Origin: Zygnema cylindricum
Lineage: Eukaryota; Streptophyta; Zygnematophyceae; Zygnematales; Zygnemataceae
Assembly: GCA_037447655.1 (NCBI GenBank)
Contig: JBBHKE010003558.1
Coordinates: 30,045 to 94,044, forward strand
Length of the DNA: 64,000 bases
Direction: 5' to 3'
This document shows, one piece after another, positions 1 through 64,000 of the stretch (positions are counted from its first letter, which is position 1; each line of letters begins with the position of its first letter). Both the position numbers and the translations under genes were made by a program. Below the pieces are notes generated by a model. That model was not told the origin of the DNA. It was given only the letters and a program-made list of their open reading frames with translations, and made no database searches.

Positions 1-1105
1 CCTCCGAAAGCACATTTCTGCTTTCGAGGAACTTCAACCTCGGTCTTCGCCTCAAACCCCTCATCCAACAATAGATCACCGTCCTCTTCCTCGGATTCCT
101 CCTCGTGTACCTGAGTCACAAGAGCCTTTTTCTTTCCTCTTGGAGGTCCATGGATTTGCCCCTCCTTCAACTGAAGTTCTGTTAGCTTAGTGCACTCCGC
201 CATATAGTGCCATGGTTTCTTACAAAAATGACACAAACCCTTAGGAGCCCTCGGTCCAACCTCATCAATCTGATTTTTCTACCCTTCCCCTCCATAATTT
301 CCGACCGGTTTCCTAGATTCCTTGTTCCTTTTATCAGTCCCAGCTGCCAAGGCTTGCCCACTCTTTCATCCTCGTGGATCTCAATCGTGTTCTCCCGAAC
401 GAGAATCATCCCTACCATTGAATTCCATATCCACCTTGAGTCTATCAAGTCTTGCACACGGTTAACTATGTTCTCCAAGTCATCAGGTAACTTCATGAGC
501 AAGCAGTTAACCTTCATCTTTTCAGTTTCAACTTGTCCAGCACTCTCTAGCTCCATAAAAAGTGTTGCGAGCTCATTACAAAAATACAACATCTTCCCCC
601 CTTTGTATACATATTCGTCAATTTTCTGATCAGCCAACTGTTATTGCTCAATTGTACCACTTTGGTACATCTCTATGAGACCCACCCAAAGATCTGATGC
701 CCTTTCTATCTGCAAATGAGAAGATGCAAGCCCTTGAGTAAGATGGCGGAGGATGAAGTGCATTGCCGCCATATTGTTGTATTCCCAGGTATTAGTATCA
801 TTCTCTTCGTTCCTCGGAATAGGTCAAATGAATGCCGAACCGGTTGCTATCGGTGTGATCGTCTATTTCTCTTTTCCTTTGTCCACCACCTTTTTTTCCT
901 TTGTCTCCTCTTTTGGAGATGAATCCGCATCTTTGGTGAATCTGCTTCCTCCAAACCCTGGAGGGATGCCAAGACTAGATGGACGCCTCACCCGTCCACT
1001 CACTATTCCCCAAAACCTTTTTTCACACAGAGCTCAGGTCATCATATTTTCCCAGTATATAAAGCTAGTTCCATTAAAGATGGGCACCCTAGAGTGTGGG
1101 CCCAT
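1..1105 (-). pseudogene. Element A: Copia gag remnant (minus strand, cut by window start)
   Basis: Reading the minus strand from the ATG at 1103-1105 gives the family's MGPPSRVP start. The RNA-binding gag domain of Copia type (UBN2/Retrotran_gag_2) follows in 637-182, with motifs YVYKGGKM and NCLLMKLPDD, then a CCHC region in another frame and an acidic linker ending PRKQKCAFGG at the window edge. Reading-frame changes and stops occur near 1000, 640 and 290, and the usual upstream start in the LTR is mutated (ATG to ATC), so it is a dead copy. It would have formed the nucleocapsid of the retrotransposon particle. It is closely related to elements C and D. The pol half lies outside the window. 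Confidence 0.85.
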
Positions 1106-1109
1106 AACG
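1095..1109 (-). other. Element A primer-binding site (half-tRNA-iMet type)
   Basis: The minus strand reads CGTTATGGGCCCACA immediately after the LTR. This matches 13 of the 15 bases (GGTTATGGGCCCACC) complementary to the anticodon stem-loop of plant initiator tRNA-Met. Confidence 0.7.
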
Positions 1110-2152
1110 TGCAACACTGAGACCTCGATAGGTCCTAAGAGTAGGCAGCTCACACGAAGCCTCTACGATAACCCTAACCCCTTTGTGTTTCAGCAAAAAT
1201 AACTACCACCTTGGCAGAAAAAAACTCCGACCACCTTCACCATTGTGAAGGCAAGACTCCCTTGAGTCGATAGCAAAAAGAATCTCAGAATTTGCTCCCC
1301 TGAGCAGTAAGTTATGGTGGGTCAAAGTTGACCTTTTGTACAGAAGCTATCTCGAAGAGAGGGTCCTATCTACCAAAGTTTTCTAAGTCCTATCTCTCTC
1401 TAAAACTCTATCTACTGACGTACAGCATCAATCACAATACTATGTCGTACAGAAAGGTATAGGTGTCGGTGTACTTTTTGTATGGACATTGTACGACATG
1501 GCCAAAATGTCGACACATCTCATATATGGATTCGTTCGTGTAATTCCCGAAGATATCGCAATCCAATGTGGTTGTGCCACGTGTTATTCAATGTGGCGAT
1601 GACCGCTAAGCACCAAAATCCTATTCCGCGATCTCGGCTTTTTTCGCAACTGTCTGATCGAAACCGCGTTTCAATCTTAGCCGTCATAAATACTTGCGCG
1701 GTATTTATTTCACACTTGAAACAAATGCGAGATATTCATTTTGAGATGTTTCGTATCCCGCACAATACAAACTCTTTCTATGTCATAATATTCCATTAAA
1801 TGAAATAGTCTACATGTAAAAATTTATTTAGTTATCAAACCTTATACTACGTAACACTGGTGTTAGACTAATAGGATAAAAAAACCGGCTAACGACGACT
1901 TTGATGGACGGCAAGTACTAGGTTCAAATCCTTGCTTCGTCAATAACCATTTTTGTAAATCTACCAATCTACTGTTTGTTTCCCTCTGGATAGTATAGGC
2001 AGCCATGGCTCTAGCTCCCTCTCCAACTTTTAGTGACTGCGACAAGTGTGAGAGCTGAAAAGAGGAATTAGAGGCAGACTGCCTGTGCTTCTTTTCAGCA
2101 TTTTATCTTTCACAAAACCCATAAAATACTAAAAGAACCTTTAATTTCTAGA
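1110..2152 (-). repeat. Element A 5' LTR
   Basis: The LTR lies next to the primer-binding site (1095-1109), with plus-strand edges TGCAACACTG at the left and TTAATTTCTAGA at the right, where the family normally ends CTACA. It aligns along its length with the LTRs of C and D. The element sense is minus, so this is the 5' LTR. GTCAC at 2153 would be the target duplication, but the other end is outside the window. Confidence 0.8.
1862..1945 (+). other. tRNA-like module in LTR of element A (antisense to element)
   Basis: On the plus strand, GGTTCAAATCC at 1921-1931 is a perfect match to the RNA polymerase III B-box consensus GGTTCRANYCC. It is preceded by an A-box-like TTAGACTAATAGGATAA at 1863-1879. 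Comparable modules occur in the LTRs of B, C, D and E, always antisense to the element. It is not a complete tRNA, and its function is unknown. Confidence 0.5.
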
Positions 2153-2247
2153 GTCACAATGTCACAAATCCCTAGACATCTACTATGTCACAAAAATTTA
2201 GGCGACTTCAACCGTCGCTAAAAATAAAGATTTCACTGATTGTCAAG
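2153..2247. other. Short genomic spacer between elements A and D
   Basis: Ninety-five bases match no LTR here. The last five, TCAAG at 2243-2247, are the left target-site duplication of element D; the partner copy is at 54556-54560. No gene is visible. Confidence 0.75.
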
Positions 2248-2780
2248 TGTAACTCTAAGACCTCCATAGGTCCTCAGAGTAAGCAGTTCACACTAAGCTT
2301 CTAGGATAACCCTGACCCCTTTGTCTTTCAACAAGAATAATTGCCACCCTAGCGAACAAAAACTTTGACCACCTTCACCCCTGTGAAGGCATGATTCCCG
2401 TGAGTCTATAGCAAAAAGACTCTCTAAATTTGCTCTCTTGATCAGTAAGTTATGGTGGGTCAAAGTTGACAGTTTTATACAAAAGCTCTCTGGGAGAGAG
2501 GGTCCTATCTACCAAATTTTCTAAGTCCTAACTCTCTCCAAAACTCTATCTACTGAGTACGACACCAATCATATTACTGTGTCGTATAGAAAGGTACAGT
2601 TGTCGGTGTACTTACTGTACAGACATTGTACGACATGGCCAAAAAGTCGACACATGTCATATCCGGATTCGTTCACGTTATCTCCAAAGATGCCGTGATC
2701 CAATGTCATTGCGCCACGTGTCATCCTATGTGGCGATGACCTCAAAACGCTGAAATCCTCTTCCGCGATCGCGTCATCCT
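2248..2780 (-). repeat. Element D 3' LTR, distal half
   Basis: It starts TGTAACTCTAAGACC and is homologous to 53545-54080. It is interrupted at ATCCT (2776-2780) by element B and resumes after the second ATCCT at 26144-26148. The two halves together make about 1048 bp, close to the 1011-bp 5' LTR. Confidence 0.85.
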
Positions 2781-3019
2781 TGTTGATATTTGAGTATTTT
2801 CTATGTCTGTATTAGGATAGAAAAAAACAGAGGCAGTCTGCCTCTAACTCCCCTCTCTAAGCCCCCACACTTGTCGTAGTCAGTGAAGGCTAGACAAGGA
2901 GCTAAAGCCATGGCTTCCTAAGCTCAATAGAGAAGACAGGGGTGAGTTTGGTAGATTTACCAAAAGGTACTTGACGGACCCAGGAATTGATCTTGGTACC
3001 TGTTGTCCCTGAAGTCACC
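2781..3019 (+). repeat. Element B 5' LTR, part 1
   Basis: Homologous to 14235-14480 in the 3' LTR. It breaks at TCACC (3015-3019), where element C is inserted. Confidence 0.85.
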
Positions 3020-5096
3020 TTTAGAAATTGATGGTTCTTTTAGTGTTTTCTAGGTCTAAAATAAAGTGCAAAAAAGAAGCCGAGGCAGTCTGTGTTGATT
3101 TGAGGCAACTGGTGCCATTGAGGAAGATGAAGAAGCACCGATAGTTGTCACGACAATCAAATATACAAAGAGGAAACTCTCACAAAATCCCACAAAGGAC
3201 CAGCTTCACAATAAAGCCCCAAGCAAACCACACACACACTAGGTCTACATATTTGCCACAATATAGAATATACACCAAGGAAACAACATGCAAAATTTTA
3301 TAAGGTTCTGCCAAAAGATCAGAATGATCTTACAATTCAAAAACACTCAAAAACTGCTTCGCAGTTTTCATACATTGAAATCCTACTTTCCTAAAATAAT
3401 CTAAGTCCTATATAGACAAGTGAGCCTACAGCTGATTACGCTGTACCACAACTACTGTGGTCCATCGGTACACTACTTTTCATCAACAAACACACACCGT
3501 CGAATGTACATAAATGTTTTCACCAATCAGACAACCGCTAAAATGAAATTAGTACGCGGACAAAGTTCGTCCGCTGAAATGAAGGTACAATCAATATTTC
3601 TCTTCCAAAAATGACGGCGGACTTCGTCTGCCTTCTACGTATTCTTGCATCACCAAAGATGAACCTCCACGTGTAAGTTCGGTCCTCAATTGAAACAGTA
3701 CTTCTTCTTATGGAACAATCAATCTTGACTTCCTCACGAAACGACTTCCTCACGGAACGACACATGTGCCTGAAGTGCACCGAAGTTGTGTACTCCCTTT
3801 GGAGTTACATACTCAGTAAATCTTGTCCTCGTCAATTTCTCTTCACACAAACTGACTAAAGATCAGAACACCTTTCTGCGCAAACTGCTACAGGTGCTAT
3901 GACTCTGCTGTGACTGTTATGATTGCTGTGACTGCTATGACAACTATGACCTGTCAGCGCAGCTGTGATATTAGAGCAACGCTGCTGCGATGTCAAATCA
4001 CCGCAGCATAGCAGCATGCGTAGTACTCAGGTTTCCAGCTACAATGTTAGACTTAGCGCAGCATGGCAATATAGCAGCAAGAAATAAAGAGGACTCAAGG
4101 TTTCCAAAACAACAGTCTGTCTCTAACTTCTCTCTCCAACTCCCACACTTGTTGCAGTCACTGAGAAGTTGGAGAGGAAGCTAGTGCCATGGCTGCCTAT
4201 GCTATACAGAGATTTACGGGGTAGTAAAGTAGTTGATTTACTAAAAAGAAAGTTGTTGCGTACAGGATTTGATCCTAGTACCTATGGATAGGTAATGCCG
4301 CCGGTAGGTGGTAGCCTCATCCATTTAGTCTAGGATTAGTGGTAGACGATACAGGGTTTAATAAATATATAAACGCTAACAAATAGACTAATTCATTTAA
4401 TAACAACAATATACGGGATACATAGAGTCAATTATGAAAAGTACAAATTACAAGTACGAAGAATAAATAAGTACCGCGCATTTGTTTCAATAGCGAAACA
4501 AATACATCGCAAATATTTATGACGGCTATGATTGAAATCGACATTCAATCGGACGGCCAGACAGAATGCCAAGATCGCGGAAAAATATTTTGGCGGTTTA
4601 TGGTCGCCGCCAAATCGGATGACACATGGCACCACGACATTGGATTTCGACATCTCCAGGGATTACGGAAACGAATCCAGAAAAGACACGTGTCGATATT
4701 TTAGACATGTTGTACAATGTTCGTACATAAAGTACACTGGCAGCTGTACCTTTCTATACGGTACAGTAATATGATTGGTGCCGTACGTTAGTAGATAGAG
4801 TTTTAGAGAGAGATAGGACTTAGAAAATTTTGGTAGATAGGACCCTCTCTCTTAGAGAGCTCCATTACAAAATGTCAACTTTGACCCTCCATAACTTACT
4901 GCACAGGGGAGCAAATTCAGAGATTCTTTTGTCTATCAACTCAAGGGAGTCTTCCCTACACAGGGGTGAAGGTGGTAAGAGTTTTTGTTTGCTACGGTGA
5001 CAGTTATTTGTGCTGAAAGACAAAGTGGTCTGGGTTATCATAAAGGCTTCGTGTGAGCTGCCTACTCTGAGGTTCTATGGAGGTCTCATAGTTGCA
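3020..5096 (+). repeat. Element C 5' LTR (interrupted)
   Basis: It starts TTTAGAAATTGATGG (TGTAG in the 3' copy, so the tip is mutated) and ends GTTGCA next to the primer-binding site. The solo LTR 3093-4114 splits it. The gag ATG (5077) lies inside its last 20 bases. Confidence 0.85.
3093..4114. repeat. Solo LTR S1 inside element C
   Basis: A 1022-bp insertion begins TGTTGATTTGAGG and ends AAAACAACA, flanked by GTCTG at 3088-3092 and 4115-4119. It has no coding capacity. The TG/CA ends with short inverted tips and 5-bp duplication are those of an LTR left after LTR-LTR recombination. No full-length member of this family is in the window. The orientation cannot be fixed. Confidence 0.75.
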
Positions 5097-6190
5097 CGTT
5101 ATGGGCCCACCATCTCGGGTGCCCATATTCAATAGAGCTGGCTTCATATACTGGGAAAGTATGATGAGAGGAGCTCTATGTGAGAAACGATTTTGGGGAA
5201 TAGTGAGTGGACGTGTGAGGCGTCCATCCAGTCTTGGGATACCTCCAGGGTTTACAGGAGGCAAATTCACTAGAGATGTAGATCCATCTTCAACGGAGGA
5301 GACAAAAGAAGGAGAGGTGGTGGCAAAATGCAAGGAGAAGGAGACGACAACACCAATAGCAACTGGTTCGGCATTCATGTCACCTATTCCGAGGAACGAG
5401 GAGAATGATACTCATACCTAGGACTAGAACAATATGGCGGCAAAGCACTTCATCCTCCGCCATCTTACTCAAGGACTTGCATGTCCTCATTTGCAGGTAG
5501 AAAAGGCATCGGATCTTTGGATGGCTCTCATAGAGATGTATTGAAGTGGTACGATTCAGCAACAACAGTTGGCTGATCAAAAAGTTAAGGAGTGTGTATA
5601 CAAAGGGGGGAAGATGTTGGATTTTTGCAATGAGCTTGCTACACTTTTCATGGAGCTAGAGAGTGCTGGAAAAGATTTTAGTGAAAAAGAAAAGGTTAAC
5701 TGCCTACTGATGAAGTTACCTGATGAGTTCGAGAACATAGTCAACCGTGTGCAAGACTTGCCGAACTCAAGGTGGATATGGAACTCAGTGGTAGGAATGA
5801 TTCTCGTTCGGGAGAATACAATTGGGATCCGAAGGGGTCGAAAGAGTGGACAAACCTTGGAAGATGGGACGGATTGGAGGAACAAGGATTCCTGGAGACC
5901 GGTCAGAAATTACGGAGGGGGGGAGCAGAAAAATCAGACCGACGAGTTTGGACCAAGGTATCCCAAGGGTTTATGTCATTTATGTAAGAAACCAGGGCAC
6001 TATATGGCGGAGTGCACTAAGATAACCGAGCTTTGGTTAAACGAGGGGCAGACCGGTGGAACCTTGAGAGGAAAGAAAAATGCCCTTGTGACACAGGTAC
6101 ATGAGGTGGAATCCGAGGACGAGGACGGTGAGCTCGTTTTGGATGAGGAGTTGGAAGCGGCAAACGAGGTAGAAATTCCACGAAGTAGAA
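5077..6190 (+). pseudogene. Element C gag
   Basis: The ATG at 5077 starts MEVS followed by a TAG, then the family's VMGPPSRVP. The main gag domain is open at 5569-6190, with YVYKGGKM-like CVYKGGKMLDF, NCLLMKLPDEFENIVNRVQ and a CCHC knuckle CHLCKKPGHYMAEC. An acidic linker (ESEDEDGELVLDEELEA) leads to protease. Stops and a frame change around 5420-5570 break the N-terminal half, and a 1-base change near 6188 puts the protease in another frame. It encoded the particle and RNA-binding protein of a Copia retrotransposon and is non-functional now. Confidence 0.85.
5097..5111 (+). other. Element C primer-binding site (half-tRNA-iMet type)
   Basis: The site reads CGTTATGGGCCCACC directly after the LTR, one base from the perfect complement of plant initiator tRNA-Met anticodon stem-loop. 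It lies inside the gag frame and encodes part of VMGPPS. Confidence 0.75.
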
Positions 6191-7402
6191 ATGTGCTTTT
6201 AGTGGATTGAAAGGTGAAGCAGGCTGGATTGTAGATTTGGGTGCCTCCATGCACATGTGTAAGGATAAACACTTGTTTACTAAGATAAGAAAGATTCCTA
6301 CCGTAGAGATAAAGTACGGGGATGGGAGGATAGTCACTATTACTCTTGTAGGATCGGTAGATCTGAAGGTGTTAGTAGAAAGAAAGACATCCATAGTTAC
6401 ATTCTCTGATGTATTGTTTATTCTGGAGCTGAACATTAACCTCATCTCTACGTTTGTATTAGATGATAAGGGTTTTGATACTAGCACTAGGAAAGGAGTC
6501 TTTACTGCTAGTTTTGAGGAGGAAATCTATTTCACTTTTGAAAAAGGTAGCCAATGGATGTTTAGGTTGATTTTAAACAATGAAAAGAAGAAACTTTATT
6601 ATGCTGGTGTTCATGATGTAATGATGTGGCATAAGAGGCTTGGGCATGTGAATCTAGATAAGCTAAGAGAGATGAAAAAGATGGGAGTGGTTGAAGGAAT
6701 TCAGTTCGGTGAGAGTGAGAATCTAAATGATTGTCGTGGATGTGCTCAAGGTAAAGCACACAGATTACCCTTTCCCAAAACAACCACCTATAAGGGAGAA
6801 AAAATTCTAGATTTAGTACACATAGATATTTGGGGATCGGCGAAAGTGCCCTCACCGGGGGGGAAGAGATTTATGATGAATATCATTGATGATTGGTCTC
6901 GGTATTCCAGGGTGTATTTTTTGAAAAACAAGTCTGAAGCTCAAGATTAATTTAGACAATATAAAGCATGGAGCGAAAAACTCCATGAAACTCCAATCAA
7001 GAGAGTAATGAGTGACAATGGTGGAGAGTATACTTCTAACCAGTTTGAGGATTTTTTGAGGTAAGATGGAGTTCAACACCAAAAGAAGTTCCAGAAAACC
7101 CGAAACAGAATGGGGTAGCTGGACGATTAAATAAGACACTAAGTGATAGTGCTAGAAGTATGTTGTCAAATAAGAAGATAGGAAAAAGGTTTTGGGTAGA
7201 AGCAATGAACTATGCTAATGACCTCAAAAATAGAGTTCTTACCTCAGCTATAAAAGATCAAACACCTTATAAGAGATGGACCGGCCGAAAACCATACATA
7301 TCTCACTTAAAGGTTTTCGGCAGTCAAGTATTCAGTCTAGATAGAGATTGGTCTAACAGGAAGCTAGATCCTAAAGGAAAACCGGGATACTTATTAGGAT
7401 AT
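6191..7402 (+). pseudogene. Element C protease and integrase
   Basis: The protease motif reads GWIVDLGASMHMC, so the catalytic DSG has become DLG. GAG-pre-integrase and the HHCC zinc site follow (HKRLGHVNLDKL ... CRGCAQGKAHRLPF), then the integrase core with DIWGSAKVPS and SDNGGEYTS. A TAA at 6948-6950 and a second stop near 7063 interrupt it. It continues through GKRFWVEAMNYAN and is cut at 7402 (GYLLGY) by solo LTR S2, resuming at 8363 with DEDVKGYRVYD. The product would process the polyprotein and insert cDNA. It is inactive. Confidence 0.85.
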
Positions 7403-8357
7403 TGTTGATTTAAAAGTTAGTTTTGTGAGTACGAGATTAACTGTGCGTAACTCCTAAGTGAATTTAATATAGATGCTCGAATAAATTCACAGAGTGCGGG
7501 AGCTAACGTACGAATATAATTAAAGTGGCGTGAACAAGCACTAACAAATGAATGGCGGATCGCGAAACGATCCGATATGTCAAAACAAAATGTTAAAATA
7601 GGCGGAGCTGCGACGCAGTTGAGTCAACGCAGCTGCGGCTATTTTTATGATCCGTACAGACAAGCGCTGCCACCGCAGCTAGAGCAACTGCGGATAATAT
7701 GAATAGGATAGATTTCGAGTAATGATGGTTGTACGGTAGTGGTAGCTTAGTAGTTGCCTAGCGGTAGCTTGGTTTCTGACATACGAAGAGTGCGGTGTAA
7801 ATATTCTGTAAAACAGAGGTTTGTCCTTTTGACTAATTAGTTTATTAGAGTAGATACAATACGGCTGGTATGCATCCGTACATTCAGTAGTCTGAGTATA
7901 ACTTGCAGGACTTAGATTATTTTATGTATCGCAGTCAAGTTAATCAAAGTAATGGCAAACTGTTTTCTGCATCTTTGACCTGTTGGTGTGATCAGTCTGT
8001 TTGGTTCTTTCATGTGAAACATTGTGAAGTTATTCTATGATATAGAATCTATATGTGTGTGAAGTTTCATTGTTTTCCAGTATTTGTGTAAGATTCTGTG
8101 AACATTCTAAGTGGTTAGTTTGTGAAGCTGTCAGCTATTTTTGGGAAACTCTGGAGCTTATATCTTCTAGATGCCTTGGTGGATTTAGCTGTAACTTTGG
8201 GAGTTTACATTGTATAAGGTATACTGCACATTGTTGCAGTTTTAGGTGATTCTAATTATTGTGGAGTAATCTGTGTTGTCTGAAACACAGCTGTTTTTAA
8301 GGTAGTCTGTGGGTGTTTCCGAGAGTAATCCAGTGCTGAAATAGGCTATGGACAACA
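7403..8357. repeat. Solo LTR S2 inside element C pol
   Basis: A 955-bp insertion begins TGTTGATTTAAAAG and ends GACAACA, flanked by GATAT at 7398-7402 and 8358-8362. It separates GYLLGY from DEDVKG of the integrase. No coding capacity was seen; the small reading frame at 8055-8249 is not convincing. It looks like a solo LTR of a family different from S1, sharing only its first ten bases. Confidence 0.75.
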
Positions 8358-9740
8358 GATATGATGAGGATGTTAAAGGATATAGAGTTTACGATCTAAA
8401 AAAGGGAGATATAATCTTAGTAAAGCATCTATTAGTTATGGATAAAAGAAAATCTGTGGATCCTTTCAAGTATACAAAGTCAGTAAAAATCAGATTTGAG
8501 TCAAAAAATTCCGATGACTTTGAGCTTCCTAACTATCCAAGTTTTAGAGAAGATGACATTATTGCAGGTACAAATCAGACCGAAAAGGACTCGGCTGCGG
8601 AAACTCTAGTGACAACTCTACCCAAAACGCAAGACGTGGTGGAAATTGATTCGGAATCAAGGGATAGGGGAGAAGTCGAGATTGTTCGAAAGAGCCCACG
8701 AGAACCATCTATTCCGGCCAAAGATTTTGAGAGGGGAAGGAGAAGTAGCAAAAGATTGCAAGAAAAACATGTTAATAACAAGGTAACAAAACTATCTCAT
8801 TAAGATGAACCTCAAACTTATGAAGAGGCGATGACTTGTCCAGAAAGGAACCAGTGGAAGATAGCCATCAATGAGGAGATGGTCTCAATTATGGCAGCCG
8901 ATACTAGGGAGCTGGTGGACTGTCCACCAAACCGAAAACCAATCGGTTTATAACTGGGTTTTCAAATTAAAAGTGAACCCGGATAACACCATTGAGTGTT
9001 ACAAAGCCCGATTAGTGGCAAAAGGATTTACACAAAAAGAAGGAATCGACTACGAGAAAACCTTTGCCCGGTAGTTAGATTTCCCTCCGTCCGCATACTT
9101 TTCAGTCTGGCAGCAGCGGAAGACATGGAGGTGCACCAGACTGACATCAAGACAACCTTTTTTGCATGGAGAATTGGAATAAGAGATCTTCATGCAACAA
9201 CCTGAACGAGTTGTGGAGGAAAGAGAGGAGAGTAAGGTATGCCGACTGATCAAATCTCTTTATGGTTTGAAACAGGCCCCTCAACAGTGGAATAACAAGC
9301 TTGATGAGTTTCTTACCGGCCTGGGATATATCCGGATCAGCTCACATCACTCAATCTATGTTTTTGAAGATGAGGAAGGTGTTATATTTATTGCAATTTA
9401 TGTTGATGATTTGCTTGTTTTAAGTAAATCAATGGAAAAAATTAATAAACTGAAAACCGATCTTAAGCGAAGATTTGAAATGAAGGATATGGAGGAAGCA
9501 AAATATATTTTGGGAATTCAAGTAGAAAGAGACCGAGAAAGAAAGATTATAAGATTGACTCAAAAAGAAGTAATAAGGAACATGCTGGAAAAATTTCAGA
9601 TGGATAAAGCTAATAGTTGTACAACTCCAATGGAGTTAAAGAAGGGAAGTGAGGGGAGTGAGGAAAGAGGAGTCATAGTTTAGACGAGGAATTAAGTCCT
9701 GAAGAACAGAAGTTCATGCAGACTATTCCTTAAAGGCAAG
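8358..9740 (+). pseudogene. Element C integrase tail and reverse transcriptase
   Basis: DEDVKGYRVYDLKKGDIILV is followed by a variable acidic linker and the Copia RT: NWVFKLKVNPDNTIECYKARLVAKGF, a frameshift at about 9070, the DIKTTF motif, LYGLKQAPQQWN, and the catalytic YVDDLLVLSK at about 9400-9430. Stops occur at 8801 and 8951, with a frame change near 9165 and a TAG at about 9680. The enzyme copied element RNA into DNA. The YVDD site is preserved, but the frame is broken at least five times. Confidence 0.85.
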
Positions 9741-10393
9741 TAGTCTGAAGCCTAATCTATTTTATGAATTGTACCCGACCGGATTTAGCTGCAGCTGTAG
9801 GAGTGCTGGATAGAAGTTTAAATGCTCTCACTAAGAAGGATTGGGAGGCAGCTAAGAGAGTCGTTAGATATTTGATAGGAACTAGGGATCTATGGTTGCA
9901 TTTGGGTGGGAAGAATATTGACATCACAACTTGGAGTGATGCCAGATATGGTGATGCTCAGATGAGGAGATGTACTTCTGGATATGTATTATATGTGGGT
10001 GATGGGGCTTGCTGTTGGAGTAGCAAACAACAAAAGGTTATTTCTCAGTCCACCATGGAGGCTGAGTATATGGCCTCTTGCTCTGCATTAAACGAACAGA
10101 TGTGGGTAAAGTCTTTGTTTGGTGAGCTTGGTCACCTTAAGAGTGGTGTGCATAATTTTTTTTGTGATAATCAGACAGCAATCGCTATTTTTGCCAATCC
10201 TAAACATCATTTTAAAGCCAAACACATGGACATTAGACTCAAATTTGTTAGAGATAAAGTAGAAAACAAAATAATCAGTTTAGAGTACCGACCAGAAAAC
10301 GAGATGGTAGCACAAATGATGACCAAACCTGTGCCTTCCCCTAAGCTAATTTTATGCAGGGAGAAGTGTGGTCTGAAATTAAAGAGTGACTAG
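9741..10393 (+). pseudogene. Element C RNase H
   Basis: The open stretch 9764-10393 encodes MNCTRPDLAAAVGVLDRSL, WSDARYGDAQMRRCTSGYVL, the STMEAEYMA motif and the C-terminal FKAKHMDIRLKFVRDKVENK region typical of Copia RNase H, ending at a natural stop 14 bases before the 3' LTR. RNase H removes the RNA template. This is the best preserved part of C, but it is read only after upstream breaks. Confidence 0.85.
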
Positions 10394-10406
10394 AAAATAA
10401 GGGGAG
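10391..10406 (+). other. Element C polypurine tract
   Basis: TAGAAAATAAGGGGAG directly precedes the 3' LTR and should prime second-strand synthesis. The same tract (AAAATAAGGGGAG or AAAATAAAGGGAG) precedes the 3' LTRs of B, D and E. Confidence 0.75.
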
Positions 10407-11458
10407 TGTAGAAATTGATGGTTCTTTTAGTATTTTCTAGGTCTAAAATAAACTGCAGAAAAAGAAGTCGAGGCAATCTGTCTCTAACTTCTCTCTCCAA
10501 CTCCCACACTTGTTGCAGTCACTGAGAAGTTGGAGAGGAAGCTAGTGCCATGGTTGCCTATGCTATCCAAAGATTTACCGGGTAGTAAAGTAGTTGATTT
10601 ACTAAAAGGAAAGTTGTCACCTACAGGATTTGATCCTGGTACCAACGGATAGGTTATGCCGCTGGTAGGCGGTAGCCTCATCCATTTAGTCTAAGATTAG
10701 TGGTAGACGATATAGGGTTTAATAAATATATAAACGTTAACATATAGGCTAATTCATTTAACGGCAACTATATACAGAATACATAGAGTCAGTTTTGAAA
10801 AGTACGAATTATGAGTACAGAGAATAAATAAGTACCCCGCATTTGTTTAGATAGCGAAACAAATACATCACAAACATTTATGACGGCTATGATTGAAATT
10901 GACATTCATTCGGACGGTTTGAAAGAATGCCGAGATCGCGGAAGAAGATTTCGTCGGTTTATGGTCGCCGCCACATCAGATAACACGTGGCACCACAACA
11001 TTGGATTTCGGCATCTTCAGGGATTACGGAAACGAATCCTGAAAAGACATGTGTCGACATTTTATACATGTTGTACAATGTTCGTACATAAAGTACACCA
11101 ATAGCTGTACCTTTTTGTACGTTACAGTAATATGATTGGTGCCATACGTCAGTAGATAGAGGTTTAGAGAGAGATAGGACTTAGAAAAATTTGGTAGATA
11201 AGACCCTCTCTCCCAGAGAGCTTCTGTACAAAAGGTCAAATTTGACCCTCTATAACTTACTGCTCAGGGAGAGCAAATTCAGAGATTCTTTTTGCTATCG
11301 ACTCAAGGGAGTCTTGCCTTCACAAAGGTGAAGGTGGTTAGGGTTTTTTTTTGCCAAGATGGTTGTTCTTCGTGCTGAAAGACAAAGGGGCCAGGGTTAT
11401 CCTAGAGGCTTTGTGTGAGGTGCCTACTTTGAGGTCCTATGGAGGTCTCAGAGTTGCA
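10407..11458 (+). repeat. Element C 3' LTR
   Basis: It begins TGTAGAAATTGATGG and ends GAGTTGCA, followed by TCACC. A likely TATA box, AATATATAAACG, is at about 10725-10737. The tRNA-like module on the minus strand is at 10618-10700. Confidence 0.85.
10618..10700 (-). other. tRNA-like module in LTR of element C (antisense to element)
   Basis: The minus strand has a T-arm-like hairpin CCAGGATCAAATCCTG preceded by an A-box-like TAAATGGATGAGGCT. It differs by three bases in twenty from the T arm of plant initiator tRNA-Met. The 5' LTR copy is at about 4255-4335. Confidence 0.5.
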
Positions 11459-11463
11459 TCACC

Positions 11464-12360
11464 TGTAGCCGGTAGCTTTGTCAACTTAGTTTAGGACTAG
11501 TGCTAAGGTATGTTGGGTTTGATACGTATTTAAACATGTACACGTAGGTTTTTCCATTTAACAAGATTACGGTTTATAAGGCATAGAAACAATTGTACTA
11601 TTAGTACTAGACGAAATAAATAGTACGGACATTTGTTTCGACAGTCCGTATTAAATACCGATATAAATCAGACGGCCGTGGTAAGCGTCGGCTTTGCGGA
11701 AAAGACAATTTGGCGGTTTGCGGACTCCGTCTCTCTAGATGACATGTGGCAATATCATACAGGTTAACGGAATCTCTGGAACGGAAGACAACAAAACTGG
11801 ATGTGACAAATGTCGCATTATGGCGACGTCGTACACTGTCCGTACAGAAAGTACTCTGGCATTTGTACCTTATTGTACGGTACAGTCTCGTGATTGGTCA
11901 GTACCTTAGTACTAGGGGGTTTAGAAAGGGGTTTAGGTCTTATAATATTTTGGGTAGGCAGCCGCCTTTCCCACAGAGCATCTTGTATAAAAGACCAACT
12001 TTGGCCCGCCATAACTATTAACTCGGTTGACCATTTTCAGTGATTATTTTCGCTCCGGACTCCACGGAGTCCATGCTACATAGGGATGTAGTCGGTCTGA
12101 GTTGTTTGCCTGCCTGGGTCGTTACATTTTTAAGGGAAAGTCAAATTGGGTGAATGTATCCAAATCACATATTCTAGCTTTGCATTTTGTGGTGGAACTG
12201 AGCAAACATAAAGTCTTGTTTCACAGGGTGAAGCTTTAATGGGGTTTTGATTGTCAAGGGGTTAATCATTTGGGTTTATATAAACTTGGAGTCGGCACTA
12301 TCTAGATTACCTTTTTTTGATCTGCAAATTTTGTGTGGCAATGGAGCCCATATAATTTCA
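11464..12360 (+). repeat. Element B 5' LTR, part 2
   Basis: It resumes after element C with TGTAGCCGGTAGC and ends ATAATTTCA at the primer-binding site. It is homologous to 14483-14566 plus 25340-26143. Confidence 0.85.
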
Positions 12361-13345
12361 GGTTAAGGGCCCACCATCTAGGGTGCCTATATTCGATCGA
12401 ACAGACTTCACTTTTTGGGAATTTACAATGGAGGGATGGCTTTTCGAGAAGCACTTATAGGGAATTGTTTTGGGACAAGTGAGATGTCCGCCACCTGGCT
12501 TTGGAGGAGCTTACTATGGGTAATCATCTGAGGCTGCCCAGAATATCAACCGGCGTTCAGATGCAACGGAAGGTGAAGGGAAAAACCTTGCCGTGGATGG
12601 GGAGATATGGGAGAAGGAAAAATAGACACCTATGGTGAGGGGAGCTAGGCTCTCAGTTATGGTACCACTTATAGGGATTAAAATTGAAGAAAATGACAGA
12701 AAAAATATGGATATACAAAAACACTATAGCAAAGCATCTCCTACTTAGAAACGTGTCTAAGTCTATAGCTATCACTCTTATAAACTTAAAGAAGTTTTTA
12801 GAGATATGGGAAGCACTAATTTAGATTTATAAGAGTGAGACTATACAGAAGCAACAGTTAGTAAAACATGAAATAGAGGCCTACGTTTATAAAAGCGGTA
12901 GCATGATAGAGTTTTGCAATGATATTGCTGCTTTATATGTTGAGCTTGCTAGTGCCGAATATATAGAATATGAGAAAAGAAAGATTAATACACTAATCAT
13001 GAAACTCCCACATGAGTACGAACACATCATTTACCGTATGCAAGGAATGGATGGCTCCTCGTTGACTTTGAGCATTACCATGGGGCTAATTCTTGTGAGG
13101 GAAAGCACTTTGGAGCTTCGTCGGGGAAGTTACAGGGTGACTGCATTTATAGCTGGTGGTGATTAGTGGAAGCGTGATGTGAGGAATGGCGGTGACGAGC
13201 GGAAGCGTGATGAGAGGAAGAACGACAAAGGTAAACCTTAACAAAACTTCTGTGGAAAAAGAGGGAGAGGAAAAAAAAGGGGAGCTTTGAAAAAAGGTGT
13301 TTGCTTCGCTTGAAGGAAATCGGGTCACTATATGGAGGAGTGTCT
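12341..13345 (+). pseudogene. Element B gag
   Basis: The ATG at 12341 reads MEPI then TAA; the 3' LTR copy has GAA there, so the intact start was MEPIEFQ. GPPSRVPIF follows the primer-binding site. The gag domain is open at 12903-13166 (MIEFCNDIAALYVELASA, NTLIMKLPHEYEHIIYRMQG) and a decayed CCHC knuckle ends near 13345 (GNRVTIW in one frame, HYMEECLCLEE in another). Many stops are present. It is the same domain family as gag of A, C, D and E but clearly a more distant branch. Confidence 0.75.
12361..12375 (+). other. Element B primer-binding site (half-tRNA-iMet type)
   Basis: GGTTAAGGGCCCACC immediately follows the LTR, with one mismatch to the complement of the initiator tRNA-Met anticodon stem-loop. 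It sits within the reading frame that starts at the LTR ATG (12341). Confidence 0.75.
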
Positions 13346-14234
13346 TTGTTTGGAAGAACTTAGAAGTTTGTATGTGAATGAGGAGGAAGAAGGGGAAGAG
13401 GAGAAAGAGGATGAAGAAATTTTAGAGCTTCTTCACATCGGTAGAATGGAGAAGAGAGAAAAGCACACAGAAATTCAACGAAAGCAACAATGTGCTTTTG
13501 GAGGTATAAGGGAAGTAAAGAGAGAGGAGGTGCTTGAGGATGTCAAGGAGTGTAGAGTTTATGACTTAGAGATGAGAAAGTCAGATCTAGGGTCTATGAG
13601 TGAAAAAGAGAAAAATCAAAATATTGAGGATATTTTTATAGATATTTTGGAAACACAAAACAAGTCGGACGGGGAGACTACAACGGATACCGAGGAAAAG
13701 GGAGAAGTAAATCTAGAGGGGGTTTTAAAGGATAGGGGAGAAGAGAAATATTTAATGAAAGGTTTAGTGGAGGAGAAATATTTTTTTGGGAATAAAAATA
13801 GAAAGTGATAGTGAAAAGAAATCGATGGGAGAGAGTGAGGAAAGTTCAATTTTTGGGGGTAATGGGTTTGACATCACTAAAGGAAGTGATGGCATTTATG
13901 AAGGTGTGCCTGTAAAAGGGTTAGCATCTGGGTGTGTGTTGCAGATTGGAGATGGGGCTGGCTATTTGAATTGCAAGAGGGAAATTGGATTTACTGTGCA
14001 TGGAAAAGAGATGTGGATTGAATCTTGGCTCGGATTTATGTAAAGTGGGATGCTAAAGAAAATGTGTGATGCAATTATTATTTCGGATTATCTAATGCAC
14101 TGTTGTAAAAACGAGATTATTTTTCTTAAGTTTATTAAAGGAAAAGGAAAAAGAAAAAAAAGAAAAAAAAGGAGGGGTATTTGTTTATTTGTTTGTGGGA
14201 GTTGAAAGGAAAATGGACTAGAAAATAAAGGGAG
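13346..14234 (+). pseudogene. Element B internally deleted pol remnant
   Basis: After gag comes an acidic, Glu/Lys-rich stretch (13332-13808) containing KECRVYDLEMRKSDLGSM, which resembles the post-integrase YRVYDL segment. A fragment at 13840-14043 then resembles RNase H (FDITKGSDGIYEGVPVKG ... SGCVLQIGDGAGY). Protease, the integrase core and reverse transcriptase are missing. The A-rich tract and GACTAGAAAATAAAGGGAG before 14235 are the polypurine tract. It is a deletion derivative. Confidence 0.6.
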
Positions 14235-14566
14235 TGTTGATATTTGAGTATTTTCTATGTCTGTATTAGGATAAAAAAGAGCAAAGGCAATCTGCCTCTA
14301 ACTCCCGTCTCCAAGCCCCCACACTTGTCGTAGTCACTAAAGGCTAGACAAGGAGCTAGAGCCATGGCTGCCTAAGCTCACTAGAGAAGACAGGGGGTGA
14401 ATTAGGTAGATTTACCAAAAGGTATTTGACGGACCCAGGAATTGATCCTGGTACCTGCCGTCCGTCAAGTCACCCGTAGCCGGTAGCTTTGTCCATTTAG
14501 TCTAGGACTAGTGCTGAGGTATGTTGGGTTTGATACATATTTAAATATTTACACGTAGATTTTTCC
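14235..14566 (+). repeat. Element B 3' LTR, part 1
   Basis: It begins TGTTGATATTTGAG after the polypurine tract and breaks at TTCC (14563-14566), where Gypsy element G1 is inserted. It continues at 25340. Confidence 0.85.
14426..14510 (-). other. tRNA-like hairpin module in LTR of element B (antisense to element)
   Basis: On the minus strand a 9-bp outer stem TTGACGGAC/GTCCGTCAA encloses an 8-base bulge and a perfect inner stem CCAGGA/TCCTGG. CTAAATGGACAAAGC lies upstream in D-arm position. The layout recalls the acceptor and T arms of a tRNA. The same module is in LTRs of A, C, D and E. Confidence 0.5.
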
Positions 14567-14757
14567 TGTCGTGCATGAGGGGAAAAGCAAGAGCGAACAT
14601 GCATCCCAACCAGCAAAGTCATGCTCCAGACATATATATAAACGAAAATGAATGAGAAGGGAAAAATGTATATACAACATGCAAAAGAATAAAGGTGAAG
14701 ATGACCAAAAGGAATAAAAGGGAAGAATACTCCCCTAGCGTGAAGTGACCCCTATAA
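14567..14757 (-). repeat. G1 terminal repeat segment B2
   Basis: About 191 bp starting TGTCGTGCATGAGGGG, repeated almost exactly as B1 at 15697-15889. It lies at the outer 3' end of the element, adjacent to the target duplication. Confidence 0.85.
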
Positions 14758-15694
14758 TTCAGCTGTCCGTGGGAGGGGCAGCCGGATCCGGATGCTTCTC
14801 CACACGAACTCCAATCCACCACTTCCCAAATATGACACAAGTTGGAGGGAAACCTTCCGGACTTGGCTTTGACCGCGTGCGATTAAAAGCGTGGGCAGAA
14901 TTACAAGGGAGAATGTATGTAAACTATCTAGCCTCTACAGCTAGCTAGCAAAAGAAAAGAAAAACTTGAGCAATTGGTGAGAGAGAGACAGTAAGAGAAA
15001 AGCTCCGCTGCCAAGAGAAAATACTTGTCCAAAAGCTAGAAATTCTAAGTCTAAAAATAGACTTAGTATTAGCTACGCTACGCCTACACAAACCATAACC
15101 TAAGTCTAGGCTAGTTTACATGAACGAACTACTTAAGATGTTTGGCCAATAGGCGACCAACATCGTCTGCCTTACGCCTAACAAAATCCACCGTCCGAGG
15201 GTAAAAACCCTCCCTAACTACATGTACGCGCGAACCTACATGGGTTCGCGACTTAAATATATAATGGTACATTGAAGCGTCGCTGGTACTCCCGGATATC
15301 GCGCTGCATCGCCAAACGATACTTCACGTATGTACTCCAAAATTGTGTACCTGCGTACGAAAACGAAACAATAGTACGCACGCAATTAGTACATATACAA
15401 ATAGACGTGTACGCGAATCGCGTACACGTCAAAGATAAGTGAACCAATGTGCCTTTGCACGTGCGAACATAAATCACGCACGCGCGCAAAAATAATTGTG
15501 CGTGCATGTATGATTTCGTTCGAGCGTGTCGAATATCGCGTGCGCGTGCACAACATCGTGCGTGCGTGCAAAATATCGTGCACGCATACAAAATATCGCT
15601 CGCGCGTGCACAATATCATACGTGCGTGCGCAATATATCGTGCCCGCATGCAAAATATCGTGTATGCCCGCGACCGACACCATGCGGCATGATA
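14758..15694 (-). repeat. G1 terminal repeat segment A2
   Basis: About 937 bp, homologous along its length to A1 (24400-25335). It lies directly between B2 and B1. The inner edge reads CGGCATGATA, a mutated form of CGGCATGACA at the outer end of A1. It includes a 20-bp-period tandem repeat. Confidence 0.85.
15531..15665. repeat. 20-bp-period tandem repeat in G1 A segment
   Basis: About seven units of the form AATATCGTGCGTGCGTGCAA, with alternating CG/TG/CA runs inside each. The same array is in A1 at about 25172-25303. Short frames that cross it are artefacts. Confidence 0.75.
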
Positions 15695-15696
15695 GT

Positions 15697-15889
15697 TGTA
15701 GTGCATGAGGGGATAAGCAAGAGCGAACATGCATCCCAACCAGCAAAGTCATGCTCCAGACATATATACAAACGAAAATGAATGAGAAGGGAAAAATGTT
15801 TATACAACATGCAAAAGAATAAAGGTGAAGATGACCAAAGGAATAAAAGGGAAGAATACTCCCCTAGCGTGAAGTGACCCCTATAATTC
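15697..15889 (-). repeat. G1 terminal repeat segment B1
   Basis: It begins TGTAGTGCATGAGGGG two bases (GT) after the end of A2 and ends ATAATTC at a pyrimidine tract (polypurine on the element strand). It is homologous to B2. Confidence 0.85.
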
Positions 15890-15898
15890 CCCCTCCCA
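15889..15898 (-). other. G1 polypurine tract
   Basis: CCCCCTCCC on the plus strand (GGGAGGGGG in element sense) sits between the end of pol and B1. This is the expected place for second-strand priming, but upstream of B1 rather than A2. Confidence 0.55.
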
Positions 15899-15903
15899 GC
15901 TCC

Positions 15904-16131
15904 TTAGCCTACGGTGGAGCTGGTCAAAACCGTTGAGAGCTCACGACAGCCATGGCAAAACCAATGGCCAGCTGGCACAGTTGTCAATGGAGGAACTAAA
16001 CACTCCATGTGGAACCCTTGGTTACAATGGTCGCACAAGAGCATGGAAGTCTCGCCGTCTGCTCGCATGCAAATTGTACATTCCGTCGCCTCCGTGATCG
16101 GCATTCTCATCGGATCCATATCATGTGACAA
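15904..16131 (-). pseudogene. G1 pol C-terminal PHD finger
   Basis: This segment follows the integrase in the same reading frame after one TGA at 16171-16173. It contains a complete C4-H-C3 array: CTIC, then CDHC, then FHMEC, then WFCHGC, with the spacing of a PHD finger, and a conserved Trp before the last Cys pair. PHD fingers bind histone H3 tails. At the C terminus of a Gypsy integrase it occupies the position where chromoviruses carry a chromodomain, so a role in directing integration to chromatin is a reasonable inference. The TGA separating it could derive from CGA. A DDE integrase tail without this domain would end near 16171. Confidence 0.8.
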
Positions 16132-16170
16132 ATCCAGTAAGTAACAAGGTGCACAGTTCTTCGAATGCTC

Positions 16171-17808
16171 TCAAATTATCCTTGTATCCGCACCCTGCAA
16201 ACCCAACATCCCATTAGCATCCATTTCCACCACACAAAGAATGAGTGGTGAAACATCCGTGTCCAAAGTGTCGAAAGATTGTCGTCGAAGGTACACGTAA
16301 TCTCCGACTTGGTAAGATTTCTGTTGAGGCTTGTAACTACCACTTCGCGTGGTGGCAAAGCGCAAAGTATCTCGATGTTGGGCAATCTGTAAATTATCAA
16401 AAGCCATGGGCATCTCACGAGCGAAAAGCAAAGCAAGGCGAGTTAGTTCTTCCAAGAATATGGTGTTAGACATTAGGGGCAAAGGTAAACTTGCTGCTTT
16501 ATGAATATTCCGACCGAGCAAGGGTGCTCGACCGAAGAGAATATAGTACGGGCTGAAATTAGCCAAGCTAGCGTGTACGGACATCCAGTATCCCATGGTG
16601 ATATAGCCCAAGGATTCGTCCCAGACGGAGATGTGTTTCTCCAAACAATGCTTACGGAGAGCCCGTTTGAAATTTTGGACAGCTCGTTCCGCCAAGCCAT
16701 CGGCTTGTGGGTGATCACGACTCGTCCGACGATGATCAATTAAAGCTTCATCCAACATCTCTTGAAATTCCCCGCGGAACTCCGTACCCTGGTCCGTGAG
16801 AACCTCCGCAAGAGCTCCAAAAGGCATGAGAACGTGCTCTTTAAAAGTCGCGGTAGTCAATTTAGCGGTCTTGTGGGGAAGAGCAACCACTTCTACCCAC
16901 TTGCTAAAATTTTCAATCATTATCATGATGTATTGTTTCCCTTTTCGAGATAAGGGAAACGGTCCGGCGAGATCCACGGACCAGCGATAAAACAATCCTC
17001 TGATGGGCAATGGCTGTAGTGACACTTGCCGATTAGAGAAAGAGGTGCGTAACCGGTCCCATGTGGCGCATTTGTGGAGAATGGCCGCCACATCCGCTTG
17101 CATTCCGGACCACCAATACCGTGCCTGTACAAGGCTCAAAGTACGCTTGGTCTCGTAATGGCCAAGCTCGGTATGTATCTGTTCAATCAAGGATAAGCGC
17201 TCGGTTGGCCGAGGGACATGTCGATGATTGCTGTCCGCTAGCAATCGAACTAAAGATCCGCCGAGCCACAGATAATTTTTGGCTCGTTTCTTTACTCTGT
17301 CTTCCTCCTCCGCGGTAGTACCGGGCAGAAAGGTTTGAAAGGAGAGGAAGACGATTAACGGGCCGTCGCGCCATGGATCCGTGGCCGGCGTAGGGTGAGG
17401 AATAGAAGAGAGACAGTAAGTGATATAGGAACCGGCCGACATGGCCTGTACCTCGTCCTCGTCGAAATCTTGCCGGACACTGTTATCGATGGTCCGAGGT
17501 AGTGGATTCCGAGAAATCTCGTCGGCGTTCAAGCTTAACAAACCGGGCCGATGGATGATCTCAACGTCGTACTCTTTCAAAATTAAAGCCCATCGGGCAA
17601 GCTTCCCTGAAAGCTTATTGTTGGTCATCAACCAATGAAGGGATTGATGGTCAGTTAGGAGCGTGAATGGCTTGTCGTGAAGATAATGTCGAATATGAAC
17701 GATACCCCATACCGCGGCGAGACATTCACCCTCGTAACTATTGTAATTAGATTCAGCACGGTTATTGCTCCGGCTAGCATATGCCACTACGTATTCCTCT
17801 CCATTCAA
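16171..17808 (-). pseudogene. G1 RNase H and integrase
   Basis: This 545-codon open stretch starts in RNase H (EEYVVAYASRSNNRAESNY, LLTDHQSLHWL, IIHRPGLLSLNADEISR) and continues into a Gypsy integrase. The zinc site has HTELGHYETKR and HKCATW, where the last Cys is replaced by Trp. The catalytic triad is visible as VDLAGPF, LTDQGTEFRG and HPQADGLAERAV. The C-terminal part YQVGDYVYLRRQS is the usual barrel-like region. Upstream it joins the reverse transcriptase in the same frame after the stop at 17857; downstream it joins the PHD finger. The stops mark it as inactive, although the domains are otherwise long and clean. Confidence 0.85.
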
Positions 17809-17856
17809 CTCTCTTTGCGTTAAAATAGCCGCAATGTGTGGCTTCCCGAAATCGGT

Positions 17857-19308
17857 TTATAGGCAAAAGGGAAGCTTGTGGTTAGGAGGTCGAAGAATGG
17901 GAGCGCTGGAGAGGGCGGTTTTCAATTTTTGAAACGCTTCTACTTGGGCGGGTCCCCAAACAAAAGGCACTTCTTTTTTGAGAAGGTCATTGAGGGGAGA
18001 AGCAATCGTACTAAAATTCAGAACAAACCGACGGTAATAATTGGCTAGTCCGAGAAAAGCCCTCAGACTAGTGAGATCCGTGGGGGGCGGCAGTTTGGTG
18101 ATCGCCTCTACCTTAGCTTCCAAGGGAGTGATGCCCTCGGCCGAAATAAAATGGCCAAGATAGGGCACTCCCTCCCCACCGAAAGTACACTTGGCTAGGT
18201 GACACTTCAGCCCGACTTTCTTTAACTCACGGGGAACCCACTCAATATGGCGGGCGTGCTCCTCAACCGTGGCGGAAGCGATTATCAAGTCATCGATGTA
18301 GCACCGGGCAAATTTACATCCACACAGCACCGAATCCATGACTTTTTGAAACACGACGGGTGCGTTCTTAAGACCGAAAGGCATGACTACCCATTCCCAC
18401 CAACCATCACTGCCCCAAAATGCAGTTTTATGCCGATCTTTTTCCTCGATTTCAATTTGGTTAAACCCTTGACGCAAGTCAAGAATGCTAAAGAACTTTG
18501 CACCACCTACATGGTCAAATATTTCCTCCGCTAGTGGCATAGGGTGGCGGTCTTGAACGGTCCGGGCATTGAGCTCTCGGTAGTCCCCACACAATCTTCG
18601 CTCAGTAAAATTTCCGTCGAAATCTTTCTTCCTACGCATGACTGTGGGGGCGGCAAAGGTGGAATCCGACCGATAGATTAGACCGGCTTCTTCCAATTCT
18701 GCGCATCTTTTGTCCACCATCTCCCATTCCATTTCAGAGAGACGGTGTTTCGGCTTAAAGATAGGTCGATCGTCTTCAAGGTCGATTGATATTTTGTAAG
18801 TAGAATGACGTCCAAGGTCATTCATGGAGAAAGCAAACGCATCTATATGACAGGTGACTGTGTCACTTAATAGTGCCTGTTCCGCCTTTGTGAGATTGGA
18901 ACTGAACTTCCACTTGGGCGTCTCGGGACTCTTGATAGCGAAAGCTTCCATGGCCTCAGCAAATGCAATTTGCTCATCGGCGATGAGTGAGTGGCCTAAC
19001 TCGTATTTTAGCGGAGTTTGCTGCAAGCAGTTCACCCAATGGTGCCAGCTACGAGTCGTAAATGCAGCTGTCCAGTGCAGTGCTGGACCAAGAAACGATG
19101 AAATTGTGGATTGAACGGCTGTATAGGCCAAGATTTCCCAAGACATATGACTGGGGTTGAGGAAATTATAGATGGAGATGTCCTTAACCGTTGGTGTGAG
19201 AGAAGGGAAGAGAAAAAACTGAAATGGATTTCCCTTGAGACTAGGAGAGGTGCGAGAGGAAACAAGACGTGAAGGAGCCGTCTTATTCCCCCCCCCAGCT
19301 GGTTGCAC
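17857..19308 (-). pseudogene. G1 reverse transcriptase
   Basis: The RT fingers begin near FKPKHRLSEMEWEM, followed by LCGDYRELNARTVQDRHPMPL, FSILDLRQGFNQIEI, KTAFWGSDGWWEWVVMPFGL and the active-site CYIDDLIIAS. The connection domain follows with LGHFISAEGITP, LTSLRAFLGLANYYRRFV and FVWGPAQVEAFQKLKTAL. It ends at a TAA in LPFCL-TDF where related elements read LSTDF. The methyltransferase domain precedes it in the same frame. The sequence is typical Ty3/Gypsy RT. Confidence 0.9.
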
Positions 19309-19329
19309 GGGGTGATTCTGTGCATAACG

Positions 19330-20330
19330 ACCAGCAACAAGGCCGAGACCTAAGACAAATGATAAAGATTAAGGATCCATGACCCTACCCAACAAAGTGC
19401 AACGCTGTCTATTCGTAAGGCCGAGGGCAGCGGTAGTGCCTGGAATAAAATGCATGAGATGCTCCGTTTCTGTGGCCATAGGCTCCTCTAACTCTCCAGT
19501 GACATTATTCCGGAGCATACCTGGACCGTAATGAGAGAATGCATGAGAATTAGGGTAAGACACTTAAGTAGGAAGGGACTTGAGGGGCTGGCTAAGTACA
19601 TTAATGTTGTAATTCGGAGGGTAGTCAGATTGGACACATGATTGGACTTGGTGGAAGGGAAGCAAAGCAGTCGCAATGTCTATAGTTGGAGGTCGTACCA
19701 ACAAATTAGCTTCACGAAGACGACCAACATCGATTAGGTTCGTCCATTTGGAGCGAACCCGATGTGCCAAGGACCGATGCCGAGCGGCATCAATAATTAG
19801 CGGGGGTCCGATAAGGTGTTCTATGCGCTTATAGTCAGCCAGAACTGTTGGCCGAGGATCATTATAAGCGGCGACGTTCTCTAAAATGTATCCGACAGGC
19901 TTGGCCATTGTTTGAAGAAAATGAAGGACCCTCAAAAGCTCAAAAAACAATTTGGTACGGGGATCCGCCAAACCAAGACCTTTGCCGGCCCGAACATGCC
20001 TTGACACTCCCACCCTGCGAAAACAAGGTCTATCAGTTCGACATCCCGGAGATGATGATTATTAATTATGCGGATGTCTAATGGAAGAGAAGTGTGCATG
20101 TGTATAAAGGCTGACTTTGGAAACAAGTGTGGATATTGTGAATGCAGGAGATTATAGTGGTGCAATTGTGCTTTCCTAGCTAATGCATCAATTTCTACCG
20201 CATAGTAGTGACGGATGAGAAGACCATTCCGTAAACATGACTATAGTGAAGTTCCAATCCCAGCGAATAGGTCAAGAATAACGACCCTGTCCAAATGAGG
20301 ACTCAACTGTACAAGCTTCCAACTGATTGG
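19330..20330 (-). pseudogene. G1 DNA (cytosine-5) methyltransferase domain
   Basis: Minus-strand motifs appear in the order of C5 methyltransferases. Motif I (AdoMet binding) is VVILDLFAGIGTSL at about 20245-20290. YYAVEIDALARKAQL gives the acidic ribose-binding residue. Motif IV around the catalytic Cys is AGWECQG at about 20000-20015, followed by RAGKGLGLADPR. Motif VI is GYILENV near 19870. AHRVRSKWTNL matches motif VIII, and TLLGRVMD near 19380 resembles motif X. Breaks are a TAG after motif I, a frame shift just after CQG, and stops at 19564 and 19369. It lies between protease and RT. It would methylate cytosine in DNA. The Glu in place of Pro before Cys is unusual and absent from G2. 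Confidence 0.85.
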
Positions 20331-20379
20331 AAGGAAACCCGAACGATCGGTTGCAACCGTCGGTATAGGAGGGATGGTC

Positions 20380-21000
20380 GTTAATGGAATAGATAATGTT
20401 GAATTATAAAAATTTTCAAAGATGTGAGAATTAATCTAGAAACCCGGTTCCGCAAAGAGCTCAGGTAAGGGAGAACTATCCGGTATAATTTCTTTGGCCG
20501 AAAGAGAGTGAAGAATTTCCTCCCCAACGGAGTTCCCCAAAAATGCAGGAAGAGCCGTGGCCGAGTGAGCCATAGTGGGCAAAGGTCGGCGGGCTGAAAT
20601 GAGAGGAAGGAAGATTTTGCGCTCCGGAAAGTGTGTCGGTCGGTAAGAAAATGTTTGGTCGTGCATGTCCACACCACCATTAATTCGGAATATAACATCT
20701 TGACCCACCAAACACTCATAGTCGTCACATTTAGTGACTAATGGTCTGACACCAATTTCAACGTACTTTTTTTTAGTTCTTGTCTCAAACCGAAAGATGA
20801 GCGGGTCCTTTGTGATTCCGAGGACCGGCTCCGTGGTCCCAGCCGAAGTAAGTGGTTGCCTGAAGCTTGTCTGCTGTCAGACCAAGCTTGAGCGCAAATC
20901 CGTATCCGAGGATCACGGTTTGGCCCCGGTGTCCATGAGAGAAAGAGTGGGGTGAACACCGTTCACTAAGAATGATCCCCGTGAGTTATCAAGGAAACTG
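20380..21000 (-). pseudogene. G1 aspartic protease region
   Basis: The motif FLVNGVHPTLSLMDTGAKP ends in a DTG active site at about 20920-20930. A shifted frame continues GFALKLGL and then, at 20711-20436, the C-terminal DVIFRINGGVDMHDQTF followed by FSYRPTHFPER. It would cleave the polyprotein. At least two frameshifts and several stops occur between DTG and the methyltransferase. Confidence 0.65.
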
Positions 21001-22671
21001 ATATGGGGATTGAGATTACGACGCTCCTCCGTAGTAACGGGTTGAACCGCTGAGAGACTAGGATTTAACAGCAGAGCCCTCAAAGCGACTGCCGCTGCGA
21101 CCTCATCAACGAGGGGAACGGCTTTCGGTACATCCTCCAACATCGCTGAAAGAATACTTAATCGCTCCTTTACCCGATGATCCTCATGAATAGTGCCATC
21201 CAATATGGTCAGTGCCTCTGCTACGATGGTATGAGCTGTGTCCGGTAGGGAAGGCAGAGGCTCTTCGGCAAATGAGAGTGGGAGACGAGAATTTTGTAAT
21301 TTGCCCACTCGGTTATGGTCTGCTGAGCCTTTTTCAAATGTGGCCACCCGTTGTTTGACGTGGGAATCCCGAAGGGTTCGCCCGGCCAACAACGGCATGT
21401 GGACAACGGTCCTGGCCATCCCATTAAACTGGGGTTTCATTTCCGCCATGAAAGCTGCAAATTGCTCTTTCATTATGGCTGCCATTGTGGCTTGAAGCTT
21501 GGCCTTCTCTCTCTCTACGAGAGATCTTAGGGGGAGCTTCCTCTTTCCCGGTCTCCTTAGGCGGAGTGACTGGTTTCGCGAAACGGGCCGGAATTCCACC
21601 ATTCTTTATCTGATTTTGATAGGTGAAATTAGGGTCCTTGATGTGGCACCGATGGACATAATGTCCCGTTTGGTGGCAATGAGTGCAAGTGGCCGCCTTG
21701 TTAGGACACATGCGAGCATTGTGCCCGGTTTTTCCACATCGAAAACACATTCGGTTTCCGGGACCAGCAGGTGGAGTTCCCATGGCTGGCGTCTTCTAGG
21801 GCCTATTGGGAGGCCATGGGTTTTTAGGTGGAGGAGGAGATGGATTAACCGGTTCTCTGTGAGGAGCTTTGGAACGCTCATGGGCGTCCCACCACGATGT
21901 CTGCATCTCATACTCTACGGCGTATTGAGCGGCTTGCTCAAAGGTGAATTTCAGTCCATACATCTGGCTGAGGTGGTTTTGGATAAACCTCTTTGATGGA
22001 CCTGGAAACTGTCGGACAAATTTCAGGACAGCCTCCGCATCGGACATGAGGTCCGGTAATGCCTCTCGCAAAGTTTCTATCCGAGCTTGCAAGGCAGGAG
22101 CAGTTTCACCTGGCTTACGCTCGAAGTTCATCAACTCTTTGATCTGATCCGGATTTTGCATCCGGTACTCCTCTAGGAGGATGTCAAACATGACAGAGAG
22201 AGGGTCACGTAAAGGAATGGTTCCCCCCGCTCTAGTTGGGACCGCTGCTCGGGCAGCCACTGCATACTGACGAGGAACTTCGGAGATAGATGGATACAAC
22301 TCGTCTCCATTAGCATCTAATAGCGCCGGTCTCGCGGCCTGATATGGGATATCCACCTGACCGACGACTTCCGGTAACCCCGCAAAGGGAGCCACGTACT
22401 CTGTTATCGCAAGAACATCCTTGTACTTGCGAGTGTAGAGAGTGAGGGCCGTACCACGGAGGTATCGACCAAGAAGGGAAAAGGCGACACGGAGGTCAAA
22501 CCTATCCTGATATCTAAAGGCTAGATCTCGCATTTCCGTGTCGTATAACATCCGGAAATGCGATAAGGACATAGTATCTTTTAACCCGGAAAAGCAAAAG
22601 TGCATCTTACCCATGGATCCCTCTGAAGAGGAAGCCATGTCGTAAGGAGGCGGATGTGTCGGTTGTGCCAA
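20913..22671 (-). pseudogene. G1 gag
   Basis: The start ATG at 22669-22671 gives MAQPTHPPPYDMASSSEG and a capsid domain with FALMF-like segments DLRVAFSLLGRYLRGTAL and FERKPGETAPALQARIETL. A TAG at about 21796 interrupts it. Two CCHC knuckles follow in the same frame (CFRCGKTGHNARMC and CTHCHQTGHYVHRC). Then a frame change at about 21550 leads into a coiled-coil-like stretch with LVEREKAKLQATMAAIMKEQ. The protein packages element RNA. Two knuckles are typical of Gypsy gag. Confidence 0.8.
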
Positions 22672-24399
22672 AGCTGGGCTGGTAGGGAACTAACGAGTGT
22701 GAGGAGTTGGAAAGGTTTCCTCCGGGAAGTCTTCTTCGGTCCCCTCTAGGTATGACCTAGATGAAACCGAGGATAATGAGCACGTGGATGTCAGACCACA
22801 CCGTAGTGACGGCGATCTGCGATCAACAATCGGATCGGACGTGGTCAACGATTCGGGAAAATCCGAATGATCTAACTGTTGAGAACGGTAAAATGTACTG
22901 CCTCGGGTAGAACCGGATTGGTAAGGAAGGTCATCTCAATCCATGGGCATAAACAAAGGGAGAACCCTTGACTATGATAATGAAATGTTTCGCACGACCT
23001 AACCGAGATGTAACACATGTGAAACCAATCCACTCGTCCAGCCAACACACTCAGTCACTATCAAGACCCGATGGTCGTATCTAGCAAGAAGTCGGTTTAC
23101 CACAACCTCTACCCTGCAAACAGTTGGCAAGGCCAAAGGGCCAGATCTATAAAAACAAGAAAATTGTTATCCAAGCACCCTTGGGTGCAGATCTACAGCA
23201 ACACAGACGGGAAAAGGTCTACATTGTGCCACCCACGGCAAGATCTAGCAAGAAATCCCACTCTAGATAGTCACACGAAAATCCAAGGCCACTTGGGGCC
23301 AGATAGCATGTAGAGAAAGCAAGAAAATGCAAGTGTTCAATAAGAAAGGTTCACGATAGAACCAATCCACACCGCTCCCCTACACGAGTGTCCACACTAA
23401 ATCGGAACGCTCCTGCACGCGGAAGGAATCGACTACTTACAGACACCTTTAGTACTTTGGTGAGCACTAAGGGTGAACTTGACTTGTTCGAAGCAAGTCG
23501 GGTTTTGCAGAGCTCCCTGGGATGAAATTTGCTCCACGAAACTCCCTCCGAGCGTTCTCCGAAATAACCCTCCGCGAGACCTGTTCCGTACCGTGAAGAT
23601 GTACGCCGGGGAATGTTAGGGAACCAATGGAAGGGAAAAAATAACGTAGGGTGGAAGGAAAATAACAAATAAGAAAAACAAATACGATAGATAAAAAAAG
23701 GGTGTTAGAATAAAGTCGGAGGCCGCTCAAACTCCAGATATACATCCAAACTTGTGACCACAATAATCCAAAGCCAGCAGCCAAACTTAATTCCACTTGA
23801 AAAATCCTAATTCCAAAGCCAAACCCTAATTCCAGAGGGCCAAAACTCAAAATCTGCAGCCAAGGACTCAAAATCTGCAGCCAAGGAATAGAAGGATACC
23901 GACCTAAGAACTAGAAACAAAAGGAATAAACCCTAAATCTCCTGCAACCCTAATTCTGCAGCCAAAACCCTAATTCTGCCTCCGAACCCTAATTCTGCAG
24001 ATTAACCCTAATTTTGCAGATTAACCCTAAATTTGATACAAAATTTAGGTTCAACACGAAAGCCAAGAAATATAGTGGCAACAGAATAAGAGACAAAGAT
24101 TGAAAGAAAGAAATAGCCGAAAACAAAAACAAAATGTTTTTTTTTTATATAAAATAAAATTTATATTTTTAATAGATATTTTTATTTTTATTTTCTTTTG
24201 GACAAGAATACTCAGCCAAAAGGTAGCCACTAGGCTCTTGGGTCTTCAATATATTCTTTACAAGAGTTATCTTATAAGAAAGCAACGAAGCAAGATAAAT
24301 AATTCCAACCAAAAACAAGGAAAACTCCAAATTCGGCCAAATTTACCCTTCCATTCCCAACCGAAAATACAAACAACACAAATACAAACACCCAAACCG
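22672..24399 (-). other. G1 leader region
   Basis: About 1.7 kb lies between A1 and the gag start with no convincing coding sequence; several frames are open for about 100 codons but look like nothing known. It has repeated CCCTAATTCTGCAG-type blocks at about 23940-24035 and AT-rich DNA at 24100-24250. No TGG-starting tRNA primer site is visible next to A1. Confidence 0.6.
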
Positions 24400-25335
24400 T
24401 TCAGCTGTCCGTGTGAGGGGCAGCCGGATCCGGATGCTTCTCCACACGAACTCCAATCCACCACTTCCCAAAAATGACACAAGTTGGAGGGAAACCTTTC
24501 GGACTTGGCTTTGAGCCGCATGGATTAAAAGCGTGGGCAGAATTACAAGGGAGAATGTATGTAAACTATCTAGCCTCTACAGCTAGCTAGCAAAAGAAAA
24601 GAAGAAACTTGAGCAATCGGTGAGAGAGAGAGTAAGAGAAAAGCTCCGCCGCCAAGAGAAAATTCTTGTCCAAAAGCTAGAAATTCTAAGTCTGAAAATA
24701 GACTAAGTATTAGCTACGCTACGCCTACGCAAACCCTAACCTAAGTCTAGGCTAGTTCACATGAACGAACTACTTAAGATGTTTGGCCAATTGGCGACCA
24801 ACATCGTCTGCCTTACGCCTAACAAAATCCACCATCCGAGGGTAAAAACCCTCCCTAACTACATGTACGCGCGAACCTACATGGGTTCGCGACTTAAATA
24901 TATAATGGTACATCGAAGCGTCGATGGTACTCCCGGATATCGCGTTGCATCGCCAAACGATACTTCACGTATGTATTCCAAAATTGTGTACCTGCGCACG
25001 AAAACGAAACAATAGTACGCACGCAATTAGTACATATACAAATAGACGTGTACGCGAATCGCGTACACGTCAAAGATAAAAGAACCAATGTGCCTTTGCA
25101 CGTGCGGACATAAATCATGCACGCGCGCAAAAATAATTGTGCGTGCGTGTATGATTTCGTTCGAGCGTGTCAAATATCGCGTGCGCGTGCACAACATCAT
25201 GCGTGAGTGCGAAATATCGTGCACGCATGCAAAATATCGCTCGCGCGTGCACTATATCATGCGTGCATGCGCAATATATCGTGCGCGCATGCAAAATATC
25301 GTGCATGCCCGCGACCGACACCATGCGGCATGACA
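24400..25335 (-). repeat. G1 terminal repeat segment A1
   Basis: This is the 5' terminal repeat of the element, ending CGGCATGACA at the TTCC target duplication. It lacks any B segment on its inner side, which opens directly into the leader. A likely TATA box (TATATATTTAAG in element sense) is at about 24895-24906. Confidence 0.85.
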
Positions 25336-25339
25336 TTCC

Positions 25340-26143
25340 ATTTAACTAGATTACGGAATATAGGGCATAGAAACAATTGTAGTATTAGTAACGGACGAAA
25401 CAAATAGTAAGAACATTTGTTTCGATGGTCCGTATTAAATACTGATATAAATCGGACGGCCGTGGTTAGCGCCAGCTTCACGGAAAAGACAATTTGGCCG
25501 TTTGCGGACTCCGCCACTCCGGATGACACGTGGTAACATCATACGGGTTTACGGAATCTCCGAAACAGAAGACAACAAATCTGGATGTGACAAATGTCGT
25601 ATTATGGCGACGTTGTACACTATCTGTAAAGAAAGTACTATGGCATCTGTACCTTATTGTACGATACAGTCCTGTGATTGGTCAGTACCTTAGTACTAGG
25701 GGGTTTAGAAAGGGGTTTAGGACTTATAATATTTTGGGTAGGCAACCGCCTTTCCCACAGAGCATCTTATATAAAAGGCCAACTTTGGCCTGTCATAACT
25801 ATTAACTCAGTTGACCATTTTCAGTGATTCTTTTTGCTGCGGACTCAAGGGAGTCTAGGCTACACAGGGATGTAGTCGGTCAGAGTTTTTGCCTTCCTAG
25901 GTGGCTACATTTCTAAGGGAAAGTCAAAGTGGGTGAATGTATCCAAATCACATATTCCAACTTTGTATTCTGTGGTGGATTTGAGCAAATAGAAAGTCTT
26001 AATTCACAGGGTGAAGCTTTAATGGGGTTTTGATTGTCAAGGGGTCAAGCATTTGGGTTTATATAAACTTGGATTCGACACTATCTAGATTAGTTTCTTT
26101 TGATATGCGAATTCTGTGTGGCTATGGAGCCCATAGAATTTCA
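25340..26143 (+). repeat. Element B 3' LTR, part 2
   Basis: It resumes after G1 with ATTTAACTAGATTACGG and ends CATAGAATTTCA, followed by ATCCT. It aligns with 11557-12360. Confidence 0.85.
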
Positions 26144-26148
26144 ATCCT

Positions 26149-26663
26149 TTCCCGCCGCCAGATCGAAAAAAGATTTTGATCGTAGCCGTCATAAAAACTT
26201 GCGCGGTATTTGTTGCGCTATCGAAACAAAATGCGCAGTATCTGTTTCTTGTCCGTATCGTACTCCGTATTTTTCATAACTGAATGTATGCATTCCGTAT
26301 ATAGTCGTCGTTAAATGAATTTGTCCACATGTAATTGTTTATATACTTATGAAACCCGATATCACTCAACACTAGCTTTAGACTAAACGGATAAAGCTAT
26401 CGGCTATTTGGAACCAGAACGGACGGTAGGTACCAAGATCAAGTCATGGGTCTATCAGGCCAGTTTTTGGTAAATCAACCCATCTACTGCATGTCTTCTT
26501 CTTGATAGGATAGGCAGCCATTGCTCTAACTCCCTCTCCAACTTTCAGTGATTGCGACGAGTGTGGGAGTTGAAGTGAGGAGTTAGAGGCAGACAGCATC
26601 GGCTTCTTTTCTGCAATTCATTTTAGACCTAGAAAATACTAAAAAGAACCATTAATTTGTACA
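26149..26663 (-). repeat. Element D 3' LTR, proximal half
   Basis: It aligns with 54075-54555 and ends AATTTGTACA beside the polypurine tract (CTCCCTTTATTTT on the plus strand). The tRNA-like module, plus strand TTTAGACTAAACGGATAAAGC to GGTACCAAGATCAAG, is at 26382-26462. Confidence 0.85.
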
Positions 26664-26676
26664 CTCCCTTTATTTT

Positions 26677-26844
26677 CTAGTCACCTTTTAATTTCAGGCC
26701 ACACTTCTCCCAGCTGAAAATAAGCTTAGGGGAAGGCAAAGGTATGGTCATCATATCTGCTACAATTTCACTATCTGGTCTATATTCTAAATTGATTATT
26801 CTATCTTCTACCTTTTCCTTTACCAAGCTAAGTCTAATGTCCAT
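26677..26844 (-). pseudogene. Element D RNase H, C-terminal end
   Basis: On the minus strand it reads DIRLSLVKEKVEDRIINLEYRP through LKLKGD and a stop at 26677. It continues the FKAKHM segment that lies at 42960-42985 on the other side of G2. The CCAT at 26841-26844 is the left target duplication of G2. Confidence 0.85.
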
Positions 26845-27136
26845 TGTCGAGCGTGCCTGATAAACGTGAGGGAAAGGCCCACGGCCCGAAGTCGTCAGCA
26901 TTGGAGTCTTGCAAATAAACCCCGAATGCGAATGCTTCACAAAATGATAATCATGCCCGGTGCTGCCCACATCCCTCCTATAGATATGCAGGAAAATGGG
27001 AGAGAGATACTTAGAAAGGGAATATGGATGAGGGCAAGGGGAAGGTGAAAGTTATCCCCTCCCCCTTCTCCCCCCCCCCCCCCTCTGGCTGGGGGAAGGG
27101 ATTTGGGCCTCTATAATTGGGCTGATATCCCAATTT
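26845..27136 (-). repeat. G2 terminal repeat segment B2
   Basis: About 292 bp starting TGTCGAGCGTGCCTG. It is repeated as B1 at 28315-28606 with differences that are largely C/T and G/A. It contains a long C tract at about 27065-27083. Confidence 0.85.
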
Positions 27137-28312
27137 GCTATGTCAACGGGAAGTCTATCGCACTTGTTCCCTCAAAACCAGCTGTCGTGATCTAAGGGGT
27201 TTCAGTTTACTCCGGAACAGTAACTCCAAAGCAAAGAGAACTCCAGATGAAGACACAAATGCACTACCACGTAGATATATATATAAATAAATATGATTAG
27301 TTTTCCAGATTTATCAATATCACCTTGCCCAAAAAAAAAGAATAAAAGATAGAAAATGTGAAATGTAGCTAAGCAAGCTTAACATACCCCAGCAATCAAC
27401 GATGACAATTAGAAAAAGGTGACCCCTCTCCCGATAGTATCGTCAAAAGCTATGGTACTCGTGCAACCTTCGGTGTCCGCAGCTCGGAACCTACCAGACT
27501 CTTCTCGGTTCTAAACAGCAAAAATGTCCAAAATCTCCCAAAAGCAAGATAGTGCCAACTATCCGCCTGGACTGTGATTTCCACAAAAGACAGATCCAAA
27601 ACCAAGATGGTAATAGAGTCGAAAAAACACAAAGATTCTCCAAAAGAAAGTTTGTTGGAATTTTTCAGGGTTGTATCATGAGACAGTACTGAAAAGCAAC
27701 CTGTCTCATTCGATCCCAAGTGCCTTATTCATCAAAGTTTGTCAAATTGCAGGTCCAAAAGTCAAAGCTACGCTATTAACGAATGAGAGGCAAGCAAGTG
27801 TAATTGAACTAACACAAGACAAAATAATCCGTACTACACTAGGGGCAATTTTTTTTGCTCCGGAGTGCGGCTAAATCCGCGGCCGGAAGTAATTATTCGG
27901 TCCACTATTATATAACAAAGTCCTGAAAAGGACACCAACTTGCCATACTTTGACCTAATGTAATTAATGGACAAAATGTCAGCTGAGTTTGAACTAAATT
28001 CCTACTGATGGCTACCAGCATAACCTTAATGCAAATCCGGAAAATGACGTGGCAATCCACAATGTACCCCCCACTGGGGTTGGTTGCAAATGGTCTCGGT
28101 AACGAAATTGCAATCTTTGAGACGCTAGCACTTTGTCGGTCGGCCTCCGTTAGGCGCCAAATAAATTGCATTCCGCTCAGTTTAGGAAAAACAAGGATCT
28201 CGTCCGGCTTGGTGCACTCACTCCTCCGTACTTTGAAGACCGTACATGGTAAAAAAAACCCGAAAATCATTGGTGATATAAAGGTATGCCTGAAAAGCAC
28301 ATGAGCTTGACA
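27137..28312 (-). repeat. G2 terminal repeat segment A2
   Basis: About 1176 bp, homologous to A1 (41789-42959). It ends GAGCTTGACA on the plus strand. It lies between B2 and B1. Confidence 0.85.
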
Positions 28313-28314
28313 GC

Positions 28315-28606
28315 TGTCAAGTGTGCCTGATTAACGTGAGGGAAGGGCCCACAGCCCGAAGTGGTTGGCATTAGAGTCTTGCAAATAAACCCCGAATGTG
28401 AATTTTTCCCAAAATGATGATCATGCCCAGTGTTGCCCACATCCCTCCATAGATATGCATGCAAAATGGGAGAGATGCTTGGACAGGGAATAGGGATGAG
28501 GGTAAGGGGAAGGCAAAAGTTATCCCCTCCCTCTTCCTCCCCCCCCCCTGGCCGGGGGAAGGTATTTGGGTCTTTGTAATCGGGCTGATATTCCAATTTC
28601 CCCCCC
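28315..28606 (-). repeat. G2 terminal repeat segment B1
   Basis: It begins TGTCAAGTGTGCCTG two bases (GC) after A2 and ends CCAATTT at the pyrimidine tract CCCCCCCTCTT (28607-28617), the polypurine tract in element sense. Confidence 0.85.
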
Positions 28607-28617
28607 TCTTAGTCAAC

Positions 28618-29720
28618 CGTGAATAAGTTATAAAAACAATTACCCGCTCCATTCGCAGTTCCCACAGAACCGGATGCTGGAGGGTAGAGGGTGTGGCTCC
28701 TAAGAGGAGGGTATACAAGCTGAATGCCAACACTGACCACTTTGATTGCAGACGAATATGTCGTGCAACTGGGAGGGCTGATTGCAAGCTGATGAACAAA
28801 AAGGGGGATCGGCAAAGTAAGTTAAGTGGAAAGTGGGTTCATCTTCCAATCCTTGAAGATGGCAGGGGGCCACATTGATCTGATTCTCTTTAATTTGTCG
28901 ACCATCCTTTCCCTCCAATGTAAGAACCCCTTTGTTGGAAACCTCAACCACTTTCAAAATTACTCTCCCGGCAGAAATATCCAGCATGTCCTTCTTCTGT
29001 TGCATCCGATATACAAAGTCCCCCGGCATAAATCGTCGATGCCGAGGCACATAATTCTCGCTCCGGCGTTGAGAATACCACAACTGATCTCGGTGTTGAG
29101 CCGCCTGCAAATTGCCCATGGCGAGAGGCATCTCTCGGTGGAATATCTTGGCTCCTTCGGCGATCAGTTTTTTTACTGTCCCCTTGTCATCCATCTCCGA
29201 GAGGACCACCGCTTGGGTCAATACAGTTCCGCGCAAGATGGGATGCCGTCCAAATATAATGAAATAAGGGCTATAGGAGTGGAGAGAAGCATGCCTGCTC
29301 AATCTGTAACCCATAGCAATCCAAGGCACTTTTCTGTTCCACTCCCCCAAATCTTCTTCAACTGCATATTTTCGTAGTGATTGCTTCACTTTCTATACGC
29401 ACCTTTCGGCCAAACCGTCGGCTTGAGGGTGGTCACGACTGGTCAGCCGATGGTCGACTAGGCATTTTTCGAAGAGGTTGGAAAATTCTTCAGCATATTC
29501 GGAGCCTTGGTCGGTTAGAACTTCCGCAGGCGCTACGAATTTGGCTAAAACCCTTTGCAAAAATGCATCTGCAATTGCCATGGACTCCTTCCGAGTCAAC
29601 ACCACAAACTGGATCTACTTGGAAAAATGTTGTATCATGACCAGCACGAAATGGTTCTCGCGCTTGCTGGTTGGAAGAGGTCCTAAAAGATCCAACGACC
29701 ACCGATAAAACATCCCCCGG
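28618..29720 (-). pseudogene. G2 integrase with degenerate C-terminal PHD finger
   Basis: The core begins WSLDLLGPLPTS near 29700, then LTDQGSEYAEEF and HPQADGLAERCV (29605-29393), giving the D-D-E positions. The next open stretch, 29389-28700, carries FGRHPILRG, MPLAMGNLQAAQHRD and the FMPGDFVYRMQQKK barrel region. It ends in a Cys/His segment: CSSAC, CNQPSQLHD, CNQSGQC, WHSAC. This matches the first two thirds of a PHD finger; the final Trp and Cys pair is decayed or in another frame. The domain order equals G1. Stops at 29391 and about 29608 and a frame change break it. Confidence 0.75.
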
Positions 29721-29779
29721 ATAGGAAGCAAATAAAGCTCAGTCCCGCCCTTTTTGTCAAAAGGTGCCTTAACTCGATG

Positions 29780-30920
29780 GAGATTGGAAATCAGAGTTTC
29801 TCAGTTAGAGGGGGGAGGAACCACTTTCCTTGTGCCGTCTGACCATTTCCGAAGGAGAACGCCTCTTGCTCAATCATAGGCGCCATCAGGGTCTGTACTC
29901 GGGATAATTGATTTCCAGTTAAGTGGGGAAGAGGCGACCCCTGTTTGATAGATTGGAGAGCATCAAGGTCGTTCCAGATGTCCTTCCGTCCGGCCCCTAT
30001 GGGCGCTTGCCCCTCCACGTCGGCCGAGAAAGTTGACAGTTCCCCCCCTGATTGGGGAAGCGAGATGAAAGGGGAGGATGCTCGAATGATTACCAGACTA
30101 ATCTCAGGGTCCTCATCATGCCGAGCCCTGGTATAATCCATGGTGGAGGGATCAGGATTTCGACTAAGTCCGTCGGCATTCCCATGGATTTCCCCTTCCC
30201 TATGAACAATGTTGAAATCATATTCCTGCATTATAAGAACCCATTCAGGCGAGTTTGCCGGTTAACTTACTATTTTCCATGATCCATTTCAGGGGTTGGT
30301 GATCCGTAATCAAGGTGAAATGGACTCCGTATAAATAAGGCCAGAAATGTTGGATGGCCCAATCCGCCGCGAGTTACTCTCCGTGGTAACTGCTATAATT
30401 CCCCTCTGCCTTGTTGTTGCTCCGGCTGGCGTAGGCCACCACATATTCAGCTCCGACATCATCCACTTGAGCCAGAACCGCTCCCAATCCAAACCTACAA
30501 TAATCAGTAGAAAGGAGGAAAGGTCTTTGGTGATCAGGCATCTGGAGCACGGGGTGCTGTTTCAAAGCATCCTTCAAGAACTGGGAGGAGATCTGTTGTT
30601 CTTCGGCCTTGTGCCACTCTTGGTCTTTCCGCAATAGCTGGTTAAGGGGCTGGACGTGACTACTGAACTCTGGGATAAACCGCCGATAGTAATTGGCCAG
30701 ACCCAGAAAGGTGCGAAGGGCCGAGATGTCCTGTGGTGGGGGAAGGGCGTCAAGGGCTGCCACCTTGACCATGTGGGGACCCACAGTCGCGGGAGTCAGC
30801 TCATGTCCGAGGTAAATGATTTTCTGTACCCCCCTAAAATGCCTTTGCCCGGGTGACATTTCAAACACGCTGCTTGGAGTGCCTGGAGAACGATCTGGAT
30901 ATGCCCAGGTGTTCCTCAAA
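29780..30920 (-). pseudogene. G2 reverse transcriptase C-terminal part and RNase H
   Basis: The stretch 30919-30374 carries the RT thumb or connection motifs LGHELTPATVGPHMV, LRTFLGLANYYRRFI and the RNase H start STDYCRFGLGAVLAQ, then AYASRSNNKAEGNYSSYHGE. After a stop and frame change, 30231-29791 continues with EYDFNIVHREGEIHGNADGL. It degrades the RNA strand of the hybrid. It has at least two breaks. Confidence 0.8.
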
Positions 30921-31560
30921 AGTCTTTGATATTATAATAACATCATCATTATAGCACCGGGCTCAATCGATTCCTCGGAGCGCTTCGTCCATTGTCTGTT
31001 GGAATTTTGCCGGTGTATTCTTAACCTCGAAGGGCATGTAAATCCATTCATAAAGTTTGGAACTAGCCCAAAATGCAGTTCTCTCCTAATGCTTCGGTTC
31101 CATGGCAATCAGGTGGAAACCATTCTTCATGTCCAGAGTGGAATATATAGTGGCGCCAGCAAGAGAGTCGAATATCTCTTCCGGAGTCAGCATCCGATAC
31201 CGGTCAGAGATGGTGGTCGTGTTCACCATGTGATAATCTCCGCACATCCGGAAATCTACAATCTTCTCGGACGAGTCTTTCTTTGGAGGGAGAACTGTCG
31301 GGGAAGCAAACCCATGAAGTCCGGTACTTTCCTGAACGAATCTGGCTTCCACCAAAGTCTGGACTTTAGCCGTGATGAATTCCTTTTCCTTGAAACTGAG
31401 AGGATACTGCTTCTGCCAAACAGTAGTCGTCTTGTCGATCAAATGGATTCAGAAAGGTGTTCCTTTGTAAATACCGTCATATGTTTCTGACCATGAGAAC
31501 ACCTGCTTGTTTTCGTCCAATAGCTCGAGAGCTGCGCCTTCTGCTGAGGATCCAATTTCT
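30921..31560 (-). pseudogene. G2 reverse transcriptase N-terminal part
   Basis: Linker LDENKQVFSWSETYDGIYKG near 31530-31470 leads into RT: KEFITAKVQTLVEARFV, GFASPTVLPPKKDSSEK, FRMCGDYHMVN, IYSTLDMKNGFHLIAM (open at 31442-31086). After a stop, AFWASSKLYEWIYMPFE and the active-site motif CYNDDVII appear; the usual residue before DD is Ile, Val or Leu, so Asn is a change. Frames shift between 31080 and 30920. Confidence 0.8.
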
Positions 31561-31809
31561 CCCCTAGGGTCCAATCCATTTTCCCATGCTCTACAACAGC
31601 CCAAGCCTCTGGCGGTCTACCCAGAAGTTAATGTCGAATTCCAATCCTAGCGGTGGATCTGCCTCTACCCATCCGGCTAGGACGCTGCTGCAGACAACTT
31701 CCGCTAAGTTGTCGCCATCTGAGCCACCGCCCCTCCCAAATGAGAAAACCTGCGGTGGTGAAATGTGAATTTGTCTTCTTTCTCTCCCCCCCTCAAGCTG
31801 CAAAGTTGC

Positions 31810-33014
31810 CTACATCGCTAACAAATGAGGAGCTTGAACGTAAACAACCATGGATTTCGGGGACTTGAGACTAGAAAAGCCGAGTGTATGCTTCAGTACC
31901 CATGTGATCGAATTCAAGTCCATACTCTGTCCAATTAGGTTGCACCTATAAAGTTCTGAGATACTTGGTGCTGCTGTGTTCCCTTTATGAAATCCCATCG
32001 CTTCTTCCCGTTCTGCAATCGTCGCTGTTGTCCAGATTCCTGCCATACTGTAAGAAATCATTCCCACTGCTCCTTTCTGATATGCGTGACTATGAGGGAA
32101 AGAAACCAAAGTCGTGAGTGCTCTCCGTGGTAAATCTGGTTTGTTGCACCGAAAGAAAAGAGAGCGGTCTGGTCGCGTCATAGGGGTGGCCATCGTGCCT
32201 TCCCCAAGTATTTGCTGCACCAAATTCTGAGGGTCGGGAATTTGCTTGTCTAACAGTCGTCCGAGTACTGGAAGCGGGATCATATTGGTCCAATATGCCT
32301 TTACTCTATGTGCAGGGGATCCCATCTGTGCGGCGTCGAAAACCAAGGGAGCTCATAAATTCCGGGTTACGTGATTCTAGTTGTCCGCAACCTGTTTTCT
32401 TTTATCATCTCTGGGTTGACATTTTCCAGAATGTACCCCACCGGTGTGTCCTGATGTTGATCAAGGCACGTGATTATTTCGATCATCCGGTGAAATGTTC
32501 CACTTCTGCGGTCTTGATGCCCTTTTCCTTGTCTCGCTAGGGAGTACCCTTGACAAGGCCAGCCTTCTAACGCCAAATCCACTCTTCCCAAACTGGCTAG
32601 ATGAGGCGCAAGGATGTTGTCTATATTTTGGGGAAGACTTCAGTGAGCTGTGGAAATAGCTTTCACTGAAAGCTGTTGAGGATATAGGTGATGAAGTTGG
32701 TGGAGGCGGTGTTCGCTGACAGCTCGCGCCTCGGGTGAAATTTCCATAGCTGCGTATGACTCGACCAGATATCCTGTTTTCACAACCGCTTCCAAATCGC
32801 AACTAATTCCCGAAAATAGAGATAAAATACGTAGTCCATAATCGGGGACTGCCAATGACACTACATGTCGATTGAACTCCTCGTTACCAAACTTAGGTTT
32901 GGAAGCATTAGACAGTTGTGTAGAAACGGCTTCCTTCAATGTTAAGGCTGAAAATGCCTTATCCACTCCCCGCCGAAGTTTTGCTACCTGGCACAATCTA
33001 TTCTTATATTCCAC
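31810..33014 (-). pseudogene. G2 DNA (cytosine-5) methyltransferase domain, nearly intact
   Basis: In 33014-32640 motif I reads LRILSLFSGISCDLEAVVKTG, followed by YAAMEISPEARAVSEHRL. After one TGA (32640-32642) the same frame gives RVDLALEGWPCQGYSLARQGKG (motif IV with the catalytic Pro-Cys at about 32553-32558) and VGYILENV (motif VI). One frame shift near 32350 leads to 32346-31810 with HRVKAYWTN (motif VIII), ATIAEREEAMGFHKGNT (motif IX region) and RCNLIGQSMDLNSITWVL (motif X). All core motifs of a DNA C5-methyltransferase are present. It lies between protease and RT as in G1. Only one stop and one shift separate it from an open frame. The closest methyltransferase subfamily cannot be decided here. 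Confidence 0.88.
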
Positions 33015-33790
33015 TTCCCACCGCTTGGAAATTGGGAATTGCTAGATTTCTTTGGCGATATCTATAGAACTGCCAAACAGTTCCGTCGGAGATGATGTAG
33101 TGTACACCGAGTAGCAACCAGACACTGGGACATTTGTCTTCCCCCGGTTCCATAAATCCAAAGGAACCACCACTAGGGTTCCTTCCGGATTTTAGGGGTC
33201 CCGAACGGTACATTGTTCCTTCCACACGTTAAAACTCACATTGAGCAGGTCCAAGTGGCCATTCCCAGCAGAATTTCGAATTGAGTCCCTTCCACCACCA
33301 AGAAGGGAAGCTCAATTTTCACCCGTTGGCCTCCATCATCAGAAAACTCGATTTCCATGGCCTTGATTATTCCATGGATTGGTTGATTGCCGCTACTTAC
33401 GATGCTTAAGCAGATATTGCTTGGGCAAAATTCAGGCCGAGGTTCCTCGGGCATTTTTTTGCAAAGCAGAGGTGGTAATGAGGTTGGGGAGAGCTGCGAT
33501 GTCGACCACAGCGTCCTCGTATCCCCCGTAACCGTTGAGCGTCAAGTTCCCGGTCCGGTTCAGTATAATAGCCACTAATAAGGCTTTGTAGTCCCTATCC
33601 ACTATAGGGGTTTTAGGATCGGTGGACAAAAATAATGCGATTGGCGGATTGGTCATGTCTACCCCCCTCTTTCCAGAGTGGATCTCCTCTCCCAATGCCT
33701 GAATAAGGATTTCTTTAGACAGGTAATGGGAGGATGCTAGAGTCTTCACGTGTGTGAGGGCATAGGGCATGAGGTGTCGCACTAGCATGA
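33015..33790 (-). pseudogene. G2 aspartic protease region and linker
   Basis: 33788-33432 includes LTLNGYGGYEDAVVDIAALPN, which aligns with a retropepsin flap and active-site strand but lacks a clear D-T/S-G. 33454-33236 includes IELPFLVVEGTQFEILLGMATW, the typical C-terminal ILLG motif. A segment at 33225-33015 (DLWNRGKTNVPVSG in one frame) links to the methyltransferase. Frames change at least twice. Protease identity rests on position and the ILLG motif. Confidence 0.6.
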
Positions 33791-33955
33791 CAACCAGTTT
33801 CGGAATGGGAGTGTGGCTTTCGGTGAAGATGGGGATGAGTTCGGTTCTTGTAGATCTTGATCTTTTCCTTCTATCTCACTTTCGGAGCCTGAATCTTGGA
33901 TTGGAGGTGTTTGGGGAGTGTTATTTTCCGGGCGTTTTGCCATATATCTCTCAAA

Positions 33956-36900
33956 TTAGTCTCGATTGTCCTTTTTCTCTCGTTCCATTGACTCTTTTTC
34001 TCCCTGCTGTTTCTCGTTTTGGTAATTTTTGAAACCGGGAGGCAATTTAGAATTGGGAGGAAGAGATGTGGGTTGATTGGGTTTGATTCCTAGGCCGATG
34101 TCGCTATTCAGCATTACTCCCCGGAGAGTAAATGACAGAGGCCCTGTAGCTTTCCCGTTGTGATCCCGCTGACCCATTTTCTGCCTGTCATGTATTTGCA
34201 TCGAGGTGGAACTGCGCAGTTGGCGGCGGCTGTCTCCCACCCCAACATTCCAAGCTCCGAACAGGAAGGTTCGGGCATGGTGGGCATTTGGGGGTTCCAA
34301 ATCCCTGCCCAATAAGTCGTCATCCTTGGCATTCGCGGTGCCTTGAAGCTCAAGCTCTGCGAGCTTGTGCAACAACTCATGTTTCTGCTTTTGGAGTCGT
34401 TGTGCTGTTGTGAGAGGAGCAGGTCGGGAAGAAGATCCTAGGCAGAGGGCATCCAACTCTACAGCCATTACGGCCAGCTGCTGACTTTGTTGCTGTATGA
34501 TGTTCTCTGGCGTAAGCCTGGCCGGACCAGCCGGGGCTAGATCAGATCTCTCCGCCGTGGACATAAGTTAGCGCCCCCAAGGGTAAAGTAGTTAGAGGGG
34601 GAGAGGGTTAAGGGTCGTTTCTCCTTCTCCAGTAAACAAAGCAAATTGCATCATTTCCTTGGGTATTTTATTTTTCCAGAAACATTACCCTTTCTTATGC
34701 CCCAAAAATCCACAAGCTTTGCACTTGGCGCCCTCAGTGGTATATTTACTCCGAATTTCGTTGGAGATTTAAGCGTCATCAAACTTTGGAAGTTTGATTT
34801 GCCGCAACTGAGATTGGGACATCTTAAAGGTTTCGCTCCGTGGAGTTGGACAGTAAGTTTCCTAGGTTACGGGGGTCCTGTCCTCTCCCCTCCCTCCCTT
34901 GAGCTTTTCTAGTTGTATAGAAGTCCTTTTCTGCACTTTTTTTCTCCCATTCCTTAAGTTTCAAACCCAGCTCCGGTTTAAGTTTCCTGGTGTAGAGCTT
35001 CCACCCATGACCCGGTTGTTGACAATTCATGCAATTATAGAGAAATACTCGCTCATCTGCTCCCATAGCTGGTTCTGACCCGCTGTCAGCCACTTGCTTC
35101 CCTTTAAGCTTCCGAAAAAGCTTGAAGTTCAGCCTTTTCCTCTTCATTCAAGGAGGTTTTCTCGGCGAATCCTGCAAAATTTGCTCACGCTTTGCCGGTC
35201 ACAGCCTTCTCCCTTGCCTCACTGTGGACGAAATGGTCATATAATTTCATCGCCACCTAAGAGATTTCTATGGCAAAGATGTTGATTTCTTGAATTGCCT
35301 CTCCGGCTATCCAGTTATCTAGAGCAGTTTGTCCTGTCGGTCTAAATGAATTACGGACAACGATAAAGTATTTAGTTGCCATTGCCGGAAGGTCAATAGT
35401 GGACAGTTTCGTTTTTTTGACAAAGGCTTGAGAGTCCTTTGAAGAGAGTCTGGGGAGTCTCGTTCTTCAAGCATCGGAATTCCGTGAAATCCTTGATTGC
35501 TGACTCGTTCCTCTTTGTGTAGAGGAGTCTCCAGATGTTTAGCACAGTGGTACAAGGGTTAGGATTAGCAACCATGCGAGTTGCTGCCTAGGCTGCCTGA
35601 ATGGCTTGTAGCTGGTTAACATAGGCTCTTCCTTGTACCTGCAGTTTCATGTCCTGTGTGAAGGTAGCGATTATAGGGGTTGCAGCCGTTGCCGCTAAGT
35701 CAACCTCCGCTTGCAAGAGTGCCGCATCAAGGACCGAATCCGAGATCTTGATCTTGGAGCCATCAAAAGAGGTTGACGCTCCTTGTAATCTTCCAACGCC
35801 CCTCCAAATAGGTTGTTGACCATCATGGGGAAGAGGGTTGTCCCGAAGTCATCCAAAATGGCTCCTCCTCGGTACTTATTGATTTCGGCTTGTGTGAAAG
35901 ATTTCCATAACAACTCGAAATCCGAAAATGCGATCCCCGAGCTATCTCCTGTACAGATCCGGATATCCCCTATTTCCTTTTCTTCCTTTCCAGGGTTGGT
36001 GAAATAGAAGAGGAAGGCCCGGTGGGGCTGAAAAACTGATCCGGCGAGATGACTCCCGTATCCTCTTCCTCGGGACCGGAACCGTGTCCTCCTCCGGTAG
36101 AAGGTGTTGCCCTGAGAGGTGGGGATCCCCTTCCCACAAAGGAAGTACCAGCGCCTGAAAATATGGTGGGAGGAAGAATGTTCCCTACTACTCCTTTTTA
36201 TCTAGGAGAGTGTTGTTCCTCCCTAAGAACCAGCTCCACCGATGGGATGTGGAGGTGAGGTCGGTTCAAAAAAGATCTTTGGGGAATGGGTGGCGACGGA
36301 GATGGAAACAAAGAGTGCTCCGGCCCGGTTGGATAAGGCGTTTGTTTCCAGGTTCGCCTCCTAGAGGTCTCCAGAGGTGAAGTTTCGGAAGTGGTGGAAC
36401 GGGAACGCCTGTGAGGAGGTGAGTAAGCGGGGACGTTGTGTTTGTAAGGTAAAATAGGCAGCTCCGAAGACCCCCGGATGGCTAGAGCGAAAGAAACGAA
36501 TGGTGAAGGGCAGTCCCAGGGCTTTGTTGTAGGACCTGGGGAGTGAGAGGAAGGAGGAGGAGGAGAAGATGGGGGATCTGGAGATGCTCTCAAAGGTGGT
36601 GAAGGGGGTGTTGACGACCTCAAGGGGATGTGAATCCTCTCGTCCGGTCGTAACTCCACCAAAGCCTCCACTGCCGAAGACACCTCCACCGAGACAAAGG
36701 TTGGCTTTTCCCGGGGAACACCAATAGACTTGGTAGGTAAATCTGCACCCAATCCCTTTTTGTTAGGTCTTGTTATTTCCCCCCCTTCCGGTTCAAGAGG
36801 AGGCTCTCGGCTAGGCTCAGAGGAAAGAACGTTAGGCTGTGTGCTTGCGAGAGGAAAAGTTTCTGGAGCGGGTGCTTCGGCATGCGAAACGATCACAGGT

Positions 36901-37677
36901 GTAGGAGGGGTCTGCCCGCTGAGAATCCAACTTGTCCTATGTCTAGCTTCTCAAATAAGCATCAATTCCTGTTCCCATACCTTTCTCCTTTCTATCTCCA
37001 AAGCCTTCCAATCTACGGTGGCAGGTCCGCCCCCGCCGTAGCCTGTCCCTTGGATTTTAGAACCTCCACTAGCTCTTTGGCCTTTTCGAACACTTTTGTG
37101 AGATCCGCTATCCCCACCCCCGGAATTTCGAGATCATTAGGTCTGGGTCGCCACCACCCCTCAGACAAATCTTCTGGTCCCGTATCCGGAACCTCTGGAT
37201 CGGTCGGTTTGGATCGCCAAAGCCCTTCGGCAGGGCGGACACGAGTTGCTGTAGGAGCAGGTTTCTCGGTTAAGACTGACACAATAGTGGGGGACATCTC
37301 CTCCTTGCGAAGAGGAGCGAATCTCTGCTTGCTGTCACGGTGGTCAAACCTGTTTCCCCTCTATGGGTCTCGTGCTTCCCTCTCAATACCCCCTTCTCCT
37401 CTACGAGGTCGCGAAGAGGTATGCCCCCGGGAGGGTCTGTTGGCTGCGGTGTTCTGAGAGGAAGATGGGGGAGGGCGAGAATAAGGAGCTATCTTAGACC
37501 GGTCTTGCATTGACTCTGAAGAGCTGCTCTTCGAAAAACTGCTCAAAATCTCCACCACCCCTCCCATGGGATAACCACTCTGACTCGATATGTTTGAGCC
37601 ACTCTCTATACCTATTCCTTCTTCACCTTCAGCTTATGGAGGTCGTGCAGGGCAATGAGTTCTTTACGACCTGGGCG
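33956..37677 (-). pseudogene. G2 gag, main part
   Basis: In coding order: the join to the N-terminal piece across element F, a Pro/Ser-rich segment (37567-36198) with SSTPPSPPLRASPDPPSS, a capsid-like segment (36139-35319) with EINKYRGGAILDDFGTT and FKGLSSLCQKNE, and a CCHC knuckle CMNCQQPGHGWKLY whose last Cys is Tyr (35147-34824). Last comes a coiled-coil stretch with LQKQKHELLHKLAELELQG (34564-33956). It is longer than the gag of G1 and more decayed. Assignment as gag rests on position, the knuckle and composition. Confidence 0.6.
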
Positions 37678-37682
37678 ACGTG

Positions 37683-38988
37683 TGTTGTTCTTTAGTCTAA
37701 AATAGACCGCAGAAGCGACCCAAACTATCATGCAAAAAGCTAAGCAAAAATAGGTCGACGAACAATCAGTTGAAATGCATCCTCCATTTAACATACAACA
37801 ACATTTAGGGTTTCATGGAATAATCAACATAAATAAACATTATGACAACATCTAAGGTTTGATGGAATAATCGACATAAACAAACCCTAGGACAAATGCA
37901 TAAACAATGCATATCAGACATATATAAAAACATAAATAAATAATAACACACAAATGCATCACACATAAACAAGAGTATAATCAAAGTATAATCATTATAT
38001 CATTCAAAGTGCATGACCTAATCGGCAACCCTAAAATACTACATCTTCGGTCCCCACTTTACTAACCAGCATTGATTAAAGTTCTAATGAAGCTCAAACC
38101 TATATATACACTTGTGAGCTGTTAACAAATCACTAAGTGTCAAAATAACCAATGTAAATTACGTAACTGTCATTAAATCAAACTAATCGTAAGCGTACAC
38201 CTGAAAGTCAAGCAATCGTAAGCGTACACTTGTCTGCAAATGCGACACATAAATTAAAGTGTCGAAACCCTAATTAACCACTTAAATATAAATGTCATAA
38301 TCAGCACTAATTTAATAATACAAATAAGACAAAGCATTGTTGTTCCAAATATTTTCAAGTACACGCAATCTCATAGAATCGTATGCTGAGTCATGCTGAG
38401 TCATGCTGAGTCACTCAGCGAAACTCCTTGATTTTCGTCAAAGAATCCGGGACGTCCAAAATAAACATCGTGTGATTGACGCGATTTCGCGTCACCACTA
38501 CTTGAAAAAATAACGGCGGCCTATATCCGCCGTCCGTCACTCTTAATCGGCACCCTTGATGTCGCGCCGCGTGGTCATAAAAATCCACTTGTCGAAACCT
38601 CGTCAAACCATCCGAAATTGTCCGTACCGCAATTTTGTTCCTCGTCATAAATGCGCCTGCCAAAAATAAGTACACCTGTCCCCAAAAAGATTCTATGTAC
38701 CGGCGGCGTCCTTTTTATATATCCCACGTGTCGCATTATGAACTTTACGTGCGACGTACCATTTTATCTTCGTCGATTATCTCACGTCGGATTGCTTCGC
38801 GATCCGCCGTCCATTTCCTCTCACATTTCGCGCCACTCAATTACTTCATTAATTTACGTGTACATTTAATTCCCCAATCCATAAATTCTTTCGAACCTCC
38901 ACAATATATCGCGTAAATGCGTACGCACGAAACATCGCGTACGCACGAAACGCTCCGTACGCACGAAACTAAGTTTTCAAAAACAACA
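37683..38988 (-). repeat. Element F 3' LTR
   Basis: 1306 bp. It contains three tandem ATGCTGAGTC units at about 38381-38414 and three GTACGCACGAAAC units at about 38920-38970. It is identical to the 5' LTR except for three positions near 37769, 37838 and 37840. Confidence 0.9.
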
Positions 38989-39942
38989 CTCCCCCGAAAA
39001 ATTAGTCTCGTGCATCCATGGCGCCACGTCATCAGCTGTCACCAATGTTACCAGCTGTCACACCTGCTTTCAACTGCCTTCTCCATCTTAATCCGCCATA
39101 TTCCTCCAACAAAATTTTCCCACTTGTTCCACCATCGCTTCCGCTGCCTCCACATACCATCCAGATTTCATAATACATAATATATATATTTTTCATTTTC
39201 CGATTACAACAAAATTTTATCTTTTCTCAACAATATCTAAATCTGAATCTACTTCTCACAATTCTGTCACAAATCAACTAAGAATTAAAACCAAACGATC
39301 ACACTAATAATATATCCCAACTCAAAATTTATACCTCAACCATATCAAATCTAGATTTAAAAAAAAAAAAAAAAAAAATTCTTTTCTTTTCATTTAATAA
39401 TCCGATCCCAAAATTTCCCATTAAAAATACACTTAACAAATAGTATTTTCCCAAAAATTCTAATAATATCACAATCTACATTACAAATCCAATTTTCAAC
39501 AATCATCGATCCACAAAATTTGGATCTCTCCAAATGCCACAACTCCACCTTTCGGATCTCTCCCCCAAACGTCGAAACTCCTCCTTCCACATCTCTCCAC
39601 TAAATGTCAAATCTCCACTAATGTCAAAACTTCGTATTCCACATTTCGAAATGCTTCATCAAAAATAAACATGTATTTTCCAAAAATAAAATATCATTTC
39701 TCAAAATAAATCATTTTCATTGAGGGTAGACATTTCGGCACTGTCACTAAGTTAACCCTTGGGGCGATGCAAGATTAAACTCGGCACATACCAACACTAT
39801 GATAAGGCCGATCTCATGGGTACACAGACACCATTACTGCAATACAACCAGCAAGGACAATATTAACCCGCTACAATGCGTGTGACAAAAACCTACATCG
39901 ACTTAACCTAACATATGATAGATGGGTTGTGGGCCCATAACC
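38989..39942 (-). other. Element F internal region
   Basis: AT-rich, with an A/T homopolymer at about 39358-39378. The longest frame (39590-39390, minus) resembles nothing. The primer-binding site GGTTATGGGCCCACA in element sense is at 39928-39942. Confidence 0.75.
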
Positions 39943-41248
39943 TGTTGTTCTTTAGTCTAAAATAGACCGCAGAAGCGACCCAAACTATCATGCAAAAAGC
40001 TAAGCAAAAATAGGTCGACGAACAATCATTTGAAATGCATCCTCCATTTAACATACAACAACATTTAGGGTTTCATGGAATAATCAACATAAATAAACCC
40101 TATGACAACATCTAAGGTTTGATGGAATAATCGACATAAACAAACCCTAGGACAAATGCATAAACAATGCATATCAGACATATATAAAAACATAAATAAA
40201 TAATAACACACAAATGCATCACACATAAACAAGAGTATAATCAAAGTATAATCATTATATCATTCAAAGTGCATGACCTAATCGGCAACCCTAAAATACT
40301 ACATCTTCGGTCCCCACTTTACTAACCAGCATTGATTAAAGTTCTAATGAAGCTCAAACCTATATATACACTTGTGAGCTGTTAACAAATCACTAAGTGT
40401 CAAAATAACCAATGTAAATTACGTAACTGTCATTAAATCAAACTAATCGTAAGCGTACACCTGAAAGTCAAGCAATCGTAAGCGTACACTTGTCTGCAAA
40501 TGCGACACATAAATTAAAGTGTCGAAACCCTAATTAACCACTTAAATATAAATGTCATAATCAGCACTAATTTAATAATACAAATAAGACAAAGCATTGT
40601 TGTTCCAAATATTTTCAAGTACACGCAATCTCATAGAATCGTATGCTGAGTCATGCTGAGTCATGCTGAGTCACTCAGCGAAACTCCTTGATTTTCGTCA
40701 AAGAATCCGGGACGTCCAAAATAAACATCGTGTGATTGACGCGATTTCGCGTCACCACTACTTGAAAAAATAACGGCGGCCTATATCCGCCGTCCGTCAC
40801 TCTTAATCGGCACCCTTGATGTCGCGCCGCGTGGTCATAAAAATCCACTTGTCGAAACCTCGTCAAACCATCCGAAATTGTCCGTACCGCAATTTTGTTC
40901 CTCGTCATAAATGCGCCTGCCAAAAATAAGTACACCTGTCCCCAAAAAGATTCTATGTACCGGCGGCGTCCTTTTTATATATCCCACGTGTCGCATTATG
41001 AACTTTACGTGCGACGTACCATTTTATCTTCGTCGATTATCTCACGTCGGATTGCTTCGCGATCCGCCGTCCATTTCCTCTCACATTTCGCGCCACTCAA
41101 TTACTTCATTAATTTACGTGTACATTTAATTCCCCAATCCATAAATTCTTTCGAACCTCCACAATATATCGCGTAAATGCGTACGCACGAAACATCGCGT
41201 ACGCACGAAACGCTCCGTACGCACGAAACTAAGTTTTCAAAAACAACA
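39943..41248 (-). repeat. Element F 5' LTR
   Basis: 1306 bp, three differences from the other LTR, followed by the ACGTG duplication. Confidence 0.9.
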
Positions 41249-41788
41249 ACGTGGATCTGTCAAAACTGCGGGTTCAATATGGATCTCGCCCGGGGGAATT
41301 TTGGATCTGGTGTTAAGCCCGACCTCCAGAAGAGGACCCAAACGAGGCTCCCTATACGCCTGCCTTTTTGGCCGGGCCCTGGGAGACACTCGGTTCCTCT
41401 CTTGGGCCTGAGCTCGGGCTTCCTTCTTTTCCTCAGCATAGGCCATGGCGGCCTCCGCCAAGGAGGGGTAATGTTCGGGATTCAGACTTGGAGGAAAAGA
41501 AGGAGAAGAAGCACTAGCTAGTTCCTTGGTCGGAGAATCAAAGGCAGACTCCATGAGTACAGAATCCTCTGATAGCTGAGACTTTTTCTCTTGAACGGCC
41601 CTCTCTTGCCGACCCTGCTCTCCTGATCCATTATCCGGAGTCTCTCCTCCCACCATGATGACAGATGTAACGAGAGAAATAGTATTGAATGTAAATAGAG
41701 CTCACTTCCAAAAAAGAGAGCTTCACAAGTTAAAGCTCCTATCCCCTCTAATTCGAGCACACAGGTGTGGATTTTCTGTACTGTGTTT
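41249..41788 (-). pseudogene. G2 gag N-terminal piece and 5' untranslated segment
   Basis: A start ATG at 41654-41656 opens a frame to element F: MVGGETPDNGSGEQGRQ, then NPEHYPSLAEAAMAYAEEK and an Arg/Ala-rich region. It runs directly into the gag sequence left of element F when F and one ACGTG are ignored (TDPR followed by RPGRKELIALHDL). The 130 bp between this ATG and A1 hold no visible tRNA primer site. Confidence 0.7.
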
Positions 41789-42959
41789 TGTCTATGGGAA
41801 GTCTATCGCACTTGTTCCCTCAAAACCCACTGTCCAGATCGAAGGGGTTTCAGTTTACTCCGGAAGAGTATCTCCAAAGCAAAGAGAACTCCAGATGAAG
41901 ACACAAATGCACTACCACGTTGATATATATAAATAAATATGATTGGCTTTCCAGATTTAACAATTTCACCTTGCCCCAGAAAAAAGAACAAAATATAGAA
42001 AATGTGAAATGTAGCTAAGCAAGCTTAGCATACCCCAGCAATCAACGATGACAATTAGAAAAAGGCGACCCCTCTCCCGATAGTATCGGCAAAAGGTATG
42101 GTACTCTTGCAACCTTCGGTGTCCGCAGCTCGGAACCGTCCAGACTCTTCTCGGTTCGAAACAACAAAAAAGTCCAAAATCACCCAAAAGGAAGATACTG
42201 CCAACTACCCGACTGGACTGTGATTTCCACAAAAGACAGATCCTAAACCAAGATGGCAATAGAGTCGAAACAACAAAAAGATTCTCCAAAAGAAGGTTTG
42301 TTGGAATTTTTCAGGGTTTTCTCAAGAGACTGTACTGAAAAGCAACCTGTCTCCTTCGACCCCAATTGCCTTATACATCAAAGTTTGTCAAATTACAGGT
42401 CCAAAAGTCAAAGCTACGCTATTAACCAATGAGTGGCAAGCAAGTGTAATTGAACTGACAGAAGACAAAATAATCCGTATTACACTCGGGGCAAAAAGTT
42501 CTGCTCCGGACTGCGGCTAAATCCGCGGTCGGAAGTAATTATTCGGTCCACTATTATAAGACAAAGTCCTGAAAATGACACTAACTTGCTAGACTTTGAC
42601 CTAACGTAATTAATGGACAAAAAGTCAGCTGAGACTGAACTAATTTCCTACTGACGGCTACAAGTATAATCTAAATGCAAATCAAGAAAGTTACGTGGCA
42701 ATCCACAATGTACCCCCCACGGGGGCTGGTGGCAAATGGTTCCCTATAAAAGAATTGCAATCTTTGAGACGGTATAACTTTGTCGTTCGGCCCCCGTTAG
42801 GCGCCAAATAAAGTGCGTTCCGCTCAATTTAGGAAAAAGAAGGATCTCGTCCTGCTTGGTGCACTCACTCCTACGTACTTTGAAGACCGTACAAGGTAAA
42901 AAGGGCCCGGAATATCTTGGTGATATAAAGGTATGCCTGAAAAGCACATGAGTTTGACA
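41789..42959 (-). repeat. G2 terminal repeat segment A1
   Basis: About 1171 bp, homologous to A2 (27137-28312), ending GAGTTTGACA at the CCAT duplication. No B segment is present on its inner side. Confidence 0.85.
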
Positions 42960-44079
42960 CCATATGTTTTGCTTTAAAATGATGTTTAGGATTGGCAGAA
43001 ATGGTAATAGCTGCGTGATTCTCACAAAATACTTTCTGAACACCACTCTTAAGATGACCAAGTTCACCAAGCCAGGACTTGACCTACATTAATTCTTTTA
43101 CAGCAGAGCAAGAGGCCTTGTACTTAGCCTCCATGGTGGAATGAGCAATGACCTTTTGTTGCTTGCTGCCCTAGCAGCAAGCCCCATCACCCTCATACAA
43201 TACATACCTTGACGTGCATCTTCTCATAGGAGCATCCCCATAGCTGGCATCACTTTAAATGGTGATGTCAGTATTGTTCCTACCCAAATGCAACCATAGA
43301 TCTCTAGTCCCTATGAGATATCTAAAGACTCTTTTAGTTGGCTCCCAATCTTTCTTAGTGGGAGCATTTAGACTCCTACTTAGTACTCTTACCGCTGCAG
43401 CTATGTTCGGCGGGTACAATTCATGAAATATATTAGGCTGCCCACTATTTGTCTATAAGGAATGTGCATAAATATTTTCTCTTCCGGGCCTACCTCATCA
43501 TCCAAGATTATAACTCCCTCTTCCACACTCCCCTCACTTCCCTTCTTTAGTTCCATAGGAGGGGTACAACTCTTAGCCTTGTCCATTTGTATTTTTTCTA
43601 ACATGTTTCGAATGGCCCCTTTTTGATTTAATCTTATTATCTATCTATCTGTGTCTCTCTATACCTGAATTCCGAAAATATATCTTGCTTCTCCCATATC
43701 TTTCATCTCAAATATTCCTTTTAGATCATTCTTCAACTTTTTTATTTTATCCATAAATTTACTTAAAAGAAGCAAATCATCAACATAAATTGCAATGAAA
43801 ATAATTCCTTCCTCATCTTCAAACAAATAAATTGAGTGATCTGAGCTGATCCGAATATATCCTAAACATGTAACGAACTCATCGATCTTCTTGTTCCATT
43901 GTCGAGGCACTTGTTTTAGCACATACAAAGATTTGATCAGTCGGCATACCTTGCTCTCCTCCCCTTGCTCTACAAATCTTTCGGGCTGTCGCATAAAAAT
44001 CTCCTCTTCCAACTCACCATGTAGGAAGGTCGTCTTGATGTCCATCTGATGCACTTCCATGTCTTCTGCTGCCGCCATA
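42960..44079 (-). pseudogene. Element D reverse transcriptase C-terminal part and RNase H
   Basis: On the minus strand from 44079: AAAEDMEVHQMDIKTTF, LHGELEEEIFMRQPERF, LYVLKQVPRQWNKK, and the active-site YVDDLLLLSK (open to 43659). After breaks, MLEKIQMDKAKSCTPPMEL (43604-43401) and RNase H pieces follow, ending PKHHFKAKHM at 42960, where G2 interrupts it. It continues at 26844. CCATA at 44075-44079 is the left duplication of element E. Confidence 0.85.
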
Positions 44080-45127
44080 TGCAGTTCTGTGTCCTCCATT
44101 GGACCACAGAATACAGGAAGCCTCTAGATAGTATTTAACTAACCCACTTTAAGCCACAACCACTGCTGCCCAAGAAGGAAAACTGACAATTTGACTGCAG
44201 CCCTGTGTAGCCTGAACTCCCCTGAGTCCGTAGAAAAAAGAATCACTGAAAACCGCCAACCAGGCGATAAGTTATAGGGTGGCAAAGATGCCAATTTATA
44301 CAAACTCTCTGAGAGAGAGGACTATCTACCTAAATTTTCCTAAGTCCTAGTTTTTCCTAATTCCCTCTCACAGCTCCTATCTACTGCCTGTACGAACCAA
44401 TCATAAAACTGTATAGTACTAGAAAGTACTACTGCCGATGTACTTTGTGTACGGCCTCTGTACGACAAGGCCATTAAGTGGACGCGTGTCCACTTTCCAC
44501 TCGTCCGTACGTTCCTCGGAATTCCCGCGACCGAATGATGTCTTCCCACGTGGCGCCAAGTCATGCCACGTAACTAAATGCCAAAATGACCACTCCGGGA
44601 TTTCGGCGATGATGTGCGCCGTTGGATTATATGCGAAACGTAATCTTGGCCGAAATAAATACTTGCGCGATATTTGTTCCGATGTAGAAATAAAATGCGT
44701 GGTATCCGTTTTGAATTAGCGTCGTACGACGTACTTTATAAAACTGTATATATGTACGCCGTAAACAGTTTTGGTTAAATGAACTTTATCCTTTCGAACT
44801 AAATATATATCTATCACATACCATAGCTCTTAGCACTGGTCGTAGTCTATTAGGATAAAGCTGACCGCTACCGGTCGATTTGACAAACCGCAGGTACCGG
44901 GATCAAATCTCTGGTCCGTCAAGTATATTTTTAGTAACCTACTAAAAATAGTTGTCTGTTGAACTAAGGCAGCCATGGATCAACCTCTCTCTCTTTCCTT
45001 CAGTGACTACAGCAAGTATGGGGGCTAGAGAGCGGAGGTGGAGGCAGGCTGTCCGTCCTTTTCTTTTTCCTTTTATAAAAACATATTTAAACCTAGAAAA
45101 TACTCTAGAAATCTATAAATTTCAACA
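44080..45127 (-). repeat. Element E 3' LTR
   Basis: 1048 bp; the polypurine tract (TAGAAAATAAGGGGAG in element sense, plus strand 45128-45143) adjoins it. The tRNA-like module on the plus strand is at 44843-44925. Confidence 0.9.
44843..44925 (+). other. tRNA-like module in LTR of element E (antisense to element)
   Basis: TAGTCTATTAGGATAAAGC occupies the D-arm position and GGTACCGGGATCAAATCTC the T-arm position, ending GGTCCGTCA. It is repeated in the other LTR at about 50234-50316. Confidence 0.5.
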
Positions 45128-45140
45128 CTCCCCTTATTTT

Positions 45141-47321
45141 CTAGTCTAATTTTAATTTTTCTTTCAACCCGCATTTTTCCCGACAATATTTTAGTTTAGG
45201 AGAGGGCACAGGTTTGGTCATCATGTCAGCCACCATTTCTTCATCAGGTCTATACACAAGATTTAGAATTTTATTTTCAACTTTTTCTCTTACGAAGCTT
45301 AATCTTATGTCCATATGTTTTGCTTTGAAATGGTGTTTTGGATTGGCTGCAATTGCAATTGCAGCTTGGTTATCGCAAAAGATTTCATGCACTCCCTCCT
45401 TCATAAATCCCAGTTCTTGTAACAATGATTTCACCCACATTAGTTCTTTTACAGCAGAACACGACGCCATATACTCAGCCTCCATAGTAGACTGAGCAAC
45501 CACCTTTTGTTGCTTACTGCTCCAACAGCAAGCACCTTCCCCCACATACAAAACATATCCAGAAGTGCATCTTCTCATAGGTGCATCCCCATAACTGGCG
45601 TCACTCCAAGTGGTGATATCAGTATGCTCCCCTCCCAAATGCAACCATAACTCTCTAGTTCCCACCAGATATCTCATGACTCTCTTGGCTGCCTCCCAAT
45701 CTCTCTTTCTAGGATCATTAAGACTCCTACTGAGTACTCCAACTGCTGCCGCTATGTCCGGCCTGGTACAGTTCATAAAATAGATTAAGCTTCCTACGAC
45801 CTGTCTATAAGGAATAGACTTCATGAACTCTCTCTCCTCTAGACTCATATGATCGTCTAAGATCATCACTCCTCCTTCTACACTCCCATCACTTACTTTT
45901 TTCAAGTCCATGGGAGTGGTACAACTGTTAGCATTTTCCATCTGGAATTTCTCAAGCATATTACCTATTGCTTCTTTCTGAGTAAGTATGATAATCTTCT
46001 TCCCTCTATCTCTCTCCATTTGGATCCCCAAAATATATTTTGCCTCCCCTAAATCCTTCATATCAAATCTGCCCCTAAGATCTTTCTTTAGCCTATTGAT
46101 ATTATCTAAAGACTTACTTAACACAAGCAGATCATCCACATAAATTGCAATAAAAATGACACCATTCTCATCTTCAAACATATAGATAGAATGGTCAGAG
46201 CTGATCCGGATGTATCCCAGATCGGTGAGAAACTCATCAAGTTTCTTGTTCCACTGTCGGGGAGCCTGTTTCAGTCCATATAAGTACTTTATGAGCCTGC
46301 ACACTTTGCTCTCTTCTCCTTTTTCCACAAACCCCTCGGGTTGCCTCATAAAAATTTCTTCCTCTAACTCACCATTAAGAAAAGCAGTCTTAATATCCAT
46401 CTGGTGAATTTCCATGTCTTCCGCTGCGGCCAGACTGAGGAGAATCCTTACCGATGGGAACCGAACAACTGGAGCAAAGGTCTCCTCATAGTCAATCCCC
46501 TCCTTTTGGGTGAACCCCTTTGCTACCAATCGAGCCTTATACCTCTCAATTGTATTATCTGGGTTCAGTTTTAGTTTAAATACCCATTTACATCCAATAG
46601 GTTTTCTGTCAGGAGGGCAATCCGCTAGTTCCCAAGTATTTGCTTCCATGATAGAAGCCATCTCATCATTTATGGCTCTAATCCATCTTTCTTTCTCTGG
46701 ACTATTTACTGCCTCTAAGTAAGATTGAGGCTCATCTGGGTGAGATAGCTTAGTTACCTTATGTGCAGCTTGTTTTTCCTGTATCCTTTTGCTGCTCCTC
46801 CTTCCTCCCTCAAACTCCGAAGCTGGAATGGATGGAAGTCTTGGATTTCTTCTCACTGTCTCATCGGCTCCCCTGTCCATAAAAACCGTATCTTGTCCCG
46901 CTTCTTCCATCTCCTCGAAGTCCATAGGAGTATGTGAGGTTTCCGGTGAGTCTCCTGTATCTTCGATCTCCCCTGAATCTGTAATCACAGTTTCACTCAT
47001 GTCTTTTTCGGGAATGACTGAGTTCTCCTCACTTTCGGACTCTAATCTGATCCTTATCTTCTTTGTATATTTGAAGGGGTCAAATGACTTCCCTTCATCC
47101 ATGACAACTAAGTGTTTGACCAGAATGATATCTTTCTTTGCTAAGTCATAGACTCTATATCCCTTAACATCCTCATCATATCCCACAAAGTATCCAGGTT
47201 TTCCCTTAGCATCTAGTTTCCAGTTTTTCCTATCCGTGTCAAGACTGTAAACTTGGCTACCAAATACTTTAAGGTGTGAGATATCTGGTTTCCTTCCAAC
47301 CCATCTCTCATAAGGTGTCAC
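45141..47321 (-). CDS. Element E integrase C-terminus, reverse transcriptase and RNase H
   Basis: A 726-codon open stretch reads TPYERWVGRKPDISHLKVFGSQ and YDEDVKGYRVYDL, then a variable linker. A full Copia RT follows: GCKWVFKLKLNPDNTIERYK, VVRFPSVRILLSLAAAEDM, DIKTAFLNGEL, LYGLKQAPRQWN, and active-site YVDDLLVLSKS. RNase H is complete (WSDASYGDAPMRRC, STMEAEYMASCSAV, FKAKHMDIRLSF) and ends at a natural stop 14 bases from the LTR. It copies RNA to DNA and removes the template. The segment is intact by itself but is separated from the integrase core by stops at about 47358 and 47445, so the whole polyprotein cannot be made without readthrough. Confidence 0.9.
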   Translation of the reverse strand: MTPYERWVGRKPDISHLKVFGSQVYSLDTDRKNWKLDAKGKPGYFVGYDEDVKGYRVYDLAKKDIILVKHLVVMDEGKSFDPFKYTKKIRIRLESESEENSVIPEKDMSETVITDSGEIEDTGDSPETSHTPMDFEEMEEAGQDTVFMDRGADETVRRNPRLPSIPASEFEGGRRSSKRIQEKQAAHKVTKLSHPDEPQSYLEAVNSPEKERWIRAINDEMASIMEANTWELADCPPDRKPIGCKWVFKLKLNPDNTIERYKARLVAKGFTQKEGIDYEETFAPVVRFPSVRILLSLAAAEDMEIHQMDIKTAFLNGELEEEIFMRQPEGFVEKGEESKVCRLIKYLYGLKQAPRQWNKKLDEFLTDLGYIRISSDHSIYMFEDENGVIFIAIYVDDLLVLSKSLDNINRLKKDLRGRFDMKDLGEAKYILGIQMERDRGKKIIILTQKEAIGNMLEKFQMENANSCTTPMDLKKVSDGSVEGGVMILDDHMSLEEREFMKSIPYRQVVGSLIYFMNCTRPDIAAAVGVLSRSLNDPRKRDWEAAKRVMRYLVGTRELWLHLGGEHTDITTWSDASYGDAPMRRCTSGYVLYVGEGACCWSSKQQKVVAQSTMEAEYMASCSAVKELMWVKSLLQELGFMKEGVHEIFCDNQAAIAIAANPKHHFKAKHMDIRLSFVREKVENKILNLVYRPDEEMVADMMTKPVPSPKLKYCREKCGLKEKLKLD

Positions 47322-48398
47322 TCCCTTTACAGCTGAGGTAAGGACTCTATTCTTAATCTAGTTGGCACAGTTCATTGCTTCTGCCCAAAATCTCTTTCCT
47401 ATTTTCTTGTCTTCCAACATACAGCGTACACTATCTCCTAGTGTTCAATTCAACCTCTCAGTTACCCCATTTTGTTTCGGGTTATATGGTACAATTTTTT
47501 GGTGCTGCACTCCCTCATCTCTCAGATATTCCTCAAACTCGTAAGAGGTATATTCCCCCTCATTATCACTCCTTATCCTCTTAATGGGGATTTCATGCAA
47601 CTTCTCACTCCAAGCTTTATATTCTTTGAAGTAAGTTGATGCTTCAGACTTTGTTTTCAGAAAGTAGACTCTAGAGTATCTAGACCAGTCATCAGTTATT
47701 GTCATCATAAACCTCTTTCCTCCAACCGAAGGTACTTTTGCAGGCCCCCAAATATCTGTGTGGACTAAATCTAATACTTTCTCACCTCTATATGTGGCGG
47801 CTTTGGGAAAGGGAAGTCTGTGAGCCTTACCATGAGCACAACCACTACAATCATCCATCATTTCATTATCCCCAAACTCAATGCCATCTACTACCCCAAG
47901 TTTTTTCATTTCCCTTAACCTATCAAAATGTACATGCCCCAACCGCTTATGCCAAATCATCACCTTAGGGACACCAACATAGTAAGCATTCTTCTTTTCA
48001 TTACTCAAGTTAAGCCTAAACATTCCTTGGCTACCCTTATCTGCTATGAAGTAAACTTCATCCCCATACTTAGCTGTAAAGACTCCCTTTCTGGTGAAGG
48101 TATCAAACTCTTTGTCATCTAACACAGACGTAGAGACAAGGTTTTTACTCAGCTGTGGAATGTAAAGTACATCTGAGAATGTAAGTATAGAAGTCTTACC
48201 CTCCACTAAGACTTTCAGATCTAGTGATCCCACTAGATCTGTAGTAACCACTCTCCCATCCCCATACTCTATCTCTACAGTAGGAATCTTTCTTAACTTA
48301 GTGAAGAGTTCTTTATCACGACACATATGCATGGATGCACCTGAGTCGATGATCCATCCTTCCTGTGGAGCTTCCCGGATGGCTCCAAGGGCACACTT
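47322..48398 (-). pseudogene. Element E protease and integrase
   Basis: Just after the gag stop the same frame reads GWIIDSGASMHMC, with an intact DSG active site. The integrase zinc site is HKRLGHVHFDRL with CSGCAHGKAHRLPF, and the core shows DLVHTDIWGPAKV and RSDNEGEYTS. It stops at a TGA (47445) where the family reads an Arg-Thr pair, so CGA to TGA is likely. A TAG near 47358 is a second break in CAN-IKNR. This part would cut the polyprotein and integrate the cDNA. Confidence 0.88.
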
Positions 48399-49490
48399 CT
48401 ACCTCCGAGGAATCTCCTTCTCCTCCAAACTCTCGTCAAGAAGAAGCTCCCCATCCTCCTCAGAGGACTCATCCTCGGTTTCTCCTGACACCTTTGTAAC
48501 CACAAGTGCCTTTTTCTTCCCTCCGGAAGAACCCCCTCCACGGTTCTCTTGGAGCCTCAGCTCTGATAGCTTGACACAATCTGCAATAAAGTGCCCCGGC
48601 TTTTTACAAAAATGACAAAGACCCTTTGGGGGCCTTTGTCCCCCTGAATGATCTCTTTCCCCTCTATAAGGTTTCTTCGGGTCCTTTCCCCATCGGTCCC
48701 CTCCTACTGCTAGAGCTTGAATGCTCTTTCCTCCTCTCCTAATCTCCATTGTGTTTTCCTGCACAAGTATCATCCTGACTACTGTGTTCCATTTCCATGA
48801 ACTATCAGGCATTCCCTGTACTCGGTACACTAAATTTTCGAACTCATTTGGTAATTTCATGATAAGGGTGTTAACTTTCATTTTCATTGTACCTATCCAC
48901 CCGGCACTTTCCATTTCTGTATACAAACAAGAAAGATCATTACAGTAATCTAACATCTTTCCTCCTTTGTAAGTGTAACTCAATAGCTTTTGCTCAGCCA
49001 ACTGGAGCTCCTGAATAGTTCCAGCTCTATAAATTTCCACCAAACTCACCCACAACTCCTTCGCCTTGTAAATGTGAAGATGAGGAGTGGCCAAACCTTG
49101 AGTGAGGTGCCTCAGAATGAAGTTCTTGGCAGCCATGTTTACATCCTCCCACATTTGAGAATCGTTCTCCACGGTCTTCACGATTGCCGCTCCCGATACT
49201 GTGGCAATAGGAGTAAGGGGTGTCTCCTTTCCTTTCCCCTTTTCGGACACACTGCTGTCCCCATCATCTGCCTCCTCCGCTGAGGCAGCCGTTGCTGCAG
49301 GAAACCTTACTCCTCCAAATCCTGGTGGAGTTCCTGAAGGTGGACGTTTCACTTGTCCACTGACGATACCCCAGTATCGTTTTTCACACAAAGCTCCCAT
49401 CATCATGGCTTCCCAATAGATGAACCCAGATCCATTGAAGGTGGGCACCCTAGAGGGTGGGCCCATAACCTGCAGTTCTGTGTCCTCCAT
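48399..49490 (-). CDS. Element E gag
   Basis: An open frame of 363 codons starts MEDTELQVMGPPSRVPTF. Its first 20 bases are the end of the 5' LTR, and the next 15 are the primer-binding site, so codons 7-12 are the site itself. The capsid-like domain has FILRHLTQGLATPHLHIYKAK and YTYKGGKMLDYCNDLSCLY, then a CCHC knuckle CHFCKKPGHFIADC and an acidic linker. It ends with TAG in RR-stop-KCALGA at the junction to protease, where element A reads CAG. The full length suggests a usable gag. It forms particles and binds RNA. Confidence 0.9.
   Translation of the reverse strand: MEDTELQVMGPPSRVPTFNGSGFIYWEAMMMGALCEKRYWGIVSGQVKRPPSGTPPGFGGVRFPAATAASAEEADDGDSSVSEKGKGKETPLTPIATVSGAAIVKTVENDSQMWEDVNMAAKNFILRHLTQGLATPHLHIYKAKELWVSLVEIYRAGTIQELQLAEQKLLSYTYKGGKMLDYCNDLSCLYTEMESAGWIGTMKMKVNTLIMKLPNEFENLVYRVQGMPDSSWKWNTVVRMILVQENTMEIRRGGKSIQALAVGGDRWGKDPKKPYRGERDHSGGQRPPKGLCHFCKKPGHFIADCVKLSELRLQENRGGGSSGGKKKALVVTKVSGETEDESSEEDGELLLDESLEEKEIPRR
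49456..49470 (-). other. Element E primer-binding site (half-tRNA-iMet type)
   Basis: In element sense GGTTATGGGCCCACC follows the LTR with no spacer. All 15 bases are complementary to plant initiator tRNA-Met from the anticodon stem through the loop to the first two bases of the 3' stem strand. Confidence 0.85.
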
Positions 49491-50518
49491 TGGACCACAG
49501 AATACAGGAAGCCTCTAGATAGTATTTAACTAACCCACTTTAAGCCACAACCACTGCTGCCCAAGAAGGAAAACTGACAATTTGACTGCACTCCTGTGTA
49601 GCCTGGACTCCCCTGAGTCCGTAGAAAAAAGAATCACTGAAAACGGCCAACCAGGCGATAAGTTATAGGGTGGCAAAGATGCCAATTTATACAAACTCTC
49701 TGAGAGAGAGGACTATCTACCTAAATTTTCCTAAGTCCTAGTTTTTCCTAATTCCCTCTCACAGCTCCTATCTACTGCCTGTACGAACCAATCACAAAAC
49801 TGTATAGTACTAGAAAGTACTACTGCCGATGTACTTTCTGTACGGCCTCTGTACGACAAGGCCATTAAGTGGATGCGTGTCCACTTTCCACTCGTCCGTA
49901 CGTTCCTCGGAATTCCCGCGACCGAATGATGTCTTCCCACGTGGCGCCAAGTCATGCCACGTAACTAAATGCCAAAATGACCACTCCGGGATTTCGGCGA
50001 TGATGTGCGCCGTTGGATTATATGCGAAACGTAATCTTGGCCGGAATAAATACTTGCGCGATATTTGTTCCGATGTAGAAATAAAATGCGTGGTATCCGT
50101 TTTGAATTAGCGTCGTACGACGTACTTTATAAAACTGTATATATGTACGCCGTAAACAGTTTTGGTTAAATGAACTTTATCCTTTCGAACTAAATATATA
50201 TCTATCACATACCATAGCTCTTAGCACTGGTCGTAGTCTATTAGGATAAAGCTGACCGCTACCGGTCGATTTGACGAACCGCAGGTACCGGGATCAAATC
50301 TCTGGTCCGTCAAGTATATTTTTAGTAACCTACTAAAAATAGTTGTCTGTTGAACTAAGGCAGCCATGGATCAACCTCTCTCTCTTTCCTTCAGTGACTA
50401 CAGCAAGTATGGGGGCTAGAGAGCGGAGGTGGAGGCAGGCTGTCCGTCCTTTTCTTTTTCCTTTTATAAAAACATATTTAAACCTAGAAAATACTCTAGA
50501 AATCTATAAATTTCAACA
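49471..50518 (-). repeat. Element E 5' LTR
   Basis: 1048 bp, near-identical to 44080-45127. It contains the gag ATG at its inner end and the second copy of the tRNA-like module. Confidence 0.9.
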
Positions 50519-51290
50519 CCATACTGAGAAGTATCTGAGCAGAGGGAAACCTGACGACCGGAGCAAAAGTTTCCTCGTTGTCAATTTCCTCTTTCTAGGT
50601 AAATCCCTTCTCCACTAACCGAGCCTTGTAGCGCTCAATGGTGTTATCTGGGTTGAGTTTCAGTTTAAATACCCATTTACACCCGATCAGCTTCCTATCA
50701 GAGGGAGAGTCCATCAATTCCCACGTATTGGCAGCCATAATCAAAGCCATCTCCTCATTAATGGTTGTCTTCCACCGGTTTCTCTCATGACATTTCATCG
50801 CATCACCATAAGTCTGGGGTTCATCGGGATGAGACTGTTTGGTTACCTTGTTGTTAACTTGTTTCTCTTGCAGTCTTTTGCTGTTTCTCCTTCCACCCTC
50901 AAACTCTGATGCCAGAATGGATGGCTCTCGTGGATTCTTTCGAATTGTTTCAACTTCTCCCCTATCTTTTGATTTTGGGGGTATTTCCACTACATAATCT
51001 GCTTCGGTTAGAGTTGGCACTAGGGGTTCCACGGCTGATTCTCCTCGATTTGATTTCTACCTGCAAGATCATCATCTTGTCGAAAACTTGGATAGTTTGG
51101 AAGCTGAAAGTCATTAGAATTTTTTGACTCAAATCTGATTTTGACTGTCTTTTTATGCTTAAAGGGATCTATAGATTTCCCTTCATCCATGACCACTAGA
51201 TGTTTTACTAGGATAATATCATCTCTCTTGAGATCATAGACTCTATATCTTTTTACATCTTCATCATATCCTAGCAGATATCATGGTTTT
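50519..51290 (-). pseudogene. Element D reverse transcriptase, N-terminal part
   Basis: The minus strand reads a variable linker, then ETIRKNPREPSILASEFEGG, QSHPDEPQTYGDAM and GCKWVFKLKLNPDNTIERYK (open 51032-50595). After a stop it continues ETFAPVVRFPS and is cut by element E. The sequence continues at 44079. The integrase-tail YRVYDL lies at about 51240. Several stops and shifts occur. Confidence 0.85.
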
Positions 51291-52300
51291 CCTTTCGGAT
51301 CTAACTTCTAATTTGACCGATCTGTGTCTAGGCTGAATATTTCACTACCGAAAACACTAAGTGTGAAACATCTAGTTTTCGGCCGGTCCATCTCTCATGA
51401 GTTTGGCCTTTTACTGCCAAAGTGAAAACTCTATTCTTGAGATAATTTGTACAGTTCATAGCTTCGGCCCAAAATCTCTTTCCTATCTTCTTATCTGAGA
51501 GCATACTCCTAGCACTATCACTTAGTGTTCTTTTTTACCTCTGAGCTACACCATTATGCTCAGGATTTTCAGGAACTCTGTTTTGGTGTTGCACTCCATC
51601 TTCTCTCATAAAATCCTCAAATTGATTGGAGGTATACTCTCCCCCATTATCACTCCTTACTCTCTTAATAGAGGTTTCATGGAGTTTTTCACTCCATGCC
51701 TAATATTCCTTAAAAACCTGTGGGGCCTCTGACTTATTTTCAAAAAATACACTCTAGAGTATCGAGACCAATCGTAAGTAATTGTCATCATAAACCTTTT
51801 ACCACCGGGTGAGGGTACTTTGGCCGGTCCCCAAATATTAGTGTGTACCAAATATAACATTTTTCCCATTTTTAAGTAGCTTCTTTTGGGAAGGGTAACC
51901 TGTGTGCCTTACCTTGAGAACAACCACTACAGTCACTTAGGTTTTCACTTTCTCCGAACTGAATTCTTTCCACTATTCCCATCTTTTTCATTTTTTTCAA
52001 ATTATGTAAATACACATGTCCAAGACTCTTATGCCACGACATAAGATAATGAACACCAACATAGTAAAGTTTATTCTTTTCATTGCTAAAAATCAGCCTA
52101 AACATCCCTTGGCTACCCTTTTCAGCAGTGAAATAAACTTCCTCCTCAAAGCTAGCAGGAAAGGTTCCCTTCCTAGAGTTAGTCTAAAAACCTTTATCAT
52201 CTAACACAGACGTTGAGATGAGGTTTTTGTTAAACTCTGGATTAAATAACACATCACAGAATGTCACTATGGATGTCTTTCCCTCCACTAAGACTTTCAG
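51291..52300 (-). pseudogene. Element D integrase
   Basis: Pieces on the minus strand: MFRLIFSNEKNKLYYVGVH, HKSLGHVYLHNLKKMKKMG and CSGCSQGKAHRLPFPKEAT (52105-51872), then LVHTNIWGPAKVPSPGG (51869-51657) and SDNGGEYTSNQFEDF at about 51640. The first catalytic Asp is changed to Asn (TNIWG for TDIWG). Multiple stops. It is a decayed Copia integrase. Confidence 0.8.
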
Positions 52301-53564
52301 ATCTACCGATCATACCATAGTAGTAGTGACTACGCTCCCATCCCCATACTCTATCTCTACGGTGGAAATCTTTCTCATCTTTGTGAACATGTGTTTATCC
52401 TTACACATCCACATGGAGGCACCGGAATCCACAATCCAACCTTCTTCACCTTTCAAACCTCCAAATGCACACTTATGCTTTCGAGGAATTTCAACCTCGG
52501 TCTTTGCCTCCAACTCCTCATCCAGCAAGAGCTCACACTCCTCGTCCTCGGATTCCTCCTCGTGTACCTGAGTCACAAGAGCATTTTTATTTCCTCTTGG
52601 AGGTCCACCGGTCTGCCCCTCCTTTAACCGAAGTTCGGTTATCTTAGTGCACTCCTCCATATGGTGCCCTGGTTTCTTACAAAAATGACACAAACCCTTG
52701 GGAGCCCTTGATCCAAACTCCTCGATCGATTTTTTTGCTCCCCCCCTCCATAATTTCCGACCAGTTTCCTAAAATGGTTGTTTCTCCAATCGGTCTCACC
52801 TGCCAAGGCTTGCCCACATTTTCCTCCCTTTCTGATCTCAATCGTGTTCTCCCGAAAGAGAATCATCCCTACCACTGTATTCCATATCGACCTTGAGTTT
52901 GGCAAGTCTTGCACACGGTTGACTATGTTCTCGAACTCATCTGGTAACTTCATGAGCAAGCAGTTAACCTTCATCTTTTTAGTTTCAACTTGTCCAGTAC
53001 TCTCTAGCTCCATAAAAAATGTTGTGAACTCATTACAAAAATCCAACATCTTCCCCCCTTTGTATACATATGCGTTACTTTTGTGATCAGCCAACTGTTG
53101 TTGCTGAATTGTACCACTTCTGTACATCTCTATGAAAGCCACCCAAAGATCGGATGCCCTCTCTACCAGCAAATGAGGAGATGCAAGCCCTTAAGTGAGA
53201 TGGCAGAGGATGAAGTGCTTTGCCGCCATATTGTGGTAGTCCCAGGTACCAGTATCATTCTCCTCGTTCATCAGAATAGGTGACATGAATGTCGAACCAG
53301 TTGTTATCGGTGTGATCGTCTCTTTCTCGTTTCCTTTGTCTCCTCCGTTGGAGATGGATCTGCATCTCTGGTGAATCTGCTTCCTCCAAACCCTGGAGGA
53401 ATGCCAAGATTGGATGGGCGCCTCACCCGTCCACTCACTATTCCCCAAAACCTTTTCTCACATAAAGCTCCTGTCATCATACTCTCCCAATTTATGAAGC
53501 CAATTCCATTAACTATGGGCACCCTAAAGGGTGGGCCCATAACTTGTAACTTTGAGACCTCCAT
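52301..53564 (-). pseudogene. Element D gag and protease
   Basis: The ATG at 53562-53564 lies in the LTR: MEVSKLQVMGPPFRVPIVNG. A frame change follows near 53330. The gag domain is open at 53172-52639 (AYVYKGGKMLDFCNEF, NCLLMKLPDEFENIVNRVQD). The knuckle CHFCKKPGHHMEEC, acidic linker, PRKHKCAFGG and protease GWIVDSGASMWMC are open at 52693-52310. The protease DSG is intact. At the codon where E has TAG this copy has CAT. Close relative of C. Confidence 0.85.
53530..53544 (-). other. Element D primer-binding site (half-tRNA-iMet type)
   Basis: In element sense AGTTATGGGCCCACC follows the LTR, one base different from the perfect site in E. Confidence 0.75.
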
Positions 53565-54555
53565 AGGTCCTCAGAGTAGGCAGCTCACACCAAGCTTCTA
53601 GGATAACCCTTACCCCTTTGTGTTTCAGCAAGAATAATTGCCACCTTGGCAGTTAAAAAATTTGACCACCTTTACCTCTGTGAAGGCAAGACTCCCTTGA
53701 GTTAATAACAAAAAGAATCTCTCAAATTTCTCTACTGAGCAGTAAGTTATGGTAGGTCAAAGTTGACCTTTTTGTACAGAAGCTCTCTTGGAGAGAGGGT
53801 CCTATCTACCAAATTTTCTAAGTCCTATCTCTCTCTAAAACTTTATCTACTGAGTACGACAGCAATCATATTAGTGTGTCGTACAGAAAGGTACAGGTGC
53901 CGGTGTACTTTTTGTACGGTCATTGTACGAGATGGCCAAAGGGTCAACACATGTCCTATTCAGATTAGTTCACGTAATCTCCGGAGATGCCGTGATCCAA
54001 TGTCATTGCGCCACGTGTCATCCTTTGTGGCGGTGACCGCAAACCGCCGAAATCCTCTCCCGCGATCTTGGCATCCTTTCTCGCCGTCCGATCGAAAAAA
54101 GATTTCGATCGTAGCCGTCATAAATACTTGCGCGGTATTTGTTTCGCTATCGACACAAAATGCCCGGTATCTGTTTCTTCTCCGTACCGTACTCCGTACT
54201 TTTCATAACCGAATATATGCATTCCGTATATAGTTGCCGTTAAATGAATTTGTCCACATGTAACTGTTTGGATAATTATCAAACCCTATATCACTCAACA
54301 GTATCTGGAACCGTGACGGACGGTAGGTACCAGGATCTTTTCCTAGGTTTGTCAGGCCAATTTTTGGTAAATCAATCAATCTACTGCCTTGTCTTCCTCT
54401 GGATAGCATAGGCAGCCATGGCTCTAACTACCTCTCCAACTTTCAGTGACTGCGACAAGTGTGTGAGTTGAAGTGAGGAGTTAGAGGCAGACTGCATCGG
54501 CTTCTTTTCTGCAATTCATTTTAGACCTAGAAAATACTAAACATTAATTTCTATA
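53545..54555 (-). repeat. Element D 5' LTR
   Basis: It begins TGTAACTTTGAGACC and ends TTAATTTCTATA, about 1011 bp, with TCAAG following. A short segment around 54298 is missing compared with the 3' LTR, removing the A-box side of the tRNA-like module. Confidence 0.85.
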
Positions 54556-55210
54556 TCAAGAGCGTTGTAATCTTCGTCAACCGTCACAAGTTGTACCCTC
54601 GTCTAGGACCGTCACATTTTGAATTTCCAATATCATTTTCACCTTTTGGAACGCTTAAATAGTAGTATAAAGAATTTTCACTAAAATCCAAAATACCATT
54701 TCAAAGTAAAGGTTACATGGGCACATACCCTTACGAAAGGTGGTGTTCTTAAGGCGTCTGCTATGTACGTAATTTGCACGAAATGTTTAAACGACAAGTG
54801 TCTAAGTAAATTTGTTGTGGTCAATAGTGTTTTGTATTTGTAACCATTTGGCGATAACCAACATGTACCTTTTTTTGACCTTCCGAGATCCTATATATTT
54901 TCCCGATACATCGATTACAAACTGATATATTGGTATGATCTATCGATAACTATCGGAGATAACTGTGCAGTTTATATAAGGCAATTGTACTTTTTTGTAC
55001 AATTGTCGGAGGAGATTTCATTCATGTATATTATGTATGAAATATAATTCAACATAGTATAAAGTACTATGATGTAGTATACTATATTTTTCACACTTAA
55101 CGGCGATAAAATTTTGTTGGTTCAGGAGAGATTTACGAGGACCCCTCACTATTTTATAACTATCGGTATCAGTTTTATCGCAATAAGTTTTGACCCGATG
55201 CACAACACTA
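54556..55210. other. Intergenic DNA without recognised features
   Basis: TCAAG at 54556-54560 is the right target duplication of element D. The rest is AT-rich single-copy-looking sequence; no convincing coding frame or RNA gene was seen. Confidence 0.6.
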
Positions 55211-55428
55211 CGCCGTGCATCGTTGTGGGTGTCAATTTCTTTTCATTCCACTTAAAACATCTTTTCCCCGTACACACAAGTTGGATTGTGGATCCGATGG
55301 TTAAGATTGAAAGGCAAGATTCTCACCTTCAGACTGGCTTTCTCCGTTTGATAATGGGACATGTGGGCAAGGAGAAAAGATGTTTGAAGTGACGAAAAAA
55401 ACATGAACACCAATAGCGATAAAAGGGA
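55211..55428. repeat. MITE copy 1
   Basis: It begins CGCCGTGCATCG after TA, with arms containing CACTTAAAACATCTTTTCCCC and the inverted GGAGAAAAGATGTTTGAAGTG. The right end is degraded near 55428. It belongs to the same family as 56863-57078, 58051-58258 and 58266-58484, and is the most diverged copy. Confidence 0.65.
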
Positions 55429-55440
55429 TAGTATTCACAC

Positions 55441-55986
55441 CATAGTTCAAAAGTAGGTGAAAGTAGGCCCATACAATATGCCTATTGTATGCAAAACATA
55501 CAATATGCCCTTAAGACCCATATTGTATTGGTCGAAAAATGAAAAAAAGAAGTTTAGGGTTGAGTTGCACATCGATCGATAGAGAATTAAACGTCATGTC
55601 TAAATTTTGAAAAAAAATCGGACAAAAAAAATAATTTCTGTGAGTTTTGAGGTAAAACTTTTTTAAACCGTCAGATTCAGACTATCGGACGGTTGCTGAT
55701 CAAAGTAGCGATCTAAGAAGATCACATGAAAAGCCCATAACACAACTTACGAAAGGACTATCTGTCATATTATTGTCTGCAATTTTGAACGTCCGCGTGT
55801 TTTAGCCTGCTAAAAAAATTCGTCCGTCGGCGTGCGCTGAACTATGATCATACGTCAGATTCGTATGTCCGTACAAGAGTGTCCACAGTGCACACCCATA
55901 CAGTATGCCTACTCTACGCGAGTTTAGTGCCAAGTTTTGTGCGCCTACCAAAGGCCTACCATAAAAACGCCTACTTTTGAACTATG
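55441..55986. mobile_element. hAT-like non-autonomous DNA transposon
   Basis: 546 bp with terminal inverted repeats CATAGTTCAAAAGTAGGTG at the left and the complement of CATAGTTCAAAAGTAGGCG at the right. It is flanked by the 8-bp direct repeat ATTCACAC at 55433-55440 and 55987-55994. An 8-bp duplication is characteristic of hAT transposases. There is no coding capacity. Confidence 0.8.
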
Positions 55987-55994
55987 ATTCACAC

Positions 55995-56862
55995 TGTATG
56001 TTTGTGGGAGGTTCCATGGTGCGCTGTTGTAGTTATTTGTAAAAAGTCAACAGTTTGTACAGGACGAGCTGCAGATTCAATACATAAGCCAATAAGGCAA
56101 TACCATGTAAATGGTTATAGTGTGGACTTTTGGCGGCATAGGAGGCCGCAGGATTTGTCAAAATTCTACACCAAATCCTGCTTTGACTTTCCTACTTATA
56201 CGAACAGCTTTTCCTTGTTGACAAAAAATGTTTAGCTTCCAGTTTTTAATTTCCAAATTCGCTCCTGAATTCCGTACGGTAAAGTCGAGAACGAGCAGCG
56301 GTACGGAATTAGAACATTCGTCCATATCATTTTATACAAGATTCAATGGATCTTAGCTTGTCCGTACATATTCATTTATACAAGATTTAATGGATCTTCG
56401 TTTGTCCGTACATAGTCAATTAGACAGGATCTTCGTTTGTCCTTACATAGTGATTTGGCGCGCAGGATGCCAATTTAAAAATGTCGGTAAGTGTAGAATT
56501 GGCCGACAATGACGGCCAGTTTGACCATTTTAGTGACACGTGCGACTTCCACAGATCTCTCAAACTCCTCGAATCTCGCGTGACTGTTGTAGGATCTTTT
56601 GTTTTTTTGACACTGCTGAGTGTGCACGTTCACCGCCCACATGTTTTGTCCTGTAGCGTGAAGCGTGCGACTGAGCGCGCCTAGTGCCCGATTATGATCC
56701 GTGACCGGAGGAGCTACAGTACGGACACAAAAATTGCGATTTTGTTTCTAATGAGGTGCAGATATTATATTATCCACAAAATTTGAATTTATTTGTCTAT
56801 TTAGGGTACACATATAGCAAGACGTAATCAACATTGACCAATCCCACATCATCATATTACTA
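55995..56862. other. Intergenic DNA with a short tandem repeat
   Basis: No convincing gene. At about 56328-56453 there are nearly three imperfect units of roughly 45-50 bp, each containing GGATCTTcGTTTGTCCgTACATA and a TTTATACAAGAT-like start. Confidence 0.6.
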
Positions 56863-57078
56863 CACCGTGTATCGCTATTAGTGTTAATGTTTTTTTCGCC
56901 ACTTAAAACATCTTTTCTCCGTACACACTTGTCTGATTGTGGATCTAATGGTCGCGATTTAGAGTTAAGATCCTCACCTTCCAATTGGCTTCTCCGTGAC
57001 AAATACGGACAAGTGTGTACGGATAAAAGATGGTCTAAGTGGCAAAAAAGATGTTAACACTAATAGCGATACACGGTG
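56863..57078. repeat. MITE copy 2 (best preserved)
   Basis: 216 bp beginning CACCGTGTATCGCTATTAGT and ending with its inverted complement ATAGCGATACACGGTG, flanked by TA on both sides. The inverted arms extend about 70 bp, including CCGTACACACTTGTC. A TA target and short non-coding body fit a Tc1/mariner-type MITE. Confidence 0.8.
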
Positions 57079-57080
57079 TA

Positions 57081-58050
57081 CTACTCATTAGTGATAGCTA
57101 TATGAAATAGTGTGACCTCGATAAGTACATTATTTCCAGGCGTTAAATTATAAGCATAATATATATAATTATATTTAGTATATGATATGCTTAGGTAGGG
57201 ACACGTGGTAGTCATTTTTAACATGTATTGTGGTACGTCAAATAATTAAATAGTATGGACTCCACCACTGCTGGACAACAAAGTTAATCATCATTTTGTC
57301 TGTATTCGTGTTTCCAAATTCGTATCTTTGATTTTGACTTTTATAATCACGTATGATTTTCTGTTGCATAATTTTTGTCGTTTATAGACTTGACGGCCGA
57401 TTTTTCCTCGTCCAGATGGAGTGGCAAACCGTTTCTTTGAACTGAAAAATAGTGCCACGTCGACACTTGTCAATCACAGATTTACCGATTGGAATTTCGA
57501 CAGCTAAAAAAACTACTTGAAGTCCTGATTCCCTATTGGCTCAAAATATTTTCTTATCAACCGGCCGCGAAAGGCTGACAGCCGTCTAGGATTTACCGGC
57601 CGTTAAGTATACATAGGCTGATGACATCGTCTCGTTGGCGTTCTGTCAACTCGAATATCAAAAATGACGGTCAAGATTTGTACGGAAGCATAAATTTAAG
57701 GAGGCTCCGTATCCACCCACCAACCATGATGGACTACATCCCACTTGTACTTTTTCTAGCTAAACGACAAAAATATTAATGCTACATTTTTCAGAGTAGT
57801 CAAAAACGTACAAGTAAACTACAATTTTCAATTTTGCCGGTTTGTCCGATTCGCGTAAATTGTTGACGAGTGTGCTTGCAAACTCGCCGCTCAAAAAAAT
57901 AAAAATAAAAAATAAATAAAAAAATCTGTAATCTGTGCCGTCGTCCCGTTTTTTTATTGGATATCCCGTATTTTGGACGCGAGAAGATTCCCTCACACGC
58001 TTCAGGTTCTTGAATAGGTGTGCACCAATATTAAGGTTCAAGCTACAGTA
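57081..58050. other. Intergenic DNA without recognised features
   Basis: AT-rich, including an A-rich run at 57893-57930. Only short, unconvincing reading frames were seen. Confidence 0.6.
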
Positions 58051-58258
58051 CACCGTGAATCGCTTTTAGTGTTAATGTCTTTTTTGCCACTTAAACTTTA
58101 AACACGATGGTCGGATTATGGATCTGACGGTTGCGATTGAAATCCAAGATTCTCACCTTCCGATTGGCCGTCTCTATGTGAAAATCGGACAAGTGTGTAC
58201 GGAGAAAAGATGTTTTACGTGGCGAAAAAAATGTTAACCCTAATAGCGATACACGGTG
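58051..58258. repeat. MITE copy 3
   Basis: 208 bp, CACCGTGAATCGC to GCGATACACGGTG, flanked by TA at 58049-58050 and 58259-58260. Part of the left arm is deleted around 58105. Confidence 0.75.
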
Positions 58259-58265
58259 TACAGTA

Positions 58266-58484
58266 CACCGTGGACCGTTATTAGTGTTAAAGTTTTTTTC
58301 ATCGCTTAAAACATCTTTTCTCCGTACACACTTGTCGGATTGGGGATCTGACGGTTGCGATTGAAAGGTTAGATTCTCAGCTTTCAATTGGCTATCTGAA
58401 ATTGAAAATCGAACAAGTGTGTACGGATAAAATATATTTTATATGGCGAAAAAATTATTAACACTAATAGCGATACACACTTTG
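58266..58484. repeat. MITE copy 4
   Basis: It begins CACCGTGGACCGTTATTAGT five bases after the TA of copy 3 and ends AATAGCGATACAC with a degraded tip before TA at about 58486. The two copies lie head to tail. Confidence 0.7.
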
Positions 58485-59580
58485 GTAGGGTGTGACGAGG
58501 GTATGATTGTACCAGGCGGGTATGATGAGCCAATTAGATTCGTCCAAATTTTGAATGCCGCAAAAAGACAAAAATCGCGGCCGGCTAAATTCAAAACTGC
58601 TAAACTCGACAATGTTAAAAACTAGGCGGATAGAGTGTAGCCGTCAAAATTCATTACCGTACGGACATCCGCAGCTAGTACACTGTACTGTTAGAGAACC
58701 GACAAAGATTTGCCTAGCTGGAGGCAGTTCCAAAATCAAAATGGCTATCTAGCCCTAAACGACAAAATTGAGTGAAGATAAGTACGGCCGCCGAGTATTC
58801 AGCAAATTTTGGAAGTGGAACCGACAGATCGTACGGATAGTGTGGAGTGCCAGAAAATTAGCGCGAGCACCGAGGTTACAGTACATTATTTTGTCGTTTT
58901 CGGACGCCTGCGCGCCAAATTGGCGAGCTGATACAAACTTAAAAAGAGAACGGATTCAAAATTTGTTTAGATAAGTGGAGCCTTTTCGGGCAGTTTTTAA
59001 AAAATTATATGTTTCTATAATTCTATTGGATGGGAAATTTTGGGTTCAAATTTTGAAATCCTTTCTTGAACCAGTTTTTATTTTGTATGAAGTCTCTTCT
59101 ATTTTCCCATTCTTTACAGGTTTTTTTTTGTTCATTTATTTTTTATCTGGCTTTCTGCTCTCTTCTGCCGTTCAGCAAATTCTCTTGATTTTTTTTCTTC
59201 TCTCTCCCTCTCTCTCTCCCTCTCTCTCTCTCCCTCTCTCTCCCTCTCTCTCTCCCTCTGGAATCGTAAGAGGACTTTTTTTTTCTTTCTTGGAATCGGA
59301 GCGATCATTTTTTCACTTTTTTATTTGTATTTTTTGAGTTTAATTTCTCTTTAAAAAAAAAGGTATGGAACTTTGATAGCCTTGAGCTTCACATTTCTTT
59401 ATTTAATTCAAAGGATTATTTGTTTCTCTTATGATACCAAAATTAAAAAATAAAAAAATCAAATTTAAATAGCTTCTCTTTTTCTGTAAAATGTTACTAA
59501 AATTAAGCTTACTTCAATATCTAAACTGCAATTTTTAAAGTAATTATATATAATTATAATATAAAGTAATTATATTTATT
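58485..59580. other. Upstream region of the expansin gene
   Basis: No convincing coding sequence. A CT microsatellite lies at about 59198-59262, with AT-rich DNA at 59340-59580. The promoter of the expansin gene is presumably between here and 59984, but no TATA box was assigned. Confidence 0.5.
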
Positions 59581-59930
59581 TTTCTCTGTTATCTTCCACT
59601 AGATATCCCCTCTCCCTCTTCTTCTCTCTCCTCCCTCTCCCTCTCCCTCTCCCTCTCCCTCTCCCTCTCCCTCTCCCTCTCCCTCTCCCTCTCCCTCTCC
59701 CTCTCCCTCTCCCTCGTCCTCTCTCTCGTCCTCTCTCTCGTCCTCTCCCTCGTCCTCTCCCTCGTCCTCTCCCTCGTCCTCTCCCTCGTCCTCTCCCTCT
59801 CCCTCTCCCTCTCCCTCTCCCCTCTCCCTCTCCCTCTCCCTCTCCCTCGTTCTCTCCCTCTCCCTCTCCGTCTCCCTCTCTCTCCCTCTCCCCCTCCAGC
59901 TCCCTCCATCTCTCTCTCTCTCCCATCATA
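59581..59930. repeat. Pyrimidine microsatellite, CTCCCT hexamer and variants
   Basis: About 340 bp of almost pure CTCCCT, interrupted by CGTCCTCT and CTCTCT variants, ending 50 bases before the expansin ATG. A long Arg/Glu-rich frame on the minus strand over it is an artefact of the repeat. Confidence 0.9.
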
Positions 59931-59983
59931 TTTGGAAACTCTCTTCTTACCCCAATTTTCTCCTTTCCCCAATCTCCGCAGAT

Positions 59984-61360
59984 ATGTATTCCTTCTTCTC
60001 AAATCCTTCCACTCTCTCCGCAAATTCCGCCACCATTTCCGCCGCAAATTCCGCCGTCGATTCCGCCATGAAATCCGGCCCACGCCATGTGTCATTCCTC
60101 GCCCAATCCCTCCTCCTGTTTCTCCTCCTATCCCTTTCCCTGCCTCTCGCGAACTCGAAAGGAGTACTCTACAAATGGATGGACGCGACCGCCACGTTTT
60201 ACGGCGGAGAAAACGGAGAAGGTACCATCGGTGGGGCTTGCGGGTACGGAAATACGTACAGCACTGGGTACGGATTGATGACTGCCGCCGCCTCGATTTC
60301 GATTTGGGCCTATGGGTTGGAGTGCGGAACTTGCTGGGAAGTTGTCTGCAACCAACCGACACATTGCATAACGACAAAATCCATCATCGTGACCGTGACA
60401 AATTTTTGTCCTGGAGGGGGAGAGGGATGGTGCAACCCCGGAAACCGCCATTTGGATATGTCGATGAACGCCTATTTAAAAATGGCGAGTTATGTCAGCG
60501 GCATAGTAAAGACAAAAATGCGACGTGTGCAATGCGCGAAAAAGGGGAATATCGGATTTTTTATTACCGGAAATCCGTGGTATTATTCGATTTTAGTATT
60601 TAATGTGGGTGGACCCGGAAATATAAGAAAAGTAAAAGTACAAACGAGTGGTGGAAAATGGGTCACCATGGACCACCAATGGGGACAAATCTGGACCACG
60701 AGTGCGATAATGTTATTAAATAAAGCGGTTTCTTTTTACTTAGAAACTTATTACCCATCGAGAAAATTGACAATTAAAAATGGGCTTCCCTCAAATTGGA
60801 ATTTTGGAGGCACATATTATAGTGGGAGTCAATATGAATTTAGGACCAAAGCGTCTTCGAAAAAGAAAAAATTAGTCGGTCGGTCAAATTTGGAAATCGG
60901 GGAAGGAAATTTGGGTGTGAAAATGGGTTCTAAAATGAGTTTAAGGGGGGGACTAGAAATAGGTTCGATGGGTCCGGAAATTGGGTCTAAATTTAAATCG
61001 GGTTTGTTTGAGAAAAATGGGGAAAGGAAAGAGAGCGAAAATTTGGTGACCAATGTCCCAACTAAGGAAGGTAATTTTTTCAATTTGTTGACAAATTCGA
61101 CAAATTCGACAAATTCGACACATTCGAAAAATTCGGGAAATTCAACAATTTTGTCAAATTTGACAAAATCGACAAATTCGATAAATTCGATAAATTTGAA
61201 GAATTCGGCAAATTCTACAAGTTCTCCAGATTCTTCGAATTCGACAGACTCGACAGTCTATTTAAAGAAAGAGGAGGAAAATTCGGGAGAAAAAGGAGTT
61301 TTCCTTGTGGGATCGAAAAGAATTAAAACGATATTGGAATCGTTGCGGCACCGACAATGA
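59984..61360 (+). CDS. Expansin with long Asn/Ser/Thr-rich C-terminal extension
   Basis: A single uninterrupted 458-codon frame. Residues 29-58 form a signal peptide ([10 protein letters not shown], then a Leu-rich core ending LPLANSKG), so the ATG at 60068 is an alternative start. The double-psi beta-barrel domain follows: [45 protein letters not shown] and RHLDMSM, where alpha-expansins have HFD, then the C-terminal carbohydrate-binding domain to about residue 286 ([19 protein letters not shown]). Expansins loosen cell walls without hydrolysis. The last 170 residues are Lys-rich then NST repeats, not part of known expansins. No intron is needed. It ends TGA, followed by a T tract. Confidence 0.88.
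61085..61255 (+). repeat. Coding tandem repeat in expansin tail
   Basis: Irregular 9-base units of the ACAAATTCG type encode N-S-T and N-S-x triplets, giving several N-glycosylation sequons in a row. Confidence 0.8.
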
Positions 61361-61980
61361 TTTTTTTTTTCTTTTTTTTTTGTAGCTCTTTTTTGTGATT
61401 TTTCTTTGTGGAGATCTCCTCTCAGCCTGCGGCAGTAGACTAATAGGCACCATAATTAGCGTTGACATAAAATCTGCAATCTCTCTCTCTCTCCCTCCCT
61501 TTTCTCCCCATCTCTCTCTCCCCTCCCCCCCTCTCTCTCTCTCTCTCCCTCTCTACCTCTCTCTCTGTCTCTCTCTTTTTTATTTCTCTCCCTCCCTTAT
61601 AGTATACTAGATAGACCAGTATATCAGATTACAAATCGACGGCCGAGTTTGAAGGGAGATCTTCCACAAATTTTACACGTGTGAGAATATTTAACTGGAA
61701 CTGAAAGCCATGGAACCTCCCGGATTAGTGAAACGGATACATTTGGGGGATGATATGGGGAATAAGATTTTATTTCGGTGTGTTTTTCCTAAGAGGCGGG
61801 GGAGGGAGAGGGAGAGAGCCAGAGAGAGGGGAGAGGGGTGTGCCCTTTTTTAATAGACGTAAATTACCTTACTTTTGACTGTAGAGTAATATTTTTTTTG
61901 GGAAGGTGTTAAATTTGGGAAATGTTTTGGGCGTCGATTTTGGAATATTTCGGAAAAATTAAGATAGAAATGTTACATAG
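61361..61980. other. Downstream of expansin, CT- and GA-rich tracts
   Basis: T tracts at 61360-61381 may mark the 3' untranslated region. Simple CT sequence occurs at about 61478-61600 and GA-rich sequence at 61795-61842. No gene was seen. Confidence 0.55.
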
Positions 61981-63395
61981 AGATCAGTTTTTTTTTGCTT
62001 TTTCTTTTTCTTTTTTTCCTTCTGTTTTTCTCTCTTTTTTTTTCCCCCTATGGTCGCATTGAAAAGAATACGTGCAACCGCTTGTTGCTTTTGTAATAAA
62101 CATTTTTATTTCTTTTTCAGCTGGAATTTTACTCTTTTTCTTTACTTCTATATTTTGTTTTATTATTTCATTTTTTTTGTTTTGTTTTGTTTTGAACCTA
62201 GACCTCGATTGCGATGAATAATACTGTGGATGAATAATTTTTTTGATCCTCAAAATTTGAATCAGGGGTCGAATTAAAATTTTAGTTCACAAGATGTAAT
62301 GTGGATGACAACACAATTGTAAACGACATTGTTTCTGTTTCTTTTTTGTTTTTCTTTTATGACTTATTTATTTATTGAGTACAACGTTTTGTTCACAGTT
62401 GTAACACAAAATATTGCTGTTTTTTTTTTTTTGGGTGAATGTGTTTGTTTTCATGTTTTTGTTGATAAAAATTTGTCAAATATACCAACAAATAAAATGT
62501 TTTATGATCGAAAAACAGAAAAGTACTTTAATTTCACTTCAAATGAGGGTAAACCAAAAGTAATGTGTGATCTATGTTTAGTTGTTAAAAAAATAGTTTG
62601 AAAATTGGGATTGAAATAAAGCTCAAGAGATGAATACTCCAAATTTATGTGGGGATAACCTTGTTTTTGTTTCCTAAATATTAAATGAATTTTCAATGCA
62701 TGTGTTTAATTCAAATTTTTTATTGTTTAGTTTTAAATATTTTCGGATATTAGGCCCAAAATTGTCGCTTGGCATTTACCAATTTGTGGACCATTACTAC
62801 TGAGATTTTTTTTTTGTTTCTTATTATTATTATTATTTTTTGTATTAATATTATTATTAATACATATTTTATTATTGTTCATTTACGTTTTAAATTGTGT
62901 GCATTTTTTCTTTTTTTATTTTGCGTCATAATCAGATTCTCTTGGCACTTGAAAATAAATAAAAACAGGAAAAAATACAAAGAAAAAGGCTTAAAGCTGA
63001 AAATTGATGGAACACCACATAAGGAAATGTGGAGGATGAAACTAACAAAAGATACACGTCAGTTTTAGTGTTGGTTACTATCATTATTATTATTATTATT
63101 TTTTTTTTTTTTTCTTGTTATTATTACTTTCTAATTTCTAAACAGCTTTCCGACATTTAAATGATTTCCAAATTAAGATGCTACGATGATGATTTACTTT
63201 TAATGTCATTTTGATGAATTATTATTATTATTATTATTTCCATTACCACTTTTTATTATTACCACAAAAAAACATTTATGTATATTGAAAATAGCAGGAA
63301 AAAACTGTCGTTTTAGATGATTCTGGCCGATTCGTATTTGTTCATGTTAGAAATAACAAGATTTTATCCGTTTATATTCGTTTATAATCCTCTTC
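61981..63395. other. AT-rich intergenic DNA with TTA microsatellites
   Basis: T-rich blocks (TTTTG repeats at 62174-62195) and TTA/ATT trinucleotide tracts at 62820-62860, 63082-63115 and 63218-63240. Reading frames here are short and low complexity (62329-62601 is the longest) and match nothing I recognise. It may be an intron of a gene extending beyond the window. Confidence 0.5.
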
Positions 63396-63858
63396 CATGT
63401 TAGGGTGATAAAACAAGGGAAGGAACGAGCAGAGGAGTCAATCTGTCAGGAGGAGACGATGAATCTGCCCCCCTCCTCAATGTTGTCAGAGATGAAAATG
63501 CAACTCTGAACTCGCTCAATGGAAGAGGCGGCGATAGACCTCCAAGAGGTAGAGGCGGTGGTGGAAGAAGGGGCATAGTAGGTGTACATAATTCAGGTGA
63601 ATTTGACGTATAGGATAATCAGAATGTGACTTGTTTCAAATGTCAAAATTCGGAAATTTTGCAGCTGAATGTCCGGATTTACAGAAGCAATGCTACATCT
63701 GTCACCGCTGGGGACATGTCAGTGCGCAATGTTTCGATCGAGGTGGAGGAATTTCAGAGAAGGGAGGAAGAAGCAGCCGTGGTCCCGGGTTTGGCCAAAG
63801 AAAAGGTAGTGGATGATAGTTTAATTTTGGAATATGGTGGTTTTAGATACATTTTGTA
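63396..63858 (+). pseudogene. CCHC zinc-knuckle protein fragment
   Basis: After a possible splice acceptor (TTCCATGTTAG, 63392-63402) the plus strand reads GDKTREGTSRGVNLSGG, then the Gly/Arg-rich GRGGDRPPRGRGGGGRRG. An in-frame TAG at about 63611 and a one-base shift split two knuckles. The first is VTCFKCQ in one frame and FGNFAAEC in the next; the second, CYICHRWGHVSAQC, is complete. RGG box plus CCHC knuckles indicate RNA or single-stranded nucleic acid binding, as in retrotransposon gag or cellular nucleic-acid-binding proteins. It may be a gag remnant or an exon of a host gene. Confidence 0.5.
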
Positions 63859-64000
63859 AAATTTGTTAGAGACTGATTCGTTGGTCATTGTTTTGTCCTT
63901 TATTTGGTTCTATTGGGCCCATTGTGCCTCTATGGTGGTTTTTTTTTTCTTTTTTTTCTTAAGGTTTTCAGGTTTGATTCTGAATCTTGTTTTGTTCTTT
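63859..64000. other. Window end, T-rich DNA
   Basis: No feature recognised in the last 140 bases. Confidence 0.5.

Follow-up and report, generated by a model that had tools for sequence, protein, structure and literature searches.

A cytosine-5 methyltransferase domain in the Pol region of two diverged Gypsy families of Zygnema cylindricum

The window analyzed here, a 64,000-nucleotide stretch of Zygnema cylindricum DNA, contains two Gypsy retrotransposons, G1 and G2, each with a cytosine-5 DNA methyltransferase domain between its protease and reverse transcriptase (RT). Our preferred reading, to which we assign a probability of about 0.55, is that two deeply diverged Gypsy families, of which G1 and G2 are broken copies, have a Pol of the order protease-methyltransferase-RT-RNase H-integrase-PHD, and that the enzyme is a permanent part of these elements which methylates their own cDNA, with the PHD finger biasing insertion. 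The observations underlying this reading are the location of the domain, its presence across both families, unbroken copies, catalytic residues, selection, the fold of a relative and congruent trees.

Results

The methyltransferase domain of G2

The initial annotation had placed a cytosine-5 methyltransferase between the protease and RT of a Gypsy element. That position was confirmed by tblastn with the domains of an unbroken copy, and the Gypsy setting by Pfam hits and by tblastn on natural copies. The parts of G2 are as follows:

26845-42959, minus strand: G2, whole inserted Gypsy element, A1-coding-B1-A2-B2 (self-comparison; 4-bp duplication ATGG on both sides)
41789-42959, minus strand: repeat A1, 90.5% identical to A2 (repeat comparison)
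34661-41659, minus strand: gag region in pieces 41659-41252, 37686-36834 and 36818-34661, split by a nested LTR element (tblastn of natural copy)
33045-33809, minus strand: protease region (tblastn; DTGA motif in unbroken relative)
33042-33044, minus strand: UAG stop directly before the methyltransferase, common to the family (comparison of copies)
33041-31840, minus strand: cytosine-5 methyltransferase domain, broken copy (reading frames, Pfam, tblastn)
30545-31526, minus strand: reverse transcriptase (tblastn)
30142-30544, minus strand: RNase H (Pfam and tblastn)
28856-29878, minus strand: integrase (tblastn)
28643-28810, minus strand: PHD finger remnant, Pol C terminus (45% identity to the PHD end of the natural copy, 24.6 bits, cut-off 24)
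28315-28599, minus strand: repeat B1 (repeat comparison)
27141-28312, minus strand: repeat A2 (repeat comparison)
26845-27136, minus strand: repeat B2 (repeat comparison)

Three stop-to-stop frames on the minus strand (33041-32640, 32639-32367 and 32352-31810) carry the methyltransferase motifs. LFSGI, WPCQG, ENV, HRVKAYWTN and EREEAMGF...RCNLIGQSMD are all present in the order first described, although the strand had to be corrected to minus. A profile search of the three pieces, which the initial annotation had proposed, succeeded in part: the middle piece (32367-32639) alone exceeded the cut-off for Pfam DNA_methylase (E 3.2e-7, 30.5 bits; cut-off 22), and the Pfam scan of the two outer pieces gave no hit. 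Over its whole stretch (33041-31840) the domain aligned by tblastn, in two frames, to an unbroken copy from the same genome with approximately 63% identity, much more than chance would give. Together with the Pfam match of the middle piece, this full-length alignment bears out the assignment to the C5-methyltransferase class, and motifs I, IV, VI, VIII and IX-X lie in the order of PF00145. The copy is broken, because it contains three in-frame stops and one frame change in addition to the UAG that the family shares before the domain; the earlier count of one stop and one frame shift was too low.

By profile, the domain matches DNMT3 (approximately 1e-19) better than DNMT2 (approximately 1e-5), and its motif order is not rearranged, unlike that of DRM. 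Among solved structures, DNMT3A/B/C come closest in both profile and fold, the fold being that of a protein relative (P0001) rather than of G2 itself, from an AlphaFold model with a mean pLDDT of 57.6 that is good only over the methyltransferase part. Across the 45 rows of the methyltransferase tree described below, the catalytic Cys is kept in every row, and the Glu and each of two motif VIII Arg columns in 44. The motif IV proline is replaced by glutamate in nine rows and by serine in one, with three P/E changes on the tree; in the G1 family, WECQG takes the place of the usual PCQ in 18 of 19 G1-type rows.

The ends of G2 read TGTC...GACA. Both flanks (42960-43766 and 26622-26694) match a Copia element at 45086-46121 with 70-81% DNA identity and, judged by eye, hold the two halves, KAKHM and MDIRLS, of a Copia RNase H motif seen likewise in frame 45144-47357; G2 therefore inserted into a Copia element. 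A young LTR element (37683-41248, minus strand) is in turn nested in the gag region of G2. Its LTRs of 1306 bp (41248-39943 and 38988-37683) are 99.8% identical, its internal part is just 954 bp, it has a 5-bp target duplication (CACGT), and it looks non-autonomous.

A second element with the same domain

When the methyltransferase pieces of G2 were used as tblastn queries, they matched G1 at 20090-19351 with 32-45% identity, likewise between protease and RT. The parts of G1 are as follows:

14567-25335, minus strand: G1, second Gypsy element, A1-coding-B1-A2-B2 layout, target duplication GGAA (repeat comparison)
24400-25335, minus strand: repeat A1, 95.8% identical to A2 (repeat comparison)
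21655-22587, minus strand: gag region (tblastn)
20637-21014, minus strand: protease region (tblastn)
19339-20342, minus strand: cytosine-5 methyltransferase domain, broken copy, motif IV WECQG (tblastn)
17887-18873, minus strand: reverse transcriptase (tblastn and domain scan)
17491-17880, minus strand: RNase H (tblastn and domain scan)
16144-17274, minus strand: integrase (tblastn and domain scan)
15937-16089, minus strand: PHD finger (tblastn, 78% identity to a PHD end scoring 1.1e-11)
15697-15889, minus strand: repeat B1 (repeat comparison)
14758-15694, minus strand: repeat A2 (repeat comparison)
14567-14760, minus strand: repeat B2 (repeat comparison)

Between natural copies of the G1 and G2 families, the methyltransferases are 39-42% identical and the RTs 48-49%. 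Elsewhere, the window holds two long Copia frames, one at 45144-49514 (minus strand; RVT_2, 3e-82) and one at 5545-10390 (plus strand; judged by eye), and an expansin frame at 59603-61357 (plus strand; Expansin_C, 4.5e-16) that starts inside a long simple repeat. The expansin frame suggests a streptophyte host.

Gypsy integrase with split repeats

The domain order protease, RT, RNase H and integrase (rve core) is that of Gypsy LTR retrotransposons, and 4-bp target duplications flank three of the four elements with checked ends: G1 (GGAA), G2 (ATGG) and C1344 (TTGG), a young relative elsewhere in the genome with the same A1-coding-B1-A2-B2 layout. In the fourth, a rearranged copy (C1374), the outer flanks do not match each other and no target duplication was found. 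In place of two full-length terminal repeats of like make-up, these elements have split direct repeats, as DIRS-type elements do. The tyrosine recombinase PF00589 was not among the hits in the scanned frames, which cover part of the element bases; the rve integrase core was found instead.

The internal B1-A2 junction (28312-28315 in G2; also in relatives L010 and L030) reads GACAGCTGTC, a 10-bp palindrome identical to a fusion of both element ends plus two extra bases. It is intact in G2, C1344 and C1374 and altered in G1. This junction may reflect an intermediate resembling a circle junction, which would account for the A-coding-B-A-B layout. In C1374:18500-38499 (L009/L010), a PHD-end-B-A-B block occurs a second time, 3.7 kb (13134-16845 of the joined stretch) away from one B repeat; this extra block may be a rearrangement or an overlap of two insertions.

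Copies, intactness and selection

With a 180-residue G2 query, 150 places were scored among 1340 candidates (61-82% identity outside the window), and with a 143-residue G1 query, 150 among 1145 (68-96%); as copy counts these are lower bounds, and the unscored candidates may include non-matches. The degenerate pattern [AG]GWPCQG occurs exactly at 176 places in the genome and at none in the reversed control. The initial annotation had called for a search for unbroken copies, and these were found in both families. The unbroken G2-family copy has a Pol frame of 1520 amino acids and A repeats that are 97.8% identical. In the G1 family, a single frame of 2395 amino acids runs from gag through protease, methyltransferase, RT, RNase H and integrase to PHD, with two CCHC knuckles in gag (by eye) and DTGA in the protease, and the A repeats are 100% identical over 931 bases.

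Among 47 fetched stretches, 44 carry the methyltransferase domain, although they include neighboring stretches of single copies and therefore represent fewer than 44 separate copies. In 38 of the 44, tblastn located RT downstream on the same strand; of the other six, two (L011, L032) stop short of RT and four (L002, L004, L044, L046) gave no RT hit. A separate gene inserted into one copy only is excluded by this arrangement and by the same position of the domain in G1 and G2. The fetched stretches comprise the eight best hits (L001-L008, with L001 the window itself) and others picked for their long open frames, and thus give no estimate of the share of unbroken copies. Bacterial or viral contamination was also rejected: pattern matches in IMG/VR (18) and in GTDB genomes (70) included none confirmed as relatives by tblastn, and a plasmid DNA search gave no match.

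Selection was assessed on natural unbroken frames by pairwise NG86, with pairs considered usable at dS 0.1-1.5; the pairs are not independent. In the G2 family, the median dN/dS was 0.242 for the methyltransferase (16 of 45 pairs usable; 25 saturated or undefined, 4 too close) and 0.093 for RT (8 of 21 usable). The corresponding values in the G1 family were 0.158 (12 of 45 usable; 27 saturated or undefined, 6 too close) and 0.036 (2 of 28 usable). The methyltransferase domain is under purifying selection, with a constraint weaker than that on RT.

A conserved UAG before the domain in the G2 family

Protease and methyltransferase-RT are read in one phase in G2-family elements, with one UAG between their frames; the single unbroken gag-pol frame of the G1 family has no such stop. 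Of 48 stretches, 26 were of G2 type and the domain start was located in 25 (L019 gave no hit). TAG stands at the domain start in all 25, followed by CAATTC in 23. The bases 3' of the UAG are conserved even at most third codon positions, and those 5' of it are less conserved. Genome-wide, a codon-free pattern found 192 places, and one in the reversed control; among the 100 of these places that were listed, counting by eye gave 92 TAG, 5 TAA and 3 sense codons. For tobacco mosaic virus, the available text of PMC2754532 describes six bases after the UAG, CAR YYA, as essential for readthrough, and CAATTC fits this context at five of six positions. The simplest reading of the sequences is that gag-protease would be made in bulk, and the methyltransferase only within Pol by way of the UAG.

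Two layouts in a wider family

Three protein searches returned 7, 21 and 11 hits, of which 3 were shared, to give 36 different proteins (32 from jgi or ena; P0026 from Cymbomonas tetramitiformis; P0023 from EukProt; P0011 from 'lgn'; P0027 from 'ncbi'). A layout was assigned to 21 of these, the other 15 being left without type. In type I, which comprises G1, G2 and seven relatives, the methyltransferase precedes RT; both domains were located in six of the seven, and P0013 was placed by the protease ahead of its domain. In type II, with 14 relatives including the protein of the prasinophyte Cymbomonas, the methyltransferase lies between RNase H and integrase, downstream of RT; both domains were located in P0017, P0019, P0022, P0026, P0028 and P0033, and the other eight were typed by their Pfam lists and by where the domain lies.

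The methyltransferase tree (45 rows, 15 without layout type) separates types I and II by one branch with support 100/99. One branch also separates them for RT, with support 99/98 in a tree of 19 rows, of which 13 are type I and 6 are type II. Both trees contain long branches (P0025 and P0026 among others), and the RT tree was flagged for long branches that meet. The Spearman correlation between methyltransferase and RT identities is 0.53 over 136 non-independent pairs. Because both trees split by layout once and the identities correlate, methyltransferase and RT seem to have been inherited together within each layout type.

At the C terminus of Pol, PF00628 scored 1.1e-11 (45 bits) for a G1-type end. 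The cut-out G2-type end was borderline (2.6e-5, 24.6 bits; cut-off 24), and the longer G2-type frame L025 was below the cut-off at 18.6 bits. PF00628 is named in the precomputed lists of 8 of the 36 relatives, all of them type II, one type II relative (P0019) scoring 1.4e-9; a Pfam scan of full-length P0008, a relative of type I, found no PHD finger.

Discussion

We propose that the methyltransferase acts on the cDNA of its own element because the domain is located in Pol and because two Symbiodinium retrotransposon DNMT3s gave CG methylation in yeast, according to the main text of de Mendoza and colleagues (PMC5890265). The enzyme would be made at the level of Pol, in the G2 family only by UAG readthrough and in the G1 family within one gag-pol frame, and would be packaged into the particle alongside RT and integrase. 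It could then mark the new double-stranded cDNA before or during integration, such that the new copy would already be marked on entering the chromosome, and the PHD finger at the integrase end may recognize a histone tail and influence where the element inserts. The mark might benefit the element by letting it pass for host DNA or by limiting the harm done to the host.

Several observations count against this mechanism. In the same yeast assay, the Klebsormidium Gypsy enzyme produced no methylation, an outcome that its authors call inconclusive in the main text of PMC5890265. C-to-T type changes between repeat pairs amount to 38 of 522 at CG, 22 of 404 at CHG and 71 of 1508 at CHH (CG versus CHH, p 0.03), and the elements have CpG observed/expected ratios of 0.67-0.99, compared with 0.69 for the remainder of the window; the methylation footprint in the repeats of these elements is weak. 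The looser constraint than on RT, the WECQG motif of the G1 family, the fit of the UAG context at only five of six positions, the borderline PHD of G2 and P0008 without PHD also weigh on this side.

If not cDNA, the substrate could be the methylome, with the enzyme acting in trans on host chromosomes to mark other copies or target regions. Enzymes of the DNMT3 class methylate CG sites of chromosomes, and a PHD finger at the integrase end suggests contact with chromatin; effects on the host methylome are also discussed by de Mendoza and colleagues (PMC5890265, main text). The position of the G2-family domain behind a UAG, however, would point to low amounts kept with Pol, and we regard action in trans as unlikely, although the best placed of the alternatives. 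It is improbable that the domain has a non-catalytic role, such as holding cDNA or genomic RNA, with catalysis dispensable in some lineages. The repeated replacement of the motif IV proline and the constraint below that of RT would fit such a role, but the catalytic Cys, the Glu and the motif VIII Arg columns are nearly invariant, and ECQ is itself kept in the G1 family. Packaged Pol proteins would probably encounter RNA first, and RNA methylation was proposed for SymbioLINE by de Mendoza and colleagues (PMC5890265, main text); methylation of genomic RNA or of the tRNA primer, in the manner of DNMT2, is nevertheless quite improbable given a profile closer to DNMT3. Finally, a captured host gene that is now merely decaying would explain why both window copies are broken, but it is hardly credible for a domain that is under purifying selection, persists unbroken in some copies, belongs to a very young insertion whose repeats are identical and recurs in two families approximately 40% identical.

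These elements stand beside others that have acquired modifying or chromatin-reading domains. Chromodomain Gypsy elements also carry a chromatin reader at the integrase C terminus, in place of which a PHD finger is found here, together with a DNA methyltransferase. The genome analyzed here (352.8 Mb) is other than that of Klebsormidium nitens, which is approximately 100 Mb. Chromo domain acquisition is noted in PMC5890265, which had already reported DNMT3 in charophyte and dinoflagellate retrotransposons; the 2018 precedent cited in the initial annotation is thus correct as far as the main text of that paper goes. A 2025 survey of DNMTs repeats these groups and names LTR Copia and DIRS elements (PMC12344493, available text).

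The closest known system is KnitGypsy-Dnmt3 of K. nitens, in which a DNMT3-like domain likewise lies in the Pol frame of an LTR Gypsy element, with a Ka/Ks below 0.2 comparable to the selection seen here; the legend of Fig. 4 gives it a DIRS-element structure with Gypsy-typical domains (PMC5890265). Judged against the text of that paper, the present elements likewise combine DIRS-like repeats, here A-coding-B-A-B, with a DNMT3-like domain in their Gypsy Pol. By the same description, the elements reported here are set apart by two families approximately 40% identical, many copies, a PHD finger, a conserved UAG and the ECQ variant; the words PHD, readthrough and Cymbomonas are absent from the main text of PMC5890265, figures apart. 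SymbioDIRS-Dnmt3, with two domain orders, and SymbioLINE-Dnmt are also retrotransposon-borne DNMTs of Symbiodinium but have a tyrosine recombinase or LINE architecture (PMC5890265, main text), whereas here a DDE integrase is accompanied by 4-bp duplications in three of four elements. An orchid Ty3/Gypsy element with an m6A RNA demethylase domain (PMC9289625, available text) similarly acquired a nucleic-acid modification enzyme, although a different one in a different host. Among the titles and abstract openings listed in a literature search, with subscription papers and most preprints outside it, none deals with a PHD finger, UAG, ECQ motif or type II layout in such elements. The methyltransferase-bearing Gypsy is itself already known, and what is new is apparently the breadth, the two positions, the PHD finger, the UAG and the PCQ-to-ECQ change.

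Tentatively, and at somewhat less than even odds, we suggest that an ancient and widespread Gypsy clade pairs a DNMT3-like writer of DNA methylation with a histone reader (PHD) in Pol, such that new copies would be marked when made and placed by chromatin. The writer's position in Pol would be either ahead of RT or between RNase H and integrase, with one branch of both trees for each position; its capture would predate the split of the lineages of this genome, Cymbomonas and others, and the ECQ families would be active without the motif IV proline. With an RT tree that comprises domain-bearing elements only, the origin may have been one capture with a later move or two captures from related sources. 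In the Cymbomonas genome, a scaffold with more than 10,000-fold coverage codes for a cytosine DNA methyltransferase and is described as repeat-associated, with no element named in the available text (PMC5741210); elements of the kind described here offer a possible explanation of this abundant scaffold.

In summary, the breadth of these findings suggests a long-lived Gypsy branch and not isolated accidents. Each element that keeps its own methyltransferase under selection raises the question of what a retrotransposon gains from marking DNA. Cytosine methylation is a standard weapon of the host against retrotransposons, and it is the combination of silencing by this means with a methyltransferase that the element itself keeps under selection that makes the question direct. 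With many copies, some of them young and unbroken, two diverged families and two active-site variants, it can be tested by methylome and cDNA sequencing.
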